Assembly: GCA_017411325.1 (NCBI GenBank)
Contig: JAFQQJ010000020.1
Location: forward strand, 1 to 64,000
DNA length: 64,000 bases
Direction of reading: 5' to 3'
From: Clostridia bacterium
Lineage (GTDB): Bacteria; Bacillota; Clostridia; CAKSNL01; HGM11501
Shown here: positions 1-64,000 of the stretch, one piece after another
Numbering within the stretch: position 1 is the first letter of the stretch
How the letters are laid out: each line of letters opens with the position of its first letter
Notes under the pieces: model-generated
Database searches by the model: none
Told to the model about the DNA's origin: nothing
What the model saw: the letters and a program-made list of their open reading frames with translations, nothing else
Position numbers and translations under genes: made by a program

Positions 1-442
1 AACTCTTCCGCGTTACTATTCAAGAGACTTCTCGGTTCACGGAACAAAGGCATGTTACACGGAAAACGGTGACATCTTCTATTTTGACAACAATCCTGAG
101 CATCACAAGTACGAATGGAACGCAAAAGGGCTTTTAAGAAACGCCGAACAGTATCAGGGAGAAAGCGATCATCCTATCTGGCAGGATCCTAAAAATATTT
201 CGGGCGGTCACGGCGGAATGGATGGCGTAGTGTTCTCCGCATTCTTAAATTGTGTTCAAAATGGTTGGGAAAGTCCAATTGACGTTTATGATGCGGCTTC
301 TGTTATGTGCATTTCCGCACTTTCCGAAGAGTCCATCGCAACAGGTCACGCAGTTGGCATTCCCGATTTCACAAACGGTGAATGGTTAAAGAGAGTCCAC
401 GGAGAAGATCATAAGTTCACAATAAGAAGGAAAAAACACTGA
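1..442 (+). CDS. Gfo/Idh/MocA-family oxidoreductase, C-terminal part
   Basis: The open frame enters from the left edge of the window in frame 2, so the N-terminal NAD(P)-binding Rossmann domain is not visible. The visible end carries the conserved tail of this family: a GGHGGMD motif, then a stretch like PIDVYDAASVM, ALSEESIATG and finally IPDFTNGEW. Members are NAD(P)-dependent sugar or inositol dehydrogenases; the GGHGGMD pattern also occurs in the related GH109-type glycosidases, so the exact activity cannot be told from the tail. The dgo-like operon lies just downstream, which suggests carbohydrate metabolism. Two hairpins follow the stop codon. Family is confident, substrate unknown. Confidence 0.8.
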   Translation, partial: TLPRYYSRDFSVHGTKACYTENGDIFYFDNNPEHHKYEWNAKGLLRNAEQYQGESDHPIWQDPKNISGGHGGMDGVVFSAFLNCVQNGWESPIDVYDAASVMCISALSEESIATGHAVGIPDFTNGEWLKRVHGEDHKFTIRRKKH

Positions 443-520
443 ATATAGACAGCGTTGTACCCTTCTATTCGATTTATTTGATATAATGCATTTTTAATGT
501 ATTAGTCTCATACCACTTGA

Positions 521-551
521 CATAAAAGCCGCCGTATTGGCGGATTTTATG
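521..551. terminator. hairpin downstream of the Gfo/Idh gene
   Basis: A 13-bp stem with one mismatch (521-533 pairing with 539-551) and a 5-base loop is followed by the T/A-rich start of a direct-repeat copy. It could act as a weak terminator; the stronger hairpin at 588-618 lies just beyond. Confidence 0.45.
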
Positions 552-588
552 TTTATTATCTTAAAATAATGTCTCAAACGAAAAAATA
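552..588. repeat. direct repeat, copy 1 (partner at 4281-4317)
   Basis: Starts TTTATTATCTTAAAATAA and continues through CTCAAACGAA. A nearly identical stretch occurs at 4281-4317. Both copies sit between two hairpins downstream of a sugar-metabolism gene, so they bracket the araC-dgo-sialidase block. Confidence 0.6.
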
Positions 589-618
589 ACAGCAGAAAGG
601 ACATCTTTCTGCTGTTTT
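588..618. terminator. rho-independent terminator
   Basis: Perfect 12-bp stem AACAGCAGAAAG / CTTTCTGCTGTT with a short loop and a following T run. It lies between the plus-strand oxidoreductase and the convergent minus-strand araC gene, so it may serve both. Confidence 0.75.
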
Positions 619-652
619 GCTATAAGTGGTAAGGTGAAAAATCAATATCATA

Positions 653-1435
653 TCATTTTATCTTTGACGGTGGATAGCCGAACATTTTTAAAAACGCCTT
701 GTAAAATCCCGAATAATCTTCAAAGCCACACTTATAAAATACCTCTGTGGGCCTCGCACCTTCGGCTATGAGGCTTCGGGCATATATAAGTCGCTTTTCC
801 GTTATATATCTGTGTAGGGGAGTTCCCATCTCTGACTTAAAGCTATGTAAGAGCGACGAGGTTGATATGTTTAAGTGCGATGCAATATCACAGGCTGTGA
901 TTCTTTTGCTTAAATTGCCTTTTATATATTCTATACACCGCCCGGAAACGCTGTCCTTTGCACGGCACCCGGGCTCGCTGCCTTCGATGCCAAAGCAATG
1001 TAATTCTGATATCAAAAGGTTATAAAGCGCATAGAGCAAGTGTTCCGCTCCGGCAGTTTCTTTTGTTAAAACGTGGCACATACGCTCTATGACATAGGCT
1101 ATCTCCGGGCTTACGTTATGTATGACAGATATTCTTTTAAACACGTCTGCCATTTCAGAGGGAACACAAATATCAGGAAAATTCAGCACAAGACGGGTAT
1201 ATACATTCTGATTTTTTATCTCAAAGCTGTGATAACACTCTTTCGGTATTATCAGCAAAGTGTCTCTTGTCAACTCCTCACAATAGTTTTCCGATAAGAA
1301 TGTGGCATCTCCGTCTATATAGTACAATATTTCGTGATATTCGTGAATTTCGTTACCCGACCGGATGGATTTGCCACTGGCATAACGAAATTTTATTCGG
1401 TTGTGTTTTTCTATAAATTCAAAACTTTTATCCAT
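653..1435 (-). CDS. AraC-family transcriptional regulator (dgo operon)
   Basis: About 260 residues: an N-terminal cupin-like sensor domain (an EIHEYHEILYYIDGDA-type strand pattern) and a C-terminal double helix-turn-helix ending in GFEDYSGFYKAFLKMFGYPPSK, the classic AraC signature. It is divergent from the KDPG-aldolase/DgoK operon and most likely senses a sugar or sugar acid to control it. The start is uncertain. TTG 1483 and ATG 1453 also lie in frame, but a promoter (TTGCCA-N17-TATAAT at 1442-1470) puts the transcription start close to ATG 1435, which has no ribosome binding site and would be nearly leaderless. Confidence 0.8.
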   Translation of the reverse strand: MDKSFEFIEKHNRIKFRYASGKSIRSGNEIHEYHEILYYIDGDATFLSENYCEELTRDTLLIIPKECYHSFEIKNQNVYTRLVLNFPDICVPSEMADVFKRISVIHNVSPEIAYVIERMCHVLTKETAGAEHLLYALYNLLISELHCFGIEGSEPGCRAKDSVSGRCIEYIKGNLSKRITACDIASHLNISTSSLLHSFKSEMGTPLHRYITEKRLIYARSLIAEGARPTEVFYKCGFEDYSGFYKAFLKMFGYPPSKIK

Positions 1436-1441
1436 AAATAT

Positions 1442-1470
1442 ATTATAGTACATATTTACAGGTTTGGCAA
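1442..1470 (-). promoter_or_regulatory. promoter of the araC gene
   Basis: On the minus strand, -35 TTGCCA (1465-1470) and -10 TATAAT (1442-1447) are separated by exactly 17 bases. The predicted transcription start falls at about 1435, on the likely ATG of the regulator. Confidence 0.65.
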
Positions 1471-1491
1471 TATTTTTTACCAAAAATGCAA

Positions 1492-1520
1492 TTTACATTT
1501 CTTTTTTAATGTAATATCAT
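1492..1520 (+). promoter_or_regulatory. promoter and possible operator of the dgo-like operon
   Basis: TTTACA (1492-1497), 17 bases, then TATCAT (1515-1520), about 20 bases before the aldolase start. The spacer contains an inverted repeat, TTACATT / AATGTAA with 8 bases between (1493-1514), a plausible binding site for the divergent AraC regulator. The promoter match is fair; the operator is inference. Confidence 0.5.
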
Positions 1521-1539
1521 CAACATTGAGGCGAAAAAT

Positions 1540-2190
1540 ATGAAAAATGATGTTATTAAAAGTATACCTGAAAACAAACTGATTGTAATAATCCGAGGCG
1601 TAGAGGAAAATAAGCTTTTGCCTCTTGTAAAGGCTATGTACGATGGCGGAGTGCGGCTTGCAGAGCTTACCTATGATAACAGCGGAAAGGTTGAAGATAG
1701 CCGTACAGCGAAAAACATAGCTATGCTTAAAGAACACTTTGGCGATACTATGCACATCGGTGCCGGAACGGTGACGGACACAAAAAAGGTGGAGCTTACC
1801 TATAAGGCCGGCGGTGAGTTTATTATATCTCCCGATACAAACGAAGCTGTAATTAAAGCCGCTGTAGAGCATGGTGTAGTATCTATCCCCGGTGCACTTA
1901 CTCCCACGGAGATACAGAAGGCTCTGAACTGCGGGGCGGATTTTGTCAAGCTGTTCCCTGTAACAAGCATGGGACCTGAATACGTAAAGGCCGTTAAAGC
2001 CCCCTTAAGCAACGCAAAGATGCTGGCGGTGGGAGGAATAGACTTAGATAATATTAAGGCATATCTTAAATGCGGTATATGCGGCTTTGGCATAGGCTCA
2101 AATATCATAGATAAAAAGCTCCTTGCATCATCTGACTATGGTGCAATCACATCCCTTGCTGAAAAATATGTAAATGCGGTGAGGGGGTAA
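1540..2190 (+). CDS. 2-dehydro-3-deoxy-6-phosphogalactonate/KDPG-type aldolase
   Basis: 216 residues, the usual length of the KDPG aldolase family (class I, Schiff base). The N-terminal half has VIIRGVEEN and an AELTYDN segment carrying the catalytic Glu; GAGTV and SPDTN follow, then DFVKLFPVT with the Schiff-base Lys, and AVGGID near the end. It cleaves a 2-keto-3-deoxy-6-phospho sugar acid to pyruvate and glyceraldehyde 3-phosphate. The following DgoK-type kinase overlaps it by one base (TAATG) and points to the galactonate branch. A GAGG ribosome binding site precedes ATG 1540. Confidence 0.85.
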   Translation: MKNDVIKSIPENKLIVIIRGVEENKLLPLVKAMYDGGVRLAELTYDNSGKVEDSRTAKNIAMLKEHFGDTMHIGAGTVTDTKKVELTYKAGGEFIISPDTNEAVIKAAVEHGVVSIPGALTPTEIQKALNCGADFVKLFPVTSMGPEYVKAVKAPLSNAKMLAVGGIDLDNIKAYLKCGICGFGIGSNIIDKKLLASSDYGAITSLAEKYVNAVRG

Positions 2191-3146
2191 TGCTTTTGGC
2201 AAACTACATAACAATAGATGGGGGCACTACCAATACCAGAATTAATCTGGTCCTGGGAGGAAAGGTTGTAGGCGCCGTAAAAATGAGCATCGGAGCAAAG
2301 CACAATGTGAGTGGCAATGCAGAATACAAAAGGCAAATTAAAGCTGCTATAAAAACATTACTTGACAATAACGGCATTGCCGAAGGTGATATATGCAGCA
2401 TACTTTGCTCCGGGATGATAACATCGGAATATGGCTTGTCAGAGCTTCCGCACACGGATTTACCCTGCGGTATAAAAAAGCTTCACGACACGATGCAGCG
2501 CACAAAAATAGAAGATATATCGCCCATACCCTTTGTATTTGTGAGGGGTATAAAAGCGGACTGCACGTCGATTGCAACTTCCGATATGATGCGCGGTGAG
2601 GAAACGGAGCTTATGGGGCTTTCGGAGAGTCTTTCAGCGAACACTCTTTATGTTCTTCCCGGCTCCCACTCAAAGCATATAATGACGGATGATGCCGGCA
2701 GAATATGCGATTTTCATACGGAATTTACGGGAGAGCTTATTGAGGCGGTGGCAAAAAACACCATCTTAAAGGATATAATTATGCTTGACTATGCCGATTT
2801 GGATTTTGCCTCACTTCAGGAAGGCTTTGAGTATTGCTGTGAAAACGGCGTAAATGCGGCATTTTTCAAGGTGAGGACGCTCAAAACCCTTTTCGGATAT
2901 TCGCTTCTTGAATGCACCTCCTTTTTTATAGGTGCGGCAATGTGCAGCGAGATAAAAAATATTATAAAGTCCGATGCAAAAAAAGTTGTAATCGGAGGCA
3001 GAAAACAGCTTCGGCAGAGTATGGAGTATCTTATAAAAGAAAACTCCGGAAAAGAAGTTTTTGCGGTAAGTGAAGAAGATTCAGCTAATGCGACAACTTA
3101 CGGAATAATAAAAATATTTGAATACGGGGATGAAACATATGAGTAA
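2190..3146 (+). CDS. dgoK: 2-dehydro-3-deoxygalactonokinase (DgoK family)
   Basis: 318 residues. The sugar-kinase/ASKHA fold opens with ITIDGGTTNTRINLV, the phosphate-1 loop of the DgoK family, followed by SGMITSEYGL and a RGEETELMG segment typical of these kinases. It phosphorylates 2-keto-3-deoxy-galactonate at O-6 and so supplies the upstream aldolase with its substrate. The start overlaps the aldolase stop (TAATG), which implies translational coupling. No galactonate dehydratase is visible in the window, so the acid substrate must come from enzymes encoded elsewhere or from another route. Confidence 0.85.
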   Translation: MLLANYITIDGGTTNTRINLVLGGKVVGAVKMSIGAKHNVSGNAEYKRQIKAAIKTLLDNNGIAEGDICSILCSGMITSEYGLSELPHTDLPCGIKKLHDTMQRTKIEDISPIPFVFVRGIKADCTSIATSDMMRGEETELMGLSESLSANTLYVLPGSHSKHIMTDDAGRICDFHTEFTGELIEAVAKNTILKDIIMLDYADLDFASLQEGFEYCCENGVNAAFFKVRTLKTLFGYSLLECTSFFIGAAMCSEIKNIIKSDAKKVVIGGRKQLRQSMEYLIKENSGKEVFAVSEEDSANATTYGIIKIFEYGDETYE

Positions 3147-4224
3147 TGCAAATGAATTTACAAAGGTTCTTTATCCGCCTTTTGAGGAGAGCTTTGATAA
3201 AAGCATACGCAAGTGGCAGGGCTGTCCCACTATTGCTATAACCAAAGGCGGAAGAATATATGCAGGGTGGTATACCGGAGGAAGCAGAGAGCCTCATATA
3301 GATAATTACAATCTGCTCAAATACAGTGATGATTACGGAAAGACCTGGTCCGAGCCGATATTCGTAATACCGGGAAGTCACGAGCATTTAGTGCAGGCCC
3401 TTGACATACAGCTCTGGTGCGCGCCCGACGGCAGATTATTTGTTTTTTGGGTACAGAATAATTTAGAGGAGGCAGGGATTGGCAAGGTTGGTTTTTACTC
3501 CGACGGATATATGTTTCTTGATAAAACCCACGCACAGTGGATGATGGTATGCGATAATCCCGACAGCGTAAATCCTGCATTTTCTGAGCCGAGATGCATA
3601 GATAAGGGCTTTTTACGCTGCAAGCCACTTTGCACCAAAAGCGGAAGATGGATACTCTTTAACTATTCCCAGGACTCAAATAATTATGAATACTCTGTTT
3701 CTGACGATAAAGGAGAAACCTTTACAAGACTTAAGGGAGCAGAAAAAATACCTACTCCTTTTGACGAGAGTATGGCATATCAGCTTAAGGACGGCAGTAT
3801 TAGAATGTTCGCCCGCACATACACGGGAGAGCTTGCAGAAAGCACATCCTTTGATGACGGAGAAACATGGACGCCTTCGATTTCTTCAGGAATTGCCAGC
3901 CCCAACACAAGATTTTTTGTGGCAACGCTGCCTTCGGGAAGTGTGCTCCTCATTAACAATGACCACAAAAAACAAAGAACAAATATGACTGTGTACCTTT
4001 CGGAGGATGACGGAAAGACCTGGAAGTATAAGCGTCTGTTAGATTCTTCTTCGAACACATCCTATCCCGATGTGGATTTATATAATGGAAGAATCTACCT
4101 TATATACGATAAAGAGAGATTACCTAACGGCAAAATTCTGTTTACTTCCTTTACCGAGGATGATATTAAAAATCCTGATTACGAATTTGAGATAAACTGC
4201 ATAAGTCAGGTTGAGCGAATGTGA
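3139..4224 (+). CDS. sialidase-like BNR-repeat hydrolase
   Basis: 361 residues with no signal peptide. Four Asp-box repeats of the S-x-D-x-G-x-T-[WF] type are visible: SDDYGKTW, SDDKGETF, SFDDGETW and SEDDGKTW, so this is a six-bladed beta-propeller of the sialidase/exo-alpha-sialidase superfamily. The start at 3139 overlaps the dgoK stop by eight bases and has a GGGG-type site upstream. Because it is cytoplasmic and coupled to 2-keto-3-deoxy-galactonate genes, it may act on an imported sugar or oligosaccharide rather than on host sialoglycans. The substrate is not known; proteins called sialidases on Asp boxes alone often have other activities. Confidence 0.7.
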   Translation: MSNANEFTKVLYPPFEESFDKSIRKWQGCPTIAITKGGRIYAGWYTGGSREPHIDNYNLLKYSDDYGKTWSEPIFVIPGSHEHLVQALDIQLWCAPDGRLFVFWVQNNLEEAGIGKVGFYSDGYMFLDKTHAQWMMVCDNPDSVNPAFSEPRCIDKGFLRCKPLCTKSGRWILFNYSQDSNNYEYSVSDDKGETFTRLKGAEKIPTPFDESMAYQLKDGSIRMFARTYTGELAESTSFDDGETWTPSISSGIASPNTRFFVATLPSGSVLLINNDHKKQRTNMTVYLSEDDGKTWKYKRLLDSSSNTSYPDVDLYNGRIYLIYDKERLPNGKILFTSFTEDDIKNPDYEFEINCISQVERM

Positions 4225-4257
4225 ATAGATTTAACCTTAGCAAAAATTCATTAAAAG

Positions 4258-4272
4258 CATATCAGATATGCG
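4258..4272. other. small hairpin before direct repeat copy 2
   Basis: GCATAT-CAG-ATATGC, a perfect 6-bp stem immediately upstream of the second repeat copy, mirroring the hairpin at 521-551 that precedes copy 1. Confidence 0.4.
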
Positions 4273-4280
4273 GGTGGATA

Positions 4281-4317
4281 TTTATTATCTTAAAATAACG
4301 CCTCAAACGAACAAATA
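4281..4317. repeat. direct repeat, copy 2 (partner at 552-588)
   Basis: Same TTTATTATCTTAAAATAA core and CTCAAACGAA continuation as copy 1, with a few substitutions. Like copy 1 it is followed at once by a strong terminator hairpin. Confidence 0.6.
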
Positions 4318-4328
4318 AATAACGAGAA

Positions 4329-4368
4329 GAAAACAAGTGTTTCGGAAACGAAACACTTGTTTTCTTTA
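4329..4368 (+). terminator. rho-independent terminator of the dgo/sialidase operon
   Basis: A perfect 15-bp stem (4329-4343 with 4350-4364), a 6-base loop and a following T-rich stretch. Confidence 0.85.
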
Positions 4369-4440
4369 TATATAAAAAAGTCTATAAAAGTATCATCAGT
4401 TCACATTATGGTGCAAAATTACCTCTTTTTTCTTAAAAAG

Positions 4441-4520
4441 TGCGTATTTACGTATAAAGCCTTGCATCACAAGGGATTGGGTGCGTAAAAAGTGCGTAAT
4501 CACTGCGTATTTTTTGCGTA
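4441..4520. repeat. iteron-like array of TGCGTA repeats
   Basis: TGCGTA occurs at 4441, 4482, 4493, 4504 and 4515. The last four copies are exactly 11 bp apart, about one helical turn, and the first is 41 bp before them. Such phased repeats bind proteins cooperatively, as in iterons, integrase arm sites or operator arrays. The array is the main content of the 400-base gap between the sialidase gene and the small gene at 4628; the rest is AT-rich and featureless apart from the hairpins and repeat listed separately. Confidence 0.65.
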
Positions 4521-4627
4521 AAAATAAAGCGGCTACTTTCGTGCACAAAAAAACCAACAAATAATTAGAAGGGAAATTTTTTTAAATAAAAACCTTTTAA
4601 TAAACAATAAATTAGGAGAGATACATT

Positions 4628-4906
4628 ATGGCTAAAATAATACGCAAGTGCAGACTTGCTGACTCCTCTCATAGGAACGTAGACCTGAGAATCTATGAAA
4701 ATATCATTATTGATACCATAAATAAAACTGTACCCCGGAAAAATCCTGCGGTATACAAGGATGCTTTCGTTACAGATAAGCTTAATCAAAGCGAGGCGGT
4801 AGCATTAGGCAGAGCCTTAGCCAAGATTGATGAGCTCATTGATGCCGGATTTTCGCTATGGGAAATCAAGGACTACATATATTATGGAATGGACGGGGAG
4901 ATGTAG
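4628..4906 (+). CDS. small protein of unknown function
   Basis: 92 residues, not recognised. Start ATG 4628 has an AGGAGAG ribosome binding site at the usual distance. The sequence is basic at the N-terminus (AKIIRKCRLADSS), then mixed charge with two predicted helices (NQSEAVALGRALAKIDELID and LWEIKDYIYYG). No signal peptide, membrane segment or metal motif is seen. The phased TGCGTA array lies about 110 bases upstream and the AAA ATPase promoter just downstream. Whether it is a cargo gene, an element-associated gene or a repeat-binding regulator cannot be decided. Confidence 0.6.
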   Translation: MAKIIRKCRLADSSHRNVDLRIYENIIIDTINKTVPRKNPAVYKDAFVTDKLNQSEAVALGRALAKIDELIDAGFSLWEIKDYIYYGMDGEM

Positions 4907-4934
4907 TAGAGCGAGAAAAAAGTGTCGAAAAATG

Positions 4935-4964
4935 ATAGTTTTTTCTCAAATGAGAAAAAACTAT
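4935..4964. promoter_or_regulatory. perfect 14-bp palindrome, possible operator
   Basis: ATAGTTTTTTCTCA and its exact reverse complement are separated by two bases. The right arm ends on the first base of the -35 box of the AAA ATPase promoter. A terminator role for the gene at 4628 is less likely because no T run follows. Confidence 0.55.
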
Positions 4965-4992
4965 TGACTGAAAATCTGCTTTGTGTTAAAAT
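4964..4992 (+). promoter_or_regulatory. promoter of the AAA/DUF4143 ATPase gene
   Basis: TTGACT (4964-4969), 17 bases, TAAAAT (4987-4992), about 24 bases before the start codon. Confidence 0.7.
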
Positions 4993-5015
4993 GATGTGGA
5001 AAAGAGGTGCGGAAA

Positions 5016-6218
5016 ATGATTCAGAGAAAGGAATACCTAGAAAATTTAATAGCTTTGCGTGATAAGCAGGTGATAAAAGTCATTACCGGAGTAAGAAGAT
5101 GCGGAAAATCTACCTTGTTTGAATTATATATTGAACATCTCAAGAAAACAGGAGTAGGAAAAGAGCAGATAATATCGGTAAATCTTGAAGATCTTGCTCA
5201 TTCTGATTTGTTGGACTATAAGGCATTATACAATTATATAACATCGAAACTTGTGCCCGATAAAAATAACTATATCTTTATTGATGAGGTTCAGAAGTGC
5301 GAAGGGTTTGAAAAAGCGGTTGACAGCTTATTTATAAAGAAAAACTGTGATGTTTATATTACCGGTTCAAATGCTTATCTTCTGTCGGGTGAACTTTCAA
5401 CATTACTTTCCGGCAGATATGTGCAGATTGATATGCTGCCTTTTTCGTTTAAGGAATATTATGAGGCAACCAAATCAAGCGGTAAGAGTAAGAAGGAAAT
5501 ATTTGACAGCTATTTAAGATATGGTTCTTTCCCTTATGTTGCGTATCTTGAAAACGACGATAAGATAATCAATCAGTATATTGAAGGCATATATAACACC
5601 ATCCTTCTGAAAGACGTTGCGACAAGAGAAAAAATTAACGACGTATCGGTGTTGGAAAATATCTTAAAGACCATAGCTTCCAGCATAGGCAGTCCCATAT
5701 CTGCGAAGAAGATAAGCGATACCCTTATATCGAGCGGAAGAAAAATATCTATCAATACAGTGGAAGCCTACTTAAGGGCGTTGACAGATAGCTACATTAT
5801 CTACAATGCCACAAGGTACGATATAAAAGGAAGACAGTTCTTAAAAACTCTCGGGAAGTATTATTTCGTAGACAGCGGTATAAGGAACCATATAATTAAT
5901 CAATCGGCAAGAGATATAGGACACTTACTTGAAAATATTGTTTACCTTGAGCTATTAAGAAGGAAGAACAGAGTTAATATCGGTAAGCTTGCAGATAAAG
6001 AGGTAGACTTTGTTGCCACAAATATGAATGAGGTTGAATATTATCAGGTATCTGCAAGTGTTCTTGACGAGAATACATTGAATAGAGAACTGGCAGTCTT
6101 GCAGGAAATCCGGGATAACTATCCTAAGTTCCTTCTGACGCTTGACGACATAGGAAAAGGTGCGAACTATGAAGGCATAAAGCAGATAAATATAATTGAT
6201 TGGCTCTTGGAAGGCTGA
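5016..6218 (+). CDS. AAA-family ATPase with DUF4143 domain
   Basis: 400 residues. The N-terminal P-loop ATPase domain has Walker A VRRCGKST near residue 30 and Walker B YIFIDEVQKC near residue 90; ITGSNAYLLSGELSTLLSGR is the sensor region typical of this group. The C-terminal half is the DUF4143 (restriction-endonuclease-like fold) region, with EVDFVATN near the end resembling a nuclease-fold strand. ATG 5016 is chosen over GTG 5007 because AGAGGTG is correctly placed before it. These proteins are common in gut bacteria and archaea, often near mobile DNA, and have no settled function. The gene stands alone behind its own promoter and palindrome. Confidence 0.85.
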   Translation: MIQRKEYLENLIALRDKQVIKVITGVRRCGKSTLFELYIEHLKKTGVGKEQIISVNLEDLAHSDLLDYKALYNYITSKLVPDKNNYIFIDEVQKCEGFEKAVDSLFIKKNCDVYITGSNAYLLSGELSTLLSGRYVQIDMLPFSFKEYYEATKSSGKSKKEIFDSYLRYGSFPYVAYLENDDKIINQYIEGIYNTILLKDVATREKINDVSVLENILKTIASSIGSPISAKKISDTLISSGRKISINTVEAYLRALTDSYIIYNATRYDIKGRQFLKTLGKYYFVDSGIRNHIINQSARDIGHLLENIVYLELLRRKNRVNIGKLADKEVDFVATNMNEVEYYQVSASVLDENTLNRELAVLQEIRDNYPKFLLTLDDIGKGANYEGIKQINIIDWLLEG

Positions 6219-6232
6219 ATGAAATCGTAAAT

Positions 6233-6270
6233 AAAAACCTACGTTGATGTAAATGTCAGCGTGGGTTTTT
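6233..6270 (+). terminator. terminator after the AAA ATPase gene
   Basis: An imperfect stem between AAAACC(T)ACG... and ...CGTGGGTTTT, followed by T residues. The remaining bases to about 6450 are AT-rich and show no gene. Confidence 0.6.
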
Positions 6271-6456
6271 AAGTTACTGGCGGTCAAGCAAATACGCAAG
6301 ATAATACTTATGATAAGAGTGCGGGATTGTGGCGGAATATAAAATTATACATAAAAAACACGGATACGTTTCCTTGCCATTTCTGCCTTTAAGTGTAACA
6401 TAGCAATAAATCCGTACAGCAAAAGACATAAAATGATTACGTGACTGCAAAAGCTG

Positions 6457-6485
6457 TTGACAAAGATTTTTTTCGGGAGTAAAAT
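6457..6485 (+). promoter_or_regulatory. promoter of the GH1 beta-glucosidase gene
   Basis: TTGACA (6457-6462), 17 bases, TAAAAT (6480-6485), followed by a 50-base leader and a GGAGGG ribosome binding site. Confidence 0.75.
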
Positions 6486-6538
6486 ACTGTTATACAAAAG
6501 AAAAACAAAATTTCAGCTTATAAACGGAGGGTGCAAAA

Positions 6539-7876
6539 ATGGACAACGTTTTTCCCAAGGATTTTATATGGGGCGTGGCAACAAGCGCAGGACAGATAGA
6601 GGGCGGAGCCTTGCAGGACGGAAGAGGAAAGAGCATATGGGATGTTTTTGCCGAAACTCCCGGAAAAATTTTCGGAGGACATACACCCTCGGTTGCCTGC
6701 GACAGCTATAACAGATTTGACAGAGATATAAAAATGCTTAAATTCCTTGGCGTGGACAGCTACCGTCTTTCCATGTCATGGTCAAGGGTGCTTCCCGAAG
6801 GAACGGGAAAACTCAACGAAAAAGGAATGGACTATTATAAAAGAGTTTTTGAAAAGCTGCTTGAAGCAGGAATAAAGCCTAACGTAACATTGTATCATTG
6901 GGATTTGCCTCAGGCGCTTGAAGATAAAGGTGGCTGGGTAAACCGTGATGTTATAGAATGGTTCGGCGAATATGCAGATAAGATGTTTTCTGCATTCGGA
7001 AGCCTTGTTCCCATGTGGTCAACGGTAAACGAGCCTATTGCCACATATGTGGGCTATGCCCTGGGAGGCTTTGCTCCCGGTCACAGAAATGAAAAGTGGG
7101 GGAATCAGGCTCGCCACAACATCTTAGTTGCTCACGGGAAGGGCGTGGAAGCCTTCAGAGCGGCTAATCTCAAAAACTCTGAAATTGGTGTGGTAATTGA
7201 TATCTGGAAACGTCATGCGCTTACAGACAGCGAAGAAGACAAAGCCCTTGTGATTGATCAGGATGAGCGTAACTGGAAGTTTTACTGCGACCCCATCCTT
7301 AAAGGAAGCTATTCAGACTATATCTTAAATAGGCTTTCCGAGGAAGGCACCCTTATGGAAATGAAGGAAGATGATTTCCGACTTACCTCCAAGAAGCTTG
7401 ATTTCTTCGGCCTTAATGTCTATAACCGCGTTATGGTAAGCAAAGATGCCAAGGCGAGGGCGGACTTTTCCCAGGGCGGAAACTTCCTCAACAACAAGAC
7501 AGAATATTACCCCGATGCACTTTACGATGCAGTAAAGCTTTTACACGGGCTTTATAACATTGATATTCCGATTTATGTTACCGAAAACGGTACATATTTT
7601 GAAGGGGAAGAGCCTACGGATGAAAACGGCACAGTTTTGGACTACGACCGAATAAAATACGTTTCGGGATTCCTTGACAGCCTTAAAAAGGCGCTTTCCG
7701 AAGGTTATGATATAAGAGGCTATTATCTCTGGAGCCTTATGGATAATTTCGAGTGGTCTGCAGGATATAACTACAAATTCGGAATAACCCGCCTTGACAA
7801 AGAGACGATGGAGCTTATTCCGAAAAAGAGCGCATTGTTCTATAAGGACTTCATAAAAGAGAAAAAAGGCATATAA
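6539..7876 (+). CDS. glycoside hydrolase family 1 beta-glucosidase
   Basis: 445 residues, the normal GH1 length. It opens FPKDFIWGVATSAGQIEGG, has TLYHWDLPQAL, the acid/base Glu in TVNEPI and the nucleophile Glu in VTENGT, and closes with YYLWSLMDNFEWSAGY. There is no signal peptide, so it is a cytoplasmic enzyme hydrolysing beta-glucosides such as cellobiose. Lacking an adjacent PTS gene, it is more likely a beta-glucosidase than a 6-phospho-beta-glucosidase, but the distinction is not proven. It is a single-gene unit with its own promoter and a bidirectional terminator. Confidence 0.93.
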   Translation: MDNVFPKDFIWGVATSAGQIEGGALQDGRGKSIWDVFAETPGKIFGGHTPSVACDSYNRFDRDIKMLKFLGVDSYRLSMSWSRVLPEGTGKLNEKGMDYYKRVFEKLLEAGIKPNVTLYHWDLPQALEDKGGWVNRDVIEWFGEYADKMFSAFGSLVPMWSTVNEPIATYVGYALGGFAPGHRNEKWGNQARHNILVAHGKGVEAFRAANLKNSEIGVVIDIWKRHALTDSEEDKALVIDQDERNWKFYCDPILKGSYSDYILNRLSEEGTLMEMKEDDFRLTSKKLDFFGLNVYNRVMVSKDAKARADFSQGGNFLNNKTEYYPDALYDAVKLLHGLYNIDIPIYVTENGTYFEGEEPTDENGTVLDYDRIKYVSGFLDSLKKALSEGYDIRGYYLWSLMDNFEWSAGYNYKFGITRLDKETMELIPKKSALFYKDFIKEKKGI

Positions 7877-7880
7877 ACTA

Positions 7881-7917
7881 AAAAAAACTGTTATCCGTAA
7901 GGATAACAGGTTTTTTT
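7881..7917. terminator. bidirectional terminator between GH1 and EAL genes
   Basis: CTGTTATCC-GTAA-GGATAACAG with A7 on one side and T7 on the other, lying between two convergent genes. Confidence 0.9.
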
Positions 7918-7918
7918 A

Positions 7919-8851
7919 TCAGTTCATATATTTTGAATGGTGAACCTTGAAAAATTCCTCGCATTCCTCCAAGGGGAGTGCCTTGGTATAATACCAGCCC
8001 TGAATATAGTCGCAGTGGGAGTCGGATACAAGAGTGTTCTGCTCTTCTGTTTCAACGCCTTCGCAGATTACAGGCATATCAAGATTGTGTGCCAGTGCAA
8101 TTATACCGGAAAGTAAATCCTTGCCGCGCTTGGTATCGGTTTTAAGGAGAATATCGCGGTCGATTTTAACTATGTCTATGGGATAATCGCATAGGTTGGA
8201 AAGGGAGGTATAGCCGCTTCCAAGGTCGTCGAGATAAATCTTGAAGCCCAGCTCCTTACACAGCCTTACGTTTTTCTTTGCGGTTTCCATATCTTTTTCT
8301 ATAGCATCCTCAGTTATCTCGATTGCCAGCTTGGATTTATCAAAATCATATAAGTCCATAATTTTCTTGAGCTTATCAACGCAATCTTCCTCGGAAAGGG
8401 TTATTCTTGTGAAGTTACAGGAAATGGAAATATCCTCGTATTCAGTGCCTTTCCACTTTTCAAGCTGACGGCAGGCAAGCTCAAACATATAAAAGTCGTG
8501 TCTGCTGATAAGTCCTGTCCTTTCCATTTGCTCTATATAGAAGCCGGGAGCTTTAAGCCCGTCATCGGGCTTATCCCATCTTGAAAGGGCTTCTGCCGAA
8601 ACAAGCCTCTTTGTTTTGTTGTCAACAACAAACTGAAGGTACATCTTGAATTCATTGTTTTTAATACCCTTCAATATACTCTCGGTAGCCTTTGCCGTTT
8701 CGACATCGCGGGCAACATTCTTCTTTTCTGTCTCCAAAGCAGCCGTTGCCCTGTTTTTTTCGATTTTCTTTATGCGGAAAAACAGTGTTGCCAGAAAAAT
8801 TGATTGTACAAAAAATGCAGATATAGCTATAATCATAATTACCTTTTCCAT
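7919..8851 (-). CDS. EAL-domain cyclic-di-GMP phosphodiesterase, membrane-anchored
   Basis: 310 residues. One N-terminal membrane helix (residues about 4-26) is followed by a short charged linker and an EAL domain. The motif set looks intact: AEALSRW, an Asn in SCNFTRITL, EITEDAIE, DDLGSGYTSL, VKIDRDIL and CEGVETEEQ. It should hydrolyse c-di-GMP to pGpG at the inner face of the membrane. It is the last gene of the long exopolysaccharide transcription unit, so it probably sets the local c-di-GMP level that controls polymer production. A GGGGGAG site precedes the ATG. Confidence 0.88.
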   Translation of the reverse strand: MEKVIMIIAISAFFVQSIFLATLFFRIKKIEKNRATAALETEKKNVARDVETAKATESILKGIKNNEFKMYLQFVVDNKTKRLVSAEALSRWDKPDDGLKAPGFYIEQMERTGLISRHDFYMFELACRQLEKWKGTEYEDISISCNFTRITLSEEDCVDKLKKIMDLYDFDKSKLAIEITEDAIEKDMETAKKNVRLCKELGFKIYLDDLGSGYTSLSNLCDYPIDIVKIDRDILLKTDTKRGKDLLSGIIALAHNLDMPVICEGVETEEQNTLVSDSHCDYIQGWYYTKALPLEECEEFFKVHHSKYMN

Positions 8852-8885
8852 TTTTTTGCACTCCCCCTTATATATTATTTCCCTA

Positions 8886-9806
8886 CTATTTTCTTACACT
8901 TTTAACGGTTGAAGAAACTATGTACTTCGGTCGTCCTTTTATCTCTTCATAAATACGGGCTATATAATAGCCTATTATTCCAAGGCTTATCATAATGATA
9001 CTGCCTATGAAGATGGTTATGATTATAACCGTTGTCATACCCTCAAGAGCTCTGCCTATTATCTTGTCAATGAGGGCCCAGACACCGAAGATAACTGATA
9101 TTGCAAGCATCACAAAGCCGAGAAACGTTACTATCTGCATAGGGGCGGTGGAATAGGAGGTGATGTTTGAAAGGGCGTATTTAAAAAGCCCTTTGGTTGA
9201 CCACTTGGATTCCCCGTCAACACGCTCTGCCACATCATAATAAACCGTTCCCTTGTTATATCCTACCCAGTAGGATATCGCCCTGAAAAAGCCTCTTTCA
9301 GGCATTTTATTGATTACATCGATGACCTTTCTGTCAAGAAGCTTAAAGTCTGATGAGTTTGCCATATCAAAGCCTGCCATACGGCTTATAACGGAATAGA
9401 AAATTTTTGCACCCAGGCCTTTCATCCTGCTTTCTCTGCCGCGCTCACTTTTCAGACCTTCCACGATTTCGGCACCCTTTTCCCAAAGGCGGTACATTTC
9501 TGCTATTTTCTCCGGAGGATGCTGAAGGTCTGCATCAATTACAACCGCACAGTCTCCCGTTGCCGAAGCAAGGCCTGCAGAGATTGCAGACTCCTTTCCG
9601 AAGTTTCTTGAAAAATGTAAGCCTGTCACATTTCCCTTTTCTTCCGAAAGCTCGGTTATCATCTTGAAGGTCTCGTCGCGTGAACCGTCATCCACGAAAA
9701 TAAACTCCCCTTCAATAGCGTTTTCCTTAAGAATAGCGGAAATTTTGTCATATGCAATTTTTACGCATTTTTCCTCATTATAGGCGGGAATGATTACAGA
9801 TAACAT
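8886..9806 (-). CDS. GtrB/DPM1-type glycosyltransferase family 2
   Basis: 306 residues. An N-terminal GT2 domain (SVIIPAYNEE, FVDDGSRDET, VIDADLQHPP with the metal-binding Asp cluster) is followed by two C-terminal membrane helices (about 230-255 and 265-290). This is the architecture of GtrB/dolichol-phosphate-mannose-synthase-like enzymes, which move a sugar from a nucleotide donor to undecaprenyl phosphate. GtrA (28442) and a GtrII-like transferase (24080) are in the same cluster, so it likely loads the lipid-linked sugar for side-branch addition. Confidence 0.88.
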   Translation of the reverse strand: MLSVIIPAYNEEKCVKIAYDKISAILKENAIEGEFIFVDDGSRDETFKMITELSEEKGNVTGLHFSRNFGKESAISAGLASATGDCAVVIDADLQHPPEKIAEMYRLWEKGAEIVEGLKSERGRESRMKGLGAKIFYSVISRMAGFDMANSSDFKLLDRKVIDVINKMPERGFFRAISYWVGYNKGTVYYDVAERVDGESKWSTKGLFKYALSNITSYSTAPMQIVTFLGFVMLAISVIFGVWALIDKIIGRALEGMTTVIIITIFIGSIIMISLGIIGYYIARIYEEIKGRPKYIVSSTVKSVRK

Positions 9807-9822
9807 AAAATCACCTTACTTA

Positions 9823-11181
9823 CTAAAATAATGCTTCAAGCTTTGAAACCGGCATAGGGCGGTAGAAATAATACCCCTGAAGCATATCGCAGCCTGCTTT
9901 TATAGCTGTAGCTTTGTGTTCTTCGGTTTCTATGCCCTCGCATAAGGTCTTAAAGCCTAAGTCGTGGGCTGTCATAATGATGTTTTTCAAAATGACAAAG
10001 CCTGTTTCACTTACGGCATTCTGGGTTATTGCCTTATCGATTTTAACAATGCTTATATCAAAGTCGGACAAATCTCCAAAGCCTGTATAGCCTTTTCCGA
10101 AATCGTCAAGAAGAATGAGGACGCCTCTTTCTTTAAGAGCGGCTATATTCTTTACGAGCAAGGCTTTCTCATTCTCTGAAAGATCCTTGTCTTCCAGTAT
10201 CTCAACTGCAATAGAGGAAAAATTGATTCCGTATTTTTCAGCAATTCCGATTATATTTTCGGAAAAATCCTTTTCACAGAGTGTACTGCGGGAAAAGTTT
10301 ATCGTATAAACATAATTTGAACGTTTTTCCTTGTCGCTTGCAATCCATTTACAGTTTTTCTCAAAAATGTAATAGTCGAATTTACGGTTTAACCCCACAT
10401 TATTAACCGCAGAAAGGAAATGGTAGGGGGTAAGCACGCCCTCTGTTTCTGAGTTAAGGCGGGATAAAACCTCGGCACCTATGATTTTTTCGGTTTCGGC
10501 ATCCAGTATGGGCTGATATTCAAGAAAAAATCTGTTGTTGTCAATTTCGCTCTGTATGCTGTTTTCAATTTTTATTTTCCGCTCAAATTCCTTTCCGTTT
10601 GTGCTGTCCCATTGATTATACAGAAGATTTTTATTCTCTGCTATACTGCAGGCCTGCTTCGCTCTGGAAAGTGCGGTCTTAAAGTTTACTTCGGTGGAGC
10701 TTGTGCTGTGGTATCCGAAGTTTATACGAACTGCATTGACTGTTCCGTATTTGGCAAAAAGCTCTTTTATCTCCACAAAGCATCTGTCAAAGCACTCTGT
10801 AAGCTTATCGGCAGGAAGGCTGTTAAGTGCAACGAAGTGCTCGCTTCCGTAAAGTGAAATTTCACCTGAGGAACAAACGCACATATGATAAAACAGTATT
10901 TTTTTGATTTGTTCATAGAGCCTTTTCGCTTTTGACTCGGAATAAAGCTTTTTTACAGAGTCGAGGGAAACGGAAACATATATCAGAGTGCGGTTTTTCC
11001 CTGCGGCACCTGCTCTTTCAAAATCATTTTCTATTTTACCTGTCCCGCAAAAGCTTTTTTCGGCACTTCCCTTCGCCGTTCTTGCCGATTTCATCGTAAA
11101 GTACAGCCCGAAAAGTCCCATTAAAAGGATAACCATTGCCAGGATAGTTATAATTACATAAGGGTATTCAAAAAATTTCAT
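9823..11181 (-). CDS. degenerate GGDEF plus EAL-like (EVL) protein
   Basis: 452 residues. One N-terminal membrane helix (about 9-30) is followed by a GGDEF-like domain in which the signature is replaced by GSEHF (in YGSEHFVAL), so cyclase activity is unlikely. The C-terminal EAL domain has AEVLSRL in place of EAL, but keeps the Asn in INFSRS, EILEDKDL, LDDFGKGYTG, VKIDKAI and CEGIETEEH. It may be an active phosphodiesterase with a conservative change or a c-di-GMP-binding receptor. It sits between the glycosyltransferases, with a GGAG site before the ATG. Confidence 0.82.
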   Translation of the reverse strand: MKFFEYPYVIITILAMVILLMGLFGLYFTMKSARTAKGSAEKSFCGTGKIENDFERAGAAGKNRTLIYVSVSLDSVKKLYSESKAKRLYEQIKKILFYHMCVCSSGEISLYGSEHFVALNSLPADKLTECFDRCFVEIKELFAKYGTVNAVRINFGYHSTSSTEVNFKTALSRAKQACSIAENKNLLYNQWDSTNGKEFERKIKIENSIQSEIDNNRFFLEYQPILDAETEKIIGAEVLSRLNSETEGVLTPYHFLSAVNNVGLNRKFDYYIFEKNCKWIASDKEKRSNYVYTINFSRSTLCEKDFSENIIGIAEKYGINFSSIAVEILEDKDLSENEKALLVKNIAALKERGVLILLDDFGKGYTGFGDLSDFDISIVKIDKAITQNAVSETGFVILKNIIMTAHDLGFKTLCEGIETEEHKATAIKAGCDMLQGYYFYRPMPVSKLEALF

Positions 11182-11200
11182 ATTGTCTGACTCCTGCCAT

Positions 11201-12274
11201 CTATTTTTCGAAGATAGGATATTCCTTTGTTCCCGCAGTTTGTTTAAGTCCTATGCTTTCTGCGGCCTTTATACATTTTTCTATGTCGCACCTTGCGGCT
11301 TTTTTTCTGCGGATAAATTCTTTTGTAAGGATTAAAGGATTGAATTTAAGCATCGCCTTTATAATTTCACCTTTGGGTTTTCCGCATCTTTTATATTCCG
11401 CAAGAATTTCCAAAAGTGCATAGCTTATTGCGTTTTTATCAAAGTTTGAATGGGTTACTTTCTTAAGCCAGGAGGCATAAGATAAAAACTTACCGGTATC
11501 TGTTTTCTCCCTGAAATATACACCGCTGATATAAAACTCACAGGTTTTATCATCCATTTCCCCGGCTAAAGCACCATAATACTTCTGCTGAATTTTAAGA
11601 ACTTCTTTATGCTGCCTTTCAAGAGTGGTACTTGTAATCTGCTTATCGTGCAGACGGTACAGCAAAAGGCATTCGGGTAAAATCTCCATTTTTTCACCGG
11701 CTATTGCCATTCTTGTCCACAGCTCAAGGTCTTCGGTACAGGTTAAGGTGGTGTCATAGCCGAATTTCTTCATAACCTCAGCCTTTGCGAAAACACCGGG
11801 ATGAAGAATGGGATTGGATACAAGAAGCATTGCCCTTATAGCATCGGAATCAACTCTTCCGCCTGCACCGCCGGAGGCATATACGCCGTTTTTCATAGTC
11901 ATAAAACGGCAGGAGGACAAGGAAACGTCGCTGTGCTCCTCCATAAATTTATACTGCTTTTCAAATCTGTCGGGAAGAGAGATGTCGTCAGCATCCATTC
12001 TTGCTATATATTTACCGCAGGAAAGAGAAATTGCCTTGTTTAATGATGTGGGAAGCTTTAAATTAACATCGTTGGTGTGAACCTTGATTCTTTCGTCCCT
12101 TGCGGCAAAATCCGCAAGGATTTCAGCCGTTGAGTCATTTGAGCAATCGTTTATTACTATAAGCTCCCAGCTTTTAAATGTCTGGTTTATGATGCTTTCT
12201 ATTGCTTCGGCAAGGTATGCCTCGCCGTTATATACACTCATAATTACAGAGATTTCGCTCTTCATGGGGTTCAT
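11201..12274 (-). CDS. glycosyltransferase family 2
   Basis: 357 residues. An N-terminal GT-A domain with SVIMSVYNGEAYLAEAI, VINDCSNDST and a DADD metal site (RMDADDISLP), then TCTEDLELWTRMA, the usual catalytic region. No membrane segment is seen. The ATG overlaps the upstream stop (ATGA); a second ATG at 12265, preceded by AAGGATG, is an alternative start. It adds one sugar to the growing lipid-linked repeat unit; donor and acceptor cannot be predicted. A GT2-rich run (11201-14353) suggests a repeat unit with several residues. Confidence 0.85.
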   Translation of the reverse strand: MNPMKSEISVIMSVYNGEAYLAEAIESIINQTFKSWELIVINDCSNDSTAEILADFAARDERIKVHTNDVNLKLPTSLNKAISLSCGKYIARMDADDISLPDRFEKQYKFMEEHSDVSLSSCRFMTMKNGVYASGGAGGRVDSDAIRAMLLVSNPILHPGVFAKAEVMKKFGYDTTLTCTEDLELWTRMAIAGEKMEILPECLLLYRLHDKQITSTTLERQHKEVLKIQQKYYGALAGEMDDKTCEFYISGVYFREKTDTGKFLSYASWLKKVTHSNFDKNAISYALLEILAEYKRCGKPKGEIIKAMLKFNPLILTKEFIRRKKAARCDIEKCIKAAESIGLKQTAGTKEYPIFEK

Positions 12275-13290
12275 CCTTTCTTAAGAATGGTTTTTAAGCG
12301 TTTGCAGAAATTAAGGAAATAATAAGCCGTCATAAAGCAGCCTTTTTTCATAAGAAATACGGAAATTTTGCTTTTCGGCGATATTTTATCAAAATCGGCA
12401 CGGCTGATTTTTTCGCCGTGAATTGAATTTTCTATATTTTCCCCGATGGCTTTTATGCTTTTCCTGTGTCCGCCTTCAGATGCTGCGGCAAGTACGGTGA
12501 AGCACATAAAGCAGGAATAGCGGCAAAGCTGGTCGGAAAAATCGGCTATCCTTCCGGTATCGTTTTTGCATAGCTCGTTTATTACATCTTCTATAAGAAA
12601 AATCTGATTTGTGTTGACGCCCTTGGATAAGGAGCCTTCTCTTACGGTATACAAATAAGCCGCTTTTTTGCTTATATATACGCTTTTTGCATTGAGGTAG
12701 CAGGGAAAGGTACAGCATAAGTCCTCTCCTAAGGATATCTTTTCGCTTACACCAAGCTGTAATGGCGTAAGAAAGTCTCTTTTTATTGCCTTTCCCGAAA
12801 GATAATAGGAAATGTGATTCATATTTTTATCCATTAAAAGCCTGGGGTAAATGTGCTTTTCTATGTCCGCTCCCGAATATAAGCCTTCGGGAAGGGTATC
12901 GTCCGTAATGCATAATGTGTTTCCGTTTTTAACCCATCTGTAGGCGAAGGACACTATTTCGGGAGAAAACTCTTCTATTATCTTATGCGCGCATTCCAAT
13001 GTGTCCTTCTCTATAAGGTCATCGGAATCTAAGTTAAATACATAATTACCTGACGCAAGCTTTATCCCCGCCCTTCTTGCGGAGGCAAGACCGCCGTTTT
13101 CCTTGTGAATAACCTTTACACGGTTATCCTTTGCTTTATAGCTGTCGCATATGGAAGAACAGCTGTCGGGAGAGCCGTCATCAACTAAAATAAGCTCAAA
13201 GTCAGAAAAGGTCTGTCCTAAAACGCTTTCTATGCACTTTGAAAGGTATTCTTCAACCTTATATACCGGAACTATTACCGAAAAAAACAT
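12271..13290 (-). CDS. glycosyltransferase family 2
   Basis: 339 residues. GT-A fold with SVIVPVYKVEEYL, LVDDGSPDS, ENGGLASARRAG and NLDSDD (the DxD site). ATG 13290 is preferred over GTG 13299 because AAGGTGAAGG lies at good spacing before it. The C-terminal part is basic and not conserved. It is coupled to the next gene downstream by an ATGA overlap. Role: sugar addition in exopolysaccharide repeat-unit synthesis; specificity unknown. Confidence 0.85.
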   Translation of the reverse strand: MFFSVIVPVYKVEEYLSKCIESVLGQTFSDFELILVDDGSPDSCSSICDSYKAKDNRVKVIHKENGGLASARRAGIKLASGNYVFNLDSDDLIEKDTLECAHKIIEEFSPEIVSFAYRWVKNGNTLCITDDTLPEGLYSGADIEKHIYPRLLMDKNMNHISYYLSGKAIKRDFLTPLQLGVSEKISLGEDLCCTFPCYLNAKSVYISKKAAYLYTVREGSLSKGVNTNQIFLIEDVINELCKNDTGRIADFSDQLCRYSCFMCFTVLAAASEGGHRKSIKAIGENIENSIHGEKISRADFDKISPKSKISVFLMKKGCFMTAYYFLNFCKRLKTILKKG

Positions 13291-13300
13291 ATCCTTCACC

Positions 13301-14353
13301 TTATTTGCTTCTTAATCCGACAAGTACCTTCAGAAGAGGGTAGAGCCTCTTTTTCATACAGTATGCAAAAATCCTTTGCTTTAAGGGGAGTGTGCCTATG
13401 GGATAGTCATTAAATACCCTTACGGAAAGCTTATGAGTGCAGATTGCCTTAAGACGCGGTTTAAGCTCTTTATAGCTTATGCCCTTATCCCTTGCGTACA
13501 TTATTTCCTGTGAGCATAAAACCCTGCACATTGCCTGCCAGAATCTGTCTGTATAAATCTGATATTCTTCCTTGCTTATGTCTTTACCAAACCTTTTTTC
13601 AACCTCGCTTACAAATACAAGGCTTTTTTCAAACCGGTCTTTTTTGTAGGATTTGGAAATGGAAGAATCGTTTCTGCAATAGTTGTAAAAGGCTTCATTT
13701 ATTCCTGTTGCCTTCTTTATGCAGGATATGTAATCCACCATAAAAAGTGCATCCTCGGAAAGCATTTCGCGCTCGGAATTGAATGTTATTTTGTTATCTC
13801 TTATTATTTCTGCCCGGAAGAGATTTTTCCATATGCTCATTCCGTATTTGCTGTCATCCTTATCATCGGGTGTTGCACCGACAATTCCCATTCGGAGCTT
13901 TTTAAGGTCTTCTTCTCCTTCGAAATGGGTATCTGAGTCAAAATAGGATTTTTTTACACATTCTCCTTCTTCGCTGAACATATTGCCGTCAACAAACCGT
14001 ACACCGGACATCACAAGGTCGGAGGAGTATTCTTTAGCTTTATTATAAAGAGTTTCAAACATATCTTTTTCCACATAATCGTCGGAATCAAGAAAGCCTA
14101 TATATTTACCGGATGCGATGGAAAGTGCCGCATTTCTCGCAAGGCCTGCACCTTCGTTTTCTTTATGAATGACCTTTATGCGGGAATCAGCCTCTGCCAT
14201 TTTTTTACACATATCAAGGGATGAATCGGTTGAAGAATCGTCAACCAGAATTATTTCAATGTCAGAAAGCGTCTGGCATCTTAAAGAATTTATGCATCTT
14301 TCAATGTATTTTTCCGCATTATACACAGGAACGATAATGCTTACAACGGGCAT
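13301..14353 (-). CDS. glycosyltransferase family 2
   Basis: 350 residues. SIIVPVYNAEKYIERC, LVDDSSTDSS, ENEGAGLARNAA and FLDSDDYVE mark a GT2 enzyme close to its downstream neighbour, so the two probably arose by duplication. ATG 14353 is supported by GAGGTG eight bases upstream; GTG 14362 would also read in frame. The enzyme is cytoplasmic and part of the polysaccharide operon. The sugar specificity is not known. Confidence 0.85.
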   Translation of the reverse strand: MPVVSIIVPVYNAEKYIERCINSLRCQTLSDIEIILVDDSSTDSSLDMCKKMAEADSRIKVIHKENEGAGLARNAALSIASGKYIGFLDSDDYVEKDMFETLYNKAKEYSSDLVMSGVRFVDGNMFSEEGECVKKSYFDSDTHFEGEEDLKKLRMGIVGATPDDKDDSKYGMSIWKNLFRAEIIRDNKITFNSEREMLSEDALFMVDYISCIKKATGINEAFYNYCRNDSSISKSYKKDRFEKSLVFVSEVEKRFGKDISKEEYQIYTDRFWQAMCRVLCSQEIMYARDKGISYKELKPRLKAICTHKLSVRVFNDYPIGTLPLKQRIFAYCMKKRLYPLLKVLVGLRSK

Positions 14354-14358
14354 TTTTT

Positions 14359-15567
14359 TCACCTCGCAGCGAGTTTTTCATATTCCTTAAGGAGAATATC
14401 GGCGTAGCTTTCCACACTTAAAATATTATCCTTTTCCCTTTTGCAGTTTTCCTTAAGGGAATTATAGTAGTCTTCGTTTTCCATAACCTCTTTCAGGGCT
14501 TCGGCAATTCCCTCACCCGTAGCCGTTTTGACTAAAGCACCCGTAACACCGTCGTTTACAAGCTCTGCCATGCCGCCGTAGTTCATTGTTACAACGGGAA
14601 CGCCCATGGCGTGTGCTTCTAAAATGGAGAGGGGACAGTTTTCATAGCAAACCGAAGGAAGGAGAAGCAATTTTGCATTTCCCATAAGTGTGGTAAGCTC
14701 AGAGCCTGAAAGAAAGCCTGCAAGCTTTAAGTTGGGGATTCCCTTAAGTATATCCTCATCGGGGCCACTTCCTGCAATTATGAATTTATATTCCGGAAGA
14801 AGCTTTGCGGCCCGGGCAATATTTTCAATTCCCTTTTCCTTTGAAAGCCTTCCGACAAATACAATATAGTCCTCTTCTTTATAGTCCTTTGAGGAAAACT
14901 GCGCCTTATTTATGAAATTGTGTATGGTAAGGGTTTTTCCTTTATAATATGACTTTGCGGATAAAAGCTTGTTTTCAAGAAATGTGCTTGGACAAATGAA
15001 TAAATCCACCTTTTTATAGGTTTTAAGTAAAGAATAAAGCTTTGCTTCGATTACGCCGAGTATACTCTTTACGGTTGATGAGTGAATACATTTGTTTTTA
15101 ATGCAGTTTATGTGTGAACCCCCGATGCATTTTTCGCAAGGGGTATTTTTGTCAAAGTTATAAAGAAGATGATTGGGGCAAATCATCTGATAGTCGTGTA
15201 CGGTCTGGACAAGGGGGATTCCCTTTTTCTTTATGCCGTAGATTATAGAGGGGGTAAGCTGGAAGTTTATATTGTTCATATGAACTATGTCTGGTCTGAA
15301 GTCATCTATTACCTTCATTATTTTCTTTTTTGCTTCAAAGGAATAAATTATCTTGAAAGGATAGACGAATCTTGCGATGCCTTTGGAGTGAAAATCCATA
15401 TTGGAGGTATATTGCCCGATGCTGTTTCCAACGGTGTTTTTTTCGTCATACATTCCGAAAAACTCCACTTCGTGGCCTGATTTTTTAAGATAATCGGCAA
15501 GATAGAGCATATAGCTTTCACTTCCGCCCCTGGGATAGAGAAACTTGTTTACCATTAAAATTTTCAT
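14359..15567 (-). CDS. glycosyltransferase family 4 (GT-B)
   Basis: 402 residues. The N-terminus reads MVNKFLYPRGGSESYM, a group 1 acceptor domain; the donor domain has FVGRLSKEKGIEN, AGSGPDE and the E-x7-E region in YENCPLSILEAHAMGVPVV. A cluster of cysteines in the middle (CPNHLLYN..., CEKCIGG..., INCIKNKC) is typical of a GT4 subgroup. The start overlaps the polymerase stop (ATGA) and has GGAGA upstream. It acts on the cytoplasmic face in repeat-unit assembly. Confidence 0.88.
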   Translation of the reverse strand: MKILMVNKFLYPRGGSESYMLYLADYLKKSGHEVEFFGMYDEKNTVGNSIGQYTSNMDFHSKGIARFVYPFKIIYSFEAKKKIMKVIDDFRPDIVHMNNINFQLTPSIIYGIKKKGIPLVQTVHDYQMICPNHLLYNFDKNTPCEKCIGGSHINCIKNKCIHSSTVKSILGVIEAKLYSLLKTYKKVDLFICPSTFLENKLLSAKSYYKGKTLTIHNFINKAQFSSKDYKEEDYIVFVGRLSKEKGIENIARAAKLLPEYKFIIAGSGPDEDILKGIPNLKLAGFLSGSELTTLMGNAKLLLLPSVCYENCPLSILEAHAMGVPVVTMNYGGMAELVNDGVTGALVKTATGEGIAEALKEVMENEDYYNSLKENCKREKDNILSVESYADILLKEYEKLAAR

Positions 15568-16868
15568 AAAAGCGAATCTCCTTCCCCGGTGCGGTTTTCC
15601 TTTGAAATGTAACCGAACATTTTGTTTTCTTTATGGCGTACATTATCGTCAAAGCTTCCTCCCATCATTAAAATGGCTAAAACGCCCGTGAGGAGAGGAT
15701 AGTTCATGGTGTTGTCTGTGGTTGATACGATTATAAGATAGAGTGTGAGTATAAATGTAATTACGGCATTATCCACATTGCCGCGTCTTCCGAAATAGCA
15801 AACTCTTGTAATAGTCATGGAAGCGAGCCATATGATATAGCCGAAAAAGCCAAGGTCAATAAAATGCTGAAGAAAGTCGTTGTGAACGGAGGCAACCCCC
15901 ACATTCATAAAGGTGTTGAGCTGATAGGTAAGGAAGCCTATTCCGTTGCCTAAAAAATCCGGTGAAAACTCGTAAAATTTATCCACGGCGTTGTATATTT
16001 CCACACGTCCGCTGGTGTTTATTCCGGCTTTTTCAAGAAGCTCAAAGGCATCCAGTTTAATAAGGGCGATATATCCTATAAGAAGCAGAATTACAATGAC
16101 TGAAAGGATGATGATAAGACGGCTTGCCGTTTTCTTGCTGTAATGGGCTATAAATTTGAGGATATATCCGAAAAGGAGTGAGATTACAATTGCGATTATG
16201 GCTATTCTCTTGAAAGCGGCGAGAAAGCAGAAGGTGCTTAAGGCGAGCAGAATGAAATATACCAAATCCTTCTTTGGCTTGTAAAGCATATATATGAGAT
16301 ATGCACCGAGGCAGAAGGCAAGCTCGTGAATTTCCGCCTGGACAATAACATCGCCTGTTACGCCTGCAAAGGTGACGATAAGCGTTATAAATTCCGAGAA
16401 GAAGCTTACAATACCGTTATTTGCAATAACCGTAAGTATCATAAGGATGTTGGCAATTAAAATTGCAATAAGGTTGTACCATATGCCCCTGCTTCCGAAA
16501 ATGTATAAAAGAGCACCTGCACCAAGGGCAAAGGAAAGCATATTTGAATAGATAAAGGAGCTTGAAAGACCTCTTGATATAACGCCTGTGTCTACCGTCT
16601 CCATAAACCATATGAAAAGAGAAACCGTAGTTGTGACAAGAAGGGGAAGACTGTAAACCAATGCGTCCGAAAATGCAGTTATCCCTCTGGCAATATTGGG
16701 CTTGTACAAAAAGAGGAGTGTTGCAGATCCGAAGAGCACAAGGGCAAAGGCGTGGCGGAAAGTAACGTGCAGACCTATGTCGATATACTCATTATGGAAA
16801 TAGTACATCATTACAGCTACTGCCATAAAATAAAATTCTTTTGCTTTCTTTAGAATTTTATTTTCCAC
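15564..16868 (-). CDS. O-antigen-ligase/polymerase family membrane protein (Wzy-like)
   Basis: 434 residues with about ten to twelve membrane helices. The diagnostic stretch is VASVHNDFLQHFIDLGFFGY, the periplasmic-loop HNDFLQ signature of the Wzy_C/O-antigen ligase family, preceded by a large hydrophilic loop (about 255-310). It most likely polymerises undecaprenyl-linked repeat units on the outer face of the membrane. The GTG start at 16868 has GGAGG at proper spacing. Its neighbours, two Wzz-like proteins, fit chain-length control of this polymerase. Confidence 0.85.
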   Translation of the reverse strand: MENKILKKAKEFYFMAVAVMMYYFHNEYIDIGLHVTFRHAFALVLFGSATLLFLYKPNIARGITAFSDALVYSLPLLVTTTVSLFIWFMETVDTGVISRGLSSSFIYSNMLSFALGAGALLYIFGSRGIWYNLIAILIANILMILTVIANNGIVSFFSEFITLIVTFAGVTGDVIVQAEIHELAFCLGAYLIYMLYKPKKDLVYFILLALSTFCFLAAFKRIAIIAIVISLLFGYILKFIAHYSKKTASRLIIILSVIVILLLIGYIALIKLDAFELLEKAGINTSGRVEIYNAVDKFYEFSPDFLGNGIGFLTYQLNTFMNVGVASVHNDFLQHFIDLGFFGYIIWLASMTITRVCYFGRRGNVDNAVITFILTLYLIIVSTTDNTMNYPLLTGVLAILMMGGSFDDNVRHKENKMFGYISKENRTGEGDSLL

Positions 16869-16894
16869 GCCCGTGTCCTCCCTTCTGAAATTTT

Positions 16895-18760
16895 TTACTC
16901 GGCACTTTTCGTCATAAGGCCGGAGGTATAGCTCTTTTTGGCGGAGATAGCTTCGGAAAGAAGCTTTCTTGCGGTTTTGTTTTCCTTAAAGGTTTCGGCG
17001 ATACCGATTTTATATTCGATTAAGACATCCTTGTGCTCCTCTCTTTCGTCAAGACGAAGGCGGAAGAGCCTCATAATATCTTCAACCGTGATGTAATCTG
17101 AATGCTCTGTCATCATAACAAAGCTTCCGTTTCCGTTGTATATGTATTCCGTATCGGATTTGCCGAAGGATTCCTTTATATAGGTTCTGAACATCTTTAT
17201 GATTTCATCGCCGGCATTTCTTGAATATTCTCCGTTAATCTGTGCAAGGTTTGAAATATCAACCATACAGTATACCACGCCGTCATCAAGGAGCTTTTTG
17301 TCCTTGGACTTAAGGTACTTGTCAAGATAAGCACGGTTATTGAATTCCGTAAGGTGATCTGTATAGAAAATATAATTTATAATGTCTCCGGCTCTTCCTA
17401 ATATGATTGCACTGCCTGAGCAGAGAACAACAAGGAAGAAGAAGGCTATTGCGGTGTAGAGATTTACGTTTATGCTTTCCCTTACAGAGGCTGAAGACAA
17501 TACAGAAATATAGCTTGCACCGAGATACTTGTTGTATTCGTCGTTGGTTTTCATTGTAATATCGTAAAGAGATGTGAGCTTTATTATGAGCGCATCAATT
17601 TCCGCTTCCACCTCGGCTTTTGCCTTTGCATATTCGCTGTTTCCCAGCTCAGAACAGGTGAGGGGAGATGATTTGCAATTACCGTTGCAGCTGCCTGTGC
17701 AGGAGGTAAAGGTGTCGAGAATGTAGTTACAGTAAGCGGAGTCTATTACTGCGTGCTCCTTGCTTTCATTGTGATCGCGCCAGCCGTAGATAAGCTCGTC
17801 ATATGTTACGGTCTGATCGCCCATATAATCCTGAACATTTCTCTCGTGAAGGTTGTCAAGAATATATTCGTAGGTGATGTTGGTGTTTCCCGATTCGCGC
17901 ATTTTCTTTACGTATGCATCGATTACGGTAACAATATCCTCGATAATACTTTTATCCTTCTCGTTGGAAATACCGTTATTATCTATTCTTGTGGTATAGT
18001 CGGAAACAAGAACAGACTTGTTTTTTGTTATCTGATATTTGAAAATCTTTGAGAACAGGGATGACACATTTACCTGTCTTAAATAGTTGAAATCTTCCGC
18101 AAGCTCAGCAAAGGATACGCCTGTTTCCGTGGATCTGTAATAGTTGTTCTGATCAATTCTCTGATACAGGGTACTGAGCGTGTTGTCGATGCTTGTATCA
18201 ATAAGCTCCATCACCTCAATAAAATCATAATCGTTTTTGTCAAGGTTTTCTATGGTGTTGTTTGCGGGAGCTACATTTACATATTTCTGGCTGAATTGCT
18301 CGAAATATACATCAAGAATTTCATCCAGTACGGTTCTTGCAAAATCTGCACCTTCGGCACTTGTTGCGGCAAATGAGACAATAAAGGTGCTGGGCTCGTA
18401 TATGTATTCCTCGCCCTCTTCAAGCTTGGCCTCTTTTCTTGCAACCTTGTCCCGGTCTTCAATGGGGGTTATGTCTATTCTGGAAATAAGGCTGTCAACG
18501 GAATAAATTCCGGTAAGCCCCATTTTATCCACGACTCTGGACATTACTGCCGAGGACTTGATTTCATTCACATCCAGCTTGTCGCCGGTGGGAGTAAGCC
18601 CCTGCTCGGCTCCCGCATCGTTATAATGAATAACCTCGGAGGCTATATATGTATTTGCTCTTGAAAGCTTGAAGTGTACGGCGTAGGTGGCGAGAAGGCA
18701 GAGGATGATAATTATGGGTAAAAGCTTTTTAAGATATCTCAAAATATGAAAGTTTTTCAT
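16895..18760 (-). CDS. Wzz-like co-polymerase fused to a degenerate GGDEF domain
   Basis: 621 residues. Residues about 10-30 form the first membrane helix; a large extracytoplasmic domain follows, starting with the Wzz-type EVIHYNDAGAEQGLTPTGDK region and including a Cys-rich stretch (CTGSCNGNCKSSPLTC). A second helix lies at about 430-450. After it comes a cytoplasmic GGDEF-fold domain: TDHLTEFNNRAYLDKY matches the DxLTGLxNR entry and CMVDISNLAQINGEYSRNAGD the core, but the signature is GNGSF instead of GGDEF, so cyclase activity is unlikely. Known Wzz partners carry tyrosine-kinase tails; here a c-di-GMP-type domain takes that place. An AAGGAGG site precedes the ATG. Confidence 0.82.
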   Translation of the reverse strand: MKNFHILRYLKKLLPIIIILCLLATYAVHFKLSRANTYIASEVIHYNDAGAEQGLTPTGDKLDVNEIKSSAVMSRVVDKMGLTGIYSVDSLISRIDITPIEDRDKVARKEAKLEEGEEYIYEPSTFIVSFAATSAEGADFARTVLDEILDVYFEQFSQKYVNVAPANNTIENLDKNDYDFIEVMELIDTSIDNTLSTLYQRIDQNNYYRSTETGVSFAELAEDFNYLRQVNVSSLFSKIFKYQITKNKSVLVSDYTTRIDNNGISNEKDKSIIEDIVTVIDAYVKKMRESGNTNITYEYILDNLHERNVQDYMGDQTVTYDELIYGWRDHNESKEHAVIDSAYCNYILDTFTSCTGSCNGNCKSSPLTCSELGNSEYAKAKAEVEAEIDALIIKLTSLYDITMKTNDEYNKYLGASYISVLSSASVRESINVNLYTAIAFFFLVVLCSGSAIILGRAGDIINYIFYTDHLTEFNNRAYLDKYLKSKDKKLLDDGVVYCMVDISNLAQINGEYSRNAGDEIIKMFRTYIKESFGKSDTEYIYNGNGSFVMMTEHSDYITVEDIMRLFRLRLDEREEHKDVLIEYKIGIAETFKENKTARKLLSEAISAKKSYTSGLMTKSAE

Positions 18761-18772
18761 TGTTATCCTCCT

Positions 18773-20128
18773 TTACGCCTTTTTCGGGAATCTCTTTGAA
18801 ATGTGACGGAGCATAAGCGATACATATGCGAAGGCGGCAAAAACAACAAGTGTTTTAAGCTCACTCATTATGGAAACTCCGTAAATGCTCACGGCAATAC
18901 ACTGATTCATTTTATGACGGGAATATTCTCTTCCTGCCGTTATCGCTTCTTTTTCAAATGCCTTTATGCTTTCGTAGATGGAGTCAATAAGCGCATCTGT
19001 GTTTTCATAAAGCTCTGCATTGCCGCTGTTTTCGGATATTTTAGCAATAACGAGGTTGTTGTCCATTATTTCCTTTTCATTGGAAGCCACATAATTGCTG
19101 AAATCTGTAGCCATAACAGAAAGCTCGTCAACACCCACCTTGGTTCGGCCCATATAGTATTTTCCGGATTTATCCCATGTGGGAACCAAAACTATCCTTG
19201 TCATTTCCTCGCTGTACATCGCTATTGCTTCGTTGCAGAGCGCATAGGAAACCTGGTTTTTCTGACGGTCAAAATCAATGTTCTTATTCTGGTATGAAAG
19301 TCTGTCCGTATACTCCTCTTCGCTTCTTACAATTCCGTTCTGAAGAATGAGCGAACGTAAATTCTGATTTATCTGAGTTTCCTTAAACTGATAAACCTTG
19401 CCTGCTATGGAATTGAAGGTGCTTCCGTTTTCCGTAACAAAGCTGGGGTTTTTGCCTGCCATACCGTAAAGGTAATTAAGGACAGACTGGGTTTCCTTAT
19501 CAAGGTAGGAAACTATATCCATATATTCCATTTCGGAAAAGTCGGGCTTTTCAGGGTCAAGACGGAAATTGTCGGTGTATTTTTCGATGTAGTATTCCTT
19601 GTATGCCGAAGTGATAAGCTTTATCACATTTTCGGAGTCGAGGTGGTCTGTATCCTTTGAAGCATGGTATTCAACGGCAAATTCCGTGGAAATGTGATAC
19701 TGCGATTCGTCGCCTACACCACCCTGGACGCAGGGATAAACAGTGAGACAGTTTTTAAGCTGCTTTACGGTCACCTTTTCAAGGGCGCCCTTTCTGATGG
19801 CTCTTTCAACAACCTCATCGCTTATGATTTCCGCCATATTATAGCGGGTTCCGTTGGAATTAAGGGCCTGGGAAGCCTCGGAATAGTTGAGTGAAACAAT
19901 GGCGTGAACCGACTTTTTCATATTGAAATGGTTGAAAATTCCGTAAGTAAGCGTAAATACAAAGCAGATAAGGAGTATCCAGGCGTTAAGATAGTCGGAG
20001 GTTTTTATAATCTGGGTGAATTCCGTGCGGTTTACGTTTTTAAGCCTGAGGAGGATTAAAGCACCGGAGGACAGAAACAAAACGCCCACGGCAAGCAGAA
20101 TGAGCTTCTGAATTATATCTGTAAGCAT
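18773..20128 (-). CDS. second Wzz-like polysaccharide co-polymerase
   Basis: 451 residues with membrane helices near the N-terminus (about 8-28 and 48-66) and one near the C-terminus (about 422-442), and a long extracytoplasmic domain between. VSLNYSEASQALNSNGTRY is the chain-length-determinant signature and aligns with the same region of the downstream fusion protein. No cytoplasmic catalytic domain or kinase motif follows the last helix, only a short basic tail. It lies 12 bases from the Wzz-GGDEF gene, suggesting they form a hetero-oligomer around the polymerase. A strong AAAGGAGG site is present. Confidence 0.78.
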   Translation of the reverse strand: MLTDIIQKLILLAVGVLFLSSGALILLRLKNVNRTEFTQIIKTSDYLNAWILLICFVFTLTYGIFNHFNMKKSVHAIVSLNYSEASQALNSNGTRYNMAEIISDEVVERAIRKGALEKVTVKQLKNCLTVYPCVQGGVGDESQYHISTEFAVEYHASKDTDHLDSENVIKLITSAYKEYYIEKYTDNFRLDPEKPDFSEMEYMDIVSYLDKETQSVLNYLYGMAGKNPSFVTENGSTFNSIAGKVYQFKETQINQNLRSLILQNGIVRSEEEYTDRLSYQNKNIDFDRQKNQVSYALCNEAIAMYSEEMTRIVLVPTWDKSGKYYMGRTKVGVDELSVMATDFSNYVASNEKEIMDNNLVIAKISENSGNAELYENTDALIDSIYESIKAFEKEAITAGREYSRHKMNQCIAVSIYGVSIMSELKTLVVFAAFAYVSLMLRHISKRFPKKA

Positions 20129-20147
20129 TGGTATATTCCTCCTTTAA

Positions 20148-21377
20148 TTAAAATTTATTAATGTCGATGACAACAAGCTCGGGCTGGTTGTTTACACGGA
20201 AAACAGAACTGTTTTCAAGGCCTGAGCTTACAATAAGGGGACATCCTGCAGCGTCATATCTTCCGTATACGAAATCTCCGTTACGTTCGGGGAACAAGCC
20301 TCCCTCTCTTGTATAAAGGGGACCGAGCACGGGAACACGCATAACTCCTCCGTGGGTATGACCGGCAAGCATCAAGTCGCCCCAGAATTCGGGGGTGAAC
20401 TCCTGAAAAATGAAGGGCTCGTGAACCGCCGTAATTTTCAGATTGCCGGGGTTTTCGGAAATGTATGAAGTAAAGGCTTTTTCCGAATAAGACCAGAAGG
20501 ACGAGGGGTTTGAATTGAGAACGCCGTAAACATCAATATTCATTGTTTTTACGGTTATGGTGTCCTTTTCGTTTTTAAGAACCTTCATGCCTGCCTTTTC
20601 CAGTCTGTCCTCAAAGGAATCGCTGATTTCAAGAAGGGCATTTTCATCGCGGTTGGTACTGTCGAAACCGAATTTTTCATCAAGTTCCCTTTCGTTAAGA
20701 GGGAAACTGTAAATGCCTTCAACCTCGTTATTGCCGTATATGTAGTAAGAAGGTGCGATTGCAGAAAGCTCCTTTGCAAGAGAAACGGCATAGTCGGAAT
20801 CTTCTTTGACGGAGTCTACAATATCTCCCGTGCAGATTATGATGTCGGGATCAAGAGCGCGGATGCGGGCAAGAAGCTTTTCGTTGTACTTGCCGTAGGA
20901 CGCGCCATGCATATCGGAAAGCTGGATGATGCGCACAGGGCTGTCTGCCTTGATACTGCTGGTGCTGTAAAAGGTTTCCCTGAAGCTGCGGTTACCGATG
21001 TAACTGCACAAAACCACAATAACTGCCGTTGCGAGAAGCACAAAAGCCATACCTATTATAAAGAATTTAAGGGCATTTAAATTCTTTTTTGCTTTGGGAC
21101 TAAGGGAAACGGCTGTGCTTTTTCTGACGGTTTTTATTTTCTTTCCCACGCCGATTGCAGAGTAAATGCAGAAGGTAAGTGTCTTTTTGCATTCCTTTTT
21201 AAACTTTTTAATGTCCTCTGTGCCGTGATAGGAAATCACAACCTGCTTTTCTGTGACCGATTCCACATCAAATGTGTCCCCCCATTCATCATAAAGCCCG
21301 GGAGGAGCCAGTTCCTTGAAAAGTTCAATAACTCTTTCCTGATAGTTTTCGATATCAATGCCTGTAATATTATCCAT
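20148..21377 (-). CDS. membrane-anchored metallophosphoesterase
   Basis: About 409 residues. A cytoplasmic N-terminal domain of about 95 residues is followed by one membrane helix (about 105-128) and a calcineurin-like phosphoesterase domain: LSDMHG, CTGDIVDS, YGNNEVEG (Asn where most members have His in GNH[ED]) and LAGHTHGG. It resembles YaeI/YkuE-type enzymes and would act outside the membrane, perhaps on a lipid diphosphate or polymer precursor. The N-terminal domain (AppGLYDEWGD..., KFKKECKKTL) is not firmly recognised. ATG 21377 with AAGG upstream is preferred over TTG 21386. Confidence 0.8.
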   Translation of the reverse strand: MDNITGIDIENYQERVIELFKELAPPGLYDEWGDTFDVESVTEKQVVISYHGTEDIKKFKKECKKTLTFCIYSAIGVGKKIKTVRKSTAVSLSPKAKKNLNALKFFIIGMAFVLLATAVIVVLCSYIGNRSFRETFYSTSSIKADSPVRIIQLSDMHGASYGKYNEKLLARIRALDPDIIICTGDIVDSVKEDSDYAVSLAKELSAIAPSYYIYGNNEVEGIYSFPLNERELDEKFGFDSTNRDENALLEISDSFEDRLEKAGMKVLKNEKDTITVKTMNIDVYGVLNSNPSSFWSYSEKAFTSYISENPGNLKITAVHEPFIFQEFTPEFWGDLMLAGHTHGGVMRVPVLGPLYTREGGLFPERNGDFVYGRYDAAGCPLIVSSGLENSSVFRVNNQPELVVIDINKF

Positions 21378-21397
21378 ATAAAACAAATCCTTATCTT

Positions 21398-22516
21398 TTA
21401 TTTTTGATAAAGCCTGTATGTTGCCTCGGCAACATCCTGCCAGCTGTATTTTCCTAAAATAAATTCTGCTGCCCCGGCCCGTAAAGAGGAAACGAGAGCG
21501 GGATCATCACAGAGAGCTTTAAGCTTGTCAGCTAAATCGCTGATATCGCTTTTCTTAAAGTAAAGCGCCTTATCCTCGGCAACAGCGGTGTTTTCGGGGA
21601 TGTCGGAGCACAGGAGCGCATTGCCGTAGGAGAGGGATTCGAGAAGGCTTAATGACATTCCCTCAAGATCCGAGGGTAATACGTTGAAGTAGGAGTTTGA
21701 ATAGATTTCCCTTAACTCATCGCCTGAAATAAAGCCTGTGAAAATGATGTCGGAAATTCCTTCTGCGGCTTTCTTAAGCATTTTAACATAATCGTCTGTG
21801 TCGCTGGTATCTCCTGCGATAACAAGCTTTTTGCCGGGCTTTACCTTGTTGTAGGCATCTATAAGATAGTGAACGCCTTTTTCTGCCGTGAGCCTTGAAA
21901 CGAGGGAAATGTAGCCGTCCTTTTCAAGACCGTATTTTTCAGTTATAATTGATGCCTCTTTTTTCTCCGGGCGGCTTATGCCGTTGTGAATAACGGTGGT
22001 TTCACGATTATAGGTTTCCTTGAAATAATCGTGAGCCGCATCGCTTAAAACGATGACCTCATCGGCGTATTTTGCCAAAACCTTTTCGCCGAATTTTATG
22101 TATTTTGAGGCAAAGCCCTTGCCCCATTTTTCTCTCTGCCAGTCAAGACCGTGGACGGTGGCTATGCATTTCTTTCCGAAAAGCTTCGGAATCCATAATG
22201 CCGCACAGGGACCCTCCGCGTGGAAGTGAATGACGTCGTATTTCCCGAAGGATGCCGAAATTGCCGCCGTAAAGGAAGCTATCATTGCGGCAAAACCGCG
22301 GAAATTTATAGTCCACGCATTTTTGAGCCTTACACCCTTATACATCTTGTTTATGACCGTTCCCACATATTCGTTTTCCACCTTATCCGACAAGCGGTTG
22401 TAGCAGGTGACATCTATCCCCATTTCGACTAAAATGGGACAAAGGGTGGTAAGAACATTCTCTATTCCGCCGCGTCTTGACGGAACAACCTTATGGCCTA
22501 TCATGGCAACTTTCAT
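21398..22516 (-). CDS. glycosyltransferase family 4 (GT-B)
   Basis: 372 residues. MIGHKVVPSRRGGIENVL, TVHGLDWQREKWG and HNGISRPEKK in the acceptor half, SRLTAEKGVHYLIDAY, AGDTSDTDDYV and LPSDLEGMSLSLLESLSYG in the donor half, with the conserved Glu pair. ATG 22516 is preceded by CGGAG; GTG 22525 is an in-frame alternative. It lies directly after the initiating sugar-phosphate transferase gene, so it is a good candidate for adding the second sugar. Confidence 0.88.
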   Translation of the reverse strand: MKVAMIGHKVVPSRRGGIENVLTTLCPILVEMGIDVTCYNRLSDKVENEYVGTVINKMYKGVRLKNAWTINFRGFAAMIASFTAAISASFGKYDVIHFHAEGPCAALWIPKLFGKKCIATVHGLDWQREKWGKGFASKYIKFGEKVLAKYADEVIVLSDAAHDYFKETYNRETTVIHNGISRPEKKEASIITEKYGLEKDGYISLVSRLTAEKGVHYLIDAYNKVKPGKKLVIAGDTSDTDDYVKMLKKAAEGISDIIFTGFISGDELREIYSNSYFNVLPSDLEGMSLSLLESLSYGNALLCSDIPENTAVAEDKALYFKKSDISDLADKLKALCDDPALVSSLRAGAAEFILGKYSWQDVAEATYRLYQK

Positions 22517-22536
22517 TTTGTTCACTCCGAATTCTG

Positions 22537-23217
22537 TTATCTTCCGGTAGCCGTAAGCATGACTATCGGTGTTTTAAGCATAATTTTTATGTCGTTAAGA
22601 TAGGTTCTTGTCTGTATGTATTCAATATCCATTTCAACCCACTCTTCAAATGGGATGTCGTTTCTGTTTTTGGAAATCTGCCAGGTGCAGGTAAGACCGG
22701 GGGTGACAAGAAGTCTTAATCTCTGATAGTCGGTATAGTACTGAACCTCGCGGGGCAGCGGAGGTCTGGGGCCGACCAGTGTCATATCGCCCTTCAAAAC
22801 GTTGAAAAACTGCATCAGCTCGTCAAGAGAAAGCTTTCTTAAGTATTTGCCCACTCTTGTTATTCTGGGATCGTCCTTGATTTTGAAAACGGGCCCGTCC
22901 ATCTCGTTTTGCTTTGCCAGCTCATCAATCATCTTATCGGCATTTGCTTTCATTGTTCTGAACTTGTACATATAGAATTCCTCACCGTGGCGGCCCACCC
23001 TTATCTGCTTGTAGAAGGGGCCTGCGGAAGGATCGTCGATTACAATTACAATTGCAATCACAATCATTAAAGGCAGGAAGAAAAGCAAAATCAGCGTTGC
23101 AAAGAAGATGTCAAAAAGTCTTTTGCTCCTCCAGAAGGTTTTATATGATTTTTCGATAATCGCTTCAAGCTTTTCTCTTGTTCTCTCGTCAACCTTGTCC
23201 TGATCGATGTAAGGCAT
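22537..23217 (-). CDS. undecaprenyl-phosphate sugar-1-phosphate transferase (initiating enzyme)
   Basis: 226 residues. One membrane hairpin (about 36-60) precedes the bacterial sugar transferase domain (WbaP/WcaJ type, short form): KRLFDIFFA, GPFYKQIRVGRHGEEFYMYK, RTMKANADK, LSLDELMQFFNVLKGDM and LVGPRPP. It moves a hexose-1-phosphate to undecaprenyl phosphate and starts each repeat unit. The start overlaps the upstream stop by one base (TAATG). A key marker that the operon makes a lipid-linked polysaccharide. Confidence 0.93.
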   Translation of the reverse strand: MPYIDQDKVDERTREKLEAIIEKSYKTFWRSKRLFDIFFATLILLFFLPLMIVIAIVIVIDDPSAGPFYKQIRVGRHGEEFYMYKFRTMKANADKMIDELAKQNEMDGPVFKIKDDPRITRVGKYLRKLSLDELMQFFNVLKGDMTLVGPRPPLPREVQYYTDYQRLRLLVTPGLTCTWQISKNRNDIPFEEWVEMDIEYIQTRTYLNDIKIMLKTPIVMLTATGR

Positions 23218-24083
23218 TACTTAACACTTCTTTCTGGTATAGTCATTACAGAATCAAATTCTGTTTTGCGGTTTTCTGATAAATAAAAATCTTTAAAAAC
23301 TATATTTTTCGCCTTGAAATCCGGCATTGTTCCGTCAAGATAGCCCGGATGGAACAAAACCTCAATATCTGTTTTGCATTTTCCGGCAAGCTTTATATAT
23401 GAGGGTAAAACCTTGCTTACCCGCTCCTTATCCATTTTTCCGGAAAAGAGAATCCCTGCAAAAAGGGATGTTTTTATATCTGCTTTTTTTGCCTTCCCTT
23501 TGTTTATAAGCCACAGAAATTTAAGAAGCCATTGCTTTATTATGTTTACGGGGCTGTATGTGAAATAGAGAGAAGGAGCTTTGAGATAGGGAGAAAGCGG
23601 CTCTGCGGGAATTCTTATATATTCCGGCGTGATGCCTTCGTCCTTTAACACCTTAAGCATAGCGCTGAATACAGCGGGAATCATATGTGTATGCTGATGT
23701 GCGTCAATGCAAAAGGGAGTATTTTCAGGCAAAATGCTTATCCAGTACAAAACCTGTGCTCTTATTTCTTTATAAAGCTCTTTCTCCAGCTTTTTTCCGT
23801 CAGTAAGCCAGAGCCTGAAAAGAGAGGTGAAGGTATGTATGAAATTCCCGTTTTCGTCTGCCAGATGCGGAATCTCCTTTGCGGGAGAAAGGCATTTTCC
23901 CTCAACAAGATTTAAGTGAAGGGAAAGCCTCGTTTTTTCGTTTTTGGAAATAGCGGTTAAATCAACCTTGTCAAAATTGGGAAAAACGCTTACCTTATTA
24001 AGAGCACCGGCCTCTATACATTGCCTTATGTGCGAGGAGGTGCTTTCGCAAAGGCCGTAGTCATCGGCGGAAAAATATATCAT
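23217..24083 (-). CDS. YdjC/ChbG-family carbohydrate deacetylase
   Basis: 288 residues. FSADDYGLCESTSSHI with the metal-binding Asp, LSLHLNLVEGK with His residues and DAHQHTHMIPAV are the family's metal motifs. ChbG removes an N-acetyl group from chitobiose derivatives; within this cluster the enzyme may deacetylate an N-acetylated sugar of the polymer or of a lipid-linked precursor. ATGA overlap with the upstream gene and GAGGAGG before the start indicate tight coupling. No signal peptide, so it acts in the cytoplasm. Confidence 0.85.
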   Translation of the reverse strand: MIYFSADDYGLCESTSSHIRQCIEAGALNKVSVFPNFDKVDLTAISKNEKTRLSLHLNLVEGKCLSPAKEIPHLADENGNFIHTFTSLFRLWLTDGKKLEKELYKEIRAQVLYWISILPENTPFCIDAHQHTHMIPAVFSAMLKVLKDEGITPEYIRIPAEPLSPYLKAPSLYFTYSPVNIIKQWLLKFLWLINKGKAKKADIKTSLFAGILFSGKMDKERVSKVLPSYIKLAGKCKTDIEVLFHPGYLDGTMPDFKAKNIVFKDFYLSENRKTEFDSVMTIPERSVK

Positions 24084-25633
24084 TGATTTTCCTCCTCGGG
24101 TGAAAGCTTTATAATCAATGTGTCATCAATGACTGAAACGGAGCCCTGATGCGGCCATATATCCATAGCCTTTACTTCTTCTCTTCCGAGAAATTCTCTT
24201 TTTTCCCCGCCGCTTACGAAGCTGTAGTTCTTTCCGCAGTAATCGTTAAGTGCGCTTGTAAGAACACTTTGTCCCACAGTTTCGTCATCTGCACGGAGGA
24301 TATAGCCGTCGGTTATGCCGGTGATATCGGGAGTGAGGTTTACGCTGTAGGCCTCGCTTCCGGAAAGAGCGCCTATTACAAGGATTTTTTCGCAGTTTTC
24401 GCTTCCTTCTGTCATTTCTATTCTGTCTGCGATGCGAAGTAGAACACCGTAGGATTTTTCGTATGCCATCTGCGCCTTGTGATAGCTTACATTTGCTATA
24501 ACAATCTGATTTGCAATCAATATAAAAGCTGTTATGAGAACCAGCCAGCGCTTTGCGGATAAGTGAGCGTCTGTTTTTTCGTTTCCTCTTTCATATATAA
24601 TAATGAAGAAAATGTAAAAGACAGCATAGCCCATAAGCATAAGATTGTGATAGTCAATCTCCGCATTTATAAAGGAAAGGGCGCCTGCTCCGAGGATAAG
24701 GAAAATGCCGAAAAGAAGGATGAGGCAAAGCTTTCCCGGCTTTTTATAAAGCTTTTCGGAGATTATATGCCTGATATAATAAATGAGGGTAAAGAAAAGT
24801 ATAAAGATATTAAGGCAAACAAAAATGTTAACGCCCTCAGATAAGTCAAAGAAGCAGGATGTAAAAGTTTCTTTTACCCTGTAAAGTGAGCCGGCAAGGT
24901 TTATTCCGGAAAATGATACGGCGTCGTTTATCCCCTGATACTCAAGAAGCTCAAAAGAAAAAACAGCAAGGATTATTTTAAGGATAACACCGTATAACGC
25001 CATACCGAGTACGCCGGATAAAAATATGCAAAGTGTTTTTTTGAGTGTGTCTCCGAAGGATATGCCCTTAAATAAAAGTCCGTCCAAGAGGGAAAGCAGA
25101 ACAAGCATCACGGTAACCGTAATATATGCCTGATAGATTCCCGTTGATAAAGCGATTAAAAGTACGGAAAGCAGATACTTTGGCTTTTCCTTTGTCATAA
25201 GGTATGCCGAAAGCACAGACAGGAAAAATGCAAAAGCATAGCCGTCCGCCACATAGTTGTACATCATAACAGAGGTTACGGTGGGGAAGGTCACGATTAA
25301 AGCACCGATTAAAGCCGCGGGAATTTTTTTCTGTATATTGAGAATTCTGCAGATCATTAACGCACCGGCGGCGTGGAAAAATATTGCAAGTACGCCGTTT
25401 AATAAAGGCAGGTCATAAAATGAGCTTAGTGAACATACGACGGGTAAAAACCATCTTCCGAGTCCTATCATATTCTGGGAGTCATATCTGAAAACCAGAG
25501 AATCCCAGTTGGGAAGCCAGGAAGTTATTTTATAAAGATGAGCTAAAAGCCCTGCGATAACGGATGCGAAAAAGCAGACCTTCCATTGCGGCAGAATATG
25601 TGAATTTAATTTTTTAAGTATCTTTTCCGGCAA
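24080..25633 (-). CDS. GtrII-like glucosyltransferase, polytopic membrane protein
   Basis: About 517 residues with some ten to twelve membrane helices and a C-terminal hydrophilic domain (about 430-510). The N-terminal region WDSLVFRYDSQNMIGLGRWF followed by SSFYDLPLLNG is characteristic of the GtrII family of serotype-converting glucosyltransferases, which use undecaprenyl-linked glucose to decorate a polymer outside the membrane. The frame is open to ATG 25651, but TTG 25633 has GGAG at correct spacing just after the upstream stop and is preferred. GtrA and GtrB partners are encoded elsewhere in this operon. Confidence 0.82.
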   Translation of the reverse strand: MPEKILKKLNSHILPQWKVCFFASVIAGLLAHLYKITSWLPNWDSLVFRYDSQNMIGLGRWFLPVVCSLSSFYDLPLLNGVLAIFFHAAGALMICRILNIQKKIPAALIGALIVTFPTVTSVMMYNYVADGYAFAFFLSVLSAYLMTKEKPKYLLSVLLIALSTGIYQAYITVTVMLVLLSLLDGLLFKGISFGDTLKKTLCIFLSGVLGMALYGVILKIILAVFSFELLEYQGINDAVSFSGINLAGSLYRVKETFTSCFFDLSEGVNIFVCLNIFILFFTLIYYIRHIISEKLYKKPGKLCLILLFGIFLILGAGALSFINAEIDYHNLMLMGYAVFYIFFIIIYERGNEKTDAHLSAKRWLVLITAFILIANQIVIANVSYHKAQMAYEKSYGVLLRIADRIEMTEGSENCEKILVIGALSGSEAYSVNLTPDITGITDGYILRADDETVGQSVLTSALNDYCGKNYSFVSGGEKREFLGREEVKAMDIWPHQGSVSVIDDTLIIKLSPEEENQ

Positions 25634-25635
25634 AA

Positions 25636-26370
25636 CTACCACTCCAGCCATTTGAATTTATGAAGAAATTTTCCGTAAAGCTTATCGTACATCTTCAAGC
25701 CGACAAGATGCTTTAAAAAGAGTGTGCGCTTGGCGGTCGCTGATGTCCAGGATGCGGAAAAATGATGAATCGAGTATGTGTTTTTTGTTATAACCTTCTT
25801 TCCCGTATAATACTTTACGGGGCAAAGGTAATCCTCGGGAAGCATATGTATGCCCATAAATACCTGATCCTTGATTTCGGGATTGAAGCCGAGGCTTACC
25901 ATTTTCTTTGTGTTTCTGTCGGGGCAGGGCAGCATATCAAATTTTCCGTCCGGAAGGAGGAAGGATATGTCATCATAATCGGAAAGTAATGCGCCCACAA
26001 GCTCATTTCCCTTTTCTGCGGCAAAGCCGAGACCTGTCGAAATGATGCCGTTGTCATCAAAGCCCATAAAGCCCGTATCTTTTATAAGGCCGTCAATGGG
26101 CTTTATAAGCTCAACATCCGTATCGAGATAAATTCCGCCTTCGTCATATATTACCTTAAGCCTTACATAGTCGCTGACAAATGCCCATTTTTTTGCATCA
26201 TAGGCTTCTCTTGCATACCTGTTTTCTGATATATCGAAATTGTCTTCGCTGTGGCAGACAATTTCATAATCCGGGCAGTATTTTTTCCAGCTTTTTATAC
26301 ATTTTTCGGAAAGAGGCGGCATTTTGCCTTTCCCGAACCAGCAATAGTGAATTACTTTAGGAATGCTCAT
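25636..26370 (-). CDS. glycosyltransferase family 32-like (DXD sugar-binding)
   Basis: 244 residues. IPKVIHYCWFGKGKMPPL, CIKSWKKYCPDYEI, AFVSDYVRLKVIYDEGG and IYLDTDVELIKP are the Gly_transf_sug/GT32 signature with its DxD motif. Found in capsule and exopolysaccharide clusters; donor sugar unknown. It overlaps the flippase gene by four bases (ATGA) and ends just before the GtrII-like gene. Confidence 0.87.
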   Translation of the reverse strand: MSIPKVIHYCWFGKGKMPPLSEKCIKSWKKYCPDYEIVCHSEDNFDISENRYAREAYDAKKWAFVSDYVRLKVIYDEGGIYLDTDVELIKPIDGLIKDTGFMGFDDNGIISTGLGFAAEKGNELVGALLSDYDDISFLLPDGKFDMLPCPDRNTKKMVSLGFNPEIKDQVFMGIHMLPEDYLCPVKYYTGKKVITKNTYSIHHFSASWTSATAKRTLFLKHLVGLKMYDKLYGKFLHKFKWLEW

Positions 26371-27872
26371 TTTGCTTTCTTCTCCCTGTAAATTTCAAAA
26401 GCGGTGGTAAAAGCGGTTTTGCTTACAACGAAGTTGACAGCAAGATACAGCAGTACAATCCAGGGTGCGTGGGTGAGGCCTTTTAATATAAGCTGCATAA
26501 ATGAAAGCCCCCCGAAGGAATTGACGAAAAGTATTGCCATAACAACTGCGAAAACCGCGCCGTTTGAAATGATGATTTTATATGTACAGAAAATGCTTCT
26601 TTTCAAAATGTTCTTATTGGAGTAGTGAATTGTAACGATGCCGCGGTATAAAAGGGCGGCAATGGTTCCCGCAAGAGCACCGCATATACCGTAAAACCTG
26701 ATTGCAACAACGGAAATCGACAGGTTTATAATCATCTCGACTATAGCGTGATGACGGGTTTTTGAAAAATCCCCGGAATATTCGATTATGCCGTTTACGG
26801 GCAGCTTTGCTGCGGCTGTAAGGCTCATTATTACAAAGAGCAGCAAAAGAGGAACGCTTGTATAGTTTGCGTCTGTTGCCTTGCTCGTATATATCTGTAT
26901 CAGGGGCAGCAGGAAAACCGCCATAAGAGTGTAAATTGTGAATGTCCCCATTATGTAAAAGGTCTCATACATATTGAACATTTTGTTAAACCTTGCCCGG
27001 TCTGTGTTGAACATCTGCCCGAGGGCAAAGGTAAAGGATGAAATTATGCTTGTAATAAAGTTTTGTACCTGATAGAAAAACAGATTGTATATGGAATATA
27101 CACTTACGGAAGCAAAATCGCACAAAAATGAGATTAAAAGCACATCGGTATTGTTGAAAACCATACCGGAAAGCTGATGCACCAGCACCGAATTTTTCTG
27201 CGAAATTGCAGTATAGTCAGGCTTTTCCTTAAGATTAAGCCAGGTATATCTCTTCTTTGCATAAAAGTAAAGGAAGGTAAGCTGTATAAGGGAAATCAGA
27301 CAATATACAAGCTGAATCAAAATGAGGCTTTCTGTTAATAAAAGAACAAGCATCTTTCCGATGTTGGATGCAAGCTGAAGGACGGTTTCCGCATTGTTCA
27401 GAACATATTTTCTTCCGTCAACCTCCATAAGAATTCTGTATTTCGCCTGAACGAAATAGCTGAAGAGCGAGGGCAGTGCATTAAGTATTATAAGTGAAAA
27501 CAAAACGGCACTGCTTATGGGGGTATCAATTAAAAAGGAATATACAAAAGCGATGACTAAGACGATTAAGGTGTATACTATACCTGTTTTTATATAGTAT
27601 GAGTTTGTTGCCGAAAGAACGGCGCTTGCATTTTTATAGTCCTTTTCGCCTATTCTTTTGTAAAGCGCCTGGGTTGTGGCAAGACCTACGCCTGCCTCCA
27701 AAAGGCACAGATATGTAAAAATCTGCTTTATGGTGTTGAGTACGCCGTTAATCTCCGAGCCGAAGTTTTCTATATAAAGCTTCGGCAAAAGAAAGCTTAC
27801 GGAAATAAGCACCGCCTGATAGACCAGTGACGATATCAGGTTGTTTTTTATTCTTTCGTCTTTAGCCGGCAT
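26367..27872 (-). CDS. Wzx-like oligosaccharide flippase
   Basis: 501 residues with about twelve to fourteen membrane helices and no large soluble domain. The start (LISSLVYQAVLISVSFLLP followed by KLYIENFGSEINGVLN) is typical of MATE/PST-type lipid-linked oligosaccharide flippases. It should translocate undecaprenyl-diphosphate repeat units for polymerisation by the Wzy-like protein at 15564. GGAGG site upstream. With Wzy and Wzz-like proteins it defines a Wzx/Wzy-dependent pathway. Confidence 0.88.
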   Translation of the reverse strand: MPAKDERIKNNLISSLVYQAVLISVSFLLPKLYIENFGSEINGVLNTIKQIFTYLCLLEAGVGLATTQALYKRIGEKDYKNASAVLSATNSYYIKTGIVYTLIVLVIAFVYSFLIDTPISSAVLFSLIILNALPSLFSYFVQAKYRILMEVDGRKYVLNNAETVLQLASNIGKMLVLLLTESLILIQLVYCLISLIQLTFLYFYAKKRYTWLNLKEKPDYTAISQKNSVLVHQLSGMVFNNTDVLLISFLCDFASVSVYSIYNLFFYQVQNFITSIISSFTFALGQMFNTDRARFNKMFNMYETFYIMGTFTIYTLMAVFLLPLIQIYTSKATDANYTSVPLLLLFVIMSLTAAAKLPVNGIIEYSGDFSKTRHHAIVEMIINLSISVVAIRFYGICGALAGTIAALLYRGIVTIHYSNKNILKRSIFCTYKIIISNGAVFAVVMAILFVNSFGGLSFMQLILKGLTHAPWIVLLYLAVNFVVSKTAFTTAFEIYREKKAK

Positions 27873-27888
27873 ACCGTCACCTCCTTTT

Positions 27889-28431
27889 TCATACGCGGTT
27901 ACATATATAGTCTTCTGTTGCGTTTTCTTTCGGGATAATCCTTCCGGGATTGCCGATTACCACGCTGTGATCGGGAACATCAAAATTGACATAGGAAAGA
28001 GGAGCGATTAAAACATCGCTTCCGATTTTTACGTTTCCGACAATAACCGCATTTGTTCCTATCCAGCAGTTATCGGAAATAACGGGAGCGCCCTTTCTCT
28101 TTCCGCGGTTTTCCATACCTATGGTAACACCGGTGCCGATGTTTATGTTTTTGCCGAGATGTGCATCGGGATGGATTATAACTCTTCCGAGGTGACCTAT
28201 GTAAAAGCCTTCGCCTATTTTTGTCCTTGCGGGAATCTGAATGTGAGTTTTCTTTGAAAGCGCAAAAAGCCTTAACGTATAAAAAAGCTTCAAGGGCAAA
28301 AACTTACACATATTTGCTTTTCTAAACAGGGCAATGTATTTTAATTCAAGGGGGCGCAGGAGCCTTTTTAAGAAGGGCTCGCCGCCTTCCCCGTAATACC
28401 TGTAAAGGTCTTTCTTAAAAACAGAGTTCAT
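27889..28431 (-). CDS. left-handed beta-helix O-acetyltransferase (CysE/capsule type)
   Basis: 180 residues. The N-terminal helices (FLKRLLRPLELKYIALFRK) are followed by hexapeptide repeats: IPARTKIGEGFYIGHLGRVI, INIGTGVTIG, CWIGTNAVIVG, VKIGSDVLIA and VVIGNPGR. This is the serine-acetyltransferase-like subgroup frequent in polysaccharide clusters, likely to O-acetylate a sugar using acetyl-CoA. ATG 28431 is preferred; an in-frame TTG at 28461 would overlap the preceding gene. Confidence 0.85.
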   Translation of the reverse strand: MNSVFKKDLYRYYGEGGEPFLKRLLRPLELKYIALFRKANMCKFLPLKLFYTLRLFALSKKTHIQIPARTKIGEGFYIGHLGRVIIHPDAHLGKNINIGTGVTIGMENRGKRKGAPVISDNCWIGTNAVIVGNVKIGSDVLIAPLSYVNFDVPDHSVVIGNPGRIIPKENATEDYICNRV

Positions 28432-28441
28432 TTTTTCACAC

Positions 28442-28819
28442 TCATTTTTCTTTTGATTCAAGAAATATTTTTCTTGTTATAAAGTTATAAACGGGAACGA
28501 TAATCATGGCAAAAATCTTTACCGCCAGATAATATATGTTTGTGAAAGTCACACCGAGCCATAAAATAAGCTGGTTTAATAAAAGACCTCCCGCACTTAA
28601 GATAAAAAATATGAAAAAATCTTTTATTTTGTTTTCATTTTTACTCCTGAAAACAAATGCCATGCTTAAAATATAGTTTACGATAACAGATGCGCAAAAG
28701 GAGATGGCAGAGGAAAGTAAGACATCAATAAGGAAAATTTCCTTAAGGAGGACTAAAACGCCCACATCCGTAATTGCGGCAATGACTCCTACGATACCGA
28801 ATTTTAATAGCTGCAGCAT
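28442..28819 (-). CDS. GtrA-family membrane protein
   Basis: About 125 residues, four membrane helices. QLLKFGIVGVIAAITDVGVL and FCASVIVNYILSMAFVFRSK are the GtrA signature. GtrA proteins are thought to flip undecaprenyl-phosphate-linked monosaccharides made by GtrB. ATG 28819 with GGTGAG just upstream is chosen; a TTG at 28852 lies inside the previous gene. Confidence 0.88.
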   Translation of the reverse strand: MLQLLKFGIVGVIAAITDVGVLVLLKEIFLIDVLLSSAISFCASVIVNYILSMAFVFRSKNENKIKDFFIFFILSAGGLLLNQLILWLGVTFTNIYYLAVKIFAMIIVPVYNFITRKIFLESKEK

Positions 28820-28830
28820 CCCACTCACCG

Positions 28831-31125
28831 TCAGTCTCTGGCAAATACCCAAAGGGTATCGTTTACATTATCTGTGTCTTCCGTAAGGCTGTAAACACTT
28901 AAGGTTACGGAATCGCCGTTCACCTTTTTGTAGGTGATTGACGGTGTTTTGCCTTCTGCCAGGATTCTTTTTATTGCATCATAGTTAAGGAAGTTTGTAA
29001 CCGCTCTGTGTGAGTCCGGATGCACAAGCTCATTTATGTATGTTTTCAGGAGGTTTGAGAAATGGTCCTCGTTTTCATTGTATCCGAGATAAGCCGGCAT
29101 AAGAATTCTGTTTGCTTTGTCGGTTGCAAGGGAAACCTTGTATATGCCGTTGTAATGATCCTTGAGAACAGAAATCATGGTATCGATTTCGCTGATACCG
29201 GTTTTTATCTGACTGTAGTTGTCACTCTCCCTGGCGATGCTTATATTTTCTTTCTTCTGATAATACTCTGCCTTTGCCTCATACATTCTGACCTCGGCCT
29301 CGTGTACCATTTCTTCGCAGTTGGTATTTCTGCTTCTGAAGGACATACCGATTGCAACATGATAGCCCTTCGGCTCAAGCTGGCGTATGAAAGTTTCAAT
29401 ACTCTGATTTACGTTTTCTTGAGACATATTTTTCGCAAAGACCAGAAATTCATCTCCGCCCATTCTGTAAACGCTGTGACCGAAGAAGGATTCTTTAAGG
29501 GAATTTGCGATGTAGATAAGCATTTCATCGCCTGCAGCGTGACCGTATTTGTTGTTTCTTATATGAAGCTCATTTACATCTATGTAGATGCAGGCGAAAT
29601 CTTCGGGTAATTCTTCGTCAAAAACTAAAATATCTTTTTTGTATGCAACGCGGTTGAGTGCGCCTGTAAGAGCATCCGTTGTTGCGGCAAGCTCCGTTTT
29701 GTTAAGATGTCTTTTGTTGTAAAGTGCAATGGAGAAGCAGACAGCAATATCTGCCACAAGTCTTCTTACCAGAGAACTCTTCTTCGGATTTATTGTGCCT
29801 AAAATGCTGACGTGATTGTTTTTGTCAGGGAGTATTGCAAAGGATACGTCATATATTTCGTGAACTGTTAAAAACTGATAAAGCTCAGGGTTTGTATTTA
29901 AAAGGTGATTATTGGGAATAATCTGCATAAATCCGATGGAAAGCTTTTCCTTATTTATGTTTGCGGCATATTTGAAAAGCTCGCCTATAAAATATGTTCT
30001 GTCATTACCTGTAAGAAGCATATCCGCAAGAGACGGCTTTATATAGTGATGATCCTCTCCGTCGGTATCTGCAAAGAAGGCGGAGCGGGAGGAGGAAAAT
30101 TCCTTTATTCTCTTAAGGGCGGCAGTTATGCTTTCGTGCTGCTGGTTTATTTCAAGAAGAAGCTTTCTTATTGCGGAAGATTCTTCGTTAAGCTTTCTTC
30201 TGTTTCTCTCCTTCTGCATAATTATGTTAAGATATCCTGTTAAGATAACGATGATTGCGGCAAAGGCGAAAAGCAAGCTTCTGGATATTCCGTGAGTTTC
30301 TGCAAATACCTGGGATTCATAGCGGGCGAGCATAATTCCCCAGTCAAAATCCTCCAGCGTGGAGTAATGGATATATAAATCTTCTCCCGTAAATTTGGAT
30401 TTGAAGGATGAAAAGCCCTTTTCGTTGTTTTCAAAATCCTCGTATGTATAATTTCCGTTAAACTCCCTGTCCTTAAAGCTTTTGAGCTCACCGGGAATCT
30501 TGCTGATTGTGTCTATTACAAATTTTCCGGTTTCCTTATCGTAAACGAAAAGCTGTGCGTCAAGCTCCCTTGCCATATTTACATATTTTTCGCCTATTAC
30601 ATCAAGGCGGATTACACCGTACAATATCCCCACGGTTTCTCCGTTTGCCTTGATCGGAACGGCGGTTCTTATAATTTCCTCGCCGTCTCTTGTGAGGTCG
30701 GCTACTCTTCCCGTCACATATTCTCCGCGGAGTGCTTCTTCGGAAAAGCTGATTTTGCCTGAAAGGTCTATTTCTCCCATTTTGGTAACAAAGGTATTGT
30801 CGGGATTAAGTATTCCGATGTTTGAAAGCAGACCGATGGGCTTGAAGGATTCAAACATTATGCTGTAGCTTTCGCCGTCAGAATAGAGCTTGGATGCAAA
30901 GTTTGCCATGGTGACAAGGTTTTCCCTGTCCGACTTAAGCTGCAGGGTAAGGTCGTCCTTTATCTGCTTTGTCTGAAGGTGAAGTATTTCATAGGCATCT
31001 TTTTCTGCCATGAGATAAAAGTTTTCCACCATTGCGAAAACAACCGCGCATATTAAAACCGCGGTGATGATAGTATAAATTATGTTGCTCTGCTTCCTTC
31101 TTTTTCTTTCATAAGTTGTTGCCAT
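28831..31125 (-). CDS. dCACHE-like sensor diguanylate cyclase (GGDEF intact)
   Basis: 764 residues. A membrane helix (about 15-38), an extracellular sensor of about 240 residues resembling a double Cache domain (GILNPDNTFVTKMGEIDLSG, RTAVPIKANGETVGILYGV), a second helix (about 285-305) and a linker are followed by a GAF-like region and a GGDEF domain with TDALTGALNRVAYKKD and MGGDEFLVF (GGDEF at 556-560). No RxxD inhibitory site is seen just before it. A C-terminal domain of about 115 residues with a PAS-like look follows. First gene of the exopolysaccharide operon, probably making the c-di-GMP that stimulates it in response to an external ligand. Confidence 0.85.
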   Translation of the reverse strand: MATTYERKRRKQSNIIYTIITAVLICAVVFAMVENFYLMAEKDAYEILHLQTKQIKDDLTLQLKSDRENLVTMANFASKLYSDGESYSIMFESFKPIGLLSNIGILNPDNTFVTKMGEIDLSGKISFSEEALRGEYVTGRVADLTRDGEEIIRTAVPIKANGETVGILYGVIRLDVIGEKYVNMARELDAQLFVYDKETGKFVIDTISKIPGELKSFKDREFNGNYTYEDFENNEKGFSSFKSKFTGEDLYIHYSTLEDFDWGIMLARYESQVFAETHGISRSLLFAFAAIIVILTGYLNIIMQKERNRRKLNEESSAIRKLLLEINQQHESITAALKRIKEFSSSRSAFFADTDGEDHHYIKPSLADMLLTGNDRTYFIGELFKYAANINKEKLSIGFMQIIPNNHLLNTNPELYQFLTVHEIYDVSFAILPDKNNHVSILGTINPKKSSLVRRLVADIAVCFSIALYNKRHLNKTELAATTDALTGALNRVAYKKDILVFDEELPEDFACIYIDVNELHIRNNKYGHAAGDEMLIYIANSLKESFFGHSVYRMGGDEFLVFAKNMSQENVNQSIETFIRQLEPKGYHVAIGMSFRSRNTNCEEMVHEAEVRMYEAKAEYYQKKENISIARESDNYSQIKTGISEIDTMISVLKDHYNGIYKVSLATDKANRILMPAYLGYNENEDHFSNLLKTYINELVHPDSHRAVTNFLNYDAIKRILAEGKTPSITYKKVNGDSVTLSVYSLTEDTDNVNDTLWVFARD

Positions 31126-31208
31126 TTTTACATCTTCTTTCCATTATCTCATAATCTGCCCCGGCAGATTTTCTTTCATTTATATATGCATTTTTGCATA
31201 CTACTCCC

Positions 31209-31237
31209 ATTCTATCACAATAATACAGAAAAATCAA
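31209..31237 (-). promoter_or_regulatory. promoter of the exopolysaccharide operon
   Basis: On the minus strand TTGATT (31232-31237), 17 bases, TAGAAT (31209-31214). The leader of about 75 bases contains two hairpins, TATGCA-AAAA-TGCATA and AATCTGCC-GG-GGCAGATT. They do not match a known riboswitch by eye. The rest of the 344-base gap (to 31469) holds only the upstream region of the truncated dehydrogenase gene. Confidence 0.6.
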
Positions 31238-31469
31238 GGGTTTCGGCTCTTTATTCTCCTTTTTTTCGCGTCCGGAAAATGTAGCTCTGCATCGTTGTCG
31301 GTATTTGTGCCTTAAACGGACGTTGAAATGGCATTTTTTCTTTTGTAAAAGTCGTTTTTGCAAGTTTGGTCTTTGTTGTCCATTTATATTTTTTCGTCGG
31401 TATGGTATTATTAACTGGCAATATGGTGTGTTTTACAACTTTATATATTTTTAGCAAGGAGGCTTTTTT

Positions 31470-31859
31470 GTGAAAAAAGTAAAAATTGAAGAGCTTAAGG
31501 ATTTTTCGGTTAAAGCACTTGAAAAATCGGGGGTAAGTCACGAGAATGCAGAAATCATTGCTGACGTTTTAATAACCACCGATACCTTCGGCGTTTTAAC
31601 CCACGGCACCAAGAATTTAGGTCAGTACATAGATAAGATGAAGGCAGGCGGATTGGATGCTGCTGCCGAGCCTTCAATTGTAAGAGAAGGTCCTGCCTGG
31701 GCAATTGTAAACGGAAACAAGGCGGCGGGTATGGTTTCCGGATACAAGGCGATGAAGATGGCTATCCAGAAAGCTAAAAAAGTCGGTATTGCATATGTGG
31801 GAGTTAAAAACAGCTGTCACTTCGGTGCAGCAGGCTTCTATGCAAATCTGGCGGCAAAG
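31470..31859 (+). pseudogene. 5' fragment of an LDH2-family dehydrogenase gene
   Basis: The first 130 codons match the N-terminus of the complete LDH2-family gene at 38280-39335 closely (shared TTDTFGVLTHGTKNLGQYID, GPAWAI and SCHFGAAGFYANLAAK), after which the frame runs into an IS256-type element and soon stops. Start is GTG with AAGGAGG upstream. By eye the two copies are roughly 80% alike at DNA level, so this is an older paralogue, not a recent duplication. The 3' part is not found on the far side of the element, so it has been lost by deletion or rearrangement. Confidence 0.85.
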
Positions 31860-33085
31860 AATATTTCAAGCTGTGAGTGGATTTGTCCCCAGTCTTTGCG
31901 CTTGCCTGTCCACTTCTTCGTAATGTCTATCATTGCAAGATATAGCATTTTTAAAAGGCTGTCATCCGTTGGAAATACGCTTTTATTTTTTGTAACCTTC
32001 CGAAGCTGACGGTTAAATCCCTCTATCGCATTCGTTGTGTAAATCAATGTTCTGACCGCCTCCGGATACTTGAAATACGTCGATAAATTAGCCCAATTTG
32101 CCCGCCACGAAATAGCTATTTTAGGATATTTGCTGCTCCATTTTTCATCAAAGCTATCAAGCTCCGAAAGTGCAGTTTGTTCGTCAACCGCCGCATAAAC
32201 CCTCTTCAAATCAGCCATTAAAGCCTTAATATCCTTGTATGATACAAACCTTGTTGTATTGCGGATTTGATGTATTATGCACTGCTGGATTTCCGTTTTG
32301 GGATATACGGCCTCTATTGCGTTTGTAAAGCCAGTCAGCCCATCAATGCAGGCGATCAGTATATCCTCGACACCGCGAGCCTTTATACTGTTTAACACCG
32401 AAAGCCAAAACTTTGCGCTTTCATTTTCGCCAACCCACATTCCGAGGACTTCCTTTTGTCCGTCCATATTGATTCCGATCGCGATATATACAGCCTTTTT
32501 GATAATTTGTCCTTCGCTTCTGACGTGGAAGTGTATGGCGTCCATAAATACAACTGCATAGATTTCTTCAAGCGGTCTTGACTGCCATTCTCGCACTACA
32601 GGCAGTATTTTGTCTGTTATCCGGCTTATGGTTGTATCGGAACATTCCAAACCGTAAATATCCTTGATGTGAGCTTCTATATCGCTTGTGGTCATGCCCT
32701 TTGCATACATAGATATAATTTTTTCTTCAATGTCACCGGTCAGTGTTGTTTGATTTTTCTTTACAAGCTGCGGCTCAAATTCACCGTCTCTGTCTCTCGG
32801 CACTTTGATTTCCGTTTTGCCAAAGCTTGTTTTAAGGGTCTTTTTAGAATATCCGTTACGGCTGTTTTCGCCCTCTTTGTTGCGATAATCATACTTTGTA
32901 TAGCCTAATTCATCGACAAGCTCTCCGTCAAGACCGTTTTCAAGCATTTCTCCGACCATCATCTTAAACACATCTTTCAGGTCATCAAAATTCTTTACAT
33001 CCAACCCTTTCATGATGTTACGCAAATTCTCCTTGCGTTCTTTTTCCGCCGCCCTCTCTTCGGGACTTAATTTGTACCTTGGCAT
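31838..33085 (-). CDS. IS256-family transposase (C-terminal end altered)
   Basis: 415 residues. The DDE triad is complete: VFMDAIHF (Asp), IACIDGLTGF (Asp) and TTNAIEGFNRQLRK (Glu). The N-terminus MPRYKLSPEERAA begins at ATG 33085, after a GGAGG site; the frame could extend to 33124 but that part lies in the leader hairpin. The last residues read QLEIFF followed by AARFA, where family members normally end with EGR-type residues: the final codons and the stop come from the antisense of the truncated dehydrogenase gene. Catalysis may be preserved, but the element lacks its right end. Confidence 0.9.
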   Translation of the reverse strand: MPRYKLSPEERAAEKERKENLRNIMKGLDVKNFDDLKDVFKMMVGEMLENGLDGELVDELGYTKYDYRNKEGENSRNGYSKKTLKTSFGKTEIKVPRDRDGEFEPQLVKKNQTTLTGDIEEKIISMYAKGMTTSDIEAHIKDIYGLECSDTTISRITDKILPVVREWQSRPLEEIYAVVFMDAIHFHVRSEGQIIKKAVYIAIGINMDGQKEVLGMWVGENESAKFWLSVLNSIKARGVEDILIACIDGLTGFTNAIEAVYPKTEIQQCIIHQIRNTTRFVSYKDIKALMADLKRVYAAVDEQTALSELDSFDEKWSSKYPKIAISWRANWANLSTYFKYPEAVRTLIYTTNAIEGFNRQLRKVTKNKSVFPTDDSLLKMLYLAMIDITKKWTGKRKDWGQIHSQLEIFFAARFA

Positions 33086-33090
33086 AATTA

Positions 33091-33135
33091 AAACCTCCAA
33101 AATGATATTTTTATTATATATCATCTTGGAGGTTT
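33091..33135 (-). promoter_or_regulatory. RBS-sequestering stem-loop in the transposase leader
   Basis: Two 18-base arms (33091-33108 and 33118-33135) pair fully with a single G-U; the arm nearer the gene contains the GGAGG ribosome binding site and the other the complementary CCTCC. A long read-through transcript would hide the site. A transcript from the internal promoter starts inside the gene-proximal arm and escapes the fold. Confidence 0.7.
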
Positions 33136-33141
33136 CGTAAA
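33113..33141 (-). promoter_or_regulatory. promoter of the IS256-type transposase
   Basis: On the minus strand TTTACG (33136-33141), 17 bases, TATAAT (33113-33118). The spacer is the upstream arm of the stem-loop. Predicted start about 33106. Confidence 0.55.
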
Positions 33142-33207
33142 GAGTTTACACAAAATCCGGGGTTGACTCAAGTCCGATTTTTTATATACATACAATTTAA
33201 CTTTTTA

Positions 33208-34107
33208 TTATTTGAGCTGACTTTTCCTGGTTTGAGATATATAGATATTACGGTATTCTTTTGGAGTCATTCCTGTTTTTTGCTTGAAAAATCGGCATAG
33301 GTAGCCACTGTCACAATAACCCATTTTTTCTGATATTTCATCAAGCGTAATTTTTGAATCATGAAGGAATGATTTTATACAATTTATTTTGTGAATATTC
33401 TTGTATTCCACAGGCGATATTCCGGCATAATTTCGGAAAAGGCGTTCGTAATGGCTGATACTTATGTTGTGGCTTGCGGCAATGTCTTTAATGCTTTTTG
33501 CGGGCGATGAACACTCTTCAAGATATTTTATGCTGTTTTCGATAATGCTTATATCCGAGTAGCTATTTTTTTCTATAAGGCAGTTACTCGCTATTGTGTT
33601 AAATATGTCATATGCGGCAGTGTATACTGACAATGGCAATGAATGTTCAGTATTAAATGCATCAATCAAAGATAGAAATAGATTTCTATACAGCGACGAG
33701 TAGCGTGTGGTAACAATCATAACATTTTTGCTAAAAAAGATGTGATCGCCACTGTCTTGTGTACATATAAAAGCTTTTTTGGGAGTGTCTCCCCTGTGTA
33801 CATCTATACAACTTAATGTAAATTCAAATAAAAGATTTTCCTGGAAGTTGTCATTTCCCGACGGAGAGTTTTCCCAGACATACTGACACCCCTGAGGTAT
33901 GTAAACAAGAGTTCCGTGAGGAATATTCAACGGAGGCAGATTATTTTGATAACAAACGCCGGTGGTGTTTGAAAAGAACAAAAGCGCATCTGTTTGGCGC
34001 GGAGCAGACATTGTAAAATTTGTTTTTCCGCTGCTGATCTGCCTGCTTGCGAAAATGTTTGATATATTGAAAAAATATCGGTTAAGTTCAGAAAAATCAA
34101 GAAGCAT
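33208..34107 (-). CDS. AraC-family transcriptional regulator (amino-sugar cluster)
   Basis: 299 residues. The N-terminal AraC-type sensor half (PPLNIPHGTLVYIPQGCQYVWE cupin strand pattern, with residues split here by Pro) is followed by a C-terminal double HTH: SIKDIAASHNISISHYERLF and GYCDSGYLCRFFKQKTGMTPKEYR. Start ATG 34107 has GGAGG at ideal spacing. It is divergent from the oxidoreductase-nagA-nagB-like genes and is presumably their activator. Its promoter and a nearby palindrome are listed separately. Confidence 0.88.
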   Translation of the reverse strand: MLLDFSELNRYFFNISNIFASRQISSGKTNFTMSAPRQTDALLFFSNTTGVCYQNNLPPLNIPHGTLVYIPQGCQYVWENSPSGNDNFQENLLFEFTLSCIDVHRGDTPKKAFICTQDSGDHIFFSKNVMIVTTRYSSLYRNLFLSLIDAFNTEHSLPLSVYTAAYDIFNTIASNCLIEKNSYSDISIIENSIKYLEECSSPAKSIKDIAASHNISISHYERLFRNYAGISPVEYKNIHKINCIKSFLHDSKITLDEISEKMGYCDSGYLCRFFKQKTGMTPKEYRNIYISQTRKSQLK

Positions 34108-34135
34108 TTTGAATACCTCCAAGATATAATGGTTT

Positions 34136-34151
34136 AATTGTTTTCACAATT
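34136..34151. promoter_or_regulatory. palindrome AATTGT-TTTC-ACAATT, possible operator
   Basis: A perfect 6-bp inverted repeat overlapping the -10 box and start point of the araC gene promoter, in the divergent intergenic region. Confidence 0.4.
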
Positions 34152-34177
34152 ATAACACGAAAATCTTTTATTGTAAA
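34149..34177 (-). promoter_or_regulatory. promoter of the 33208-34107 regulator
   Basis: On the minus strand TTTACA (34172-34177), 17 bases, TATAAT (34149-34154), with a TG one base upstream (extended -10). Confidence 0.65.
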
Positions 34178-34325
34178 GAGCGGTCGGAAAAAGTCCAATT
34201 ATTTGCGTATATAATCCATTGTTTATGTATTAATGGTATTATATAATTATGGCAGAATGCAAATCCGGATTGCATTTTATAAAATATAGATTAAAGGTAT
34301 AATGCAAAATAAAGGAGGAAGTAAC

Positions 34326-35597
34326 TTGAGTAAGAAAATTTCTGTTGCAATACTTGGTTCCGGTTCGCGCGGATGTGCGTTTGGCCAGGAAGTGCAAAAC
34401 GATAACGAGCGTTATGAACTTTCGGCTGTTTGTGATATAAATCCCAAACAGCTTGCAAAAGCAAAAAAGCTTTTTAGTCTTTCTGACGAACAAATATTTT
34501 CAGATGAGGAAAGCTTTTTTTCGGAAAAAAGGGCTGATTTAATGGTTATTGCCACACATGACAAGTACCATGCTCGCCAATGTGTTCGAGCCATGAAAAT
34601 GGGATATGATGTGTTTATGGAAAAACCAATCAGCGATTCAAGGGAAGAAATCTATGATTTGCTTAAAACACAAAAAGAAACAGGTAAAGTCGTTATGGTT
34701 TGCCATGAGCTCAGATATGGTCCTGCGTTTGATAAATTACACGACCTGATTATCGACAATGTTATCGGGGAGGTGGTAGCAATCGATGCCATGGAACGTG
34801 TAGCATATTGGCATCAGGCTCAAGCCTATGTCAGAATACAATCGGAGGTTAATGATGTTGCACATCCGACGATACTTGCAAAATGCAGTCATGATCTGGA
34901 TTTGCTGCACTATTATGCAGGGGCGGAATGCGATACTGTATCATCTGTCGGAGGTCTGAAATTTTTCAGAATTCAAAATGCGCCGAAGGATTCAACGGAG
35001 CGGTGTTTGGAGTGCCCTCATGTCGACACCTGTGCTTTCAGTGCAAAAAGGATATATATAGACAGATGGAAGGAAAGAGGATGTCCTGAATTTGTTTGGC
35101 CGTTCAATAAGGTAACCTTAAAAATTCCTACGGATGAGCAGGCTCTTTATGAGGGGCTGCGTAATACTTGTTTTGGTAAATGCGTTTTCCGATGCGGTGT
35201 GGAAAGCAATAAACACGTTGTTGATCATCAGTTGGTACAAATGATGTTTAAAAACGGTGTTGCGGCTACTTTGAAAATGGTGTTTGCCGGCGAGTCCGGA
35301 AGACGAATTAACATTTTCGGTACACACGGCGAGTTGCTTTTGGATGAGAGAAATGGAACTATTGAAGTATATCGCTACGGAGAGAAGAAAGAGGTTATAG
35401 AATTTAAAACCTTGATGGAGAACGGTCATAGTCACGGAGGCGGAGATGTCCTAATAATAAAAGATTTGTATTCTGTTTTGAACGGGGGTGGGGAAGGCAG
35501 AACCTCGCTCATGGACTCTATAGAGGCTCATTTAATGGGAATCAGTGCAGAAGAATCAAGATTAAATGGCGGAATTACGGTGAAGGTTCATAAATGA
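34326..35597 (+). CDS. Gfo/Idh/MocA-family oxidoreductase
   Basis: 423 residues from TTG 34326, chosen because AAAGGAGG lies seven bases upstream; the ATG at 34302 precedes that site. VAILGSGSRGCAFG is the dinucleotide-binding turn and MEKPISDSREE the EKP motif with the catalytic Lys. A central Cys-rich insert (CLECPHVDTC, then RGCPEF and CFGKCVFRCG) suggests a structural zinc site seen in part of the family. It likely oxidises or epimerises a sugar derivative feeding the NagA/NagB-like enzymes downstream. Its stop overlaps an ATG in ATGA at 35594. Confidence 0.88.
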   Translation: MSKKISVAILGSGSRGCAFGQEVQNDNERYELSAVCDINPKQLAKAKKLFSLSDEQIFSDEESFFSEKRADLMVIATHDKYHARQCVRAMKMGYDVFMEKPISDSREEIYDLLKTQKETGKVVMVCHELRYGPAFDKLHDLIIDNVIGEVVAIDAMERVAYWHQAQAYVRIQSEVNDVAHPTILAKCSHDLDLLHYYAGAECDTVSSVGGLKFFRIQNAPKDSTERCLECPHVDTCAFSAKRIYIDRWKERGCPEFVWPFNKVTLKIPTDEQALYEGLRNTCFGKCVFRCGVESNKHVVDHQLVQMMFKNGVAATLKMVFAGESGRRINIFGTHGELLLDERNGTIEVYRYGEKKEVIEFKTLMENGHSHGGGDVLIIKDLYSVLNGGGEGRTSLMDSIEAHLMGISAEESRLNGGITVKVHK

Positions 35598-36783
35598 TTG
35601 CATTATTTTAAAAAATTGTAGGATCATAGGAGACAGATCTATCCGGGAAGACAGCAGTATTTTGATTCAAAATGGTATTATTGCCGATATTAGTGATATT
35701 GCCGGGTTTGAAGCAAGTGAGTATGCAAAAGTATATGATATGAAGGGTAATTATGTCAGCGCAGGGTTTGTGGATATCCATACGCACGGTGGAGGCGGTG
35801 CTGATTTTATGGACGCGACAGACGATGCGTTCGACACCGCTTTAGGATATCAGCTTGAAAACGGAGTTACGGGGGTGGTTGCAACCTCTCTGACTGCGGC
35901 ATATGAGGATATATGTTGTTTTATGGACAAGGCAAGAGAATATATGGAGGTTCCGCACACCAAGAAGTCAAAGCTTCTTGGTGTGCATTTGGAAGGACCG
36001 TTTATATCTGTGAAAGGCTGCGGCGCACAAAATCCCAAATATCTTATGAATCCGAATAAAGATTCTTACAGCTTTATTATTAAAAACAGAGATATAATCA
36101 AAATAGTTACAATTGCGCCGGAATTGGACACGGACGGGAGCATGACGCGGGAGCTTACTGAAAACGGCATTTTGGTGTCGGGAGGTCATGATGACGGTGC
36201 ATATCCGGAATTTGTTCCTGCATTTAAGTCGGGTTTGAAACACATGACGCATATATATTGTGCAATGTCGGGTTTTGGAACAAAAGCAGGAGTCAGAGAA
36301 ATAGGACTTAGGGAATATGGGCTTATGACAGATAACGTCACCTGTGAAATTATTGCGGATAATATTCATATAACTCCCGAAATGGCAAGGTTTATTTTAA
36401 AGTATAAGGGGGCTGATAATGTTGCGGTGGTATCGGACTCGCTGCGATGCGCCGGTATGCCGGCAGACGGACGCTTATATAATCTGGGGTCAAAATACGA
36501 CAGTGCATCGTTGAAAGTAAAGGTTTCCGACGGGATTGCAATGCTTGCTGATGGCAGTAAGTTTGCCGGAAGCATAACAAGTGTGCATAAAATGGTGAAA
36601 AATTTGATAAATGCCGGTATTCCTGTTGTGGATGCGTTTAAGACGGGAACGTCGGTGCCGGCACGTATTATAGGTGAAAAGAAGATAGGCAGCGTTAAAA
36701 AAGGTTTTGCTGCTGATCTTTGTGAGCTTAATGAAAATTTCGATATTGTTTCGGTCTTTTTGGACGGAAAGAAAGTAAAATAA
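35594..36783 (+). CDS. nagA: N-acetylglucosamine-6-phosphate deacetylase-like, N-terminus apparently frameshifted
   Basis: The amidohydrolase is complete in its core: VDIHTHGGGG, VHLEGPFIS, SGGHDDGAYPEF, HMTHIYCAM and VVSDSLRCAG carry the metal and catalytic residues of NagA. Homologous reading goes back to about 35605 (ILKNCRIIGDRSI), before the first in-frame TTG (35662), but no ATG/GTG/TTG is in frame there. An ATG at 35594, overlapping the previous stop (ATGA) with GAAGG seven bases upstream, is one base out of frame; an extra T in the T4 run at 35606-35609 would join them. Either a sequence error, a mutation, or a rare ATT start. Reaction: removal of acetate from GlcNAc-6-P or a related sugar phosphate. 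Confidence 0.8.
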
Positions 36784-36807
36784 ATTTTATGAAGGGAAAT
36801 GAGCATT

Positions 36808-37596
36808 ATGGAACACAATAAAATTAAGCTTAGAGTTTTAGAAAATGATGATGCAGTCAATTTGGATATGGCGCTTGATATGTTGGCGGAAATTATGAAA
36901 AATAATGAAAGGGGAAAGCGAACAGTATTTATTGTACCGGTTGGACCTACAAAGCAGTATTCGATTTTAGCGGCGATGGTAAATAAGCTTAATATTTCAT
37001 TAAAAAACGTATGGTTTTTCAATATGGACGAGTATCTCATATCTCCGACAGAAGCAATTTCGTCCGAACATTTTCTGAGCTTTAAAAAGCGCATGAATGA
37101 CGAATTTTATGCGCGGGTTGATGAGGCGCTTATAATGCCGAAGGAACAAAGGCTGTTTCCGATTCCGGGAAGAGAAAAGGAATATGATGAGCTTTTAAAA
37201 TCTCTCGGTGGTGCGGATGTGTGCTATGGGGGACTCGGCATTAACGGTCATATTGCGTTTAATGAGGCGGCAGAAAAGGATGATCCGATAACCTGTGAGG
37301 AATTTGCAAATCTCAGCACACGCGTGCTCCCGGTCAGCCGTGAAACAATAGCCATAAACGGAGCCGCATATCTACATGGAGATATTATGGCAATGCCGAA
37401 ATGGTGTATCACAATAGGCATGAAGCAGATAATGGAATCAAAAAGAATTTATTTATCGACAGGTGCGGCATGGCATCCGGGAATATTAAAGCATGTACTT
37501 AACGACAAACCGCAGCCGCAGATACCGTCAACAATTTTGCAAAAACACGGGAACGTATTATTCTGCACAAATAAAAGTATTGCGGAACTGATTTAA
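36808..37596 (+). CDS. NagB-like glucosamine-6-phosphate isomerase/deaminase
   Basis: 262 residues. The NagB/SugarP-isomerase fold shows VPVGPTKQY, FFNMDEYL (the Asp of the E. coli D72 site) and GGLGINGHIAFNEAAE. In E. coli NagB the last motif reads GNDGHIAFNE with D141, H143 and E148; here the His and Glu remain but D141 is replaced by Asn. The enzyme may therefore be slow or act on a different sugar phosphate. ATG 36808 fits the GAAGGG site better than ATG 36799. It follows nagA by 24 bases and completes the deacetylase-deaminase pair. Confidence 0.82.
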   Translation: MEHNKIKLRVLENDDAVNLDMALDMLAEIMKNNERGKRTVFIVPVGPTKQYSILAAMVNKLNISLKNVWFFNMDEYLISPTEAISSEHFLSFKKRMNDEFYARVDEALIMPKEQRLFPIPGREKEYDELLKSLGGADVCYGGLGINGHIAFNEAAEKDDPITCEEFANLSTRVLPVSRETIAINGAAYLHGDIMAMPKWCITIGMKQIMESKRIYLSTGAAWHPGILKHVLNDKPQPQIPSTILQKHGNVLFCTNKSIAELI

Positions 37597-37733
37597 CAGT
37601 GCGTTGGAAATGAACTGTTCATTGAGCAAAAAAACGGGAATTGTGCACCTATATAACTGAAACGTGCATGGACAAAACGTTGTAGGTATGTTATTTTGTT
37701 ATTGAAGAGCGGATGTTGGAAATGGGGATTTGT

Positions 37734-38087
37734 ATGAAGTGTTTTCAAATCGATTTAAATGAGCTTCCTAAGGTTGCGTTGTGGGGAAAAAAAGACAGAA
37801 CAATGCTTCCGGCACGCTTTGTGGCAGAAAGCCTCGGTGCTACTGTTACCTGGGATGAAGCAAGCAGAAAGGTTATTATTGCTAAAAACAGCCTTTTAAT
37901 TGAAATTACCATTGACTCAGATACTGCTTTGGTAAACGGCAGAATTACGCCCTTGGATTCTCCGGCGTTTATAGAAAATGACAGAACATATATGCCTCTT
38001 CGTTTTATAGTTGAAAATCTCGGAGCGACTGTTATCTGGGATAAGTCGGAGCAGAAAGTGACCATTACTGTTAAGTTTCCTGCTTGA
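37734..38087 (+). CDS. stand-alone copper-amine-oxidase-N-like (stalk) domain protein
   Basis: 117 residues. Two tandem motifs of the stalk/CuAO-N family: RTMLPARFVAESLGATVTW and RTYMPLRFIVENLGATVIW. Such domains normally sit in secreted proteins behind a signal peptide and are fused to a larger catalytic or S-layer part; here there is neither. ATG 37734 has GGGGA upstream. It is either a small cytoplasmic protein or the remnant of a secreted protein. It is separated from the nagB-like gene by 140 bases and closed by a strong terminator. Confidence 0.65.
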   Translation: MKCFQIDLNELPKVALWGKKDRTMLPARFVAESLGATVTWDEASRKVIIAKNSLLIEITIDSDTALVNGRITPLDSPAFIENDRTYMPLRFIVENLGATVIWDKSEQKVTITVKFPA

Positions 38088-38145
38088 TTAAAAAACTTCG
38101 TGTGTAAGCGGGAAAACAAATGCACAGACGTCTGGATTGTCTTGC

Positions 38146-38186
38146 AAGCGACCTTTTGAATCAAAAAAATCAAGAGGTCGCTTTTG
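38146..38186 (+). terminator. rho-independent terminator
   Basis: AAGCGACC... pairing with ...GGTCGCTT over 14 positions with one G-U, loop of ten, then TTTTG. It ends the amino-sugar/stalk region before the sugar-acid cluster. Confidence 0.8.
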
Positions 38187-38279
38187 TGTAAGTCTTGTCG
38201 TGTTTGTCTATTTAAAAAAATATAAGTATATGTTATGATTAGGCTAGAATGATGAAGAAAAATATTTTGGAGGATTTAT

Positions 38280-39335
38280 ATGAAAAAAGTGCGTCTTGAT
38301 GAACTTAAGGCTTTCTCCGTAAAGGCACTCGTTAAAGTGGGAGTAAGTGAAGAAAATGCAGAAATTATAGCCGATGTTTTAATGACAACTGATACTTTCG
38401 GTGTTTTAACACACGGGACAAAAAATCTGGGGCAGTATATAGATAAAATGAAGGCGGGCGGATTAGATGCTGAAGCCGAGCCATCAATAGTGAGAGAAGG
38501 ACCTGCCTGGGCAATTATAAACGGAAACAAGGCGGCAGGTATGGTGTCCGGCTACAAGGCGATGAAAACGGCAATTGCAAAAGCTAAAAACTGCGGTATT
38601 GCCTATGTGGGCGTTAAAAACAGTTGTCACTTCGGTGCGGCAGGCTTTTATGCAAATCTGGCGGCAAAGGAAGGACTCATAGGCATATCTATGAGTAATG
38701 CCGACCCCGTTATTGCAGTTCCCGGCGGAAGCAAAAAAGCAATCGGTACAAATCCCTTTTCTTTTGCAGCTCCCACGGGTGACGGAAAGAGCGTGTTTTT
38801 AGATATTGCATTAAGTAATGTTGCGGCACTCAAAGTCATTATGGCGCAGGAAAAGAATGAAGAAATTCCCGATACCTGGCTGGTTGATGAAGAGGGCGTT
38901 CCTACGAAGGATGCCTTCAAATTCCCGAAAAATGCAAGCCTTCAGCCCATGGGTGCACACAAGGGCTACGGCCTTGCGGTATTGGTTGAAATCCTTGCCT
39001 CTGTCATAACCGGTGCGGGTATGCTTTCTGAAATTGCAAGCTGGAATTTAGACCTTGCATCCACCAACAATGCAGGTCACGCATTTATCGCAGTTGATGT
39101 TGCCCAGATGCTTGGAACAGATGAATTTAACGCGAGAATGAAGCAAATTTCCGACGAGCTTAGAAACGGTCCCAAGGCAAAGGGCGCAACAAGAATATTT
39201 ATGCCGGGCGAAATGGAATGGGAAAAGAGAGAAAAAGCCCTCGCTTCAGGTGAAATCGAAATTACCGATGCAATGGTGGTATCCCTTACAAAGCTTTCTT
39301 CCGATACAGGCGCGGAAATTAATATTTACGAATAA
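38280..39335 (+). CDS. LDH2/malate dehydrogenase-family NAD(P)-dependent 2-hydroxyacid dehydrogenase
   Basis: 351 residues, typical length. The N-terminal TDTFGVLTHGTKNLGQY region carries the family's substrate-binding His, NSCHFGAAGFYAN the catalytic His, and NPFSFAAPTGDG and PMGAHKGYGLAVLVEIL complete the signature. Family substrates include malate, lactate, ureidoglycolate, sulfolactate and diketo-gulonate, so the 2-hydroxy/2-keto acid used here cannot be named. First gene of the sugar-acid cluster; a broken paralogue lies at 31470. GGAGG site before ATG. The AT-rich upstream region has no promoter I would call with confidence. Confidence 0.87.
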   Translation: MKKVRLDELKAFSVKALVKVGVSEENAEIIADVLMTTDTFGVLTHGTKNLGQYIDKMKAGGLDAEAEPSIVREGPAWAIINGNKAAGMVSGYKAMKTAIAKAKNCGIAYVGVKNSCHFGAAGFYANLAAKEGLIGISMSNADPVIAVPGGSKKAIGTNPFSFAAPTGDGKSVFLDIALSNVAALKVIMAQEKNEEIPDTWLVDEEGVPTKDAFKFPKNASLQPMGAHKGYGLAVLVEILASVITGAGMLSEIASWNLDLASTNNAGHAFIAVDVAQMLGTDEFNARMKQISDELRNGPKAKGATRIFMPGEMEWEKREKALASGEIEITDAMVVSLTKLSSDTGAEINIYE

Positions 39336-39365
39336 TTAAATTTAATATAAGAATGGAGAATTATC

Positions 39366-40019
39366 ATGGATAAAACAATGTACGGTATAATCAAAACAAC
39401 AGCAATCTGCCCCATTATGGTGGCACCCGATCCCGATTTTGCAGCTGATGCGGCAAAGGCAATTGCAGAGGGCGGTCTTCCCGTTTGTGAAGTTCTTCTT
39501 CACAGAGACGAGCATTCCGTTACAAGAATAAAGAACATCGCTAAAAATGCACCCGAGGTAATTGTCGGTGCAGGTACTGTTATATCTTTAAGAGATGCCC
39601 AGGAGGCATTAGACGCCGGTGCAAAATTCTGCGTGGCACCCGGCTTTGTTCCCGAGGTTGTTGAATTCTGCTTAAAGAACAACTTATCCATCCTTCCCGG
39701 ATGCACAACAGCTTCCGAAATTTCAATGGCACTTAACTACGGAATAAACATATTAAAGTTCTTCCCCGTATATCAGATGGGCGGAGTAGACACCCTTTCC
39801 CAGTACTATTACGGCCCCTTCGGTAAGGTTGAGTGGGTTGTAACCGGTGGTCTTAACGGTAAGAACTATTTAGACCTCATCAAGTTCAACAGCGTGCTTG
39901 CGGCAGGCGGCGACTGGATGTTTGCCGAAAACAATGCAATCAACGATAAAAACTACGATGCAATCGTTGAAAATATGAGAAGAACTATAAAGGATTCTCT
40001 CGCTGCAAGAGCGAAATAA
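39366..40019 (+). CDS. KDPG/KHG-type class I aldolase
   Basis: 217 residues. LPVCEVLLHRDE carries the catalytic Glu position, GAGTVISL and APGFVPEV the substrate loops, and ILKFFPVYQMGG the Schiff-base Lys; WVVTGGLN is the phosphate/carboxylate-end loop. It cleaves a 2-keto-3-deoxy acid to pyruvate and an aldehyde. Sequence loops differ from the aldolase at 1540, and no 2-keto-3-deoxy acid kinase is adjacent, so the substrate may be unphosphorylated. GGAG site before the ATG; 30 bases after the dehydrogenase gene. Confidence 0.87.
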   Translation: MDKTMYGIIKTTAICPIMVAPDPDFAADAAKAIAEGGLPVCEVLLHRDEHSVTRIKNIAKNAPEVIVGAGTVISLRDAQEALDAGAKFCVAPGFVPEVVEFCLKNNLSILPGCTTASEISMALNYGINILKFFPVYQMGGVDTLSQYYYGPFGKVEWVVTGGLNGKNYLDLIKFNSVLAAGGDWMFAENNAINDKNYDAIVENMRRTIKDSLAARAK

Positions 40020-40035
40020 GAAAGTGGGGCTTTTT

Positions 40036-40812
40036 ATGAGTTGCTCATTTGATTTTAAGGGTAAAACCGTTCTGATAACAGGTGCCGAGCGGGGAATTGG
40101 TCTTGAAATTGCAAAGGGCTTTGCAAAAAGCGGCGCAAATATTGTTATCGCAGGCATTATGGATGAGGAATTTCCCAATGCCGAAAAGGAAATAACAGCC
40201 CTTGGTGCAGAATGCTTTTGCATTCACACCGATGTGGCGGATGAAGAGTCCGTTATAAATGCGGTAGAAAGCGCCTGGGGCAAGTTTACAAAAATTGATA
40301 TCCTTGTAAATAATGCAGGCATCAACAAGCTTGCACCGGCAGAAGAAATGCCTTTATCTACATGGCAGAGAATTATGGATGTAAACCTTACGGGTACATT
40401 TTTAATGTGCCGTGAGGCGGGACGCAGGATGCTTTCTGCGGGTGGCGGAAACATAGTTAACGTTGCCTCTATGTCAGGGCTTATCGTAAATCCCCTTCCG
40501 CAGACACAGTGCGCATACAACAGCTCCAAGGCGGGCGTTATTATGCTTACAAAGGTGCTTGCCAACGAATGGGCAGAACGTGGCATAAGAGTAAATGCCA
40601 TTGCCCCCGGCTTTACGGAAACACCCCTTACAGCGAAGCGACTTTCCGTGCCCGACGATCCTGCGGTTAAAAAATGGATTGGCGGAACACCTATGGGACG
40701 CGTGGCTCAGCCAGAAGAAATGGTGGGCCTTGTATTATACTTTGCAAGCGACTTATCCACCTTTACAACAGGCACCTGCGTGCCCGTTGACGGCGGATAT
40801 ACAGTATTATAA
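40036..40812 (+). CDS. short-chain dehydrogenase/reductase (SDR)
   Basis: 258 residues. VLITGAERGIGLEIA is the cofactor turn, NNAGINK and ASMSG/YNSSKAG supply the Ser-Tyr-Lys triad, and IAPGFTETPL and PVDGGYTVL close the classical SDR. The best-known relatives are sugar-alcohol or gluconate-type dehydrogenases. Start ATG 40036 is preceded by AGTGGGG; GTG 40024 is also in frame. Within the cluster it probably interconverts a keto and hydroxy group of the sugar acid. Confidence 0.85.
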   Translation: MSCSFDFKGKTVLITGAERGIGLEIAKGFAKSGANIVIAGIMDEEFPNAEKEITALGAECFCIHTDVADEESVINAVESAWGKFTKIDILVNNAGINKLAPAEEMPLSTWQRIMDVNLTGTFLMCREAGRRMLSAGGGNIVNVASMSGLIVNPLPQTQCAYNSSKAGVIMLTKVLANEWAERGIRVNAIAPGFTETPLTAKRLSVPDDPAVKKWIGGTPMGRVAQPEEMVGLVLYFASDLSTFTTGTCVPVDGGYTVL

Positions 40813-40823
40813 GGAGGATAAAA

Positions 40824-41672
40824 ATGAAAAGCGTAAAAGATACTTTCAAAATATATAACGGTGTTGAAATTCCCTGTATGGGACTCGGCACCTGGCAGTC
40901 CCCTGACGAAACGGCGAAAAATGCGGTGCTTGCCGCACTTTCCCACGACTATCGCCTTATTGATACGGCTGCGGCTTACGGCAACGAAAAGGGCGTAGGT
41001 GAGGGAATAAAGGCAAGCGGACTTAAGCGAGAGGAAGTTTTTGTTACCAGCAAGCTCCGTAACGCGGACCACGGCTACAAGGCAACAATGGAGGCTTTCA
41101 GCCTTACAATGGAAAAGCTTGGTCTTGAGTACTTAGACCTCTACCTTATCCACTGGCCCAACCCCATTCAGTACAGAACACACTGGGAAGAGGCAACGGC
41201 CGGAACCTGGAAGGCTTTTGAGGAGCTTTACGAAAAGGGAAAAATCAAGGCGATCGGCATAAGTAACTTCCTTCCTCATCACATTGAAACACTTATGAAA
41301 ACCGCAAAAATAAAGCCTATGGTAAATCAGCTTAAACTATGCCCCGGCGTAACCCAGGACGAAACCGTTGACTATTGCAAAAAGCAGGGTATTGTGGTTG
41401 AAGCATACAGCCCCTTCGGAACCGGTATGATATTCGGCAACGAGGATATGAAAAAGCTTTCCGCAAAATACGGAAAAACAGTTGGTCAGCTTTGCCTCCG
41501 CTGGTGTCTTGAGAAGGATTTTGTTTCCCTTCCCAAGTCGGCAAATCCTATGAGAATAAGGGAAAATGCAGAAATATTTGACTTTGAGCTTTCAAAGGAA
41601 GATGTTGACTTTATATCAAATCTTAAGGGCGTTTGCGGAGAAGCTCCCGACCCCGATAATATAATGTTTTAA
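40824..41672 (+). CDS. aldo/keto reductase
   Basis: 282 residues. The AKR tetrad is present: Asp and Tyr in LIDTAAAYGNE, Lys in VTSKLRN and His in LIHWPNP. GISNF and the C-terminal PKSANPMRIRENA (cofactor 2'-phosphate loop) fit NADPH-dependent AKR of the xylose-reductase/2,5-diketogluconate-reductase group. It could reduce an aldose or the aldehyde released by the aldolase. AGGAGG precedes the ATG; 11 bases after the SDR gene. Confidence 0.88.
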   Translation: MKSVKDTFKIYNGVEIPCMGLGTWQSPDETAKNAVLAALSHDYRLIDTAAAYGNEKGVGEGIKASGLKREEVFVTSKLRNADHGYKATMEAFSLTMEKLGLEYLDLYLIHWPNPIQYRTHWEEATAGTWKAFEELYEKGKIKAIGISNFLPHHIETLMKTAKIKPMVNQLKLCPGVTQDETVDYCKKQGIVVEAYSPFGTGMIFGNEDMKKLSAKYGKTVGQLCLRWCLEKDFVSLPKSANPMRIRENAEIFDFELSKEDVDFISNLKGVCGEAPDPDNIMF

Positions 41673-41683
41673 GAGTTGATTTT

Positions 41684-43147
41684 ATGAGAATTAAAAATAA
41701 GGATGTCTTATCCTCCCACGGTAATACCGAGGGAAGAAAAATCGTAAGTGAGCTTCTTGATGCAGGGCTTGACTCCATCGACCCTTACTTAAGGGTAAAA
41801 AAGCTTATGGAGGTAAAAGAGGGAAATTTAATCTTTCATACAGAGGGCTTTGAAATGAAGGAGGATCCCCATTCCGGTGCACTTTCCTACAATCTTTCTG
41901 ATTTTGACAGAATATTTGTAATCGGTGCGGCAAAGGGGATTCAGAGAGCCGCCCTTGCAATAGAAGAGGTGTTGGGAGATTATCTTACCGAAGGTCACGT
42001 CATAGGAAAGCACGGGGAAGATATTATCTGCAAAAAAATCGGCGTAACCTTGGCAGGTCACCCCGTTCCCGACGAATACTGCATTGAAGGCTGCAGAAAA
42101 ATTGAAGAAATGCTTTCTGATGTCACGGAAAAAGACCTTGTCTTAACCGTTTTTGGCTCGGGCTGCGGCTCCCTTTTCACTTATCCTGCAGAGGGCATAA
42201 GTATGGAAGATATTTCAAGGTTTACACATATGATGCAGATTGAAAAGGGCGTTCCCACAAGCGACTTAAATCAGATAAGAACCCATATTGATCGCTTTAA
42301 GGGCGGAAGAATAACAAGGATGATAGAAAAGGCCACCATAGTCAATATGGTAACGGCGGACCCTTCCAAAATGTCAACCCCGGTTTTAAGGGTAAACTAT
42401 TTTGAAATGCTCCGTCATAACACCTTTTTCCCTACGGTTGCAACGGCATCAACCTATAAAGACTGCCTTGACATCATAAAAAAATGGGATGCCTGGGATG
42501 AAACCCCGGAGTCCATAAAAAACCACCTTTTAGCGGGAGGAAGCCACAACGAAAATATGTCGGTGGAGGAATATGAAAGCTTTAATGCAAGATTTTTCGG
42601 TCTTGTTTTCAAGGATTCCACAATCTATCCTGCGGTAAGGGAAAGGGCAAAGGAGATGGGACTTCCTTGTATAATGCTTTCCGAATATATGGAAGCGGAG
42701 GCAAGGGAAGCAGGCTTTGTGGACGGAAATTTGGCCCTTTGCTGTGAAAGGCTGGGCGAGCCCTTCCGTGGCCCCGTTGTACTTATGTCATCAGGCGAAA
42801 ATGTGGTAACCGTCGGCAAGGAAAGCGGCATCGGCGGAAGAAATCAGGAATATGCCATCGGCGCGGCAATGAAAATTGCAGGAAGCAAAAAGGTTGTAAT
42901 CGGTGCTGTTGATACGGATGGTACCGACGGTCCCGGCGGATTTTCATATCCGGGTGCACCTGAATGTTTATCCGGAGCCGTGGTTGACGGCTATACCTTA
43001 GAAGAAGCGAAAAAAGAAGGAATCAATCTCTGGGATGCGCTTAAAACCCACGGAACAAGCGAGCCCTTGTGGAGACTTGATTCCGGCGTATGGGCGGAAA
43101 AGAGCATTTCGGCTCTTGATCTCAGAATAATTTTGATTGGAGAATAA
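41684..43147 (+). CDS. glycerate 2-kinase (MOFRL/DUF4147 family)
   Basis: 487 residues. The N-terminal DUF4147 domain has FVIGAAKG, VLAGHPVPDE-like TLAGHPVPDE and VFGSGCGSLFTYP; the C-terminal MOFRL domain has GIGGRNQEYA and DTDGTDGPGG. Class II glycerate kinases phosphorylate D-glycerate to 2-phosphoglycerate. This ties the cluster to a route where glyceraldehyde is oxidised to glycerate and re-enters glycolysis at 2-phosphoglycerate. The frame begins 11 bases after the AKR gene. Confidence 0.85.
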   Translation: MRIKNKDVLSSHGNTEGRKIVSELLDAGLDSIDPYLRVKKLMEVKEGNLIFHTEGFEMKEDPHSGALSYNLSDFDRIFVIGAAKGIQRAALAIEEVLGDYLTEGHVIGKHGEDIICKKIGVTLAGHPVPDEYCIEGCRKIEEMLSDVTEKDLVLTVFGSGCGSLFTYPAEGISMEDISRFTHMMQIEKGVPTSDLNQIRTHIDRFKGGRITRMIEKATIVNMVTADPSKMSTPVLRVNYFEMLRHNTFFPTVATASTYKDCLDIIKKWDAWDETPESIKNHLLAGGSHNENMSVEEYESFNARFFGLVFKDSTIYPAVRERAKEMGLPCIMLSEYMEAEAREAGFVDGNLALCCERLGEPFRGPVVLMSSGENVVTVGKESGIGGRNQEYAIGAAMKIAGSKKVVIGAVDTDGTDGPGGFSYPGAPECLSGAVVDGYTLEEAKKEGINLWDALKTHGTSEPLWRLDSGVWAEKSISALDLRIILIGE

Positions 43148-43149
43148 AT

Positions 43150-44451
43150 ATGTACGGTACAATTATTAAATCTGTAAGGGCACACCAGGTTTATACAAAC
43201 CGCGGAAAGCCCGGTGTTGAAGTAATAGTAACCACAGAAAACGGAAGCGAAGGAAGGGCAATGTGCACCTCGGGCGTATCGATTGGTACCCACGAGGTTG
43301 ACTTTACCTTTGACGGCGGCACAAAGTTTGGCGGCAAAGGCGTAACAGGTGCGGCTAAAAGGGTTGAAGAGGTAATCGCTCCCGTAATTATCGGAATGGA
43401 TTCAGCCCGTCAGGCAGAGGTTGATGCGGCAATCCTAGGAATATGCCCCGATGCAAAAATCCGCCTTGGCGGAAATGCGGTTGCGGCAACAAGTGCGGCT
43501 GTGCTTAAAGCAGGTGCAGCATCTCTCGGCATTCCATTATACCGTCATATCGGCGGTGCAGGTGCAATGTATCTTCCGGTTCCCGGTGTTGCAATGGCGG
43601 CAGGGGATGAGCGCTACGGTGGAGGAATCACCACTCCCGGCGGAAAACCTACAATGTCAATTATGGCATACGGCTTTGACAAGTTTTCCGATGCATCTTA
43701 TGCCTGCTGGGAAATTCACACACGCTGGGCGGAAAAAATGAAAAAGCTTTTCGGCGGTCTTCCCAATATCCGCGACTTTATCTCCATTCCTGCGGGAATT
43801 TTCAAAAGCGACAAGGAAATATGGGAGGAAATGCTGAAAACCGTTATTGAAGCGGGATACGAAGGCAAAATCGGCTTCCAGATGGATGTTGCCACAGATA
43901 CATATCACAACAAGGAAGACGATAAGTACTACGGTCTTTTCGATAAGGAGCCCAAGACCAAGGAACAGCTTTACGACTTCTATATGCAGATTATAAAGGA
44001 CTATCCCTTTGTTATAATCGAAGACCCCTTTAACGAGGACGACTATGATACAACTGCCGCATTTACAAAGGATAGCGGAATTCAGATAGTAGGGGATGAC
44101 CTTTTTACCACCAACCCCGAAAGAGTGGCTCACGGAATAAAGAAGGGCGCGGCAAACACCGTTCTTCTCAAAGTTAATCAGGTAGGCTCCATTTCCGAGG
44201 CTCTTGAAATGATACAGTATGCCTATAAGTTCGGCTACGGAATTATGCCGTCCGACAGCCGCGGCGAGGGCGAATCCATTGCAGACTATGCAGTGGGTAT
44301 AAATGCAGGCTCCATCCGTGAAAGTGCCATCGGCGCAAGAGGAAACCGCTTCCTTGAAATCGAGGAAGAGCTTGGAGCATCTGCAAAATTCATCGGTGCA
44401 CGCGGTCTTAAGGGCGAAAGAAACCAGAAGCGTGCCGACGGATTATTATAA
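43150..44451 (+). CDS. enolase-like protein with altered catalytic residues
   Basis: 433 residues, full enolase length and both enolase domains. The metal ligands are kept (Asp246 in GFQMDVATD, Glu291 in IIEDPF, Asp in GDDLFTTN) and so is the Lys of LLKVNQVGS (position 341). By eye, however, the enolase His in the GGxHA loop, the Glu of QEFM and the Glu of GDEGG are absent (AAGDERYGGG, KPTMSI and a SIPAGI region instead), SHRSGET reads PSDSRGEGES, and the Lys near 390 is Arg (SIRES). It is thus probably not a glycolytic enolase but a paralogue with another lyase activity. Only two bases separate it from the kinase gene. Confidence 0.85.
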   Translation: MYGTIIKSVRAHQVYTNRGKPGVEVIVTTENGSEGRAMCTSGVSIGTHEVDFTFDGGTKFGGKGVTGAAKRVEEVIAPVIIGMDSARQAEVDAAILGICPDAKIRLGGNAVAATSAAVLKAGAASLGIPLYRHIGGAGAMYLPVPGVAMAAGDERYGGGITTPGGKPTMSIMAYGFDKFSDASYACWEIHTRWAEKMKKLFGGLPNIRDFISIPAGIFKSDKEIWEEMLKTVIEAGYEGKIGFQMDVATDTYHNKEDDKYYGLFDKEPKTKEQLYDFYMQIIKDYPFVIIEDPFNEDDYDTTAAFTKDSGIQIVGDDLFTTNPERVAHGIKKGAANTVLLKVNQVGSISEALEMIQYAYKFGYGIMPSDSRGEGESIADYAVGINAGSIRESAIGARGNRFLEIEEELGASAKFIGARGLKGERNQKRADGLL

Positions 44452-44462
44452 GGAGGTAGCTT

Positions 44463-45893
44463 ATGTTTAAACAGTATATAAACGGAAAACTGGTTGACGG
44501 TAAGGGCAGGGAAATGCCTGTATATAATCCTGCAACGGGAAAGGTAATTGACTCTGTGGGCTGCGCAGACGCATCTCAGACAAAGGAAGCACTCATAGCG
44601 GCTGCAGAAGCTTTTAAAACCTGGTCAAAAACAAGCGTAAATGAAAGAGCGGCGTGGCTTTACAAGCTTAAGGAGGCCTGCACTGCTGAAAGAGATTATT
44701 TAATCGAGCTTGTCTCATCAGAATCCGGAAGACCGTATGCAGCTGCCTGCGGCGATGTTGACTGGCTCCTTACAAGTCTTTCCTTCTATGCAGAGGAAGC
44801 AAAGAGAATTGAAGGCGAAGTAATTCCTCCTTTAAACGTGGGCGGAAAGCTTAACTATCAGATAATCACAAAACAGCCGGTGGGTGTAACCGTTGGTCAC
44901 CTTGCCTGGAACTATCCTTTAGGTAATGCCAGCATAAAGCTTGCTCCCGCCATCGCATCAGGCTGTACCTGTATTATAAAGCCTTCTTCAGAAACACCCC
45001 TTGCAACACTTTATGTGGGCGTTATCGCAGAAAAGATAGGCTTCCCGAAGGGTGTATTAAACATTCTTTCGGGCCCCTCTTCAGAGGTTGCAAAAACCCT
45101 TAACGAAAGCACCATTCCGAGACTTATTTCATTAATAGGCTCCTACGAAACGGGACTTAAGCTGATGGAGCAGGGCGTAACAAGCTTAAAGAAATATTCT
45201 CTCGAGCTTGGCGGAAACGCTCCCGTTGTGGTTATGCCCGATGCTGACCTTGACGAAACAGCGGCAAACATAGTCGCAAAGAAGGTTGGCTTTGCAGGAC
45301 AGACCTGCGTTAACTATAACAGAATTTATATCCACGAAAGCATTTATGATGTAATGTGCGAAAAGGTTAAAACCGAGCTTTCAAAGGTTAAGCTTGGTTC
45401 CTGGAAGGACGAGGGCTATATTATGGGTCCCGTAATAAACAACGAGGCAAGGGACAGAATGCTTTCCCTTATTGAGGATGCAAAGGAAAAGGGCGCAAAG
45501 CTTGTTATGGGCGGAGAAGTTCCCGAAGAATTTTCAGAAGGAAGCTTTATAACACCTGCGCTTCTTATTGATGTAACTGACGATATACGTGTTTCAAACG
45601 AGGAAATCTTTGGTCCCATCATTCCTCTTCAGCCCTTTAAGACCCTGGATGAGGCAATTGAGAAGAGCAACAACACAATCTTTGGCTTGTCCGCTTATTT
45701 CTTCGGTCACAATGCAAAGGAAATGAGCAGATATTTTGAAAACGTTACCGCAGGCGAATTTTTCGTAAACGGCGGTATCGGAAGCGAATTTTCACCCCAT
45801 TCCGGCGCAAAGCAGTCGGGTATCGGATGCGACAAGTCCAAGCATTCGTTGGAGGAATACTACGATATCAAGTTCCTGTCCATGATACCGTAA
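44463..45893 (+). CDS. NAD(P)-dependent aldehyde dehydrogenase
   Basis: 476 residues. LAWNYPLGNASIKLAPAIA, IIKPSSETPL, SLELGGNAPVVVMP (general-base Glu) and FAGQTCVNYNRIY (catalytic Cys) are the ALDH superfamily set, closest in pattern to succinate-semialdehyde/glycolaldehyde/lactaldehyde dehydrogenases. In this cluster it most likely oxidises the aldehyde released by the aldolase, such as glyceraldehyde to glycerate for the kinase at 41684. AAGGAGGTAGC precedes the ATG. No clear terminator follows, but a new promoter starts at 45927. Confidence 0.9.
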   Translation: MFKQYINGKLVDGKGREMPVYNPATGKVIDSVGCADASQTKEALIAAAEAFKTWSKTSVNERAAWLYKLKEACTAERDYLIELVSSESGRPYAAACGDVDWLLTSLSFYAEEAKRIEGEVIPPLNVGGKLNYQIITKQPVGVTVGHLAWNYPLGNASIKLAPAIASGCTCIIKPSSETPLATLYVGVIAEKIGFPKGVLNILSGPSSEVAKTLNESTIPRLISLIGSYETGLKLMEQGVTSLKKYSLELGGNAPVVVMPDADLDETAANIVAKKVGFAGQTCVNYNRIYIHESIYDVMCEKVKTELSKVKLGSWKDEGYIMGPVINNEARDRMLSLIEDAKEKGAKLVMGGEVPEEFSEGSFITPALLIDVTDDIRVSNEEIFGPIIPLQPFKTLDEAIEKSNNTIFGLSAYFFGHNAKEMSRYFENVTAGEFFVNGGIGSEFSPHSGAKQSGIGCDKSKHSLEEYYDIKFLSMIP

Positions 45894-45926
45894 GCGAAAA
45901 GTGCAATTTTACTGTCGTTTTATCTA

Positions 45927-45955
45927 TTGAAAACGGCGAATACCGACTGTATAAT
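45927..45955 (+). promoter_or_regulatory. promoter of the PfkB-isomerase-aldolase module
   Basis: TTGAAA (45927-45932), 17 bases, TATAAT (45950-45955), with GGAGGG just before the PfkB start. Confidence 0.7.
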
Positions 45956-45969
45956 TATTTGGAGGGTTT

Positions 45970-46950
45970 ATGAGCGAAAAGAAGTATGATCTGATAGGCT
46001 TCGGCGATCCCTTTTTGGACCTTGTGCTGAAAATCGACAAGCTTCCCGAAACAAACACCAACTGCCGAATTAATAAATACGGCTTTCAGGGTGGCGGAAA
46101 CGTGCCCACAGCCTGCGTCGCATCGGCAAGACTCGGTGCAAAAACGGCGTTAATCGGTTGTGTGGGGGATGACTTGTTCGGTAAGGTGGGACTTTCCGAC
46201 CTTCAGTATAACAATGTTGACACATCAAAAATGAGTATGCAGAAAGGGAAAAAGAGCAATTTTTCCATCTGTGTGACAGAAACAGCCGTAAACGGTAAGG
46301 AATTTATCAGCACTCCCGGTGACTTTGAGGAAATCAAGGCAGGCGAGCTTGATGAAGAATTCTTCAAGTCCACCCGCATTATGCACGTGGCATTGATTAC
46401 CGACGCTGTGGCAAAGGCATGCGATATGGTTCATTCCGCGGGCGGAAAAATAAGCGTTGATGCCAATTACTACCGTCCCTACACCTATGACTATTACGAT
46501 AAAATCGACATTTTCATAGGCTCCGAAATGTACTATAATGCGTTTTGCGAGGATAAGAAATTAAATCCCGCGGATTTTAAGGAAAATATGAATCTCTTAA
46601 AGAGCTTCGGTCCCGAAATAGTAATCTTTACCTTCGGTGAGGATGGCTGCAGGGGCGTTTATGAGGATAAATATTTTGAAATTCCGGCGTTCTGCGTTGA
46701 TGCGGTTGACACCACCGGTGCGGGGGATGTTTTCCACGGTGCCTTTGATGTATTCTATCTTAAGGGCTTCGATGTGGAAAGAGCGGCACTCTATGCATCC
46801 GGCGTTTCTGCCATAAAATGCACACGTCCCGGCGGAAGAAGCGGAATCCCCACATTAAAAGTACTTGAAAAATTTATGGATAGTGGTATAATAGATTACA
46901 GCGAAATTGATGAAAGAGTAGCCCATTACGATAAAGGAATAACAATTTAG
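45970..46950 (+). CDS. PfkB-family sugar kinase
   Basis: 326 residues, ribokinase fold. IGFGDPFLDLVLKI, GFQGGGNVPTACVASARLG (substrate/GG motif) and VDTTGAGDVFHGAF (ATP/anion hole and catalytic Asp) are present. It phosphorylates a ketose or sugar acid; placed before an isomerase and a class II aldolase, a ketose kinase forming the aldolase substrate is most likely. The substrate is not predictable from the motifs alone. First gene behind an internal promoter. Confidence 0.88.
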   Translation: MSEKKYDLIGFGDPFLDLVLKIDKLPETNTNCRINKYGFQGGGNVPTACVASARLGAKTALIGCVGDDLFGKVGLSDLQYNNVDTSKMSMQKGKKSNFSICVTETAVNGKEFISTPGDFEEIKAGELDEEFFKSTRIMHVALITDAVAKACDMVHSAGGKISVDANYYRPYTYDYYDKIDIFIGSEMYYNAFCEDKKLNPADFKENMNLLKSFGPEIVIFTFGEDGCRGVYEDKYFEIPAFCVDAVDTTGAGDVFHGAFDVFYLKGFDVERAALYASGVSAIKCTRPGGRSGIPTLKVLEKFMDSGIIDYSEIDERVAHYDKGITI

Positions 46951-46960
46951 GAGGTATATT

Positions 46961-48352
46961 ATGCTTGATTACAATGTAAAAATCGGACTTGTTCCCTTAA
47001 GACGTGACTGCACTCCCCGTCCCGGTATCTTTAACTGGGAGGTTGCAGAGGAGAGAGGAAGACAGACTGTTGCCTACATCAAGGAGCATTATGCCACAGA
47101 GCATATAAGCTTTGTTGACCTTAAGGGTGTTATCGACGTTGAAACACTCTGGTCTGAGAACGATGTTGAAAAGGTGGCAGAACACTTTAAAAAGGAAAAG
47201 GTTGACTCCATCGTATTAATCGCCGCAAACTTCGGTAATGAAGAGGCGGCAGGTGCCCTTGCGAAGGAAATGGGACTTCCCGTTATGCTCTGGGGCCCCC
47301 AGGATAACACCTTCTATGCCGACGGCGGAAGACATACAGACTCACAGTGCGGTCTTTTTGGCATAAGCAGACAGCTTTCCAGAAGAAACGTTAAGTTTAC
47401 ATATGTTGAAAACTGCCCCGTTGAATCGGAGATTTTTGCAACCGGTTTAAGAGAATTTGCACAGGTTACCTGTGCCGTTAAGTGCTTCAAGAGTATGAGA
47501 ATCGGTCAGGTTGGTCTTCGTCCGAAGCCCTTCTGCTCCGTTATCTACAACGAAGGCGAGCTTATGGAAAAGTTCGACACCCGTGTTATTCCTATTAACC
47601 TTGCCACATTCAAGGCTAAGTTTGACAAGATTATGGAAGAGCGCAAAGACGAGCTTAAAGCGGGAGCTGCAAAGATACGCGAAATGTATGAAATTGATGC
47701 TGATACAGAGCCTAACCTTGAAAAAATGTGGGCATTTGTATTAATTTACAAGGAGCTTTTTGAAGAATACAAGCTTGATGCAATTTCCGCAGAGTGCTGG
47801 ACAGCAATGCAGCAGCTTTTAGGTGCAATGCCCTGCACATCCTACGGAATTCTGGCTGATATGGGCTATCTCATAAGCTGTGAAACAGATATGCACGCCG
47901 TAATGACTCAGGTGCTCTTAAAGGCACTTACCTTCGGTGAGGCTGTTCCCTTCTTAGGCGAATTTACAACAAGACACCCCGAAGACAGAAATATCGAGCT
48001 TTTATGGCACTGCGGTCCCTTCGGCTACTCGCTCAGAAGAAAGGACGAGCCCTGCTATTCCAAGAATATGAGAGAGTGGTTCCAGGTTAAGGAAGGTCAC
48101 TACACAGTTGCAAGACTTGATCAGGAGCACGGAAACTATTCCATCATCGTGGGCGAGTGCGACAGTGCAGAAGGTCCCTACACCTTCGGTACATATCTCT
48201 GGGCAAAGTTCAATAACCTTCCTCTCTGGGAGAGAAGACTTGTTGAAGGCCCCTACATCCACCACGTAACAGAAATCGAAGGAAGCCTTACAAAGGTACT
48301 TGTTGAAACTATGAAATACTTCCCCGATGTAAAGGTTGAAGTTATTGAATAA
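46961..48352 (+). CDS. L-fucose/L-arabinose isomerase-like protein
   Basis: 463 residues. The overall layout resembles the FucI/AraA superfamily: an N-terminal Rossmann-like domain (VDSIVLIAANFGNEEAAGAL, MLWGPQDN) and a C-terminal domain with acidic/His metal positions in SAECWTAMQ and SCETDMHAVM. It should convert an aldose to a ketose using a divalent metal. Sugar specificity is unclear, and the superfamily includes enzymes for unusual sugars. It lies 10 bases after the PfkB gene with GGAGG before the start. Confidence 0.8.
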   Translation: MLDYNVKIGLVPLRRDCTPRPGIFNWEVAEERGRQTVAYIKEHYATEHISFVDLKGVIDVETLWSENDVEKVAEHFKKEKVDSIVLIAANFGNEEAAGALAKEMGLPVMLWGPQDNTFYADGGRHTDSQCGLFGISRQLSRRNVKFTYVENCPVESEIFATGLREFAQVTCAVKCFKSMRIGQVGLRPKPFCSVIYNEGELMEKFDTRVIPINLATFKAKFDKIMEERKDELKAGAAKIREMYEIDADTEPNLEKMWAFVLIYKELFEEYKLDAISAECWTAMQQLLGAMPCTSYGILADMGYLISCETDMHAVMTQVLLKALTFGEAVPFLGEFTTRHPEDRNIELLWHCGPFGYSLRRKDEPCYSKNMREWFQVKEGHYTVARLDQEHGNYSIIVGECDSAEGPYTFGTYLWAKFNNLPLWERRLVEGPYIHHVTEIEGSLTKVLVETMKYFPDVKVEVIE

Positions 48353-48361
48353 GGAGAAAAA

Positions 48362-49183
48362 ATGAAATACACATTAAAAGAAATACTTGACCTGGCAGAA
48401 AAGGGCGGCTTTGCCGTTCCTGCCTTCAATGTATATAATCTTGAAACATTGATGGGTGTTGTAAACGCCGTAAAGGAAACCGGTGCTCCCGTTATCATTC
48501 AGATGTACAGCAGACTTTTCAATACCGGTACGGGAAAGTTTATGGCTCCCGTTATACTGGACGTTATGAACGATGTGAAAAGCCCCGTCTGCTTCCATCT
48601 TGACCACGGCGCAGGCCTTCCCGAGTGCATAAGAGCTATGCGCTATGGTGCAACAGGCGTTATGATTGATGCATCCACTCTTCCCATCGACGAAAATATC
48701 GCCGAAACAAGAAAGACCGTGGATATCGCGAAAGAAGCATCTGTAAGCGTTGAGGGTGAGCTTGGTCACATCGGCTCCACAAAGGACGAGGTGTGGGACT
48801 CCTACACAACAGTAGAGGATGCCGTAAGATATGTTAATGAAACAGGCGTTGACGCTCTTGCAATTATGGTTGGTACAGCTCACGGAAAGTATGCCAAGGC
48901 TCCCGTTCTTGCAATTGAAAGAATTGCAGAAATACATGAAAATACAAAGGCGCACCTTGTTCTTCACGGCGGATCCGGCGTTCCCGACGATCAGATAAAA
49001 GCGGCAATTGATGCAGGTATCAGAAAGATTAATTTCGGTACAGACGTTTGCTGTTCCTTCATTGAAGCATATAAGGGACTTGATCCTTATTCTGCTCCTC
49101 TTGACGTGGTTATGGCAAAGGCAAGCGAAGCGGTAAAGGAATTTGCAATTGAAAAAATTAAGTTACTTGGAGCGTGTAAGTGA
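48362..49183 (+). CDS. class II fructose/tagatose-bisphosphate-type aldolase
   Basis: 273 residues. FAVPAFNVYNLE, CFHLDHGAG (zinc ligand and catalytic Asp), VEGELGHIGS, MVGTAHGKYAK, LVLHGGSGVPD and RKINFGTDV are the class II aldolase motifs including the zinc His residues and DHAP phosphate site. It cleaves a phosphorylated ketose to DHAP and an aldehyde. Together with the kinase and isomerase it forms a complete isomerase-kinase-aldolase route. Eight bases after the isomerase; it shares the TGATG junction with the next gene. Confidence 0.9.
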   Translation: MKYTLKEILDLAEKGGFAVPAFNVYNLETLMGVVNAVKETGAPVIIQMYSRLFNTGTGKFMAPVILDVMNDVKSPVCFHLDHGAGLPECIRAMRYGATGVMIDASTLPIDENIAETRKTVDIAKEASVSVEGELGHIGSTKDEVWDSYTTVEDAVRYVNETGVDALAIMVGTAHGKYAKAPVLAIERIAEIHENTKAHLVLHGGSGVPDDQIKAAIDAGIRKINFGTDVCCSFIEAYKGLDPYSAPLDVVMAKASEAVKEFAIEKIKLLGACK

Positions 49184-49827
49184 TGCTTGAAAAATTAAAA
49201 AAGGCAAATAAGGATATTGAAATTTTATCCGTTTTCGACGATGCATTTAAAATTTACGGCGAAGTGCTTAAGTACGACACCGCAGAAATCGTGGCAGAAG
49301 GAAAAAAGCTCGAAATGCCCAAGGCTGTTATCTACAAGCCTTCCTTAGATGCATTTGAAAAGCTTTCCGTTACAAAGGAAATCGCCAAAAATGTTTACGG
49401 CTATCTTCCCATGCAGGCAGGCGTTTGCTATGGTCACGCAAGTATGATGAATGCAACCGAATGGCACACCGCAACGGAAATCAATATCGCAATCACCGAT
49501 ATGGTTTTGATTTTAGGTAACAGATGGGATATTGTTGATGGCAAAATCGACTCATCCTCCTTCAGGGCGTTTTTCGTGCCGGAAGGAACCGTGGTTGAGC
49601 TTTATGCAACAACACTTCACTATTGCCCCAGCCAGGTAAGCGATTTTGGTTTTATCTGCGCAGTATTCCTCCCCGAAGGAACAAACACAGCCCTCACGGA
49701 AGAGCCCACAGATAAGCGCATTACCGCTAAAAATAAATGGCTTCTTGCTCACGTTGATAACGAAGCAAAGATAAAGCAGGGCGCAGTTCCCGGAATTACC
49801 GGAATCAATTACGAAATTAAATACTGA
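49183..49827 (+). CDS. DUF4867-like protein
   Basis: 214 residues. It resembles the uncharacterised DUF4867 family: EWHTATEINIAITDMVLILG, then FFVPEGTVVELYATTLHYCP. The His/Glu-containing strands suggest a cupin-like fold with a metal site, possibly a sugar-phosphate epimerase or isomerase, but no activity is established. ATG 49183 shares a base with the aldolase stop (TGATG) and the operon ends at a strong terminator, so it belongs to the kinase-isomerase-aldolase module. Confidence 0.7.
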   Translation: MLEKLKKANKDIEILSVFDDAFKIYGEVLKYDTAEIVAEGKKLEMPKAVIYKPSLDAFEKLSVTKEIAKNVYGYLPMQAGVCYGHASMMNATEWHTATEINIAITDMVLILGNRWDIVDGKIDSSSFRAFFVPEGTVVELYATTLHYCPSQVSDFGFICAVFLPEGTNTALTEEPTDKRITAKNKWLLAHVDNEAKIKQGAVPGITGINYEIKY

Positions 49828-49829
49828 TA

Positions 49830-49863
49830 AAAACGCTCCGTGGATGCACGGAGCGTTTTTTTG
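49830..49863 (+). terminator. terminator of the sugar-acid cluster
   Basis: AAACGCTCCGTG-GAT-CACGGAGCGTTTTTTT-type hairpin: a 12-bp GC-rich stem and T7. Confidence 0.92.
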
Positions 49864-49877
49864 ATGGAGGAATTCCG

Positions 49878-49906
49878 TTGCTTTATGAATAGATATATGG
49901 TATAAT
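49878..49906 (+). promoter_or_regulatory. promoter of the unknown gene at 49925
   Basis: TTGCTT (49878-49883), 17 bases, TATAAT (49901-49906) with TG one base before it (extended -10). Confidence 0.65.
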
Positions 49907-49924
49907 GATTAAAGAGGTGTTTAT

Positions 49925-51361
49925 ATGATAAAACATGAAGGAATCTCCTGGATACTTGACAGACCCTCTTCTGAGATAGAGGAATTAAAAAGTAAATATC
50001 CGGATCACAAAGAATACTTAAAGCATCTTGGCGAATATAAAAATGAGTGTTATAAAAGAAATATTGATTTTGTCCACTCTCTCGGATTAAAATGCGATTG
50101 TGTCGGCTGGAGCTATATTGATCCGGAAAAGATCGATGTATATGAAATTCTTGACAAAATCGAAGAGTTCTGCAAAAATGAAGGATTTCTTGCCCGAGGA
50201 GGATATGGCTGCAGCTATGATGATTTTGAGAGTGACTGGTATTGTGTCAATGCCCCGGAAATAGATGATGTGGACCTGGATAAAGGCGAACCCTACGGGA
50301 TATATGCATATAAATGCAAAAATCAGCCCTTATTATTGGGATGGCATCGTCGGGTACCATCTCTGGTATCTGAAAAGTTCAGAAAAGTGTGCATTGAAAA
50401 TAATATCGGGGATATAAACTTCTGCTGGGCAAAGGATGTGGGAATGTACGATTCCGTGCAATATGCTTTTATGTATCCCGAAAACAGAATTAAAACCGTA
50501 GCCTGCAATAAAGGGTTGCGCTACTCGGAATATGCGGGTGCTTCTTCGTGGCGCTTTGATGAAAAAGCCGAGCCTTATATGCGCCTGAGACAATTGGGCG
50601 GATATCTTCCGAGGCTTTCCGAGGTTTTTTATGATTTTCAGTTTAATCTTCCCGATTACTATTTAAGGTCGGAGTTTCCGAAAACAGGTTTTGCCTTTAT
50701 CGGAGGAAGCGGAGATCACTATGGGGTGGAGACTCTCTTAGTGCATAAAGATACTGCGGAGATACTTATAAAAGAGGGTGTGCTTGATAAAAAGATGCTG
50801 CATCCTGCCCTGATTTATGACGGGGAGATTCCGAAAGGGTATGTTGAGGCAGTTATTGAAGACCGTAAATATACACCTTTCAGCAGTGAACTTGCGGAAA
50901 AAATGGAGGAGGAATACAGAAAAATCAAGGCTGTAAAAAGACCGAAGAGAAAAGCTACGGAAAAAATGGCACTTAAAGCTTTAAGGGATGCAAAGCGCGA
51001 AGCAAAGGAGAATTTCAGTAAAAAAATTAAGAAGGATATGGCAGAAAAACTTCTGGAGAGCGAATATGCGCCCCTTGTGCCGTATTTTTTGGTGGCAGAT
51101 GGCGGGTGGCTTAATGATGAATACAAATTCCTTAGCTTTTCCGAGTCTGAAATAAGCTCTGCAGAATACAGGGAAGAAAGTGAAAAAGAGGAGCTTTCTG
51201 AAACCGAAAGCGGCATTGTTTTTTCAAAAGGTGCCGACGGAGATAATATTTTACTGACCGAAGACGGAAGGGTTGTAAGAATCAGCCATGAATGTCCTGA
51301 AATCATAGAAGAATGGTCGTCTCCGGCACAGTTTTTTGTTGATGCCACAGCACTGAACTAA
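49925..51361 (+). CDS. protein of unknown function, 478 residues
   Basis: Not recognised. No signal peptide or membrane helix. The N-terminal 130 residues are acidic and rich in Tyr and Cys; the middle contains FAFIGGSGDHYGVETLLVHK; a basic, helical, coiled-coil-like stretch follows (about 325-375, many KR pairs); the C-terminal 50 residues (GIVFSKGADGDNILLTEDGRVV) look like the end of an SMI1/KNR4-type domain, but only weakly. ATG has AGAGGTG upstream. It precedes a DNA methyltransferase by 84 bases, each gene with its own promoter, so a functional link is only a possibility. Confidence 0.75.
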   Translation: MIKHEGISWILDRPSSEIEELKSKYPDHKEYLKHLGEYKNECYKRNIDFVHSLGLKCDCVGWSYIDPEKIDVYEILDKIEEFCKNEGFLARGGYGCSYDDFESDWYCVNAPEIDDVDLDKGEPYGIYAYKCKNQPLLLGWHRRVPSLVSEKFRKVCIENNIGDINFCWAKDVGMYDSVQYAFMYPENRIKTVACNKGLRYSEYAGASSWRFDEKAEPYMRLRQLGGYLPRLSEVFYDFQFNLPDYYLRSEFPKTGFAFIGGSGDHYGVETLLVHKDTAEILIKEGVLDKKMLHPALIYDGEIPKGYVEAVIEDRKYTPFSSELAEKMEEEYRKIKAVKRPKRKATEKMALKALRDAKREAKENFSKKIKKDMAEKLLESEYAPLVPYFLVADGGWLNDEYKFLSFSESEISSAEYREESEKEELSETESGIVFSKGADGDNILLTEDGRVVRISHECPEIIEEWSSPAQFFVDATALN

Positions 51362-51386
51362 AAGCCGGAAGAAGGATATTTCCTGC

Positions 51387-51415
51387 TTGCTTTAGTTGCC
51401 GGAATTTGATATAAT
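51387..51415 (+). promoter_or_regulatory. promoter of the DNA methyltransferase gene
   Basis: TTGCTT (51387-51392), 17 bases, TATAAT (51410-51415). Confidence 0.65.
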
Positions 51416-51445
51416 ATAAAAAGCCTGAGGAAAGAGGGTGAGGGT

Positions 51446-52381
51446 TTGAAGGCGGAAAGAAACAAAACAATTGAACTCACAAAAGAAGAAGAAAAAGAGC
51501 TTCTTTCAGGGACTATAAGGGTAAATACTCCTGTCACAAAGGAAGAAATTACAGATAAAACCGTCCTTGGGGACAGTTTGGCTGTGATGAAAAATTTACC
51601 TCACGGCTTTGCCGACCTTATAATTGCCGACCCTCCCTACAATCTTTTCAAGGATTTCGGCGGAAGCAAATTCAGAAAAAGCAGCAGCATTGAATATGAA
51701 AAATATACCAGAGAATGGATAGAAGCACTTTTTCCGCTGCTCTCTGACAGAGGAAGCATATATGTCTGCTGTGACTGGGAATCGGGAATGGTGATAGGAA
51801 ATGTGATGAGGGAATATTTCAACTTGAAAAACCGCATCACCTGGCAGAGAGAAAAGGGAAGAGGAGCTCTTACCAACTGGAAAAACGGCATGGAGGATAT
51901 ATGGTTTGCCACAAAGGGAGAGGACTACACCTTCAATCTTGATGCCGTAAAGCAGAGAAGAAGAGTTGTTGCCCCCTACAAGGTGGACGGCAAGCCCAAG
52001 GACTGGGAAGAAACCGCAGATGGAAATTTCAGAAACACCTGCCCTTCCAATTTCTGGGACGATATTTCAATTCCTTACTGGTCAATGCCCGAAAACACGC
52101 CGCACCCCACCCAAAAGCCGGAAAAGCTCCTTGCAAAGCTGATTCTTGCGAGCTCAAATGAGGGAGATACGGTGTTTGATCCATTTCTCGGCTCGGGCTC
52201 AACAAGTGTAACGGCTAAAAAGCTCAGCCGTCATTATGTGGGAATCGAGCAGAACGAAAGCTACTGCGCTCTGGCTGAAAAGCGCCTTTTAATGGCGGAT
52301 ACGGATAAATCCATTCAGGGGTATTCGGATGGCGTATTCTGGGAAAGAAACACAAGCATTTTGCAGAAGAAATATAAATAA
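51446..52381 (+). CDS. orphan DNA (adenine-N6 or cytosine-N4) methyltransferase, beta class
   Basis: 311 residues. The catalytic motif IADPPYNLF (DPPY at 62-65) lies before the AdoMet-binding motif PFLGSGSTS near residue 250, which is the beta-class order. The segment between (about 95-215) would be the target recognition region; HPTQKPEKLLAKLI is the usual motif X/I lead-in. TTG start with GAGGGTGAGGG upstream. No restriction endonuclease gene is recognised beside it, so it is an orphan unless the unknown upstream protein is its partner. Recognition site unknown. Confidence 0.88.
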   Translation: MKAERNKTIELTKEEEKELLSGTIRVNTPVTKEEITDKTVLGDSLAVMKNLPHGFADLIIADPPYNLFKDFGGSKFRKSSSIEYEKYTREWIEALFPLLSDRGSIYVCCDWESGMVIGNVMREYFNLKNRITWQREKGRGALTNWKNGMEDIWFATKGEDYTFNLDAVKQRRRVVAPYKVDGKPKDWEETADGNFRNTCPSNFWDDISIPYWSMPENTPHPTQKPEKLLAKLILASSNEGDTVFDPFLGSGSTSVTAKKLSRHYVGIEQNESYCALAEKRLLMADTDKSIQGYSDGVFWERNTSILQKKYK

Positions 52382-52405
52382 GGAGCCGCTTTGCGACTCC
52401 TTTTT
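52382..52405. terminator. short terminator between methyltransferase and ImmA genes
   Basis: GGAGCCGC-TTT-GCGACTCC followed by TTTTT, in a gap of only 22 bases between convergent stops. Confidence 0.75.
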
Positions 52406-53030
52406 ATCTTTCTTCCCTGAGTTTTTGTATATAGGGCTTAAAGCTTTCGTAAAGTGCCCGCTCGTGACGGCTTCTTAAAAAACAGGTCTTGCCTTCCTTT
52501 GCAAGCAGGTGCTTTTCCTTTTTATAAAGCTCCTCCATTCTGTCAGCCCTCATTCTGGCAAAACGCCTCGGCATAAGGCAAAGCTCCTCAATTTCCTTAT
52601 GGGAGCGCACCTTAAGTGCCCATAGCACACAGGCGGGAGATAAAAGCTTTGCGGCAAAGTTATATGCCGCTTCTTCAACCTCATCGCCTTCTTTTCCGTC
52701 CACCTTGTTATAGGTGGTGCATCTTCCGTCAAAGCTGTCATTTTCCGTGTCACAGTGTCCAGTTACGATATGGGCAACCTCGTGAAGGATTGCGATTCTT
52801 AATTCCTTTTCAGGCAGGCTCTCATTGTAAAGCAGAGTGAAGGATTCCCCCTGCTTAAAGGAAAAGGCATCGTTTTTTATGTATTTGTCCAGATTATTTT
52901 CTTCTATGAATTTTTCGGCATTGCGATAGCTTAAGGTGGCAATTTTCAGATAATTGCATATTTCCCGTACGGAAACGGGAAGAGTCTTTGCCGCGATGCC
53001 CAGAAGAATGTCCCAGTCCTTTCCAAACAT
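52404..53030 (-). CDS. ImmA/IrrE-family metallopeptidase
   Basis: 208 residues. ILHEVAHIVTGHCD contains the HExxH zinc site, with ExxAYNFAAKLLSP-type residues (EEAAYNFAAKLLSP) after it, typical of ImmA/IrrE (DUF955). Such proteases inactivate a partner XRE repressor; the XRE gene lies just upstream at 53079 in the same direction. Such pairs commonly derive from phages, conjugative elements or toxin-antitoxin systems. AAAGGATG site before the ATG. Confidence 0.88.
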   Translation of the reverse strand: MFGKDWDILLGIAAKTLPVSVREICNYLKIATLSYRNAEKFIEENNLDKYIKNDAFSFKQGESFTLLYNESLPEKELRIAILHEVAHIVTGHCDTENDSFDGRCTTYNKVDGKEGDEVEEAAYNFAAKLLSPACVLWALKVRSHKEIEELCLMPRRFARMRADRMEELYKKEKHLLAKEGKTCFLRSRHERALYESFKPYIQKLREER

Positions 53031-53078
53031 TTAAACACATCCTTTATACACTTGAAAGATTGAAAAAAATGTGATATA

Positions 53079-53426
53079 CTATTTTTCGATGAAGGTTTTT
53101 ACTATTCTTTCAAGTAAAATAAGGTCGTTTGAGGCAATCTTGTTATTGACGATGTCGCAGATGCCGGCACGTAGATTGGCTGCCTGTCGCTTGGTTATGC
53201 GCTTATGAAGTGTCTGATTGGACTCCTTCGGAGGATCCTGTGTAAAATATTCAACCGGTACCTCCAAAAAAGTGCACAGCTTATTTAAGTTGACACTTCT
53301 GGGCTTCGAGCGGCCCTTAAGCCAGGAATCGACGTTGCCCTGAGATATTCCGGTGGCTTTCTGTATGGAATAGGTGGTAAGCCCCTTGTCCTTCATTACC
53401 TTTTTAAGCTTCTGAGAAAATAACAT
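53079..53426 (-). CDS. XRE-family transcriptional repressor
   Basis: 115 residues. The N-terminal Cro/C1-type helix-turn-helix reads LTTYSIQKATGISQGNVDSW with LKGRSKPRS, the rest a helical C-terminal part. It is the probable target of the downstream ImmA-like protease. Its promoter is followed by two 9-bp direct repeats, so it likely represses itself. Divergent from the YqeG gene. Confidence 0.88.
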   Translation of the reverse strand: MLFSQKLKKVMKDKGLTTYSIQKATGISQGNVDSWLKGRSKPRSVNLNKLCTFLEVPVEYFTQDPPKESNQTLHKRITKRQAANLRAGICDIVNNKIASNDLILLERIVKTFIEK

Positions 53427-53444
53427 TTTTTCACCTTCGTGTAA

Positions 53445-53491
53445 ATAATCTAAATATAATCTAATTATAGCATTTTTTGACTAAATGTCAA
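53445..53491 (-). promoter_or_regulatory. XRE promoter with direct-repeat operator
   Basis: On the minus strand TTGACA (53486-53491), 16 bases, TATAAT (53464-53469). Downstream of the -10 box the 9-mer ATAATCTAA (plus-strand reading) is repeated at 53445-53453 and 53456-53464, 11 bp apart. A divergent TTGACT (53477-53482) in the same palindrome, TTGAC-TAAAT-GTCAA, may serve yqeG. Confidence 0.6.
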
Positions 53492-53534
53492 CGAGAAACA
53501 TAAAAATGTCTGAAAGACAGTTCGGAGCGATTTT

Positions 53535-54026
53535 ATGAATAAATATTTTGTGCCTGATGTAACTGTAAATTCCATAGAGGATTTATCCGGAGAATTTTTC
53601 AGGGAAAGGGGAATAAAGGCGGTATTTCTTGATATCGACAATACTCTTGTTACGCCGAAAACAAGAAAGCCTGACGATCGGGCGAGACGGTTTTTGAACT
53701 CCTTGAAGGAATCGGAAATTTCTGTATGCCTTGTGTCAAATAATAAAAAGGAACGTGTGGACGAGTTCAATGACGGAGGCTATTTATCCATTCACAGAGC
53801 GGGAAAGCCTTTTACCTATTCCTACAGAAGGATGCTTAAGAGCCTTGGAATAAGTAAAAAGGAAGCTGCCGCAGTGGGAGATCAGTTTTACAGCGACATT
53901 TATGCGGGCAGGCGCCTCGGTGTTTTAACCGTTTATGTAAAGCCCATTGAAATAGGAAACGAGGGCCCCTTCGTTTACCTTAAAAGACAGCTTGAAAAGA
54001 AGATTATAGCAAAACTTGGGCTGTAA
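53535..54026 (+). CDS. yqeG: YqeG-family HAD IIIA phosphatase
   Basis: 163 residues. VFLDIDNTLVTPK is HAD motif I, CLVSNNKKERV motif II and AAAVGDQFYSDIYAGRRLG motif IV. The family is conserved in Firmicutes and related phosphatidylglycerophosphatases, but its bacterial substrate is not settled. A CGGAGCG site precedes the ATG; upstream lies the divergent XRE repressor gene. Confidence 0.9.
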   Translation: MNKYFVPDVTVNSIEDLSGEFFRERGIKAVFLDIDNTLVTPKTRKPDDRARRFLNSLKESEISVCLVSNNKKERVDEFNDGGYLSIHRAGKPFTYSYRRMLKSLGISKKEAAAVGDQFYSDIYAGRRLGVLTVYVKPIEIGNEGPFVYLKRQLEKKIIAKLGL

Positions 54027-54096
54027 GCCGTCGTTTATTATAGAAAATGTATAAGTTTTGCTCTTCGGAAGTGTTTATGTTGATGAAAAACGACAA

Positions 54097-54125
54097 TTGA
54101 AACGAAAGAAAAAAAGTTGTATAAT
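54097..54125 (+). promoter_or_regulatory. promoter of the HPr gene
   Basis: TTGAAA (54097-54102), 17 bases, TATAAT (54120-54125), 40 bases before the start. Confidence 0.75.
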
Positions 54126-54164
54126 GATATAAAATCTACAATTCTGCACGAGAGAGGGTTTACC

Positions 54165-54425
54165 ATGTATTCCAAAGAAGTAACAATAAAGAATCAGGTT
54201 GGGCTTCATGCAAGACCGGCAACATACTTTATCCAGAAGGCGCTGGAATTCAAAGAAGAAATAAAGGTTACCAAAGATGAGCGTGAAGTTAACGGAAAGA
54301 GCTTGCTCGGCGTGCTGTCTCTCGGTATTACCAGAGGTTCTTCGATTGTGATTTCCGCAACCGGAGAAAATGAGGTTGCTGCAGTTGAAGCGCTTGTGGC
54401 GCTTGTTGAATCTAACTTTGAATGA
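54165..54425 (+). CDS. ptsH: HPr phosphocarrier protein of the PTS
   Basis: 86 residues from ATG 54165, preceded by GAGAGAGGG; the frame is open further upstream but has no such site. His15 in VGLHARPA is the PEP-dependent phosphorylation site, and Ser46 in GKSLLGVLSLG the HPr-kinase site used for carbon catabolite control in Firmicutes. The presence of His15 makes it HPr rather than Crh. It forms a single-gene unit with its own promoter and terminator. Confidence 0.93.
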   Translation: MYSKEVTIKNQVGLHARPATYFIQKALEFKEEIKVTKDEREVNGKSLLGVLSLGITRGSSIVISATGENEVAAVEALVALVESNFE

Positions 54426-54427
54426 TT

Positions 54428-54456
54428 AAAAGGTGACCGGAGGGTCACCTTTTTTG
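54428..54456 (+). terminator. terminator of the HPr gene
   Basis: AAAGGTGACC-GGA-GGGTCACCTTTTTT: a 10-bp stem with T run. Confidence 0.92.
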
Positions 54457-54492
54457 TTCTGTAAATATTTACATAAAGGAAGGAGGATGCTT

Positions 54493-56358
54493 ATGACCTT
54501 AAAGGACAAGCTTTTTAATCTGCCGGATAAGCCCGGAGTTTACCTTATGAAAAACAGCGAGGGAAAAATTATCTATGTTGGCAAGGCGAAAATTCTTAAA
54601 AACCGTGTGCGTCAGTATTTCCATGAAAGCGCAAACCATACGCCGAAGGTCTCGGCTATGGTTCGGAACATTGCGGACTTCGAGTTTATAATTACCGCCA
54701 CGGAGCGAGAGGCGTTTGTTCTTGAATGCAACCTCATAAAGGAATATCGCCCCCACTATAACATCCTTCTTAAGGACGATAAAACCTATCCTTTTATAAA
54801 GATAACAAACGAGGAATATCCTAAAATTTTATTTACCCGCAGGACGGAAAATGACGGTGCTGAGTATTTCGGGCCTTATACAAGCTCCTATTTCTGCAGG
54901 GAAATGATAGAGCTTACCCACAGGATTTTTAAAATCCCCATGTGCAAAAAGCACTTTCCTGCGGATTTCGGAAAAAGCCGTCCCTGCCTTTATCATTCGA
55001 TGGGGCGCTGTATGGGGGTATGCACCGGTACTGTAAGCAGTGAAGAGTATAAAAAGGCAATTAAAGAGGCTTCGCTTTTTATTAAAGGAAAGCACAAAAG
55101 CCTTATTGACCGCCTGACAGAGGAAATGAATGAGGCGGCAGAAAAGCTTCATTTTGAAAGAGCGGCATCCCTCAGGGATAAGATAAATTCCATCCGCTAT
55201 GTGGCAGAGCGGCAGAATGTAACCATACTTAAAAACGCCGATGCGGATGTTTTTGCCTTTGCCGCAAGGGACAATGATGTTGCCTTTGAGGTAATGTATA
55301 TAAGAGAGGGAAAGATGACCGGCCGTGACAGCTTCTATTTTGAAGGAGCTTCGGGAATTGACGATGCTCTTTTGATGGAGGATTTCTTAAGTCAGTATTA
55401 TTCCAGGGAAAACACCTATATTCCGAAGCTTGTAATCCTTGCCTCGGATACGGTGGACGGAGAACTTATATCGGAGCTTCTTACCGAAACCAAGGGAGTC
55501 AATGTGGAAGTGAGAAAGGCTGTCCGCGGCAGGTATAAGGAGCTTGCATTAATGGCTCTTAAAAACGCGGAAAAGACTCTTTCGGACAAGAGGGAAGAAC
55601 AGGAAAAATACCGTCTCAAGAAAAACGCCGCAAAGGAGCTTGGGGAGTTAATCGGACTTCCTTCCGTTCCATCGAGAATTGAAGCCTACGATATATCCCA
55701 TACCGCAGGAAGCGAAGCGGTGGGCGCAATGGTTGTATTCACGGACGGGAAGTATTCAAAAAAGGACAACCGCTATTTTAAGATAAAAAGCGGCGCAGGC
55801 GGTGACGATTATGCTTCGCTTAAAGAGGTGATGGAGCGGAGATTTGCCCATTGCCTTTCCGAATATGAAAAGCTTTCAAAGGGTGAAATGGACGAAGATG
55901 ATGCAAAGTTTGCACTTCTTCCTGACCTTATATTAATGGACGGCGGAGCGGGACAGTTAAAAATTGCCCTTCAGGTAATGGATGAAATGGGACTTTCTAT
56001 TCCCGTATTCGGTATGGTAAAGGACGATAAGCACAGGACTCGCGGTCTTGTGTCAAAGGATGGGGAAATAGGAATAAGCCCCACAAGCTCATCCTTCCGC
56101 CTTATTACGGCGATTCAGGACGAGGTGCACCGCGTTGCGATAGGCTATCACAGGAAGGCATCTGAAAAGAAAATGATTAAAAGCCCTCTTCTTTCGCTTA
56201 AGGGAGTGGGAAAAGCCACTTATGAAAAGCTTATGAGGGAGTTTAAGACTGTTTCAAAAGTGAAATCGGCAACGCTTGATGAGCTTATAAAAGCCGTAGG
56301 AAAAACCGCGGGTGAAAGTATCTACGCTTATTATAATAAGGAAGATAAAGATGTATAA
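54493..56358 (+). CDS. uvrC: UvrC, excinuclease ABC subunit C
   Basis: 621 residues. Start ATG 54493 is six bases after GGAGG; an earlier in-frame ATG (54487) abuts the site. The N-terminal GIY-YIG nuclease (KPGVYLMKNSEGKIIYVGKA), the UVR helix pair (LTEEMNEAAEKLHFERAA), the RNase H-like endonuclease domain (IEAYDISHTAGSEAVGAMVV, LPDLILMDGG) and two C-terminal HhH motifs (LLSLKGVGKATYEKL) are all present. It makes the dual incisions in nucleotide excision repair with UvrA and UvrB. Confidence 0.96.
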   Translation: MTLKDKLFNLPDKPGVYLMKNSEGKIIYVGKAKILKNRVRQYFHESANHTPKVSAMVRNIADFEFIITATEREAFVLECNLIKEYRPHYNILLKDDKTYPFIKITNEEYPKILFTRRTENDGAEYFGPYTSSYFCREMIELTHRIFKIPMCKKHFPADFGKSRPCLYHSMGRCMGVCTGTVSSEEYKKAIKEASLFIKGKHKSLIDRLTEEMNEAAEKLHFERAASLRDKINSIRYVAERQNVTILKNADADVFAFAARDNDVAFEVMYIREGKMTGRDSFYFEGASGIDDALLMEDFLSQYYSRENTYIPKLVILASDTVDGELISELLTETKGVNVEVRKAVRGRYKELALMALKNAEKTLSDKREEQEKYRLKKNAAKELGELIGLPSVPSRIEAYDISHTAGSEAVGAMVVFTDGKYSKKDNRYFKIKSGAGGDDYASLKEVMERRFAHCLSEYEKLSKGEMDEDDAKFALLPDLILMDGGAGQLKIALQVMDEMGLSIPVFGMVKDDKHRTRGLVSKDGEIGISPTSSSFRLITAIQDEVHRVAIGYHRKASEKKMIKSPLLSLKGVGKATYEKLMREFKTVSKVKSATLDELIKAVGKTAGESIYAYYNKEDKDV

Positions 56359-57097
56359 GTTTATTGTAGGAGAAAAGGATTTTACGGATTTTATTCCGCA
56401 TGATGCAGGCTTTGAGGAATGTGCTGCGGGAAAAGGCTTTGGCCCTGCCGTAAGGAACTATTATCTTATCCATTATGTGGAAAAGGGAGAGGGGATATTT
56501 AAAAACGAATCCGGAGAATACAAGGTATCTGAAGGAGAAGCGTTTTTAATCCGCCCGGGTGAAGTCACTTATTACGAAGCCGATAAGGAAAAGCCCTGGA
56601 GCTATGTGTGGATTGGATTTACGGGTACACTGGCGGAAAATTTTCACGGTTTACCCGATATTATAAAACCGGACGGAAGCATCTTCGGAGAGCTTAAAAG
56701 CCTCAATTCCGCTATGATAGAGGAAAAACTCTGCGCCCTTGCTTTCAGACTTTACTGTAATCTTTTTGAAAATAAAACGGAGCCTGATTATGTAAGCAAG
56801 GTGATAGGGTATATCAATTCCGAATATGCAGGTGACGTGAAAATAGACAAAATAGCAGAAAGCCTTAAGCTTAACAGAAAGTATCTTGCAAGAATTTTTA
56901 AAGAGCGGTGCGGCATAAGTATGAAGGAATATCTTATACGAAAAAGGCTGACAGAGGGGAAGACGTTCCTTGAAAAAGGATACACGGTGACGGAGGCGGC
57001 ATCTCTTTCGGGTTACTCCGATGCGTTTGCCTTTTCGAAGGCTTTTAAGGCGTTTTTCGGTAAATCGCCCAAAACACTTAAAAAAGCCGGGAAATAA
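56351..57097 (+). CDS. AraC-family transcriptional regulator with cupin domain
   Basis: 248 residues. The N-terminal cupin (VEKGEGIFKNESGEYKV, AFLIRPGEVTYYE, WSYVWIGFTG) is followed by the double HTH VKIDKIAESLKLNRKYLARIF and GYSDAFAFSKAFKAFFGKSPK. It starts at ATG 56351, overlapping the uvrC stop by eight bases. No divergent target gene is adjacent; the targets are probably elsewhere on the chromosome. Confidence 0.88.
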   Translation: MYKFIVGEKDFTDFIPHDAGFEECAAGKGFGPAVRNYYLIHYVEKGEGIFKNESGEYKVSEGEAFLIRPGEVTYYEADKEKPWSYVWIGFTGTLAENFHGLPDIIKPDGSIFGELKSLNSAMIEEKLCALAFRLYCNLFENKTEPDYVSKVIGYINSEYAGDVKIDKIAESLKLNRKYLARIFKERCGISMKEYLIRKRLTEGKTFLEKGYTVTEAASLSGYSDAFAFSKAFKAFFGKSPKTLKKAGK

Positions 57098-57123
57098 TAA
57101 GTTAAAATTATTTAAAAAAAGAC

Positions 57124-57152
57124 TTGCTTTTTAAAGGAATGTATGCTACAAT
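57124..57152 (+). promoter_or_regulatory. promoter of rpsT
   Basis: TTGCTT (57124-57129), 17 bases, TACAAT (57147-57152). A leader of about 90 bases lies before the start codon. Confidence 0.65.
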
Positions 57153-57246
57153 ATATTTTGCTTAAAAATACAAAGGCGAAAATCCAACCGTTCAGGAGGC
57201 TTGCCTTGACCAAATGTATTAAATATAAGCTTTGGAGGTGAATATA

Positions 57247-57510
57247 ATGCCCAACATTAAATCTGCTAAGAAGAGAGTTCTTATCACAAAGAAGAAGACT
57301 TTAAGAAATCAGATGATTAAGTCTGCTATCCACACAGCTCTTAAGAAGGCTGATGCTGCAATCCTTGCAGGTGATCAGGAAACAGCTAAGGCTGCTGTTG
57401 TTTACGCTTCTAAGAAAATGGATCAGGCTGTTGCAAAAGGCGTATTCCACAAGAACACAATCGCTAGAAAGAAATCCGCCCTTGCAAAGCGTTTCAATAA
57501 AATGGCGTAA
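57247..57510 (+). CDS. rpsT: 30S ribosomal protein S20
   Basis: 87 residues, very basic and helical: PNIKSAKKRVLITKKKTLRN at the N-terminus and FHKNTIARKKSALAKRFNKM at the C-terminus. Typical S20 length. ATG 57247 follows TTGGAGGTG. Codon use is strongly biased, as expected for a ribosomal protein. Confidence 0.96.
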   Translation: MPNIKSAKKRVLITKKKTLRNQMIKSAIHTALKKADAAILAGDQETAKAAVVYASKKMDQAVAKGVFHKNTIARKKSALAKRFNKMA

Positions 57511-57563
57511 TTTTTCAAAACAAATAATAAATTCTAACAGTTTCCCACTGTACGATTTGTAAC

Positions 57564-57591
57564 AAAAATCTACGCTAAGTAGATTTTTTTG
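57564..57591 (+). terminator. terminator of rpsT
   Basis: AAAATCTAC-GCTAA-GTAGATTTTTTTG: a 9-bp stem and T run. Confidence 0.85.
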
Positions 57592-57620
57592 TTGTGTAGA
57601 AAAAAAGGAGTGACTCTGCT

Positions 57621-58772
57621 TTGAGAAGACTTTTTACTTCAGAATCTGTAACGGAAGGACATCCCGATAAACTCTGCGACTTGATTTCCGATACCGTTCT
57701 CGATGCATATCTTGAAAAGGACCCCGATTCCCGTGTTGCCTGCGAGGTGACCGCATCTACGGGGCTTATTACGGTTATGGGTGAAATCACAAGTAAGGCT
57801 GTAATCGATATTCAGCCCTTAATCCGTGAGGCTATAAGAGAAGTTGGCTATACCGATTCTTCAATGGGCTTTGATGCCGATACCTGCTCTGTTATGAACA
57901 CCGTTCACGGACAGTCACCCGACATTGCTCAGGGTGTAGGGGACAACAACGATGAAAACAGCGGTGCGGGAGACCAGGGACTTATTTTCGGTTTTGCCTG
58001 CTCCGAGACGGAGACTCTTATGCCCCTTCCCATCTATCTTGCTCACAAGCTTTCAGAGAGACTTACCTTTGTAAGAAAGTCAGGAATTTTGACTTATCTT
58101 CGTCCCGACGGAAAAACTCAGGTTACCGTTGAATATGACGAAAACGATGTTCCCAAGAGGATTGACGCAATCGTTGTTTCCACACAGCATTCGGAAGATG
58201 TTACATTGGAGCAGATAAAGGAAGATGTTATAAAGCATGTAATCACACCTGTCATTGACGAAAAGATGATGGATGATAACACAAAGATTTACATAAATCC
58301 CACAGGCCGTTTCGTAATCGGCGGCCCCTTCGGAGATTCGGGGCTTACCGGAAGAAAGATTATCGTTGATACCTACGGAGGTTATGCCCGTCACGGCGGT
58401 GGTGCTTTCTCAGGAAAGGATCCCTCCAAGGTTGACAGAAGTGCGGCTTATATGGCACGTTACATCGCAAAGAATCTTGTTGCGGCTTCTCTTTGCGAAA
58501 AGTGCGAAATTCAGCTTGCCTATGCTATCGGTGTTGCAAAGCCCGTATCTGTAAGAGTTGACACCTTCGGAACAGGAAAGCTTTCCGAGGACAAACTTGA
58601 AGAGCTTGTTATGGAAAACTTTGACTTGAGACCTTACGGTATTATCAAAACTCTCGGCCTTCGAAACCCGATTTATAAAAAGACATCCAACTACGGACAT
58701 ATGGGTAAGGCAGGGCTTCCCTGGGAAGAAACCAATATGGCAGAAACCCTTAAGAAAGCGGCCAATATATAA
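57621..58772 (+). CDS. metK: S-adenosylmethionine synthetase
   Basis: 383 residues. [20 protein letters not shown] at the N-terminus, [13 protein letters not shown], the methionine-loop region, [20 protein letters not shown] and [19 protein letters not shown] are the MetK signatures. The start is TTG 57621 with GGAG ten bases upstream. It makes SAM from methionine and ATP. No SAM riboswitch could be seen in the 110 bases before it. Confidence 0.96.
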
Positions 58773-58913
58773 TCCGAAGAGCTTAAACCCCTTGGATTTT
58801 GACGGAAGACAAAAAACAAAAAATACTACCGGAGTATATTTGCAGGATTTTCTGCAGTATTACGCAAAATTTATGATTTTAAGCCTTATGGGGTTCGATG
58901 TTCCCCGGCTTAT

Positions 58914-58965
58914 TGCACCGGAATGGCGGGAAAAACGCATTTCGGTGCATTTATTTTAACTTTTT
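58914..58965 (+). terminator. terminator after metK
   Basis: An imperfect stem of about 14 bp (TGCACCG... with ...CGGTGCA, 58914-58949), followed by T-rich sequence. The preceding 140 bases after metK contain no gene. Confidence 0.65.
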
Positions 58966-58967
58966 AC

Positions 58968-58996
58968 TTGACAAAAAAATAGATATGAATTATACT
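58968..58996 (+). promoter_or_regulatory. promoter of the SigH-family sigma factor gene
   Basis: TTGACA (58968-58973), 17 bases, TATACT (58991-58996). Confidence 0.75.
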
Positions 58997-59036
58997 GTCA
59001 GTAGTGTGCTTTTACATATTGAACGGGGGAAATGTC

Positions 59037-59657
59037 TTGGCGATGTCCGATTTTTACAGGTTAACCGACGAGGAATTAATCGAAAAAAGCAGAGAAGGCG
59101 AGGATTATGCGCTGGATGTGCTTATTTCAAGATATATCGGGTTGGTTCGTCAGAAGGCTTTCAGATTTTTTCTTGTCGGTGCCGACAAGGAGGATTTGCT
59201 CCAGGAAGGCTTAATAGGTCTTTTTAAGGCAACAAGAGACTATAATGCGGAGCTTTCCGTTCCCTTCAAAAGCTTTGCTGACACCTGCATCAAGCGTCAG
59301 CTTGCAACTGCAATCAAGGCGGCAACAAGGCTTAAGCACAGTCCGCTCAACAACTCTTTATCCTTAAACCGTCCTGTTTTTGACGATGAAGAGGATTCGG
59401 AGCTTTTGGATATGATATCCCGCGATTCCCTTCCGAACCCGGAGGATATCGTGATAAATAAAGAGCGGTATGATACAATCGGCGAGAAGATAAGAAGCCA
59501 TTTAAGCAAGTTTGAGCTTAAGGTTCTGGAATATTATCTTGACGGAAAAAGCTATCAGGAAATAGCTTCTCTTCTTGATAAGCCTCAGAAGGCTATCGAC
59601 AATGCTCTTCAGAGAATAAGGCATAAGGTAGAGGCTATATCAGGGGAAAATCATTAA
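59037..59657 (+). CDS. sigH: RNA polymerase sigma factor, SigH (sigma-30) family
   Basis: 206 residues. EELIEKSREGEDYALDVLIS, GADKEDLLQEGLIGLFKATR (sigma region 2, core binding and -10 recognition), FKSFADTCIKRQLATAIKAA and a region 4 HTH (LDGKSYQEIASLLDKPQKAI) match SigH, the sigma factor of early stationary phase and sporulation. TTG 59037 lies seven bases after GGGGG and is preferred; ATG 59043 is an alternative. It indicates a spore-forming or recently spore-forming lineage. Confidence 0.88.
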   Translation: MAMSDFYRLTDEELIEKSREGEDYALDVLISRYIGLVRQKAFRFFLVGADKEDLLQEGLIGLFKATRDYNAELSVPFKSFADTCIKRQLATAIKAATRLKHSPLNNSLSLNRPVFDDEEDSELLDMISRDSLPNPEDIVINKERYDTIGEKIRSHLSKFELKVLEYYLDGKSYQEIASLLDKPQKAIDNALQRIRHKVEAISGENH

Positions 59658-59751
59658 TTCAGGCATATGCCCTTGCTGTAAAAGCGGCTCTTCGGTGCAA
59701 GTCCGATGAGGGTGAATTTATACTATTTTTTTCAAAGTGAGGAGATCAAAC

Positions 59752-60027
59752 ATGTACCAGGACAAGACATTGGTATGCAAGGATTGCGGAAACGAATTCG
59801 TTTTCACAGCCGGCGAACAGGAATTTTATGCAGAAAAAGGTTTTCAGAATGAGCCCCAGCGCTGCAAGGCTTGCAGAGACGCTAAGAAGGCTTCCATGAG
59901 AGAAAACAGAGAGATGTACACCGCTGTTTGCGCAGCTTGCGGCAAGGAAGCAAAGGTTCCCTTTGTTCCGAAGAACGACAAGCCCGTATACTGCAGCGAG
60001 TGCTTCGCTAACCGTAAGGCTGAATAA
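59752..60027 (+). CDS. small zinc-ribbon protein
   Basis: 91 residues with two CxxC-CxxC ribbons: CKDCGNEFVF...RCKACRDAKK and CAACGKEAKVPF...YCSECFANRK. It resembles the probable zinc-ribbon/CxxC-x17-CxxC family conserved in Firmicutes, function unknown. ATG 59752 follows GAGGAG; an earlier in-frame ATG is not supported. It is strongly expressed by codon bias. Confidence 0.88.
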   Translation: MYQDKTLVCKDCGNEFVFTAGEQEFYAEKGFQNEPQRCKACRDAKKASMRENREMYTAVCAACGKEAKVPFVPKNDKPVYCSECFANRKAE

Positions 60028-60039
60028 TTTTGCTGATTG

Positions 60040-60076
60040 AAAGAGCTTTTGGGCAATGCCCGACAGCTCTTTTTTA
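60040..60076 (+). terminator. terminator after the zinc-ribbon gene
   Basis: AAGAGCT...GGGC-AAT-GCCC...AGCTCTTTTTT, a two-part stem with T run. Confidence 0.85.
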
Positions 60077-60080
60077 TTTT

Positions 60081-60121
60081 AAGAAGAAAGGCTGTGAGCG
60101 ATGCTCACAGCCTTTCTTCTT
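60081..60121. terminator. 19-bp perfect hairpin at the end of the dehydrogenase gene
   Basis: Arms 60081-60099 and 60103-60121 pair perfectly with a 3-base loop. The right arm reaches into the stop codon of the minus-strand gene. It can act as that gene's terminator (A/T-rich sequence follows on the minus strand). Confidence 0.75.
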
Positions 60122-61082
60122 ATTTCAGATATTCCTTATTTACTATGCTGACAGGAGTTTCGCCATTTATAAATCTCATCACATTGTCGGTAACCTCTTT
60201 ATGAAGATCATCAACGCCTTCAAAGGAGTTCCACGCAACATGAGGTGAAAGAACCACATTGCTCATAGTAAGAAGGGGGTTATCCTCTGCTACGGGCTCT
60301 TCTTCCAGTACATCAAGAGCAGCGCCGCCTATTTCGCCTTCCTTAAGTGCTTTTATCAATGCCTTTTCATCCACGAGTCCGCCTCTGCCTGTGTTTACTA
60401 AAACGGCATCCTTTTTCATCAGCTTAAACTCATCATCGCTGAACATATGGAAAGTATCGTCATTTAAGGGAGAGTGGAGGGAGATGAAGTCAGACGAAGC
60501 AATAAGCTCGGAAAGCTCCACCTTTTTAACGCCTGCAGCCTTTGCGTCTTCTTCTGTAACATAAGGATCGTATACTAAAATGTCCATCTCGAAAGCGGCA
60601 CTTCGCTCTGCCACCTTTCTTGCTATTCTGCCAAAGCCCACAAGGCCCAGAGTTTTCTTTGTGAGACGGCGAACCTTTCCTGTTGCAAGAGGACTCCATG
60701 CACCTTCTCTTGTGCATTTGTCAGCCAGAGGGATGTGCTTACAGCAGGAAAGCATTAAAGCCATTGCGTATTCCGCAACGTCGTAAACGCCGTAACAGGG
60801 GGAGTTACATACATAAATTCCCGCTTCTCCGGCGGCTTTTAAATCCACACTGTCATAGCCTATTCCGTAGCGGATAAGCATTTTACACTTATCCATACTG
60901 TCAATAATTTCCTTTGTTATTGCGGCATCGTTGAACATAACAACATCCTTGCCCCGTACGAGATTTTTAAAATCCTCGGTATCCTTAAAATATGTAACGG
61001 TGAAGGTGGCACCCGCTTTTTCAAAGGTTTCCTTTTCTAAAGAATAGTCGTTTCCCTGACGGTCGAACATAATAATATCCAT
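60120..61082 (-). CDS. D-isomer-specific 2-hydroxyacid dehydrogenase
   Basis: 320 residues. LGLVGFGRIARKVAER is the NAD-binding GxGxxG, NTGRGGLVDEKALI with its Arg, EEEPV (Glu) and SPHVAWNS (His) the catalytic triad region. It is near phosphoglycerate/glyoxylate reductases and CtBP-like proteins. ATG 61082 has AAAGGATG upstream. The 2-keto substrate is not known and it stands alone. Confidence 0.9.
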   Translation of the reverse strand: MDIIMFDRQGNDYSLEKETFEKAGATFTVTYFKDTEDFKNLVRGKDVVMFNDAAITKEIIDSMDKCKMLIRYGIGYDSVDLKAAGEAGIYVCNSPCYGVYDVAEYAMALMLSCCKHIPLADKCTREGAWSPLATGKVRRLTKKTLGLVGFGRIARKVAERSAAFEMDILVYDPYVTEEDAKAAGVKKVELSELIASSDFISLHSPLNDDTFHMFSDDEFKLMKKDAVLVNTGRGGLVDEKALIKALKEGEIGGAALDVLEEEPVAEDNPLLTMSNVVLSPHVAWNSFEGVDDLHKEVTDNVMRFINGETPVSIVNKEYLK

Positions 61083-61178
61083 AAAAATCATCCTTTCAGC
61101 TTTATTGTAACACAATATATCCGGGCAGTCATTGAAAAAATTGCCTTAATTTAATAAAAAAACAAAAATATTGTTATT

Positions 61179-63224
61179 TCAGTTGAACATACCATCTGCG
61201 CCCTTCGATGTAAACATATCGCGGAGAGCTTTTCTTATAAGAGCGTTTTCTTCAGCCTTTAACAAAGGATCTTTTTTGAGCAGATTATCCGCCGCTTTAT
61301 TTGCCATATTCAATATATCGGAATCGTTTGAAATATCTCCGATTTTCATTTCAGGAAGGCCGTGCTGACGGGTACCGAAAATTTCACCGGGGCCTCGGAG
61401 CTCCAAGTCCTTCTCGGCAATTTTAAATCCGTCGGTGGTCATTGCCATTATATCCATACGTTCCTTTGTTTCTTTGCTGTCGCTTCCGGTAAAGAGAACA
61501 CAGTAGCTCTGATCACGCCCTCTTCCGACACGTCCCCTCAGCTGATGGAGCTGGGCAAGGCCGAAGCGCTCGGCATTTTCTACCACCATCAATGTGGCAT
61601 TCGGTACATTTACCCCGACTTCGATTACTGTTGTGGAAACTAAAATCTTGATGTCGCCCGAAAGGAATGAGGACATGATTTCATCCTTTTCGGCATTTTT
61701 CATTTTTCCGTGGATAAAGCCGACGGAAATGGAGGGGAATACTTCGTTTTTTAGTCTTTCGGCAAACTCAACAACAGATTTTAATTCCATAGTGTCGCTT
61801 TCTTCAACCATCGGGCAGACGATATATGCCTGATTTCCTAAATTTATGTTCTTTTCGATAAAGGCATAAATGCGCTTTCGCATATCTTCGCCCACAACAT
61901 AGGTTTTTATCTGCTGACGCCCGGGCGGAAGCTCGTCTATGACGGATATGTCAAGGTCGCTGTATAAAATGAGGGCAAGTGTTCTCGGTATGGGAGTTGC
62001 GGTCATAACCAGAATGTGGGGAGAGGCGCCGCTTTTTTCCGCCAGTGCCGCTCTCTGCTTGACTCCGAAGCGGTGCTGCTCGTCGGTTATTACGAGTGCC
62101 AGATCCGAAAAAGCCACATCCTCGGAAAAAAGCGCGTGTGTTCCCACGGCAATTTTTATTTCTCCGCTTTTTAGCTTTTCAATTGTCTCCCGCCTTTCCT
62201 TTGCCTTTGTACTTCCGGTAAGAAGGCATATGGGAATGCCGGGAAGCATACTTTTAAGTGACTCAAAGTGCTGACGGGCAAGGATTTCCGTGGGAGCCAT
62301 CATAGCACCCTGATGCCCGTTTTTGTAAGCGAGATATAAAGATGCGGCACCGACAGCGGTTTTGCCGCTTCCCACATCGCCCTGAACAAGGCGGTTCATA
62401 GGCGTTTGCCTCATCAAATCGTCACATATTTCACTCACAACCCTCTTCTGCGCACCCGTAAATTCATAGGGTAAATTTTTGAGGAAGGGGGAAACGTCGG
62501 TATCGGGAAAAGCAATACCTGTAAGGGTATTTCTTCTGCCTGAAAGAAGGCGCATACCCAGATTAAGAAGGAAAAACTCTTCAAAAACAAGCCTCCTTCG
62601 TGCAACGGAAAAGGCGTTGGCGCTTTCGGGAAAGTGTATGTTGGAAAGGGCATATTTTATTTCGCAAAGGGAGTTTTCCTCTCTTATATGAGGAGGTAAT
62701 GTTTCCGTAATTTCGGGGAGTGCGGCATCCAGGCACTGCTTTGCTGTCGCTTGCATGGTTTTCTGCGAAAGTCCTGCGGTTAAGTTATATACGGGAACAA
62801 TTCTGCCCGTTGCAAGATTTTTTTCTTCGGTTTCGTAAACCGGGGTTATGATTTCCTTCTTGCCGTAGGAAATTTTTATCTGACCGAAAAAGGTGTAGGT
62901 TTTTCCCACGGTAAAGTTTTTCATAACATATTTGTTGTTGTACCACACGGCGTTGATAAACCCGGAATCGTCCCTTAAAATCAGGGTGTAAACGGCAAAA
63001 TTTTTCCTTATGCGTCTAACCTCCGGGGCTGAAAATACGGTGGCTCTTATGCATACTGATTCGCCGTCTGCCACTTCGGCAATTTTTCTTACTTCGCTTC
63101 TGTCCTCGTTTCTGAAGGGGAAGTGATAAAGCATATCGTGAAGTGTGAAAATTCCGAGCTTTTCTAATTTTTTTGCAGTGGTCTGACCTATCCCCTTAAG
63201 GGTGGTTATTTTATCAGAAAGCAT
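61179..63224 (-). CDS. recG: ATP-dependent DNA helicase RecG
   Basis: 681 residues from ATG 63224, which follows AAAGGAGG; the frame is open to 63317 without a comparable site. The N-terminal wedge (OB-fold) domain is followed by helicase motifs: GDVGSGKTAVGAASL (Walker A), APTEILARQ, VITDEQHRFG (DEQH box), MTATPIPRTL, VATTVIEVGVNVPNAT-like VSTTVIEVGVNVP and QLHQLRGRVGRGRDQ. It remodels stalled replication forks and Holliday junctions. It follows yloV, as in many Firmicutes. Confidence 0.96.
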   Translation of the reverse strand: MLSDKITTLKGIGQTTAKKLEKLGIFTLHDMLYHFPFRNEDRSEVRKIAEVADGESVCIRATVFSAPEVRRIRKNFAVYTLILRDDSGFINAVWYNNKYVMKNFTVGKTYTFFGQIKISYGKKEIITPVYETEEKNLATGRIVPVYNLTAGLSQKTMQATAKQCLDAALPEITETLPPHIREENSLCEIKYALSNIHFPESANAFSVARRRLVFEEFFLLNLGMRLLSGRRNTLTGIAFPDTDVSPFLKNLPYEFTGAQKRVVSEICDDLMRQTPMNRLVQGDVGSGKTAVGAASLYLAYKNGHQGAMMAPTEILARQHFESLKSMLPGIPICLLTGSTKAKERRETIEKLKSGEIKIAVGTHALFSEDVAFSDLALVITDEQHRFGVKQRAALAEKSGASPHILVMTATPIPRTLALILYSDLDISVIDELPPGRQQIKTYVVGEDMRKRIYAFIEKNINLGNQAYIVCPMVEESDTMELKSVVEFAERLKNEVFPSISVGFIHGKMKNAEKDEIMSSFLSGDIKILVSTTVIEVGVNVPNATLMVVENAERFGLAQLHQLRGRVGRGRDQSYCVLFTGSDSKETKERMDIMAMTTDGFKIAEKDLELRGPGEIFGTRQHGLPEMKIGDISNDSDILNMANKAADNLLKKDPLLKAEENALIRKALRDMFTSKGADGMFN

Positions 63225-63264
63225 AGTAACCTCCTTTCTGAAAAGATTGATTGCTGCGTAATGT

Positions 63265-63324
63265 TTAAAAAAATACAGGGGAGATGCCTTCATCGGCCTG
63301 ATGGCTGATGAGGGCATCAGCCCC
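63265..63324 (-). terminator. strong GC-rich hairpin between yloV and recG, REP-like
   Basis: GGGGAGATGCC... and ...GGGCATCAGCCCC pair over about 21 bp (63278-63298 with 63303-63324). On the minus strand a T7 run follows (63266-63273), so it works as a terminator after yloV. The GGGGCTGATGCC-type palindrome resembles dispersed intergenic repeats of gut Firmicutes. Confidence 0.7.
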
Positions 63325-63340
63325 TACATAAAATTCGATT

Positions 63341-64000
63341 TTATTCTGCGGACAGGATGTATGAGTATACGGGCTGCTCTCCGTTATATAAGGAGACGTC
63401 ACAGTCGGGATACTTTATTTCAAGGTATTCCACAAGGCTTTCTGCCTCATCTACGGGAAGATTGTCTCCGTAGATTACGGTGATAAGCTCAGTGTCTTCG
63501 GTAACCATTTTGGAAAGTATATCCTTGGCGGTTTCCGTTGCATCACTGCCTACGGAAACAATGTCCTTTTCAATCATACCTAAAATGTCCCCGTCGTGAA
63601 TTTCGGTATCGCCTAAAACCGTATCCCTCACGGCGTGGGTGATAAGACCGGTGGTTACGTTTTTTGCAGCAGAGGCCATTGCCGAAGCATTTTCCTCAGC
63701 TTCACCCTCGGGATTAAAGGAAACCATAGCGCTTATACCCTGAGGAATAGATTTTGTGGGAACGACAAGCACATTCTTATCTGAAATTTCCGCCGCCTGC
63801 TCTGCCGCCATAATGATGTTTTTGTTGTTGGGGAGAACATAGATGTTTTCGGCTTCAATTTCTTCAATGGCGGATAATATATCATCCGTGCTGGGATTCA
63901 TTGTCTGTCCGCCTGAAATCACATATGCACCTAAATCTCTGAAAAGTCCTTCTACGCCGACACCTGCGGCAACGGAAAGAACGGCATTCTTTGATGCCGA
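63341..64000 (-). CDS. DAK2/FakA-like protein (YloV), C-terminal part
   Basis: The frame runs off the right edge, so the N-terminal DAK2 kinase domain is outside the window. VAAGVGVEGLFRDLGAYVIS, GGQTMNPSTDDILSAIE, NIYVLPNNKNIIMAAEQAAE, VVPTKSIPQGISAM and TVIYGDNLPVDEAE are typical of the YloV/fatty-acid-kinase C-terminal region. FakA binds fatty acids and phosphorylates them together with a FakB/DegV partner for phospholipid synthesis. The neighbouring recG order is conserved in Firmicutes. Confidence 0.88.
   Translation of the reverse strand, partial: SASKNAVLSVAAGVGVEGLFRDLGAYVISGGQTMNPSTDDILSAIEEIEAENIYVLPNNKNIIMAAEQAAEISDKNVLVVPTKSIPQGISAMVSFNPEGEAEENASAMASAAKNVTTGLITHAVRDTVLGDTEIHDGDILGMIEKDIVSVGSDATETAKDILSKMVTEDTELITVIYGDNLPVDEAESLVEYLEIKYPDCDVSLYNGEQPVYSYILSAE

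Follow-up and report, generated by a model that had tools for sequence, protein, structure and literature searches.

The 64,000-nucleotide window, that is, the whole stretch of DNA analysed here, encodes a paralogue of enolase, ENO*, in which a set of glycolytic residues has been replaced, which falls into a clade apart from canonical enolases and whose genome carries a canonical eno elsewhere; the first-pass annotation had proposed a real non-glycolytic enolase paralogue, and on these grounds we agree. We hold it about evenly probable that ENO*, a member of the enolase subgroup, has been neofunctionalised and is still active, has given up the dehydration of D-2-phosphoglycerate and would use enediolate chemistry with its partner GlyK2, a glycerate-2-kinase homologue, involved in the same step. 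ENO* is probably a sugar-acid enzyme of a new kind, one mistaken for enolase by annotation programs. Its fold and core chemistry are known, and its active site and its pairing with GlyK2 are new.

Few enzymes are known to be as conserved as enolase. If the reading given above is true, ENO* would be the first member with a non-glycolytic reaction in the enolase subgroup, which is presumed to be monofunctional (PMC7246345), and would offer a natural comparison for which residues set substrate and leaving group. In the open-access literature, we found no relevant report of an enolase-like gene adjacent to one for a glycerate kinase, nor of an enolase paralogue without the catalytic residues.

Fold and active site of ENO*

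The Pfam domains Enolase_N (111.5 bits) and Enolase_C (183.1 bits) cover ENO* from end to end, and an AlphaFold model built from 12 homologues (mean pLDDT 74.7, pTM 0.70, with low confidence in the active-site loops) has M. jannaschii enolase 2pa6 as its best fold match (TM 0.85/0.87). Both results bear out the full-length enolase fold that had been read from the sequence. The best PDB matches by sequence and by fold are enolases, and Pfam MR_MLE_C matches a partial stretch only, with 39.5 bits compared with 183 for Enolase_C. ENO* is thus closer to enolase, in sequence and in fold, than to the other subgroups of the superfamily. Against the NCBIfam enolase model TIGR01060, with a curated cut-off of 300 bits, ENO* scored 276.6 bits and two Chloroflexota members of the family scored 308.7 and 326.7 bits, so that at least two members would automatically be annotated eno. 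A second, canonical eno, the search for which had been proposed as a check, is present on contig C12 of the same genome with 636 bits against this model, which rules out ENO* as the only enolase of the genome.

At 34–40% identity, ENO* shares with enolase its length, the three metal ligands, loop-1 Ser44 and the base Lys341. It differs at the catalytic residues His159, Glu168, Glu211 (GDEGG), His373 and Lys396 of enolase and at its phosphate-binding Arg374-Ser375 (yeast numbering). We compared 23 ENO* sequences with 13 canonical enolases in an alignment, column by column. The GGxHA His, the QEF Glu, the GDEGG Glu, the SHRS motif and the IKTGAP Lys occur in all 13 canonical enolases and in none of the 23 ENO* sequences, as had been claimed for the catalytic His/Glu set, and a new conserved set stands in their place (Table 1). 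Within this set, loop 2 carries an insertion of 3–4 residues before Lys166-Pro, and the residue that follows Lys166-Pro is T or S, with N in one degenerate copy. The SHRSGET loop has been replaced, as the first-pass annotation stated, and its SHRS now reads S-D/S/N/G-S-R, with an arginine persisting one position later; the late Lys has likewise been replaced, although it is not simply lost, since the conserved Arg390 stands there. The four core residues said to be kept (three metal ligands and Lys341) are indeed kept, with the correction that the third ligand is Asp316 and that Asp317 is its neighbour, which is kept as well.

A shifted alignment as the source of these differences was rejected because the new residues are fixed in 23 homologues and the flanking motifs align unambiguously, except at the short GDEGG loop. 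As judged from the sequences, the substitutions are a new conserved set and the result neither of chance nor of decay, since the 23 homologues form a clade with its own fixed signature and pairwise dN/dS is low in close relatives. Five basic residues in the set, with Lys341 included, suggest that the substrate may be polyanionic.

Table 1 Genes of the ENO* operon and active-site positions of ENO* in the window.
Feature	Coordinates	Strand	Basis or conservation
Ldh_2-family 2-hydroxyacid dehydrogenase, at the start of the operon	38280..39335	+	PF02615
KHG/KDPG-type class I aldolase, Asp for Ser184 of Eda	39366..40019	+	TIGR01182, above cut-off
Short-chain dehydrogenase, gluconate 5-dehydrogenase-like	40024..40812	+	NF006070, 251.6 bits (cut-off 279)
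Aldo/keto reductase (AKR), 2,5-diketogluconate reductase-like	40824..41672	+	NF008598, 239 bits (cut-off 425)
GlyK2, divergent MOFRL/DUF4147 glycerate-2-kinase homologue, 2 bp upstream of ENO*	41684..43147	+	Pfam DUF4147 and MOFRL
ENO*, enolase-subgroup paralogue, 433 aa	43150..44451	+	Enolase_N and Enolase_C over full length
Arg155-Tyr156, at the position of catalytic-loop His159 (yeast)	43612..43617	+	RY in 21/23 ENO*; HA in 13/13 canonical
Lys166-Pro-Thr168, in place of Gln167-Glu168	43645..43653	+	K-P in 23/23 ENO*; QE in 13/13 canonical
Metal ligand Asp246, kept	43885..43887	+	23/23 ENO*; 13/13 canonical
Metal ligand Glu291, kept	44020..44022	+	22/23 ENO*; the exception, a degenerate Spirochaetota copy, has Gln
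Metal ligand Asp316, kept	44095..44097	+	22/23 ENO*; Ser only in the same degenerate copy
Lys341, equivalent of general base Lys345 (yeast)	44170..44172	+	21/23 ENO*
Ser370-Arg371, in place of SHRS-loop Arg374-Ser375	44257..44262	+	Arg371 in 22/23 ENO*; 0/13 canonical
Arg390, in place of Lys396	44317..44319	+	21/23 ENO*; Lys in 13/13 canonical
Aldehyde dehydrogenase (ALDH)	44463..45893	+	PF00171
PfkB sugar kinase	45970..46950	+	PF00294
Putative sugar isomerase, very distant from SftI	46961..48352	+	Only NCBIfam match SftI, 107.7 bits (cut-off 700)
Class II ketose-bisphosphate-type aldolase	48362..49183	+	TIGR00167, above cut-off
DUF4867 protein, last gene of the operon	49180..49827	+	PF16161; 4-bp overlap with preceding gene

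The ENO* family and its pairing with GlyK2

Relatives of ENO* were found on 14 clostridial contigs and on single contigs of Spirochaetota and Chloroflexota. Profile searches, whose counts include the genome on which each was centred, detected the family in the class (5 of 391 genomes), the phylum (2 of 300), Spirochaetota (2 of 296) and Chloroflexota (2 of 201). The 23 homologues come from Clostridia, another Bacillota order, Spirochaetota and Chloroflexota, and thus from three phyla. The family tree of homologues sharing the substitutions, another check that had been suggested, placed them in one clade, split from the canonical enolases by a branch with 100/100 support. Identity is 74–89% across Clostridia and about 50–57% in the main lineage of the other phyla, and one Chloroflexota genome holds five ENO* copies together with a canonical eno. 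ENO* is under purifying selection, with pairwise dN/dS of about 0.02–0.06 in those close relatives in which dS, which is near saturation, is measurable. A clade of three phyla in which the metal and lysine core is kept and the other catalytic residues are replaced suggests that a true enolase scaffold was repurposed. Plasmid-borne "eno" matches from Sinorhizobium and Selenomonas (~36% identity) were set apart on account of their eno annotation and the absence of a sugar-acid or GlyK context.

Two lineages within the alignment deviate from the common pattern. The two rows with YR instead of RY belong to one sister group of ENO* from two Chloroflexota genomes (L061:3-1451 and L078:5888-7162), which also has SRGD for SRGE; the L061 gene lies above the NCBIfam enolase cut-off. 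Both Spirochaetota genomes found carry tandem ENO* pairs (L044:2071-4697 and L074:8921-11520). In each pair, Lys341 and Arg390 are missing from the second copy, as are Glu291 and Asp316 in the case of L044. Loss of a metal ligand or of Lys341 is confined to these second copies, which may be pseudoenzyme subunits of a heteromer.

In the window, ENO* belongs to a sugar-acid operon of 11 genes on one strand with intergenic gaps of -4 to 76 bp, and neither Pfam nor NCBIfam profiles revealed a recognisable dehydratase other than ENO* among the 11, in line with what had been noted at first pass. Of the clostridial contigs, 12 are of sufficient length to reveal the gene order, and in these the genes for the Ldh_2 dehydrogenase, KDPG-type aldolase, AKR, GlyK2, ENO* and ALDH occur as a group; in each of the 14 clostridial loci, the gene directly upstream of ENO* is GlyK2. 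In the other lineages the neighbouring sugar genes differ from those of the clostridial operon. Of the 8 catalytic loci outside Clostridia, 5 (L074, L075, L076, L061 and L063) have a GlyK homologue that adjoins ENO* or its tandem copy; none adjoins it in the Chloroflexota catalytic loci L062, L077 and L079, and the L044 locus is too short to show whether one does.

In an alignment with the MOFRL glycerate kinases 1x3l and 2b8n, the GlyK2 of the window retains Lys, Asp and Arg of the catalytic site of the class II glycerate 2-kinase TM1585. The ENO*-associated GlyK2 subgroup departs from the class II enzymes in its GGGS motif, in the loop that follows the catalytic Asp (except in the L075 member) and in an insert of ~13 residues that two canonical clostridial glycerate kinases do not have; four of the five GlyK homologues next to ENO* outside Clostridia belong to this insert-bearing subgroup, and the one in L063 has no insert. 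Among 79 relatives, GlyK2-type genes occur only in the two genomes with ENO*. No other MOFRL kinase was found in the genome of the window, which encodes a class I glycerate kinase elsewhere (478 bits). Given this kinase and the canonical eno, neither GlyK2 nor ENO* is needed for the conversion of glycerate to PEP. Because GlyK2 is remodelled and an ordinary class I glycerate kinase is present, GlyK2 and ENO* look like specialised counterparts of the enzymes that convert glycerate via 2-phosphoglycerate (2-PG) to PEP. That GlyK2 is the one partner kept across phyla, and is remodelled in a genome with a class I kinase elsewhere, suggests that its place is just before ENO* and that phosphorylation of glycerate in the last part of the pathway is not its only role.

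The pockets of two further operon enzymes bear on the product. The KDPG-type aldolase keeps the Schiff-base Lys and has GGDW in all operonic homologues compared with GGSW in Eda, so that Asp replaces Ser184, which in E. coli Eda contacts the phosphate. Absent from the ALDH is the pair of Arg residues with which SSADH/SLADH bind acidic aldehydes. Acid-aldehyde dehydrogenases have either Arg171/Arg289 or a His/Asn pair (PMC10599462), and at these positions the ALDH homologues examined all have a hydrophobic residue and Gly/Thr. As the aldolase has Asp for Ser184 and the ALDH is without the acid-binding Arg pair, the two pockets suggest a fit to an unphosphorylated 2-keto-3-deoxy acid and a neutral aldehyde.

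Proposed reaction and alternative explanations

The data show the fold, residue pattern and conservation of ENO*, its operon, its pairing with GlyK2 and the canonical counterparts of both in the genome; that it is catalytically active, which type of reaction it performs on which substrate, and in what order the steps follow, we infer. The carboxylate of an alpha-hydroxy acid would be held on two Mg ions, as in enolase, and Lys341 would take the alpha proton to give an enediolate, while the remainder of the pocket (Arg155, Lys166, Thr/Ser168, Arg371 and Arg390) would have been rebuilt for another substrate. A beta group would then leave, most likely by beta-elimination, to yield a 2-keto-3-deoxy acid or its enol-phosphate. 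GlyK2 would most likely take part in this step by adding a phosphate to the 2-OH of the sugar acid, much as 2-phosphoglycerate is supplied to enolase by glycerate kinase. With the gene set of the clostridial operon, the KDPG-type aldolase would cleave the ENO* product to pyruvate and a neutral aldehyde, and the latter would pass to the ALDH. Somewhat short of an even chance, we tentatively propose that a glycerate kinase and an enolase were duplicated into a two-enzyme module, GlyK2 then ENO*, for ATP-dependent beta-elimination on a sugar acid, which, if true, would be a new type of pathway.

In favour of a sugar-acid substrate, the Spirochaetota GlyK-ENO* pair sits among sugar-acid genes, the L074 cluster encoding an MR_MLE enzyme, a 2-hydroxyacid dehydrogenase, a GarD-like protein, an FAA hydrolase and a TRAP transporter. 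The GD_AH protein of this cluster was considered as SuyB and rejected, its sole NCBIfam match being galactarate dehydratase (149 bits, cut-off 731). Against the kinase-lyase pairing stand the three Chloroflexota loci without an adjacent insert-bearing GlyK2 and the insert-free GlyK of L063. The role of the acid that would drive out the beta-OH cannot yet be assigned to any ENO* residue, and the enzyme to dephosphorylate the enol-phosphate, required if GlyK2 phosphorylates the 2-OH, was not seen in the operon. ENO* resembles the sugar-acid dehydratases of the MR, ManD, GlucD and GalD subgroups in its sugar-acid gene context and would share their enediolate chemistry and possibly their overall reaction, from sugar acid to 2-keto-3-deoxy acid, but it belongs to a different subgroup and has different acid/base residues. 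An epimerase would also fit: enzymes of the MLE subgroup (cycloisomerases and dipeptide epimerases) have lysines on barrel strands 2 and 6, and, although ENO* belongs to a different subgroup, a similar two-lysine arrangement is conceivable if its acquired Lys166, near strand 2 to judge from the sequence, sits opposite Lys341.

The idea raised at first pass, that ENO* alone dehydrates an unphosphorylated aldonate, is plausible but unproven, and we consider it rather unlikely. In such a non-phosphorylative Entner-Doudoroff pathway, the 2-keto-3-deoxy acid would be cleaved by the aldolase to pyruvate and glyceraldehyde, the ALDH would form glycerate, and GlyK2 would serve only to make 2-phosphoglycerate. 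The gene content suits each step, as do an aldolase without the Ser184 of Eda and an ALDH with a neutral pocket, and 2-PG is the product of class II glycerate kinases in the branched Entner-Doudoroff pathway (PMC2063504). Three points speak against it: the remodelling of GlyK2 and its inheritance with ENO* even in loci that have no aldolase or ALDH nearby, the ordinary class I glycerate kinase of the genome, and the five basic residues, which suit a phosphate better than a polyol tail. That ENO* is a non-catalytic paralogue with a regulatory or structural role is improbable. Its glycolytic catalytic residues are lost and the second Spirochaetota copies are likely pseudoenzymes, but the ENO* of the window sits in a catabolic operon and has lost neither Lys341 nor any metal ligand, and its new polar set is invariant, none of which a pseudoenzyme would need. 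It is distinctly improbable that ENO* performs the enolase reaction on a different stereoisomer or analogue, such as L-2-phosphoglycerate made by GlyK2 from L-glycerate, to form PEP; GlyK2-ENO* would be the exact counterpart of glycerate kinase-enolase, and a ketose-1-phosphate aldolase and ALDH could supply L-glycerate, but inversion at C2 should move the base to the other face, whereas Lys341 is kept.

A sulfosugar pathway was followed up because of matches to YihV and SftI. GlyK2 would phosphorylate 3-sulfolactate or glycerate-3-sulfate, supplied by a sulfo-EMP-like operon, and ENO* would expel sulfite or sulfate to give PEP, which would account for the lack of a kept acid catalyst. The top PDB match of the PfkB kinase is sulfofructose kinase (105.7 bits, next match 82), the isomerase matches only SftI, the best PDB matches of the Ldh_2 protein are malate and L-sulfolactate dehydrogenases, and the isomerase-kinase-class II aldolase-ALDH layout resembles sulfo-EMP2 (PMC12890257). 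A divergent NagB-like neighbour gene also points this way. The residues of ALDH and PfkB weaken the case: the ALDH has neither the Arg pair nor its His/Asn alternative, and the sulfonate-binding positions of YihV are not kept in the PfkB alignment. Furthermore, the SftI score is far below its cut-off, SqiK of sulfo-EMP2 is a PF00365 protein and not PfkB (PMC10599462), and no gene for sulfite export or reduction was recognised among the neighbours examined. We therefore regard the sulfosugar explanation as very improbable.

Other genes around the ENO* loci

The putative isomerase of the operon matches no Pfam family and, by sequence, no PDB entry. Upstream of the operon (35662-37596), the window carries NagA-like and very divergent NagB-like genes, relatives of which follow the operon in L034 and occur in its vicinity in L043. 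A possible glycosaminoglycan reading is based on these genes near three loci and on a PL8 lyase in L040; such genes are not constant among the ENO* loci. At 31470-33124, the window holds a second, truncated copy of the operon Ldh_2 dehydrogenase, identical in 115 of the first 131 residues, which ends where an oppositely oriented transposase-like ORF (31838-33124) starts. Apart from the ENO* operon, the window also contains, at 1540-4224, a second gene of the KHG/KDPG-aldolase family together with a sugar-kinase-like and a sialidase-like gene, the latter two assigned by eye only.
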